From contig DGIZ01000074.1 in NCBI GenBank assembly GCA_002386585.1, forward strand, positions 2,182 to 27,436: a stretch of 25,255 bases of DNA, read 5' to 3'. The DNA is from Brevundimonas sp. UBA4609 (GTDB lineage: Bacteria > Pseudomonadota > Alphaproteobacteria > Caulobacterales > Caulobacteraceae). Every line of letters begins with the position of its first letter. Within the stretch, counting starts at the first letter, position 1. The position numbers were made by a program, and so were the translations under genes. Below, piece after piece: positions 1 through 25,255 of the stretch. Under the pieces are notes generated by a model, which saw only the letters and a list, made by a program, of their open reading frames with translations, did not search any database and was not told the DNA's origin.

Positions 1-243
1 GAGAGCCTGAACGTCGTCTCCCTGCCGGAGCTGTCGCTCTACTCCAACCGCGACCGCATGGGCGTGGCCGAGTTCTCGGGCTTCCTCTACGACGCCCGCA
101 CGGGGATGCCGCTGGGCGCCGTCACGCCGATGATCGGCCAGTACAAGATCCGCAGCCACAAGGCCTTCATGATGATCACCTGGGGCCAGCAGCTGGCCCA
201 GCCGGGCGAGCGTGATCCGGGTTCGAGCTGGAAGGAATTCTAG
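1..243 (+). CDS. C-terminal part of an unidentified protein (5' end outside window)
   Basis: The frame is open from base 1 to the TAG at 241-243 and gives the last 80 residues of a protein whose start lies upstream. The visible part has no Cys cluster, no membrane helix and no motif I can name. It contains a GFLYDARTG stretch and a MIGQYKIRSHKAF stretch and ends in SSWKEF. The pattern of short beta-like segments with a phrase like FLYDARTGMPLG recalls small envelope lipoproteins of the DUF6655 type, but this is a weak memory match. An imperfect hairpin follows the stop, and nadD lies downstream on the same strand. That it is coding is fairly sure; its function is unknown. Confidence 0.7.
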   Translation, partial: ESLNVVSLPELSLYSNRDRMGVAEFSGFLYDARTGMPLGAVTPMIGQYKIRSHKAFMMITWGQQLAQPGERDPGSSWKEF

Positions 244-251
244 CGCGAGCG

Positions 252-273
252 CTCGCTCCGTTCGCGGAGCGAG
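252..273 (+). terminator. Stem-loop after the first gene, possible terminator
   Basis: CTCGCTCCG (252-260) pairs perfectly with CGGAGCGAG (265-273) around a TTCG loop, starting 9 bases after the stop codon at 241-243. No T-tract follows, so it may be a weak or Rho-assisted terminator or simply an RNA stabiliser. Confidence 0.35.
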
Positions 274-446
274 ACAGCCGCTTCGGACCGTGTTAGGGCG
301 CAGGTGAGCATAAGGCGTTGGCCGCGCTCATCCGTTCGCCGCCGCCGCAAGAGACGCCCTTGTCCTTCTTCCACGCCGGTCCTGCGCCGAAAGGCTCCGG
401 TCTTCGCCGAGGCGCCCTGCGCGACGGGCTGGACCTGGCGCCGGGG

Positions 447-1022
447 ATGAAGGTCGGCCTGTTCGGCGGCTCGTTCAATCCGGCCCACGACGGCCACGCC
501 CATGTGGCGGCCACCGCCATGCAGCGGCTGGACCTGGACCGGGTGGTCTGGCTGGTCTCGCCGCAGAATCCGCTGAAGTCCGGACACGAGACCGCCCCAC
601 TGGCCGAACGCATGGCCTCGGCGCGCGCCGTGGCGGCGAGCGTCGGCCCGGCCATGATCGTCTCGGACTTCGAGACGCGGGCGGGCACGCGCTGGACCGT
701 CGACACCCTGCGCGCCATCGTCGCCCGTCATCCGGGCGTGCATTTCGTCTGGCTGATGGGATCGGACAATCTGGCGGGCTTCCATCGGTGGAGAGGCTGG
801 ACCGACATCATGCGGCTGATGCCGGTGGCGGTGATCGCCCGGCCGGGCAGTCTGCTGGACAGCCGTACGGCCCCGGCGGCGGCGCGCTTCGCCCGCTATC
901 GCATTCCCGCCGCCCAGGCGGGTCTGCTGCCCAATCTCGAGGCGCCGGCCTGGACCTATCTGACCGCGCCGCTGAACCACCGCTCCTCCACCGCCATCCG
1001 GGCCACGCGCGCGGCGGGGTGA
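447..1022 (+). CDS. nadD: Nicotinate-nucleotide adenylyltransferase NadD
   Basis: NadD transfers AMP from ATP to nicotinate mononucleotide, making deamido-NAD in cytoplasmic NAD synthesis. The nucleotidylyltransferase signature GGSFNPAHDGH is at residues 7-17 (H14 and H17 bind ATP), and the second motif SSTAIR lies near the C-terminus. The 191 residues from ATG 447 cover the whole family core. The frame stays open upstream, with TTG codons at 318 and 360 and a relative-like segment (GLRRGALRDGLDLAPG) just before the ATG. A start at TTG 360, preceded by AAGAGA, would give about 220 residues and cannot be excluded. It is followed by rsfS and rlmH, the common alphaproteobacterial order. Confidence 0.93.
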   Translation: MKVGLFGGSFNPAHDGHAHVAATAMQRLDLDRVVWLVSPQNPLKSGHETAPLAERMASARAVAASVGPAMIVSDFETRAGTRWTVDTLRAIVARHPGVHFVWLMGSDNLAGFHRWRGWTDIMRLMPVAVIARPGSLLDSRTAPAAARFARYRIPAAQAGLLPNLEAPAWTYLTAPLNHRSSTAIRATRAAG

Positions 1023-1040
1023 AGAGTCGTCGCAGGCCGG

Positions 1041-1069
1041 GTGACCTTTCACGCCGGGCGTGCTAGACT
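1041..1069 (+). promoter_or_regulatory. Possible promoter for rsfS-rlmH
   Basis: GTGACC (1041-1046) and TAGACT (1064-1069) are separated by exactly 17 bases and resemble sigma-70 -35 and -10 boxes. They lie in the 135-base gap between nadD and rsfS. This is inferred from sequence match only. Confidence 0.3.
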
Positions 1070-1157
1070 GGAGTTTTAGTAATCGCCTCGGAGCCCTCCG
1101 CTGACCCCCTCGACCGCGCATGATGCGCAAGACGCCGTTTCGAACGCGGCGCACGAA

Positions 1158-1592
1158 ATGGACCTGATGGATTCCGTCCATTCCGAAGACGGTCAGGCCG
1201 AGGACGGCCCCAGTAGCGACGAGCGCCAGCCCCTGCCGGTCGGCGCGACCGAGCTGGAGCAGGCCATCCTTGCCAAACTCGACGAAGACAAGGCCCAGGA
1301 CATCGTCCTGATCGACCTGCGCGGCAAGAGCCCGATGTCCGACGCCATGATCGTGGCCTCGGGCCGCTCGCACCGCCACGTCGGCGCCGTCGCCGACCAC
1401 CTGCTGCGCCTGTTCAAGGAGCAGGGGCTGGGCAAGGTGAAGGTCGAAGGCCTGCCGCATTGCGACTGGGTGCTGCTGGATGCGGGCGACGTCATCGTCC
1501 ACCTGTTCCGCCCGGAAGTGCGCACCTTCTACAACATCGAAAAGATCTGGGCGGTCGACAGCGCCCACCGCGGCGGTCCTGTCCGCGGCTGA
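1158..1592 (+). CDS. rsfS: Ribosomal silencing factor RsfS
   Basis: RsfS (Iojap/DUF143 family) binds ribosomal protein uL14 on the 50S subunit and blocks subunit joining when nutrients are short. The 144-residue product has an acidic, low-complexity N-terminal stretch of about 30 residues. The compact RsfS domain follows, with the family segments DIVLIDLRGKSPMSDAMIVASG, DWVLLDAGDVIVHLF and FYNIEKIW. ATG 1158 lacks a clear ribosome-binding site. An in-frame CTG at 1101, preceded by GGAG at 1090, could add 19 residues. rlmH follows 27 bases after the stop, so the two are probably cotranscribed; both act on the large ribosomal subunit. Confidence 0.92.
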   Translation: MDLMDSVHSEDGQAEDGPSSDERQPLPVGATELEQAILAKLDEDKAQDIVLIDLRGKSPMSDAMIVASGRSHRHVGAVADHLLRLFKEQGLGKVKVEGLPHCDWVLLDAGDVIVHLFRPEVRTFYNIEKIWAVDSAHRGGPVRG

Positions 1593-1619
1593 TCTTTCCT
1601 CTGACGGCGGGCTGACCTC

Positions 1620-2084
1620 ATGAAGCTGGCGATCGCGGCCATCGGCAAGCCGGGCCGCGGTCCCGAGGCCGCCCTGGCCGACGACTACGCCCGGCGGGCC
1701 ACCCTTTCGGGGCGGCCGCTGGGCCTGGGTCCCCTCGAACTCATCGACCTTGAGCCGAAGAAGCCCGGCAAGGCGCTGGAGGCCGAGTTGCTGCTCGCCG
1801 CCGCCGAAGGCGCGCATCTGATCGCCTGCGACGAGCGGGGGCGGACCTATTCCTCGCGCGCCTTCGCCGACCACGTGGCCGCCTTGCGCGATCAGGGGGA
1901 GCGGCGGCTGGTCTTCGTCATCGGCGGCGCCGACGGCCTGGACGAGAGCGTGCGCCGCGCCGCCCGTTCGACCCTGGCCTTCGGGCCGCAGACCTGGCCC
2001 CACGCCCTGGCGCGCGCCATGCTGGCCGAGCAACTGTATCGGGCCGTGACCATCCTGGCCGGTTCGCCCTATCATCGCGACTGA
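1620..2084 (+). CDS. rlmH: 23S rRNA (pseudouridine1915-N3)-methyltransferase RlmH
   Basis: RlmH is a SPOUT-class methyltransferase that methylates pseudouridine 1915 of 23S rRNA in helix 69 of assembled ribosomes. The 154-residue product matches the usual family length. It shows the knot-forming SAM-binding segments FVIGGADGL (about residues 99-107) and the C-terminal AEQLYRA...GSPYHRD. It starts at ATG 1620, 27 bases after rsfS. Its TGA (2082-2084) shares one base with the ATG of the next ORF (TGATG), so translation of the chimeric downstream ORF should be coupled to rlmH. Confidence 0.95.
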
Positions 2085-3058
2085 TGCGATCCGGGGCCGT
2101 TCTTCTTCTGACCTCCTCCAGCCTGCTGCTGGTCCTGGCCGGGCCGGCGGCCAGCCAGCGCGCGGCCCAGCCGAACGCCGAGCTGACCCGGCTGCAGGCC
2201 GAGTATCGCGACGAGACGGCCCGCGCCCGCCGCCTGCGCGCCGAGGCCGCCGCCGCCGCCATCGACGCCAATCCCCTGCTGGAAGGCGCCACCTACTCCA
2301 TTCTGGAAGAGGACGAGGACCGCAATATCTGGCGTATCGACGCCTTCCCCACGACGGATGAAGAGGCCGAGGGGATCGCCGAAATCCTGCGCGCCACGCC
2401 GGGGCTGGAGGTGATCGTCGAGAAGCTGGCCGACGCCGATTGGCTGGCCATGAGCCTGTCGGGCCTGCCGCCGGTCGAGGCCGGACGCTTCTTCGTCTAC
2501 GGCGCGCACGATCAGGGCAAGGTGCCTGAGGGCCGGGTCAACCTGAAGATCGACGCGGGCGCCGCCTTCGGCACCGGCCACCACGGCACGACGGTCGGCT
2601 GTCTGGAGGCCTTCGACAATCTGCTGAGGACCGAGACGTTCGAGAAGGTGCTGGACGTCGGCTGCGGCACGGGCGTGCTGGCGATTGCAGCTGCGAAGAC
2701 CGGTTCGCCCATCGCCGTCGGCACCGACATCGACGAGCCCTCGGCCCGCATCGCCAATGAGAATGCGGCGATCAACGACGCCAAATGCGAGTTCTACTTC
2801 GCCGATGGTCTGAGCGATGCGCGCATCGCCCAGCACGCGCCCTATGATCTGGTGTTCGCCAATATTCTGGCCGCGCCGCTGGTGTTCCTGGCGCCCGAGA
2901 TCGGCGCGGCGCTGAAGACGGGCGGGGTCGCGATCCTGTCGGGCCTGCTGCGGACGCAGGAGGAGCGGGTGCTGGAGGCCTATCTGCCGCTGGATTTCGT
3001 GGTGGAGCAGACGATCCATCATGACGCGTGGAGCGCGCTGCAGTTGCGGAAGAAATAG
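2084..3058 (+). CDS. prmA: Chimeric ORF: EnvC-like export signal and coiled coil fused to N-terminally truncated PrmA (L11 methyltransferase)
   Basis: PrmA trimethylates ribosomal protein L11 in the cytoplasm. Residues about 60-324 are a clear PrmA catalytic part: the family segment [12 protein letters not shown] motif [10 protein letters not shown] (189-197) and the post-I motif NILA (from N260). Residues 1-59 do not belong to PrmA. They form a signal peptide (hydrophobic core about 5-20, small residues near 22-24) and a heptad-like stretch rich in Glu, Arg and Ala, as at the start of EnvC/M23-type murein hydrolase activators, which commonly follow rlmH in this group. The first 20-30 residues expected of PrmA are missing. 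The join is inside GCC codons at 2246-2260. As written, the product would be sent to the periplasm, where PrmA has no substrate. It may be a deletion scar or an assembly error. Confidence 0.8.
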
Positions 3059-3069
3059 GGCGCTAATTT

Positions 3070-3210
3070 CCTTCTCCCCTTGTGGGAGAAGGTGGCAGCC
3101 GAAGGCTGACGGATGAGGGGTTTCTCGCCGTTTGCCGAGTCCCTTCATCCGCAGTCGCGAGACCCCTCATCCGGCTCTGCCGGGCCACCTTCTCCCGCAA
3201 GGGGAGAAGG
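3070..3210. repeat. Intergenic palindromic repeat element (RIME-like)
   Basis: A 141-base imperfect palindrome fills the gap between prmA and the aminopeptidase gene. Each end is itself a hairpin: CCTTCTCCC (3070-3078) with GGGAGAAGG (3084-3092), and CCTTCTCCC (3188-3196) with GGGAGAAGG (3202-3210). The two halves also pair with each other, for example GGATGAGGGGT (3111-3121) with ACCCCTCATCC (3162-3172). This type of dispersed, non-coding mosaic repeat is common between genes of alphaproteobacteria. The right end stops 14 bases before the next start codon. Confidence 0.85.
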
Positions 3211-3224
3211 AGTAAGAGGCCCTC

Positions 3225-5051
3225 ATGCGCCAGACATTCGACGAAACCACCGATCCGTCCTTCGGGGCCAAGCACCTGCCTCTGCTCCGCGCCGAGATGG
3301 CCAAGCAGGGCCTCGACGGCCTGCTGGTCCCGCACGAGGACGAGCATCAGAACGAATACCTGCCCGACGCCAATGAGCGGCTGGCGTGGGTCAGCGGCTT
3401 CACCGGCTCGGCCGGGGCGGGCGTGGTGCTGAAGGACCGGGCGGCGGTCTTCGTCGACGGCCGCTATACGGTTCAGGCCAAGGCTCAGACGGACGAGGCC
3501 CTGTTCGAGCGTCAGCCGCTGAACAAGCTGGCCGACTGGCTGGCGGCCGTGCCGTCGGGCTCGGTGATCGGTTATGATCCGCGCCTGCACAGCCCCGATG
3601 CGCTGGCGAGCCTGCGCGCCGCGGTCGAGAAGGCCGGGGCGACGCTGAAGGCGGTCGAGGCCAATCCGATCGATCTGGCCTGGGGCGACGCCCGCCCGGC
3701 CCAGCCGCAGGCGCCGGTAGTCCCGCATGAGGACCGCTATTCCGGCGAGGACGCTGCATCCAAGCGCGCCCGCATCGGCAAGGCCATCGCCGACGCCTGG
3801 GCCGAGGCCGCTGTGCTGACGGCGCCGTCGTCGCTGGCCTGGCTGTTCAACATTCGCGGCGGCGACGTGATCCGCACGCCCCTGCCGCTGGGACAGGCGG
3901 TGGTGAAGGCGGACGGGACGGCCAAGGTCTTCCTCGATCCGGCCAAGGTGACGAACGAACTGCCGGGATGGCTGGGCGACGCCGTGACGCAGGAGGCGCC
4001 CGAAGCGCTGCCCGGCGCGCTGGACGCCCTGTCGGGGCGCAAGGTGATGATCGATCCGGCCGTGTCCTCGGCTTGGTATTTCGACCGGCTGGAAGCGGCG
4101 GGCGCGACCATCGTTCGCGGCATGGACCCCTGCGCCCTGCCGCGCGCCCAGAAGAACGCCGTTGAGATCGAGGGCAGCCGTCAGGCCCATATCCGCGACG
4201 GCGCGGCCCTGACCCGGTTCCTGCACTGGGTCGATACGGTCGCGCAGAAGACGCTGCCGGACGAGCGGGCGGTGGTCGAGGCGCTGGAAGGCTTCCGCGA
4301 GGCGACCGGGATGCTGAAGGATCTGTCCTTCGACACCATCGCCGGGGTCGGGCCGAACGGCGCCCTGCCGCACTACAAGCCGGTCGGGGCCAAGATCCGC
4401 CAGATGGAGGCGGGTTCGCTGCTGCTGGTGGATGGCGGCGGCCAATATCTGGACGGGACCACGGACGTGACCCGCACCATGGCCATCGGCGAGGGCACGG
4501 CCGATCAGCGCAGGATGTTCACCCTGGTCCTGAAGGGTCACATCGCCATGGCGGTGATCCGCTTCCCGGCCGGAACCAGCGGGCGTCAGCTGGACGCCAT
4601 CGCGCGCCAACCGCTGTGGAACGCGGGCTTCGATTTCGATCACGGCACGGGCCACGGCGTCGGGTCCTATCTGGGCGTGCACGAGGGGCCGCAGCGCATC
4701 GCCGGATGGGGCACGGACCAGCCGCTGCTGACCGGCATGATCCTGTCGAACGAGCCGGGCTATTACCGCGAAGGCGAGTGGGGCATCCGCATCGAGACGC
4801 TGCAGGTCGTCACGGCCCCGGCCCAGGTTCCGGGCGGCGAGCGGCCGATGCACGGGTTTGAGCAACTGACGCTGGCGCCGCTGGACCGCCGCCTGATCGA
4901 TACGGCGCTGCTGACGGCGGACGAGCGGGCCTATGTCGACGCCTATCACGCCGAGGTTCTGGCCAAGGTCGGCCCTCTGCTGGCCGACGGCGTACAGAAG
5001 GACGAGGCGGCGCTGGAGTGGCTGAAGGCGCAGACGGCCCCCTTGAAATAA
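3225..5051 (+). CDS. pepP: Aminopeptidase P family protein (Xaa-Pro aminopeptidase, M24B)
   Basis: This two-metal peptidase removes an N-terminal residue that is followed by proline. At 608 residues it is the long, three-domain form. Two creatinase-like N-terminal domains (about 1-320) precede the pita-bread catalytic domain. All five expected metal ligands are present: D403 and D414 in the [17 protein letters not shown] region, H477 in TGHGVG, E510 in SNEPGYY and E524 in RIETL. No signal peptide is seen, so it is cytoplasmic. The start at ATG 3225 has AAGAGG five bases upstream, directly beside the palindromic repeat. A strong hairpin follows the stop. The enzyme looks intact; its in vivo peptides are not known. 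Confidence 0.94.
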
Positions 5052-5075
5052 GGCCATACGGCGCCCATCTGAAGA

Positions 5076-5100
5076 GGGTCGGCGGATGCGCCGCCGACCC
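5076..5100 (+). terminator. Stem-loop between aminopeptidase P and the aldo/keto reductase
   Basis: GGGTCGGCGG (5076-5085) pairs perfectly with CCGCCGACCC (5091-5100) around ATGCG. It sits 24 bases after the aminopeptidase stop and 24 bases before the reductase start. There is no T-tract, so it could be a Rho-assisted terminator or a processing or stability element. Confidence 0.45.
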
Positions 5101-5124
5101 CCTCACATCAGAAGGAATGCGCGG

Positions 5125-6108
5125 ATGAAGATGCGCAAGCTGGGCCGTAACGGCCCTGAGGTCTCGGCCGTCGGTCTGGGCTGCATGGGCATGAGCGCCT
5201 TTTACGGCGGCGCCGACGAGGCCCAATCCATCGCGGTGATCCACCGCGCGCTCGACCTGGGCGTCACCCTGTTCGACACGGCCGAAATGTACGGCCCCCA
5301 CACCAATGAAGTCCTGGTGGGCAAGGCGCTGAAGGACCGCCGCGACGAAGCCTTCATCGCCACCAAGTTCGGCATCAATCGCCAGCCGGACGGCTCGGCC
5401 GTCACCGACGGCTCGCCCGCCAATGTGCGCCGCGCGGTCGAGGGCAGCCTCAGCCGTCTGGGCGTCGACCACATCGACCTCTATTACCAGCACCGCATCG
5501 ACCCCAATACGCCGATCGAGGAGACGGTCGGGGCGATGGCCGAACTGGTGAAGGAGGGCAAGGTCCGCTTCCTGGGCCTGTCCGAGGCGGCGCCCGCCAC
5601 CCTGCGCCGCGCCCACGCCGAGCATCCGATCACGGCGCTTCAGACCGAATATTCGCTGTGGAGCCGCGACCCGGAGGACGAACTGCTGGGCGTGGTGCGC
5701 GAACTGGGCATCGGCTTCGTGCCCTACAGCCCGCTGGGTCGGGGCTTCCTGTCGGGGGAGATCAAGTCGATCGACGACCTGGCGCCCGACGACTTCCGCC
5801 GGACGAACCCGCGCTTTGCGGGCGACAACTTCCAGAGGAACCTCGATCTGGTCGATGCGGTCGGCGCCATCGCGGCGGACAAGGGCGTGACGGCGGCGCA
5901 ACTGGCCCTGGCCTGGGTGCTGGCGCAGGGAGAGGATCTGGTCCCCATCCCCGGCACGCGCCGCATCGCCACGCTGGAGCAGAACGCGGCGGCGGCGGAC
6001 ATCGTGCTGACGCCGGATGATCTGGCGCGGATCGAGGCCGTCTTCCCGCGCGGGGCGGCGGCGGGCGAGCGCTATGCGCCCGGCGGCATGAGTTCGCTGA
6101 ACCGTTGA
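5125..6108 (+). CDS. Aldo/keto reductase
   Basis: This is an NADPH-dependent carbonyl reductase with the (beta/alpha)8 AKR fold, 327 residues, cytoplasmic. The catalytic tetrad is complete: D51, Y56 ([10 protein letters not shown]), K81 (IATKFG) and H123 (YYQHRIDP). The C-terminal cofactor-binding part carries PIPGTRR and the SPLGRGFL segment typical of the AKR13/YakC-like branch. An ATG at 5086 is in frame, but 5125 is preferred: AAGGA lies nine bases upstream, and family members begin at [19 protein letters not shown]. The start at 5086 would also fall inside the preceding hairpin. The substrate cannot be predicted. A strong two-way terminator follows. Confidence 0.93.
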
Positions 6109-6111
6109 TGT

Positions 6112-6149
6112 GAAAACGCCTCCCTCGCCATCGCGGGGGAGGCGTTTTC
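6112..6149. terminator. Bidirectional terminator between convergent genes
   Basis: GAAAACGCCTCCCTCGC (6112-6128) pairs with GCGGGGGAGGCGTTTTC (6133-6149) with one G-T wobble. The stem is flanked by an A-run on the left and a T-run on the right, so it can work as a Rho-independent terminator on both strands. It lies between the convergent aldo/keto reductase and DUF2147 genes. Confidence 0.75.
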
Positions 6150-6169
6150 GTTCGGGCTGTGCGCCTCGA

Positions 6170-6592
6170 TTATTGGACGCGGGTCCAGGTCTGGGTCTTG
6201 CACAGGGGGGCGACGATGCAGCCGCGCAGGCGCAGCGTATTGTCGTTGGTCAGGGTGATGGTGCCGCGATAGGTGCCGCCGTCCTCGGGGTTGTAGACCG
6301 AGCCGCCGCGCCATTCGGTCGGGCCGCCGGTGAAGCCCGACAGCATCCGCAGGCCGCGCAGGGGGCGGTCGCGCAGGGACTCGTCCTTGTTGCGCTGATC
6401 CTTGACCTCGGGGTTGGCGCGGATGTGGCTGGAGGTGACGAGGACGCCGCACAGGGCCTGGCCGCAGCGTTCGATGCGGACCTGGCCGCCGTTGGTCGGG
6501 GTCTGCCACAGACCGGTGGGGTCGCTGGCGAGGGCCGGAGAAGCGAGGGCGGCGGCTGCGACGGCGAGCGCCGTCAGGACGGAGATCTTCAT
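6170..6592 (-). CDS. DUF2147 family secreted protein
   Basis: A 140-residue protein with a Sec signal peptide (MKISVLTALAVAAAALASPALA, cleavage after ALA near residue 22). The mature part is a small beta-rich DUF2147 domain: SDPTGLWQTP, then GQVRIERCGQALCGVLV, and a C-terminal GTYRGTITL...LRLRGCI segment. Four Cys in the mature part could form two disulfides in the periplasm. Members of this family have no established biochemical function. ATG 6592 is chosen because AGAAGGA lies just upstream and the signal peptide begins there; an in-frame ATG at 6688 would bury the signal. A palindromic operator-like site lies about 110 bases upstream. Confidence 0.88.
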   Translation of the reverse strand: MKISVLTALAVAAAALASPALASDPTGLWQTPTNGGQVRIERCGQALCGVLVTSSHIRANPEVKDQRNKDESLRDRPLRGLRMLSGFTGGPTEWRGGSVYNPEDGGTYRGTITLTNDNTLRLRGCIVAPLCKTQTWTRVQ

Positions 6593-6700
6593 CGGCGTTT
6601 TTCCTTCTGACGGATCGTCGAGGCGACCCCTTGGTCGAAGGGTGGGCCGGGTTTCGGTCTGAAACAAGGCCGAAATTGTGAACTTCACTCAATGATTACA

Positions 6701-6714
6701 TGACCTTAGGTCAA
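6701..6714 (-). promoter_or_regulatory. Operator-like palindrome overlapping a possible -35 box upstream of the DUF2147 gene
   Basis: TGACCT-T-AGGTCA (6701-6713) is a perfect 6+6 palindrome around one base, in an AT-rich island. On the minus strand it overlaps TTGACC (6714-6709), which resembles a -35 box facing the DUF2147 gene. No convincing -10 was found at the ideal distance. Binding by a dimeric repressor or activator is inferred. Confidence 0.4.
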
Positions 6715-6773
6715 GTTGAACGCGCTGCGAACGCTTAAGGCGATGGATTCGGGCGGCTTTTGCCGAGGGCCGG

Positions 6774-7387
6774 TCAGCCGCCGCGCGGGCGGCGTGGACG
6801 GGTTCCGGCGTTGGAGCAGGGCGAATAGCCGTCGCGCCAGACGCGGCCCATGGTCAGGCGGCTGGCGTCGGCCAGGGCGCGGCAGTCGGCGGCCTGATGC
6901 ATCTGAGCCGCCGCCAAGGCTACGGAGGCGCAGGCGAAGGCGTCCTCGGCAGCGTCGTGGTGGCGGAAGGCGACGCCCAGTTCGGCGCAGACGTTGTTCA
7001 GCTTGTGCGAGGCGAATTCGGGCCAGCTGATCTGGGCCAGCTTGACCGTGCAGAGGTAGTCGAATTCGGGATAGGTCAGGCCGTAGTGGTCGCAAGTGTT
7101 GCGGATGACGCTGACGTCGAAGGCGGCGTTGTGGGCCAGCACCGTGCGGCCTGCGAGGCGCGGGGCGATGGCGGCCAGAACGGCGGGGAATTCGTCGGCG
7201 TCCTCGACCTGTTCGGGGCCGATGCCGTGGAAGGCGATGTTGAACCCGGCGAAACGCATCCCCGGCGGGCGGATGTAGTGGTGCTCGACGGATTCGATGA
7301 CGCCGTCGTTGATCCAGGCCAGACCGATGGAGCAGGGGCTGGCCCGCTGTTCATTGGCGGTTTCGAAGTCGATGGCGACGGCGTGCA

Positions 7388-7388
<1 letters not shown>
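6774..7388 (-). CDS. DEDDh 3'-5' exonuclease (DNA polymerase III epsilon-like)
   Basis: This is a 204-residue RNase T/DnaQ-type exonuclease with no polymerase or other domain attached. ExoI motif DFE is at residues 7-9 (AIDFETAN). ExoII is in the AHNAAFDVSVI segment. ExoIII is HDAAEDAFA, where the His five residues before the Asp marks the DEDDh class. Such stand-alone exonucleases trim 3' ends of DNA or RNA; which substrate applies here cannot be told. The start codon ATG (7388-7386) shares its first base with the TGA of ligA (TGATG), so it is translationally coupled to the ligase gene, which suggests a repair role. The last 25 residues are basic and probably disordered. Confidence 0.92.
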
Positions 7389-9827
<2,439 letters not shown>

Positions 9828-9858
9828 CGCGCCTCAAAGATTCCTGCCGGAGCCCTCC

Positions 9859-10824
9859 ATGCGTCCTGTCCTCGTCAGCCTGTCCGTGATCGCCGCCGCC
9901 CTGACGCTGGCCGCCTGTGAGACGACGACCGCGCCTGTGGTCGAGACGCCCGCTGTCGAGGCGCCGCCGTCGGGCGATTACGCCCAGTTGATGGACGACC
10001 TGCGCATCCTGTCGGCGGACGACATGCAGGGGCGCGACACCGGGTCCGAGGGCGGGGCCAAGGCACGCGACTACATCGTCGGGCGGCTGGAGGCGCTGGG
10101 CGTTCAGCCTTCGCCGATGGGCCGTCTTCAGCCGTGGGAGATGCTGGGCCGCACGCGCGAGGGGACCAAGACCTATAACGGGACCAACATCATCGGCGTC
10201 ATCCCCGGCACGCGCGTGGCCGACAAATACATCGTGGTGACGGCCCACTATGACCACGTCGGCGTCAACGACGGCCAGATCTTCAACGGCGCGGACGACA
10301 ACGCCTCGGGCGTGGCGACCATGCTGGAGCTGGCCAGGCGGTTGAAGGCCAACCCGCCCGAGCACAGCGTCCTGATCGTGGCGCTGGACGGCGAGGAGCG
10401 GGGGCTGCTGGGCGCCAAGCATTTCGTCGAGGCGCCGCCGGTGCCGCTGCACGCGATTTCGATGAACCTGAACTTCGACATGACGGCGCGGGCCGACAGC
10501 GACGGCAAGCTGTGGGTGACGGGGACGTATCAGCATCCCTATTTCCGCCCGGTGCTGGATCAGGTTCCGGCGCGCCGGAACGTCGCCTTCGCCTTCGGCA
10601 AGGACACGCCCGAGGACAAGGGCGCCGACAACTGGGTCGAGGCGTCGGACCACGCCGCCTTCCACCGCGCAGGCCTGCCGTTCCTGTATTTCGGGGTGAA
10701 CTATCACCCGGACTATCACCGCCCCAGCGACGACTTCGAGAAGGTCAATCCGGCGGTGTTCCAGGACTCGACCGAGCTGGCGATCGGCGGCTTCCGGGCG
10801 CTGGACCGGTGGCTGGATCAGTGA
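9859..10824 (+). CDS. M28 family metallopeptidase, lipoprotein
   Basis: This is a zinc aminopeptidase-type enzyme anchored by lipid. The signal peptide ends in the lipobox LAAC with C20 as the lipidated residue, followed by a Thr/Pro/Val-rich linker to about residue 38. The two-zinc site of the M28 family is visible: H130 (AHYDH), D146 (bridging, in GADDNASG), E179-E180 (DGEERGLLG, general base and ligand), D207 (NFDM) and H287 (HPDYHRPSDD). The product has 321 residues. It probably trims N-terminal residues from peptides in the periplasm; the specificity is not predictable. The start ATG 9859 is preceded by GGAG. It is divergent from ligA. Confidence 0.94.
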   Translation: MRPVLVSLSVIAAALTLAACETTTAPVVETPAVEAPPSGDYAQLMDDLRILSADDMQGRDTGSEGGAKARDYIVGRLEALGVQPSPMGRLQPWEMLGRTREGTKTYNGTNIIGVIPGTRVADKYIVVTAHYDHVGVNDGQIFNGADDNASGVATMLELARRLKANPPEHSVLIVALDGEERGLLGAKHFVEAPPVPLHAISMNLNFDMTARADSDGKLWVTGTYQHPYFRPVLDQVPARRNVAFAFGKDTPEDKGADNWVEASDHAAFHRAGLPFLYFGVNYHPDYHRPSDDFEKVNPAVFQDSTELAIGGFRALDRWLDQ

Positions 10825-10916
10825 CGGCTGTCGCAAAACGCTTGCAAAGATAGGCCTTGAAACCGCCGTCAGAGCGGCGTTCTGTTGCACCCCTCACCAG
10901 TCGAGGAAATACAGAG

Positions 10917-11540
10917 ATGTCGGCGACGCAGGGCTTTGATCTTCAGCGGGTGCAGAAGCTGCGCAAGGCGGCGCTGCTGGTCGGATTGATCGGCGTGGTC
11001 GGGCTGGCCTTCGTCAGCCGATCGATCGGCGGCGAGACCATGCTGCATGAGGGGCTGGAGGCGTTCGGCCTGGGCCTGATCGTCGTCTGCATCGTCGGGC
11101 GGGCTTGGTGCTCCCTCTATATCGGCGGGCGCAAGAAGGCCGAGATCGTGGATCGCGGACCCTATTCGATCAGCCGCAACCCGCTGTATGTCTTCAGCTT
11201 CATGGGAGCGTTCGGCGTGGGGGCGCAGACGGGCAGCGTGACGCTGGCGGCCGTCTTCCTGTTGCTGACGGTGGCGGTCTTCTACGCCACGGTGAAGCGC
11301 GAGGAGGCCTGGCTGGCGGGCGCCTTCGGCCAGACCTATGCGGACTATTGCGCGCGGACGCCGCGTTTCGGGCCGGACTTCTCCAAATGGCGCGACGCCG
11401 ACAGTCTGGAGGTGCGTCCGCAGTTCTTCCTGACGACGCTGCGCGACGGCCTGGTCTTCCTGCTGGCCGTGCCGCTGTTCGAGTCGGTCGAGCGGTTGCA
11501 GGACCTGGGCTGGTTGTCGGCCCTGGTGCGCCTGCCTTGA
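10917..11540 (+). CDS. Isoprenylcysteine carboxyl methyltransferase (ICMT)-like membrane protein
   Basis: A 207-residue integral membrane protein of the ICMT/phospholipid methyltransferase superfamily. Hydrophobic segments lie at about residues 18-38, 45-65, 95-130 and 180-200. The cofactor-binding family segment DRGPYSISRNPLYV and the downstream REEAWLAGAFGQTYADYCARTPRF are both present. Bacterial members methylate lipids or small acceptors using SAM, but most have no proven substrate. ATG 10917 is preferred over 10857, since GAGGAAA lies upstream and the earlier codon lacks support. The stop (TGA 11538-11540) overlaps the TTG start of the next gene, so the two are coupled. Confidence 0.88.
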   Translation: MSATQGFDLQRVQKLRKAALLVGLIGVVGLAFVSRSIGGETMLHEGLEAFGLGLIVVCIVGRAWCSLYIGGRKKAEIVDRGPYSISRNPLYVFSFMGAFGVGAQTGSVTLAAVFLLLTVAVFYATVKREEAWLAGAFGQTYADYCARTPRFGPDFSKWRDADSLEVRPQFFLTTLRDGLVFLLAVPLFESVERLQDLGWLSALVRLP

Positions 11541-12052
11541 GGGCATTGCCGATCCTGCTGGCGGGGGCGCTGGCCCTGACGGCCGCTTCCTGCGAACGTG
11601 GCGCGGCGCCCGACAAGGCCACGCAGGCGGCCGTCTTCAAGCACGACCTGCCGGAGGACGTGTCCGGCTATTACATCCCCACGACGGCGGTGCAGGTCGG
11701 CGACTGGCGGCTGCATCACCTGTTCATGGGCCAGGTGCCCGACTTCATGGCCTGGCGCGACGGGCAGCGGGCGGCGGGCTTTGCGCCGATCATGATGGAG
11801 TTCGAGGCGGGGGATAAGACGCGGCGCACGCGGCTGATTCCGACGGCCTATGACGTCACCGAGACGCGTGTGCGCTTCCAGGCGACGTCGCGGGATCTGG
11901 GGGCGGTATCGTTCGAGGGAAGGCTCGACCAGGATGCGCTGGCGAAGGCGCGGCGCAATCTGGGAGATCAGGGCGTGGTCCTGAAGGGGACGCTGAAGGT
12001 CGGGGGCCGGACCTTCAACGGGGTGTCGATGCGGTGGTGGGCGGGGGACTGA
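11537..12052 (+). CDS. Small lipoprotein or periplasmic protein of unknown function
   Basis: I do not recognise a family. The frame begins most sensibly at TTG 11537, four bases before the end of the upstream stop (TTGA overlap). It encodes MRALPILLAGALALTAASC, a short signal sequence whose Cys at residue 19 could be lipidated, although the lipobox AAS-C is imperfect. A second TTG at 11546 is possible. The mature part, about 150 residues, is beta-rich with GDWRLHHLFMGQ and a C-terminal KGTLKVGGRTFNGVSMRWWAGD. The overlap with the ICMT-like gene suggests joint expression. A hairpin covers its stop codon. Coding is well supported by frame and signal; function is unknown. Confidence 0.7.
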   Translation: MRALPILLAGALALTAASCERGAAPDKATQAAVFKHDLPEDVSGYYIPTTAVQVGDWRLHHLFMGQVPDFMAWRDGQRAAGFAPIMMEFEAGDKTRRTRLIPTAYDVTETRVRFQATSRDLGAVSFEGRLDQDALAKARRNLGDQGVVLKGTLKVGGRTFNGVSMRWWAGD

Positions 12053-12061
12053 TCCCCCGCC
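12040..12061 (+). terminator. Stem-loop straddling the stop codon of the small lipoprotein gene
   Basis: GGCGGGGGA (12040-12048) pairs with TCCCCCGCC (12053-12061). The CTGA loop holds the stop codon TGA (12050-12052). No T-tract follows. It lies between convergent genes, so it may be a Rho-assisted terminator. Confidence 0.4.
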
Positions 12062-12076
12062 GCTGATACCTGATCC

Positions 12077-12541
12077 TTAGGCGACGGTCGCCTTGACGAT
12101 CTTGCCCGGAGCGCGGGGCGGTTCGCCCTTCGGCAGGGCGTCGACGTGATCCATGCCTTCGATCACTTCGCCCCAGACGGTGTACTGGCCGTCCAGGAAG
12201 CGGGCGTCGTCGAAGCAGATGAAGAACTGCGAGTTGGCGCTGTCCGGGTTGGCGGTGCGGGCCATGGAGCAGACGCCGCGGACGTGCGGCTCCTTCGAGA
12301 ATTCCTGCTTCAGGTTCGGCTTGGACGAGCCCGAGGTGCCGGTGCCCGTCGGATCGCCGCCCTGGGCCATGAAGCCCGGAATCACGCGGTGGAAGACCAC
12401 GCCGTCGTAGAAGCCTTCCTTGGCCAGGTCGGTGATCTGCTTGACGTGGTTGGGCGCCAGGTCGTCGCGCAGCTTGATCACGACGTTGCGTTCGGCGCCG
12501 TCGCCGGTGTCCAGGGTGAAGGTCAGGGTTTGGTCGGCCAT
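12077..12541 (-). CDS. ppiB: Peptidyl-prolyl cis-trans isomerase, cyclophilin type (cytoplasmic)
   Basis: Cyclophilins speed up cis-trans isomerisation of X-Pro bonds during protein folding. The 154-residue product is a bare cyclophilin domain with no signal peptide, so it is cytoplasmic (PpiB type). The catalytic segment FHRVIPGFMAQGGDPTGTG is present with its Arg. So are MARTANPDSANSQFFICFDDARFLDGQYTVWGEV and the C-terminal PRAPGKIVKATVA. It starts at ATG 12541 with AAGGAG eight or so bases upstream. It is divergent from rlmE and convergent with the small lipoprotein gene, and appears monocistronic. Confidence 0.95.
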   Translation of the reverse strand: MADQTLTFTLDTGDGAERNVVIKLRDDLAPNHVKQITDLAKEGFYDGVVFHRVIPGFMAQGGDPTGTGTSGSSKPNLKQEFSKEPHVRGVCSMARTANPDSANSQFFICFDDARFLDGQYTVWGEVIEGMDHVDALPKGEPPRAPGKIVKATVA

Positions 12542-12621
12542 CGTGCGCTCCTTGAGGTTATGCGAGCCGGAATTGTGCGCGGGTCATAGCGGCTCAACGC
12601 CGTCAGGGCTATGTGGGAAGC

Positions 12622-13340
12622 ATGAGTGAAGACGAAAAGCCCGCCGACAAGCCTCAGGAACGCCGCCGCATGGTGCGTCTGCCCTCGGGCGGCACGGCGG
12701 CCGGGCGCAAGGTCGGCCAGAAGATCAAGACGGCCGACAAGAAGACCCTGTCCAGCCAGGCCTGGATCAAGCGGCAACTGTCGGACGAATGGTCCGACCG
12801 GGCGCGGGCCGAGGGCTGGCGCAGCCGCGCGGCCTTCAAGCTGATGGAGATCGACGATAAGTTTCGCCTGATCAAGCGCGGCTCGCGGGTCATCGACCTG
12901 GGCGCGGCGCCGGGCGGTTGGGTGCAGGTGGCGCTGGATCGCGGCGCGGCGGCGGTGGCGGGCGTGGACCTGCTGATGATCGAGCCGATTCCGGGCGCGA
13001 CGCTGATTCAGGCGGACTTCACCGATCCGGGCGTGGATCAGCAGATGCTGGACGCCATCGGCGGACCGCCGGACCTGGTGCTGTCGGACATGGCGCACAA
13101 CACCATCGGCCATCGCCAAACCGACCACTTGAAGATCATCGCCCTGATCGAGATCGCGGCCGACTTCGCCATCCGCACCCTGAGGCCAGGGGGGAATTTC
13201 GTGTCGAAGAACTTCCAGGGCGGCGACGCCGGCGGCGTGCTGAAACGCCTGCGCGAGGAGTTCGAGACGGTGAAGTATGTGAAGCCCGAATCGAGCCGCA
13301 AGGGCAGCGCCGAGGTCTTCCTGGTGGCGCTGAACAAGCG

Positions 13341-13344
<4 letters not shown>
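12622..13344 (+). CDS. rlmE: 23S rRNA (uridine2552-2'-O)-methyltransferase RlmE (FtsJ/RrmJ)
   Basis: RlmE methylates the 2'-OH of U2552 in the 23S A-loop during late 50S assembly. The 240-residue product has a basic N-terminal extension (about 1-50) and then the Rossmann domain with SAM motif DLGAAPGGW. The K-D-K-E tetrad is complete: K73 (AAFKLMEID), D156 (LSDMAHN), K196 (VSKNFQGG) and E231 (SAEVFLVA). ATG 12622 is preferred over the GTG at 12613 because GGGAAG lies just before it. The TAG stop overlaps by four bases the TAA of the convergent DUF2061 gene, so the two mRNAs share complementary 3' ends. Confidence 0.95.
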
Positions 13345-15484
<2,140 letters not shown>

Positions 15485-15490
15485 CCTGAT

Positions 15491-15525
15491 CCGCTCCCGG
15501 CCCCGGTCGGGAGCGGTTTTGTTTT
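15491..15525 (+). terminator. Rho-independent terminator of guaB
   Basis: CCGCTCCCG (15491-15499) pairs perfectly with CGGGAGCGG (15508-15516) around an 8-base loop and is followed at once by TTTTGTTTT (15517-15525). It is a textbook terminator seven bases after the guaB stop, separating guaB from the downstream MAPEG-to-guaA unit. Confidence 0.9.
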
Positions 15526-15549
15526 GGGCTAGTGGAACAGGAGACGGGC

Positions 15550-15948
15550 GTGACGATCGAACTCACCTATCTGGCGGCGACGCTGGTGCTCGCCCTGGTC
15601 CAGATTCTGCTGCCCGCCTTCGCCCGGACGCGCGAGTTCGGCCTGTCGTGGAACGCCGGGGCGCGGGACACGACGCCCGAGGCGCACAGCCCTGTCGTCG
15701 GCCGTCTGGAGCGGGCGCAGGCCAATCTGTTCGAGACCCTGCCGCTGTTCATCGGCGCCGTGCTGATCGCCCAGGTCGCCGATCGGACCGGCGCGCTGAC
15801 GGCGTGGGGCGCAGGCCTCTACTTCTGGGCGCGCGTCGCCTATATCCCGCTCTACGCCTTGGGCGTTCCCTATATCCGGTCGCTGGTTTGGCTGGTCTCG
15901 CTCGCGGGACTGGCGCTGTGCCTTCTGGCCCTTTTCATCCGAGTCTGA
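15550..15948 (+). CDS. MAPEG family membrane protein
   Basis: A 132-residue integral membrane protein of the MAPEG family (microsomal glutathione transferase-like), with four hydrophobic helices at about residues 3-22, 62-80, 85-105 and 108-128. The family hallmark RAQANLFETLPLFIGAVLI is present (E and N within the ERAQxNxxE motif). Bacterial members often lack a known substrate. GTG 15550 is chosen because AGGAGA (15539-15544) sits five bases before it; a GTG at 15532 would put the start ahead of this site. Its stop is one base before the TTG of the next gene, so it heads a compact unit ending in guaA. Confidence 0.88.
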   Translation: MTIELTYLAATLVLALVQILLPAFARTREFGLSWNAGARDTTPEAHSPVVGRLERAQANLFETLPLFIGAVLIAQVADRTGALTAWGAGLYFWARVAYIPLYALGVPYIRSLVWLVSLAGLALCLLALFIRV

Positions 15949-15949
15949 T

Positions 15950-17245
15950 TTGACCCCAGCCGCCCGCCTGGCCGCCGCCGCCGCCATCCTCGACAGCATC
16001 GCCCAAGGCCGCCAGCCCGCCGACGCCGTGCTCAAGGCCTGGAGCCAGCAGAACCGCTACGCCGGATCGCGCGACCGTCGCGCCATCGCCGAGCGCGTCT
16101 ATCAGGTGCTGCGCGCGCGCGGCCGCCTGTCGGCCTTCATGGGCGGGCGTCAGGACGGGCGCGCCCTGATCGTCGGCGCCCTGTCGGTGCTGGACGGCGC
16201 GACGCTGGAGGAGATCGAAGGCCTCTATAACGGCGAAGGCTATGGCCCGCGCCCCCTGTCCAAGCATGAGCGTGGCCGCATCGCGGCGCATGAGGACGCA
16301 GCCGATCTGGCCGAGGTCGCCCTGCCGGACTTCGTGACGGCGGACCTGAAGACGGTTCACGGCGACCGTTGGCGCGAAGAGGTCGAGGCCCTGAGCGGTC
16401 GCGCGCCGGTCGACCTGCGGGTCAATGGCTTGCGGACCACGATGGAAGAGGTCGAGGCCGAACTGCGCGACGCCGGCCTGTCGCCCCAGCGCACCGCGCT
16501 GTCCGCTTGGGGCCTGCGTCTGGACGCCGAGCCCGCGCCGAACGTGCAGCCGCTGGATGGCTTCCAGAACGGTCATTTCGAGATTCAGGACGAGGCCAGC
16601 CAAGTGGTCGGCTGGCTGTCCGGCGCCTTCCCCGGCGCGACGGTGGTGGATTACTGCGCGGGCGGCGGCGGCAAGACGCTGGGCCTGGTGCAGGCCATGC
16701 AGGGGCAGGGATCGCTGATCGCCTGCGACGTCTCGGCCAAGCGTCTGGACAATGTGAAGCCGCGACTGGCGCGCGCGGGCGTGGAGGCCGACCTGCGCCT
16801 GCTGGGCACGAACGGCGGCGGCGTCGAGGATCTGAACGGCCAGGCCGATGTGGTGCTGGTCGATGCGCCGTGCTCGGGCTCGGGCGCCTGGCGGCGTCGG
16901 CCGGAGGACATCTGGCGCCTGACGCCCGAAGAGGTCGCGCGCCTGCACGCGTTGCAGGTCCGTATTCTGGGGCAGGCGACCAAGCTGGTGCGGCCGGGCG
17001 GCCGTCTGGCCTATGTCACCTGCTCGGTGCTGGGCGTGGAGAATGAGGCCACGGCCGCTGCCTTCGAAGCCGCGCACGCGGACTTCAAGCCCGTCCCCGT
17101 CGGCGATGCGGCGCACAGCGCGGACCTGACCGAGGCGGGGCGCGAGCGCCTGACCGCGCTGGCGCAAGAAAACCGCCTGCGCCTGTCGCCCGCCGCCACC
17201 GGCACGGACGGCTTCTTCATCGCCCTGTATGAGCGCATCTCATGA
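15950..17245 (+). CDS. rsmB: RsmB/NOP-family RNA (cytosine-C5)-methyltransferase
   Basis: This enzyme methylates C5 of a cytosine in rRNA (C967 of 16S rRNA for E. coli RsmB). The 431-residue product has an N-terminal helical RNA-binding (NusB-like) region and a Rossmann core with SAM motif VVDYCAGGGGKTLG. Both family cysteines are present: C308 in DAPCSGSG (release, motif IV) and C358 in VTCSVL (nucleophile, motif VI). The best start is TTG 15950, one base after the MAPEG stop; no ATG lies near the expected N-terminus. Its stop overlaps the next ATG (ATGA). The target base is inferred from the family only, and a paralogous target is possible. Confidence 0.9.
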   Translation: MTPAARLAAAAAILDSIAQGRQPADAVLKAWSQQNRYAGSRDRRAIAERVYQVLRARGRLSAFMGGRQDGRALIVGALSVLDGATLEEIEGLYNGEGYGPRPLSKHERGRIAAHEDAADLAEVALPDFVTADLKTVHGDRWREEVEALSGRAPVDLRVNGLRTTMEEVEAELRDAGLSPQRTALSAWGLRLDAEPAPNVQPLDGFQNGHFEIQDEASQVVGWLSGAFPGATVVDYCAGGGGKTLGLVQAMQGQGSLIACDVSAKRLDNVKPRLARAGVEADLRLLGTNGGGVEDLNGQADVVLVDAPCSGSGAWRRRPEDIWRLTPEEVARLHALQVRILGQATKLVRPGGRLAYVTCSVLGVENEATAAAFEAAHADFKPVPVGDAAHSADLTEAGRERLTALAQENRLRLSPAATGTDGFFIALYERIS

Positions 17246-17933
17246 GGCTTGAGCGCTACGGCGCCGTCACGGTCCTGCCGGTGATGGCGGCGCCGGCCGA
17301 GTATGGCGAACACCTGCGCGCGCGCATCGACCCGTTGATGACCGGCATCGGGCCGGTCGAGGGAGCGGTGGCGCTGACGGCGGCTCTGGCGCGGCTGGAG
17401 GCGAGGGGAGAGGCGCCGGATCTGATCCTGTCGCTGGGCTCGTGCGGGTCGCGCGTGCTGGATCATGCGGCGGTCTATCAGGCGTCGTCCGTGGCCTATC
17501 GCGACATGGACGCCAGCGCCCTGGGGTTCGAGAAGGGGGTGACGCCGCTGCTGGACATGCCCGCCGTTCTGCCGCTGCCGTGCCCCATCCCTGACGTGCC
17601 GAGCGCGCGCCTGTCGACCGGCGGAAACGTCGTCTCGGGCGCCGCCTATGACGCCATCGACGCCGAGATGGTGGACATGGAGACCTGGGCGCTGGTGCGG
17701 GCCGCCCAGACCTTCGGCCTGCCTCTGGTCGCGCTGCGCGGGGTGTCGGACGGCAAGGCCGAGCTGACGGGCCTGCACGACTGGACCTCGACCCTGCATC
17801 TGGTGGACGAGAACCTGGCCCAGGCCGTGGACGGCCTGATCGCGGTGCTGACGGATCACGGCCTCTCCGCCCTTGAAATTCCGGCCCTCCAAGGCCAAAC
17901 CCTCGCCCAATCGCTCGCCCCGGATTCGACCTC

Positions 17934-17937
<4 letters not shown>
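17242..17937 (+). CDS. 5'-methylthioadenosine/S-adenosylhomocysteine nucleosidase-like protein
   Basis: This is a phosphorylase-superfamily (PNP_UDP_1) hydrolase that splits MTA or SAH into adenine and the thio-ribose part, recycling by-products of SAM reactions. The 231-residue length matches E. coli MtnN. Aligned landmarks are [15 protein letters not shown] (phosphate-site Gly loop), the [12 protein letters not shown] segment, V144-D145-M146-E147 (the ribose-binding ME pair) and D170 in GVSDG (catalytic Asp). E20 in APAEYG may be the partner acid. It overlaps rsmB upstream and guaA downstream by four bases each (ATGA), so all are translationally coupled. Recovered adenine can feed purine salvage, which fits its place beside guaA. 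Confidence 0.87.
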
Positions 17938-19496
<1,559 letters not shown>

Positions 19497-19562
19497 GTGG
19501 GAAGGGCGACGAACTCCAATCGGCGCCCTGTCTCTGCCTCTGGGAAAATTCCGGCGAGTAAA

Positions 19563-20276
19563 ATGATGACCACCAGTGAAAAGATCTATTCGGGCAAGAC
19601 AAAAGATCTGTATGCCCTGTCGAACGGCAATATACTTCTTGCCTTCAAGGACGACGTCACTGGTTCGGATGGCGTGATCGACCCAGGCGCCAATACCGTT
19701 ATCGGTCAGGTTGAGGGCAAGGGACGGAAGTCTCTCGCCATGACGGATTACTTCTTCAAGCGCCTTCACGCCGCTGGCGTCGCCACCCACCTCGTCCATG
19801 TCGATCTCGAGAAGGGCGCCATGGAAGTTCGCCGGGCCGAGCCGCTGGGCAAGGATGTCAGCGGGGCGGGCGGATTTGAGTTTGTCTGTCGAACCCGCCC
19901 CTGGGGCAGCTTCATCCGCCGTTACCAGCAATACATTCGGGACACGGGGCGACCGCTCGACTATCTCGTGGAGATCACGATCAAGGACGATGAACGCGGC
20001 GACCCGCTCATCAACGATGACGCCATTATCGCCCTCGACCTCTTGAGCACGGCCCACCTTGAGCAAGCCAAGCAGATGACTCGCCATGTGTGCCGCATCG
20101 TCGAAGCCGATCTACGTGAAAAGGGCCTCACCCTGATCGACATGAAGATCGAAATCGGTCTGGTCGACGGTGAGGTCGTGGTCATCGACGAAATCTCCGC
20201 CGACGCCATGCGGGTCATGGATGAGGCGGGCAAGGTGCTGGATCACGCCGTAGTGTATGAAAGACTGATCCATTAG
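19563..20276 (+). CDS. purC: Phosphoribosylaminoimidazole-succinocarboxamide synthase (SAICAR synthetase), Firmicutes/Bacteroidetes-like type
   Basis: PurC joins CAIR and aspartate with ATP to give SAICAR in purine synthesis. The 237-residue product shows the N-terminal GKTKDLYAL and FKDDVTGSDG segments, VCRTRPWGSFIRRY, and the signature LIDMKIEIG...DEISADAMRVMD. The forms GKTKxxYAL and DDVTGxDGxxDPGAN are those of clostridial and related PurC rather than the usual alphaproteobacterial one. Bases 19561-19620 are about 42% GC (25 of 60), against 67% for 19441-19500, and the codons are less G/C-ended, which suggests transfer. ATG 19563 (or 19566) starts the domain; the upstream ribosome site is weak. 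It lies 66 bases after guaA. Whether it is the only purC or a second copy cannot be seen here. Confidence 0.9.
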   Translation: MMTTSEKIYSGKTKDLYALSNGNILLAFKDDVTGSDGVIDPGANTVIGQVEGKGRKSLAMTDYFFKRLHAAGVATHLVHVDLEKGAMEVRRAEPLGKDVSGAGGFEFVCRTRPWGSFIRRYQQYIRDTGRPLDYLVEITIKDDERGDPLINDDAIIALDLLSTAHLEQAKQMTRHVCRIVEADLREKGLTLIDMKIEIGLVDGEVVVIDEISADAMRVMDEAGKVLDHAVVYERLIH

Positions 20277-20286
20277 TGCAGAGCAT

Positions 20287-20313
20287 CAGCTTCAGCTTGA
20301 TCTGCTGAGGCTG
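20287..20313. other. Stem-loop between convergent purC-like and amidohydrolase genes
   Basis: CAGCTTCAGC (20287-20296) pairs with GCTGAGGCTG (20304-20313) with one G-T wobble around a 7-base loop, 11 bases after the purC stop. There is no T-tract. It may help end transcription of one or both convergent genes. The rest of the 87-base gap shows nothing else. Confidence 0.35.
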
Positions 20314-20363
20314 GTGCGGCGGGTTCACCGGGCTTCAGGTCTGATGCCGGCCCTGATGACCAG

Positions 20364-22106
20364 CTATCGACGCCATACCTCTTCTCCTTCCTTGTAGGCA
20401 GCCTGGATCTTGATCCCCGCCAGCCTGTCGGGATCGATGGTCAGGGGGTTGGCGTCCAGCAGAGCCAGGTCGGCCAGTTTGCCGACGGCCAACGATCCCT
20501 TCCTGTCGTCCTCATAGTGCTGCCAGGCGGCCCACAAGGTCATGGCCTTCAGGGCGATGTCGACCGGCACGCATTCGTCCGCGCCCAGGATGTCGCCCGA
20601 GCGGGTGCGGCGCGTGACGGTGGCGGATAGGACGCGCATGGAATCGGGGTTGGCCACGGGCGCGTCGTGGTGAGTGGTGAAGCGCGTGCCGCGACGCAGC
20701 ACGGAACGGCAGGGCGAGATGATCTCGGCCCGGCGCGGCCCCAGAACTGAATCCCGATGATAGTCGCCCCAGTAGAAGGTGTGCATGGGGAAGAGCGACG
20801 GCACGACGCCCAGCGTCTTCAGGTCGTCCAGTTGATCCATGCGCGTGGTCTGGCCGTGGATCAGGACCGGGCGGCGGTCCTTGGCGCCGTGCTTGACCGT
20901 CGCCTCGCGGACCGCTCCGATCAGCAGGTCGATGGCGGCGTCGCCGTTGGCGTGGACCTCGATCTGCCAGTCGTTCCTGAAGGCCAGTTCGACGGCGTCC
21001 AGCGCCTGTTGCTCGGTCACGGCGGGATAGCCGCGATAGGAGGCGGGCTTGCCTTCGGGCGGGACATAGTAGGGTTGTGACAGCCAGGCGGTCTTGCCCT
21101 GGGGAGAGCCGTCCAGCGTCAGCTTGACCCCGCCGATGCGATACTTGCCGACATAGTTCCTGCGATACAGCGGCGTGGCCATGACGTCGGTGGAGGTCAG
21201 GATGTCGGGAAAGGACAGGATGTCGATGGGCAGTTCGCCCCGCTCGGCCAGCATGGCGATCATGCGGCAGGTGTCGGTCGAGGAGCGCCCATCCTGGGCG
21301 GTCGTATAGCCGAAGCTGGAATAGAAGCGCGCGCCCTCGCGGATCATCTCCAGGTTGGCCTGAAGGTCCAGGCGAGCGAACAGGGCGCCCATGACGGCGA
21401 ACAGGGCCGTTTCCTCCATGACCCCGTTGGGTTGCTGTGAACCGTCCTTGCGGCGGAAGGCGCCGCCGTCGGGATCGGGCGTCGAGGCGGTCACGCCCGC
21501 GGCGGCGAGGGCTGCGCCGTTGGCTGCGCCCAGATGTCCGGACTGATGCAGGAACAGGATCGGCACGGCGTCGGATATGGCGTCCAGTTCCTCGCCGGTG
21601 GGGTGGCGATGTTCCTTCAGCTGGGAGTCGTCATAGCCGAAGCCGATGACCAGTTGGGTGTCGCGGACCAGGGCTTCGTGCGCGTTCATCCAGTCGCGGG
21701 TGATGCGCTGCAGGGCGGGGATGTCGTCGCCCTGACCATCCGGCGCGGGCAGCAGGTTGGCGTAGCGCGCCTGTAGCCCGACCATGGCGACATGACCGTG
21801 CGGATCAAAGAAGCCCGGCAGCAGGGTGCGGCCGTCCAGGTTCACCGTGCGCGCGCCTCGGCCCGCTGCTGCGCGGGCGGCGTCCAGCGAGCCGACGGCG
21901 ACGATGACGCCGTTGCGCACGGCCACCGCTTCGGCGGTCGGCATGGCGTCGTCGATGGTCAGGATGGGGCCGCCGGTGAAGACGGCGGCCGATGCGTCAC
22001 GCGCGGTCTGGGCCATGCTGCGGCCTCCGATGAGGGAGGCGCCGGCCAGGGCGCCGGCTCCGGCCAGAAGGGTGCGGCGGCTGGTCGGGGGGATGAGCAG
22101 AGTCAT
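20364..22106 (-). CDS. Tat-exported metal-dependent amidohydrolase (Amidohydro_3, YtcJ-like)
   Basis: A 580-residue hydrolase of the amidohydrolase superfamily. The N-terminus has a twin-arginine motif SRRTLL (R10-R11) and a hydrophobic stretch to about residue 32, so it should be exported folded. The metal-site motif HxH is H103/H105 (DPHGHVAMVG). Later family motifs include EVHANGDAAID, LIHGQTTRMD and FTTHHDAPVANPDS, and the C-terminal composite beta domain ends GKLADLALLDANPLTIDPDRL. YtcJ-like enzymes are annotated as amidohydrolases of unknown substrate. The start has GAGG just upstream and lies 16 bases after the barrel-protein stop, so the two are cotranscribed. Confidence 0.9.
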   Translation of the reverse strand: MTLLIPPTSRRTLLAGAGALAGASLIGGRSMAQTARDASAAVFTGGPILTIDDAMPTAEAVAVRNGVIVAVGSLDAARAAAGRGARTVNLDGRTLLPGFFDPHGHVAMVGLQARYANLLPAPDGQGDDIPALQRITRDWMNAHEALVRDTQLVIGFGYDDSQLKEHRHPTGEELDAISDAVPILFLHQSGHLGAANGAALAAAGVTASTPDPDGGAFRRKDGSQQPNGVMEETALFAVMGALFARLDLQANLEMIREGARFYSSFGYTTAQDGRSSTDTCRMIAMLAERGELPIDILSFPDILTSTDVMATPLYRRNYVGKYRIGGVKLTLDGSPQGKTAWLSQPYYVPPEGKPASYRGYPAVTEQQALDAVELAFRNDWQIEVHANGDAAIDLLIGAVREATVKHGAKDRRPVLIHGQTTRMDQLDDLKTLGVVPSLFPMHTFYWGDYHRDSVLGPRRAEIISPCRSVLRRGTRFTTHHDAPVANPDSMRVLSATVTRRTRSGDILGADECVPVDIALKAMTLWAAWQHYEDDRKGSLAVGKLADLALLDANPLTIDPDRLAGIKIQAAYKEGEEVWRR

Positions 22107-22122
22107 GGACGCCTCGTTCAGC

Positions 22123-23502
22123 TCAGTAGTTGGCGATCAGATTGATATAGGCGCCGGTCCAGACGGGCGGGTCGGCGACAATGGACTTCATGCCTGCCTG
22201 AGGATTGGAGACCGAGAAACCCGTGGTCAGGAACAGGTTCGGCGACACCACGCGGAAATATTCGAAATAGAGGTCATCCGACAGGTGATGGCGCGTGACA
22301 CCGGTGATGGGGTTGTCCACGTCGTCGCCCTCCACACGGGTCGCCTGGCCGAACTGTATCGGGCTGCGCAACTGGTCGGCGTCGATGCGGTGGATGCGAA
22401 CCGTGAAGGTGTCGACGGGAGTCGGCGTGATGCTGGCCGCGACTTGCCACGCGTTCACATTGGAATTGATGAAGATCATCGACGACTTGGTCCCCGTCGA
22501 CCAGGCGGAGGGGTTGCCCTCGTAGTAGAGCGGGTCGAAGCGCTCCAGCCGGTCGGTGTCGGGATCGTCTCCGGAGAAGGTCTGATAGCCGACCTGGGCG
22601 CGTCCGGCCCAGGCGCGCATGTTGAGCCGGTCATTGCGCTCGAACGCCAGATCGGCCGCCATGAAGGCGTTGGGCAGGCCGGCCAGCGGCGCCCTGCCGT
22701 AGAGGTTGATGAATTCCAGCCCGTCGCGGGCGCCCGGAATGATGGAGGGGACGCCGACCCCGCCGGGCGGCGCCTTGGGGTAGGGGGAGCCCGACGCGAT
22801 CACCTTGCCCGCTGTCAGGCCGATCAGGGCGTTGGGGTTCGAGTCGTAGCGGAGATCCACGCCCGCCAGCCGATTGCCGCTGTCGTTGTCCGGCGACTCA
22901 TTGGGGTCCAGATAGAAAGCCGTCCCCTTGAACGCGCCGTGGCTGATCGCGCCCAGAGCGGCGAAGCCCCAGGCCTTGCGCGGCCCCAGCTTCAGCGCAC
23001 CGCGCGAGAATCCGCTGGAGCCGCCGGCTTCAATCAGCATGCCGGTTCCGGCTTTGAACACGCGCGGGCCGACGGACAGATCGAAAGTCGTCTCGCCTTC
23101 TGCGTAGCGCCAGCCCAGATAGCCTTCCTCGAGAGTCACCCGACCGGTGTCGCCGGCGTCGAAGGCGTCGGTTCCGATGGTCATCGAGCCGACGCCGGAC
23201 AGGCCGCCGTAGAAGGTTGCATGGTCTCCGGCGCGGCGCTCGAACGTCACGCCGGGCTTCAGATAGGCCTCAAACCATTCGGCGTTGGGATCGAAGTCGG
23301 TGACGCCCGCCACCGTTTCCCCAAAATCCCAGAACAGATGGTGTTCGACGACAAGGTTCACGCCGCCTTGCAGATGACCGACGACCGAAAAACCGTCACG
23401 CTGATATAATGTTTCAGGCGATGGATCTTGAGCCGCTACTGCAGTAGTGGCGCTCCATAAGGCGCAGACGACAAGACTGACCTGGAGAGCGAGTGGAGGC
23501 AT
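22123..23502 (-). CDS. Outer-membrane beta-barrel protein, alginate-export family
   Basis: A 459-residue protein with a Sec signal peptide (cleavage near AVAAQ, residue 24), many alternating beta strands and a C-terminal aromatic residue (INLIANY), all typical of an outer-membrane barrel. The segment AQVGYQTFSGDDPDTDRLERFDPLYYEGNPSAW is the hallmark of the alginate-export (AlgE-like) family, which in most bacteria has nothing to do with alginate and acts as a substrate-selective channel. The ribosome site GAGGAGG lies seven or so bases upstream of ATG 23502. It sits between a sulfatase and an amidohydrolase on the same strand, so it probably brings in their substrate. The substrate is unknown. 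Confidence 0.85.
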   Translation of the reverse strand: MPPLALQVSLVVCALWSATTAVAAQDPSPETLYQRDGFSVVGHLQGGVNLVVEHHLFWDFGETVAGVTDFDPNAEWFEAYLKPGVTFERRAGDHATFYGGLSGVGSMTIGTDAFDAGDTGRVTLEEGYLGWRYAEGETTFDLSVGPRVFKAGTGMLIEAGGSSGFSRGALKLGPRKAWGFAALGAISHGAFKGTAFYLDPNESPDNDSGNRLAGVDLRYDSNPNALIGLTAGKVIASGSPYPKAPPGGVGVPSIIPGARDGLEFINLYGRAPLAGLPNAFMAADLAFERNDRLNMRAWAGRAQVGYQTFSGDDPDTDRLERFDPLYYEGNPSAWSTGTKSSMIFINSNVNAWQVAASITPTPVDTFTVRIHRIDADQLRSPIQFGQATRVEGDDVDNPITGVTRHHLSDDLYFEYFRVVSPNLFLTTGFSVSNPQAGMKSIVADPPVWTGAYINLIANY

Positions 23503-23600
23503 GGGAACTCCTCCTCTCTACTCTAGGTCAAATCCCCTCGACACGAAAGCAGGCCCCGTTCAACCGTAGCTGTAGCGGGTATCTGATGCTGTCGTTCCGA

Positions 23601-23631
23601 AACGCCTGCCAAGTTCTTCGCAGCAGGCGTT
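23601..23631 (-). terminator. Stem-loop downstream of the sulfatase gene
   Basis: AACGCCTGC (23601-23609) pairs perfectly with GCAGGCGTT (23623-23631). On the minus strand the stem starts six bases after the sulfatase TAG and ends in a short TTT. It may partly terminate sulfatase transcription before the barrel gene. The rest of the 134-base gap (23503-23636) holds the GAGGAGG ribosome site, and I see no clear promoter. Confidence 0.5.
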
Positions 23632-23636
23632 CCAAC

Positions 23637-25255
23637 CTAGACGGGTCGATCCGAATCGAGATGCAGGGTGTTGTACTGCTCGGTCGGTCCGGGGTACTCG
23701 CCGCCGTGATCCTCGCCGACTTCGCGGGCGACGAGTGCGTTGGTCATGGCGTTGAGGCGCAGGATCAGCGCCTTGTGACGCTCGGGTTCGGCGGCCAGGT
23801 TGATGATCTCATCCGGGTCGGCCTGGGTGTCGTAGAGCTCCAGGTCGTTGTAGGCTAGAAGTTGCTCCCAGGTCGTCGGCGTATGGTGCTGGCTGGGCGC
23901 GAAATAGCGGGCGAACTTGTAGCGGCCGTCGAACACGCCGCGGTGCACGCGGCGCTTGGACAGATCGAAGACCGGGCGGTCCAGATAGTTCTTGTTCGTC
24001 CGCTCCCACGACAGCAGGACGCCGTAGTTGAACAGGTGCCCTTCCTCGTCGCGTCGAGTGCGGGCGTCGGGCGTCCGCGTCAGGCCCGACAGGTCGTGGC
24101 CGACCAGTCGGGGGAAGGCGGCCCTGGCCCAGGCCTCGTCCTTGCCGGCGAAGCCCAGCAGGGTCGGGGCGATGTCGACCGAGCTCATCACCGCCTGGCT
24201 GGTTACGCCGCGCGCGCCGTCCGGGTGGGCGATGAACATGGGGACGTTGGTCTCTTCCTTGTAGATGGTGCCGCCCTTCTGACGCATGCCGTGGGCGGCG
24301 GCCCGCTCGCCGTGGTCCGAGGTGTAGACGATGACGGTGTCGTCCATCTGGCCTGATTTCTCGAGCGCCCACAGCAGGGTCAGGATGTTCTGGTCCACAT
24401 CGCGCAGGCAGTTGCAGTAGTAGTTGACGAAGCGCAGCCAGGCGGCCTCGTCCTCGCGCGGCATGGCGCCGTAGGTCTTGACGTCCAGGGCCGCGATGCC
24501 CCTGTGCGCCTCGGGCTTGGTCGACAGGTCGTCCAGGCGGAAGCTGCGCGGCAGGGGGAAGCCCAGGTCGGTCTGATACAGTTCGTCGCCCGGCTCGGCG
24601 CGCATGACCCCGGCCAGGTTCCACACGGCGCGCGTCTCGGCCTGTTCGCCGGTGGCGTCGTAGAACATGATGTCGTGCGGATTGACCAGGTTCACGGCCA
24701 TGAACCAGGGCTTGTCCTGACGCTTCTTCGGGTCCTTGGCCAGGTCCTGGATCAGCATGGCGGCGTCGCCCGTGACGGCCCGGTCGGTGCGATAGCCGGC
24801 CCAGGTCAGGCCGATCTCCTCGCCATAGAAGTTGTAGTCGGAGAAGCCGAACGGCTCCATGGCGTCGGTGGTGTCGGGGAACTCGCGCTGGAAGCCCGGC
24901 GCGGCCGTCGGCAGCTTCGACAGGTGCCACTTGCCCTTGTAGGTCGAATAGTAGCCGGCGGCCCGCATCATGCCGCCCAGGGTGTCGATCTCGGGCGTCA
25001 GGACGGCGCCCTGTTCGGCGTTGGAATAGACCTTGGTCTTCTGGGTGTGCTGTCCGGTGTAGATGACCGCCCGCGAGGGCGTGCAGGGCGTGGTGTGCAC
25101 ATGGTAGTTGGGCAGGTGCAGGCTGCGCTCCAGCAACGCCTTGTGCCCCGGAAGGTGGTCCAGCAGCCCTTCAGGATAGGAGCGCAGGCCGAACTCCTGA
25201 TCCGTCATGATGAAGAGGATGTTCAGCGGCCGGTTCGGGTCGCGCGGCGCGCGCG
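23637..25255 (-). CDS. Sulfatase (type I, formylglycine-dependent), 5' end outside window
   Basis: Type I sulfatases hydrolyse sulfate esters with a Cys-derived formylglycine. The activation motif C-T-P-S-R is complete, with the Cys codon at 25085-25083 (TTPCTPSRAVIYTG). Other alkaline-phosphatase-fold landmarks are the metal-binding NILFIMTDQ segment near the edge, GKWHL, VNPHD and VYTSDHGE. The frame is open through 25255; an ATG at 25208 falls inside the conserved first strand, so the true start lies beyond the window. Over 530 residues are visible. The N-terminal signal, if any, is not visible, so location is unknown. The substrate (aryl, alkyl or carbohydrate sulfate) cannot be told. The barrel protein and amidohydrolase lie downstream on the same strand. 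Confidence 0.93.
   Translation of the reverse strand, partial: RAPRDPNRPLNILFIMTDQEFGLRSYPEGLLDHLPGHKALLERSLHLPNYHVHTTPCTPSRAVIYTGQHTQKTKVYSNAEQGAVLTPEIDTLGGMMRAAGYYSTYKGKWHLSKLPTAAPGFQREFPDTTDAMEPFGFSDYNFYGEEIGLTWAGYRTDRAVTGDAAMLIQDLAKDPKKRQDKPWFMAVNLVNPHDIMFYDATGEQAETRAVWNLAGVMRAEPGDELYQTDLGFPLPRSFRLDDLSTKPEAHRGIAALDVKTYGAMPREDEAAWLRFVNYYCNCLRDVDQNILTLLWALEKSGQMDDTVIVYTSDHGERAAAHGMRQKGGTIYKEETNVPMFIAHPDGARGVTSQAVMSSVDIAPTLLGFAGKDEAWARAAFPRLVGHDLSGLTRTPDARTRRDEEGHLFNYGVLLSWERTNKNYLDRPVFDLSKRRVHRGVFDGRYKFARYFAPSQHHTPTTWEQLLAYNDLELYDTQADPDEIINLAAEPERHKALILRLNAMTNALVAREVGEDHGGEYPGPTEQYNTLHLDSDRPV

Follow-up and report, generated by a model that had tools for sequence, protein, structure and literature searches.

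Does the reading frame that follows rlmH in this genome encode a real fused protein, or was it put together during assembly? The window, which is the whole stretch of 25,255 bases of Brevundimonas DNA analysed here, contains a 324-residue reading frame at 2084–3058 that starts like the EnvC-like protein of related genomes and continues as the ribosomal methyltransferase PrmA. In our reading, which we hold at a probability of about 0.88, this fused gene is an assembly misjoin, in which two loci far apart were connected through a short GCC repeat common to both. The frame is very probably not a real gene and, as biology, probably without importance.

Table 1. Features around the junction, in window coordinates
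Feature	Position	Strand	Basis
Left block: nadD-like, rsfS-like, rlmH, first 59 envC-like codons	1..2260	+	Relatives' rlmH locus
rlmH (23S rRNA pseudouridine-1915 N3-methyltransferase)	1620..2084	+	NCBIfam NF000988, 237.9 bits against a cut-off of 199
EnvC-like N-terminus, 52 codons	2084..2239	+	Aligned with the post-rlmH ORF of relatives
Join: 21 GCC-rich bases coding AEAAAAA in both frames	2240..2260	+	Present in both source loci
PrmA, native residue 24 onward to the stop	2261..3058	+	PF06325; 80 relative loci
Right block: prmA, aminopeptidase P, genes to guaA	2240..19492	+	Collinear with the prmA locus of six close relatives

Composition of the fused reading frame

The original prediction of an in-frame chimera was confirmed by the reading frame itself, by its PrmA domain and by the protein that follows rlmH in relatives. 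The ATG overlaps the final base of the rlmH stop codon, and the frame consists of 52 residues of an EnvC-like N-terminus, seven shared residues (AEAAAAA) and PrmA minus its first 16 residues (MSESAVQVIARGDRAP in the closest relatives), which agrees with the arithmetic of the lengths (324 − 52 = 288 − 16 for the frame and native PrmA, respectively). The coiled-coil part, first put at about 55–59 residues, is therefore corrected to 52 plus the seven shared ones, and the loss from PrmA amounts to 16 residues instead of the 20–30 proposed. The probable signal peptide and the start of the coiled coil were called by eye.

In comparison with native Brevundimonas PrmA, residues 53–324 of the frame correspond to native residue 17 to the end with 91–95% identity to the closest relatives, while the first 16 residues are swapped for 52 residues of a probably exported protein. 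The Pfam domain PF06325 (PrmA) extends from residue 53 to the end and scores 211.7 bits against a gathering cut-off of 22. With 233 bits, the frame stays below the cut-off of 244 for the NCBIfam PrmA equivalog NF001784, and the native relative P0003 does likewise (234.8 bits). In comparison with an EnvC-like protein composed of a coiled coil and an M23/LytM domain, the frame has the first 59 residues and the place directly after rlmH in common, with four differences over residues 1–59 from the 364-residue protein of G009, but it lacks about 300 residues including the M23 domain (281–359 in the native relative P0034). A Pfam domain search detected no C-terminal M23/LytM domain in the 324-residue frame, and the NCBIfam profile search gave no entry of the EnvC equivalog NF008644 for the window ORF. 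Since native P0034 itself reaches only 23.9 bits against the NF008644 cut-off of 270, the EnvC label denotes resemblance only.

Source loci, shared stretch and host draft

A DNA search of window positions 1–20000 against nine Brevundimonas genomes placed the left and right blocks at two different loci in all nine. Over the first 19.5 kb of the window, a single switch between loci was observed against each of the six close relatives (G001, G002, G003, G007, G008 and G009), where the two loci occupy separate contigs, except in G003, which has them 1.92 Mb apart. Distance and strand could be measured in the 4 of 16 relatives that carry both loci on one sequence: rlmH and prmA are separated by 1.92 Mb in G003, 1.45 Mb in G011 and 1.54 Mb in G016, on opposite strands, and by 1.06 Mb in G010, on the same strand.

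The left block (nadD-like and rsfS-like genes named by eye) was matched at the DNA level in 9/9 genomes. Its match reaches 2260 in G001, G002, G007, G008 and G009, stops at 2256–2257 in the distant G010, G011 and G016, and breaks off at a run of N in G003 (2168). The rlmH gene is present in all 16 relatives, and in 15 of them a 358–364-residue ORF starts at most 31 bases from the end of the rlmH match, in line with the proposed order of rlmH followed by an EnvC/M23 gene; the sixteenth, in G003, is interrupted by N. The post-rlmH protein of relatives has a coiled coil, as judged by eye, and in P0034 a C-terminal M23 domain. In G003 (B. diminuta ATCC 11568; L084 / L112), the run of N breaks the envC-like gene after residue 28, within the coiled coil, and leaves it 429 bases too short by our own arithmetic, as would be expected of a scaffold gap whose size had been guessed, although some stretches of sequence are masked.

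The right block (guaA named by eye) matches G008:C3:175821–193324, G003:C5:224477–244993 and G009:C7:47745–66071, as well as contigs C58 of G001, C2 of G002 and C12 of G007. Its first matching base is 2240 in five genomes and 2239 in two, and the match extends slightly further to the left in G008 (from 2222) and G016 (from 2217). The block is scattered over three places in the distant G010, G011 and G016; therefore, gene order in this region varies within the genus. Among 80 relative prmA loci, aminopeptidase P was found downstream within the fetched flank in 73, as the original prediction had stated, and rlmH was found near prmA in none, 14 of the 80 having less than 2 kb of upstream sequence. 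The native PrmA N-terminus, which is absent from the fused frame, is present in 80/80 loci, where the normal start is preceded by an in-frame stop codon. This rules out an envC-head start shared by PrmA orthologues, the alternative under which the N-terminus would be native. The sole likeness to the envC head among these loci was seen in L068 (30 residues, 37%, E 0.71). Four loci that align from residue 18–31 (L022, L064, L066 and L081) were considered as second chimeras and rejected, as their PrmA starts are ordinary and the similarity across a stop or the 5′ region is due to chance. One locus titled Bordetella sp. (MAG), L009, is 93% identical to the window's PrmA locus and has a Brevundimonas neighbour aminopeptidase P at 96%, so its title or bin looks wrong.

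The junction itself was searched for as a 39-base pattern with at most three mismatches, and it was found in 1 of 131 genus genomes, the window's own, and in 0/130 others; since the pattern misses junctions in species differing by more than 3/39 bases, this bears mainly on close relatives. In a protein search with residues 1–110, the best 120 of 1798 proteins cover at most 60% of the stretch (by Pfam domains, 118 are PrmA and two, P0016 and P0034, are M23). None of these 120 spans the junction, which counts against a real fusion because a chimera should rank first. The same join thus occurs in no independent genome or protein among the 130 genomes, the 80 loci and the 120 best proteins.

The five GCC codons at 2246–2260, in which the join had been placed, were found as described and lie inside a longer stretch common to both sources (2240–2260). 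In G001, G002, G007 and G009, the matches of the left and right blocks have precisely these 21 bases in common, an overlap measured against relatives, as the strain's own native prmA start lies outside the draft. Native envC and prmA starts were compared within the six close relatives among the 16. The longest identical run is 22 bases in G001, 21 in G002, 15 in G009 and G007, 10 in G008 and 9 in G003, where the run of N hides the relevant envC stretch. In the first five genomes, the run lies inside the AEAAAAA-coding stretch and in the same frame. Both genes read the shared stretch in one and the same frame, so a switch within it preserves the frame and no selection is needed. Common metagenome assemblers usually start from words of about 20–27 bases, and the 21–22-base identity between envC and prmA in two of the six close relatives is about the size of an assembler's smallest word. 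Caution is advisable here, since alanine-rich coding in high-GC genomes can give in-frame identical GCC runs in unrelated genes. A misjoin at such a run therefore produces a clean, believable in-frame fusion which is accepted by gene callers and domain scans.

The host draft (G000), which we take to be a metagenome-assembled or similar draft, comprises 3,062,111 bases in 270 contigs, with 88.66% completeness and 0.17% contamination. On the envC side, relatives continue outward into sequence found on contigs C88 and then C228 of this draft, the end of C88 lying 3.37 kb (G009 coordinates) or 3.02 kb (G008) from the join. On the prmA side, they continue into sequence on contig C76, where the match ends 3.31 kb (G009) or 3.38 kb (G008) from the join and at most 74 bases from the contig end. 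Since the outer neighbours of both breaks are kept on C88, C228 and C76, there was no large deletion, and the proposed removal of the rest of envC and everything between is contradicted. DNA queries from two relatives per side did not find the gap sequences (about 3 kb on each side) in G000, as expected if small contigs were dropped. The matches obtained for the gap stretches were dispersed-repeat copies (71–82%), one 124-base match of 75% on C22, others below 150 bases, and a few terminal bases of contigs C88, C76 and C69. Such queries also did not find the reciprocal junction (PrmA start plus EnvC C-terminus) in the draft, which contains no second prmA; both an intact prmA and this junction had been named in the original prediction.

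Origin of the junction

A misjoin accounts for what was observed directly, namely two loci of origin in relatives, a stretch common to both at the switch, kept outer neighbours and no such junction elsewhere, as well as for the single switch and the two missing 3 kb pieces. Very probably, the strain would have both genes intact, an envC-like one after rlmH and prmA at another site upstream of aminopeptidase P, each carrying a similar GCC-rich AEAAAAA stretch (10–22 identical bases in the comparable close relatives). We infer short-read assembly at low coverage with a small word length. In the resulting de Bruijn graph, the two loci would meet in the AEAAAAA stretch, and where coverage was thin the assembler could continue the start of envC with the body of prmA, writing contig C69 and leaving both true continuations as pieces outside the genome bin.

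In relatives the loci are separate, and here they meet at a shared short repeat; the scaffold of G003 also breaks inside the envC coiled coil, which we count in favour of a misjoin. Against it stand the reading frame kept across the join, the lack of a second prmA in the draft, the real rearrangements near prmA in G010, G011 and G016, and the identical run of just 10 bases in G008, G003 not being judgeable because of its N. According to PMC7111523, it is rare for a scaffold to join two organisms, and support from read pairs is typically missing in such cases; this rarity, which concerns joins between two organisms, is counted against a misjoin with that limit. PMC9661791 describes misassembled contigs as containing short tandem repeats more often, with more than 10% of breakpoints in repeats. 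The case resembles relocation-type misassembly of metagenomic contigs in having one switch, distant loci, a short repeat and no counterpart in any relative examined; such a misassembly is provable by reads, and the likeness here comes from sequence comparison.

Alternatively, part of the chromosome might really be inverted, with one breakpoint in the micro-repeat of envC and the other in that of prmA; this would yield the fusion together with a reciprocal gene on the far side. The opposite strands of the two loci in G003, G011 and G016 are as required for such an event, the sequence flanking both breaks is kept as an inversion would leave it, the identical run reaches 21–22 bases in two of the six relatives, and rearrangements near prmA are known in G010, G011 and G016. 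However, we consider an inversion unlikely. The reciprocal junction with 3 kb on either side was not found in draft G000, and a single reciprocal contig of 6–7 kb should bin more easily than two 3 kb pieces, given that contigs down to 3164 bases are part of it. The junction is also in none of the 130 other genus genomes searched. An inversion would thus need a reciprocal junction missing by chance, a unique event and recombination at no more than about 20 bases, a short repeat for homologous recombination. It is quite improbable that a megabase-scale inversion between the GCC repeats put PrmA behind an export signal while the reciprocal gene was lost from the draft by chance. If this were true, an L11 methyltransferase would be tagged for export, and no intact EnvC-like protein would remain at the locus.

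Identity of the left block is 96% with G003 and 91% with G008, G007 and G002, while the right block shows no such preference (90–96% to all six close relatives), as might be expected of a chimera of two co-occurring Brevundimonas strains or of a minority structural variant in the population. Either is very unlikely, as the reported contamination is 0.17% and so slight a difference in identity can arise from ordinary mosaic evolution. Hardly credible is the originally proposed event, in which slippage or microhomology would have deleted the DNA from envC to prmA, with loss or mis-sorting of PrmA, leaving an export-signal PrmA and no EnvC. Of the four measured relatives, G010 has the loci in the same orientation (1.06 Mb apart), which would permit it, but the loci lie 1.06–1.92 Mb apart and on opposite strands in three of the four. 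Such a deletion would take out about 1 Mb or more, against a draft of 3.06 Mb at 88.66% completeness, and the draft retains the inner neighbours at both loci (C88, C228 and C76).

Repeats and the far end of the window

No tRNA was found in the window. Between prmA and aminopeptidase P, a palindromic repeat occupies window positions 3069–3211, with the core CCTTCTCCC-N5-GGGAGAAGG occurring twice and inverted arms of 28 bases. The gap downstream of envC contains a dispersed repeat of about 110 bases in G009, which has about 12 matching sites in G000, frequently in both orientations, and may belong to the same family. On contig C88 (L117), positions 3246–3292 lack about 1.1–1.2 kb of G003, G008 and G009 and carry about 45 unmatched bases instead. 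Upstream of native prmA in G009, L119 17011–18342 on the minus strand is a divergent, low-complexity long frame rich in Ala, Lys and Pro, a possible assembly breaker.

Collinearity with G003, G008 and G009 ends just past guaA, at about 19492. The remainder of the window (19492–25255) contains a purC-like gene (19497–20276) followed by amidohydrolase-like, porin-like and sulfatase-like ORFs, all named by eye, parts of which match other places in G008 and G009. This break represents either an ordinary difference in gene content or a second misjoin.
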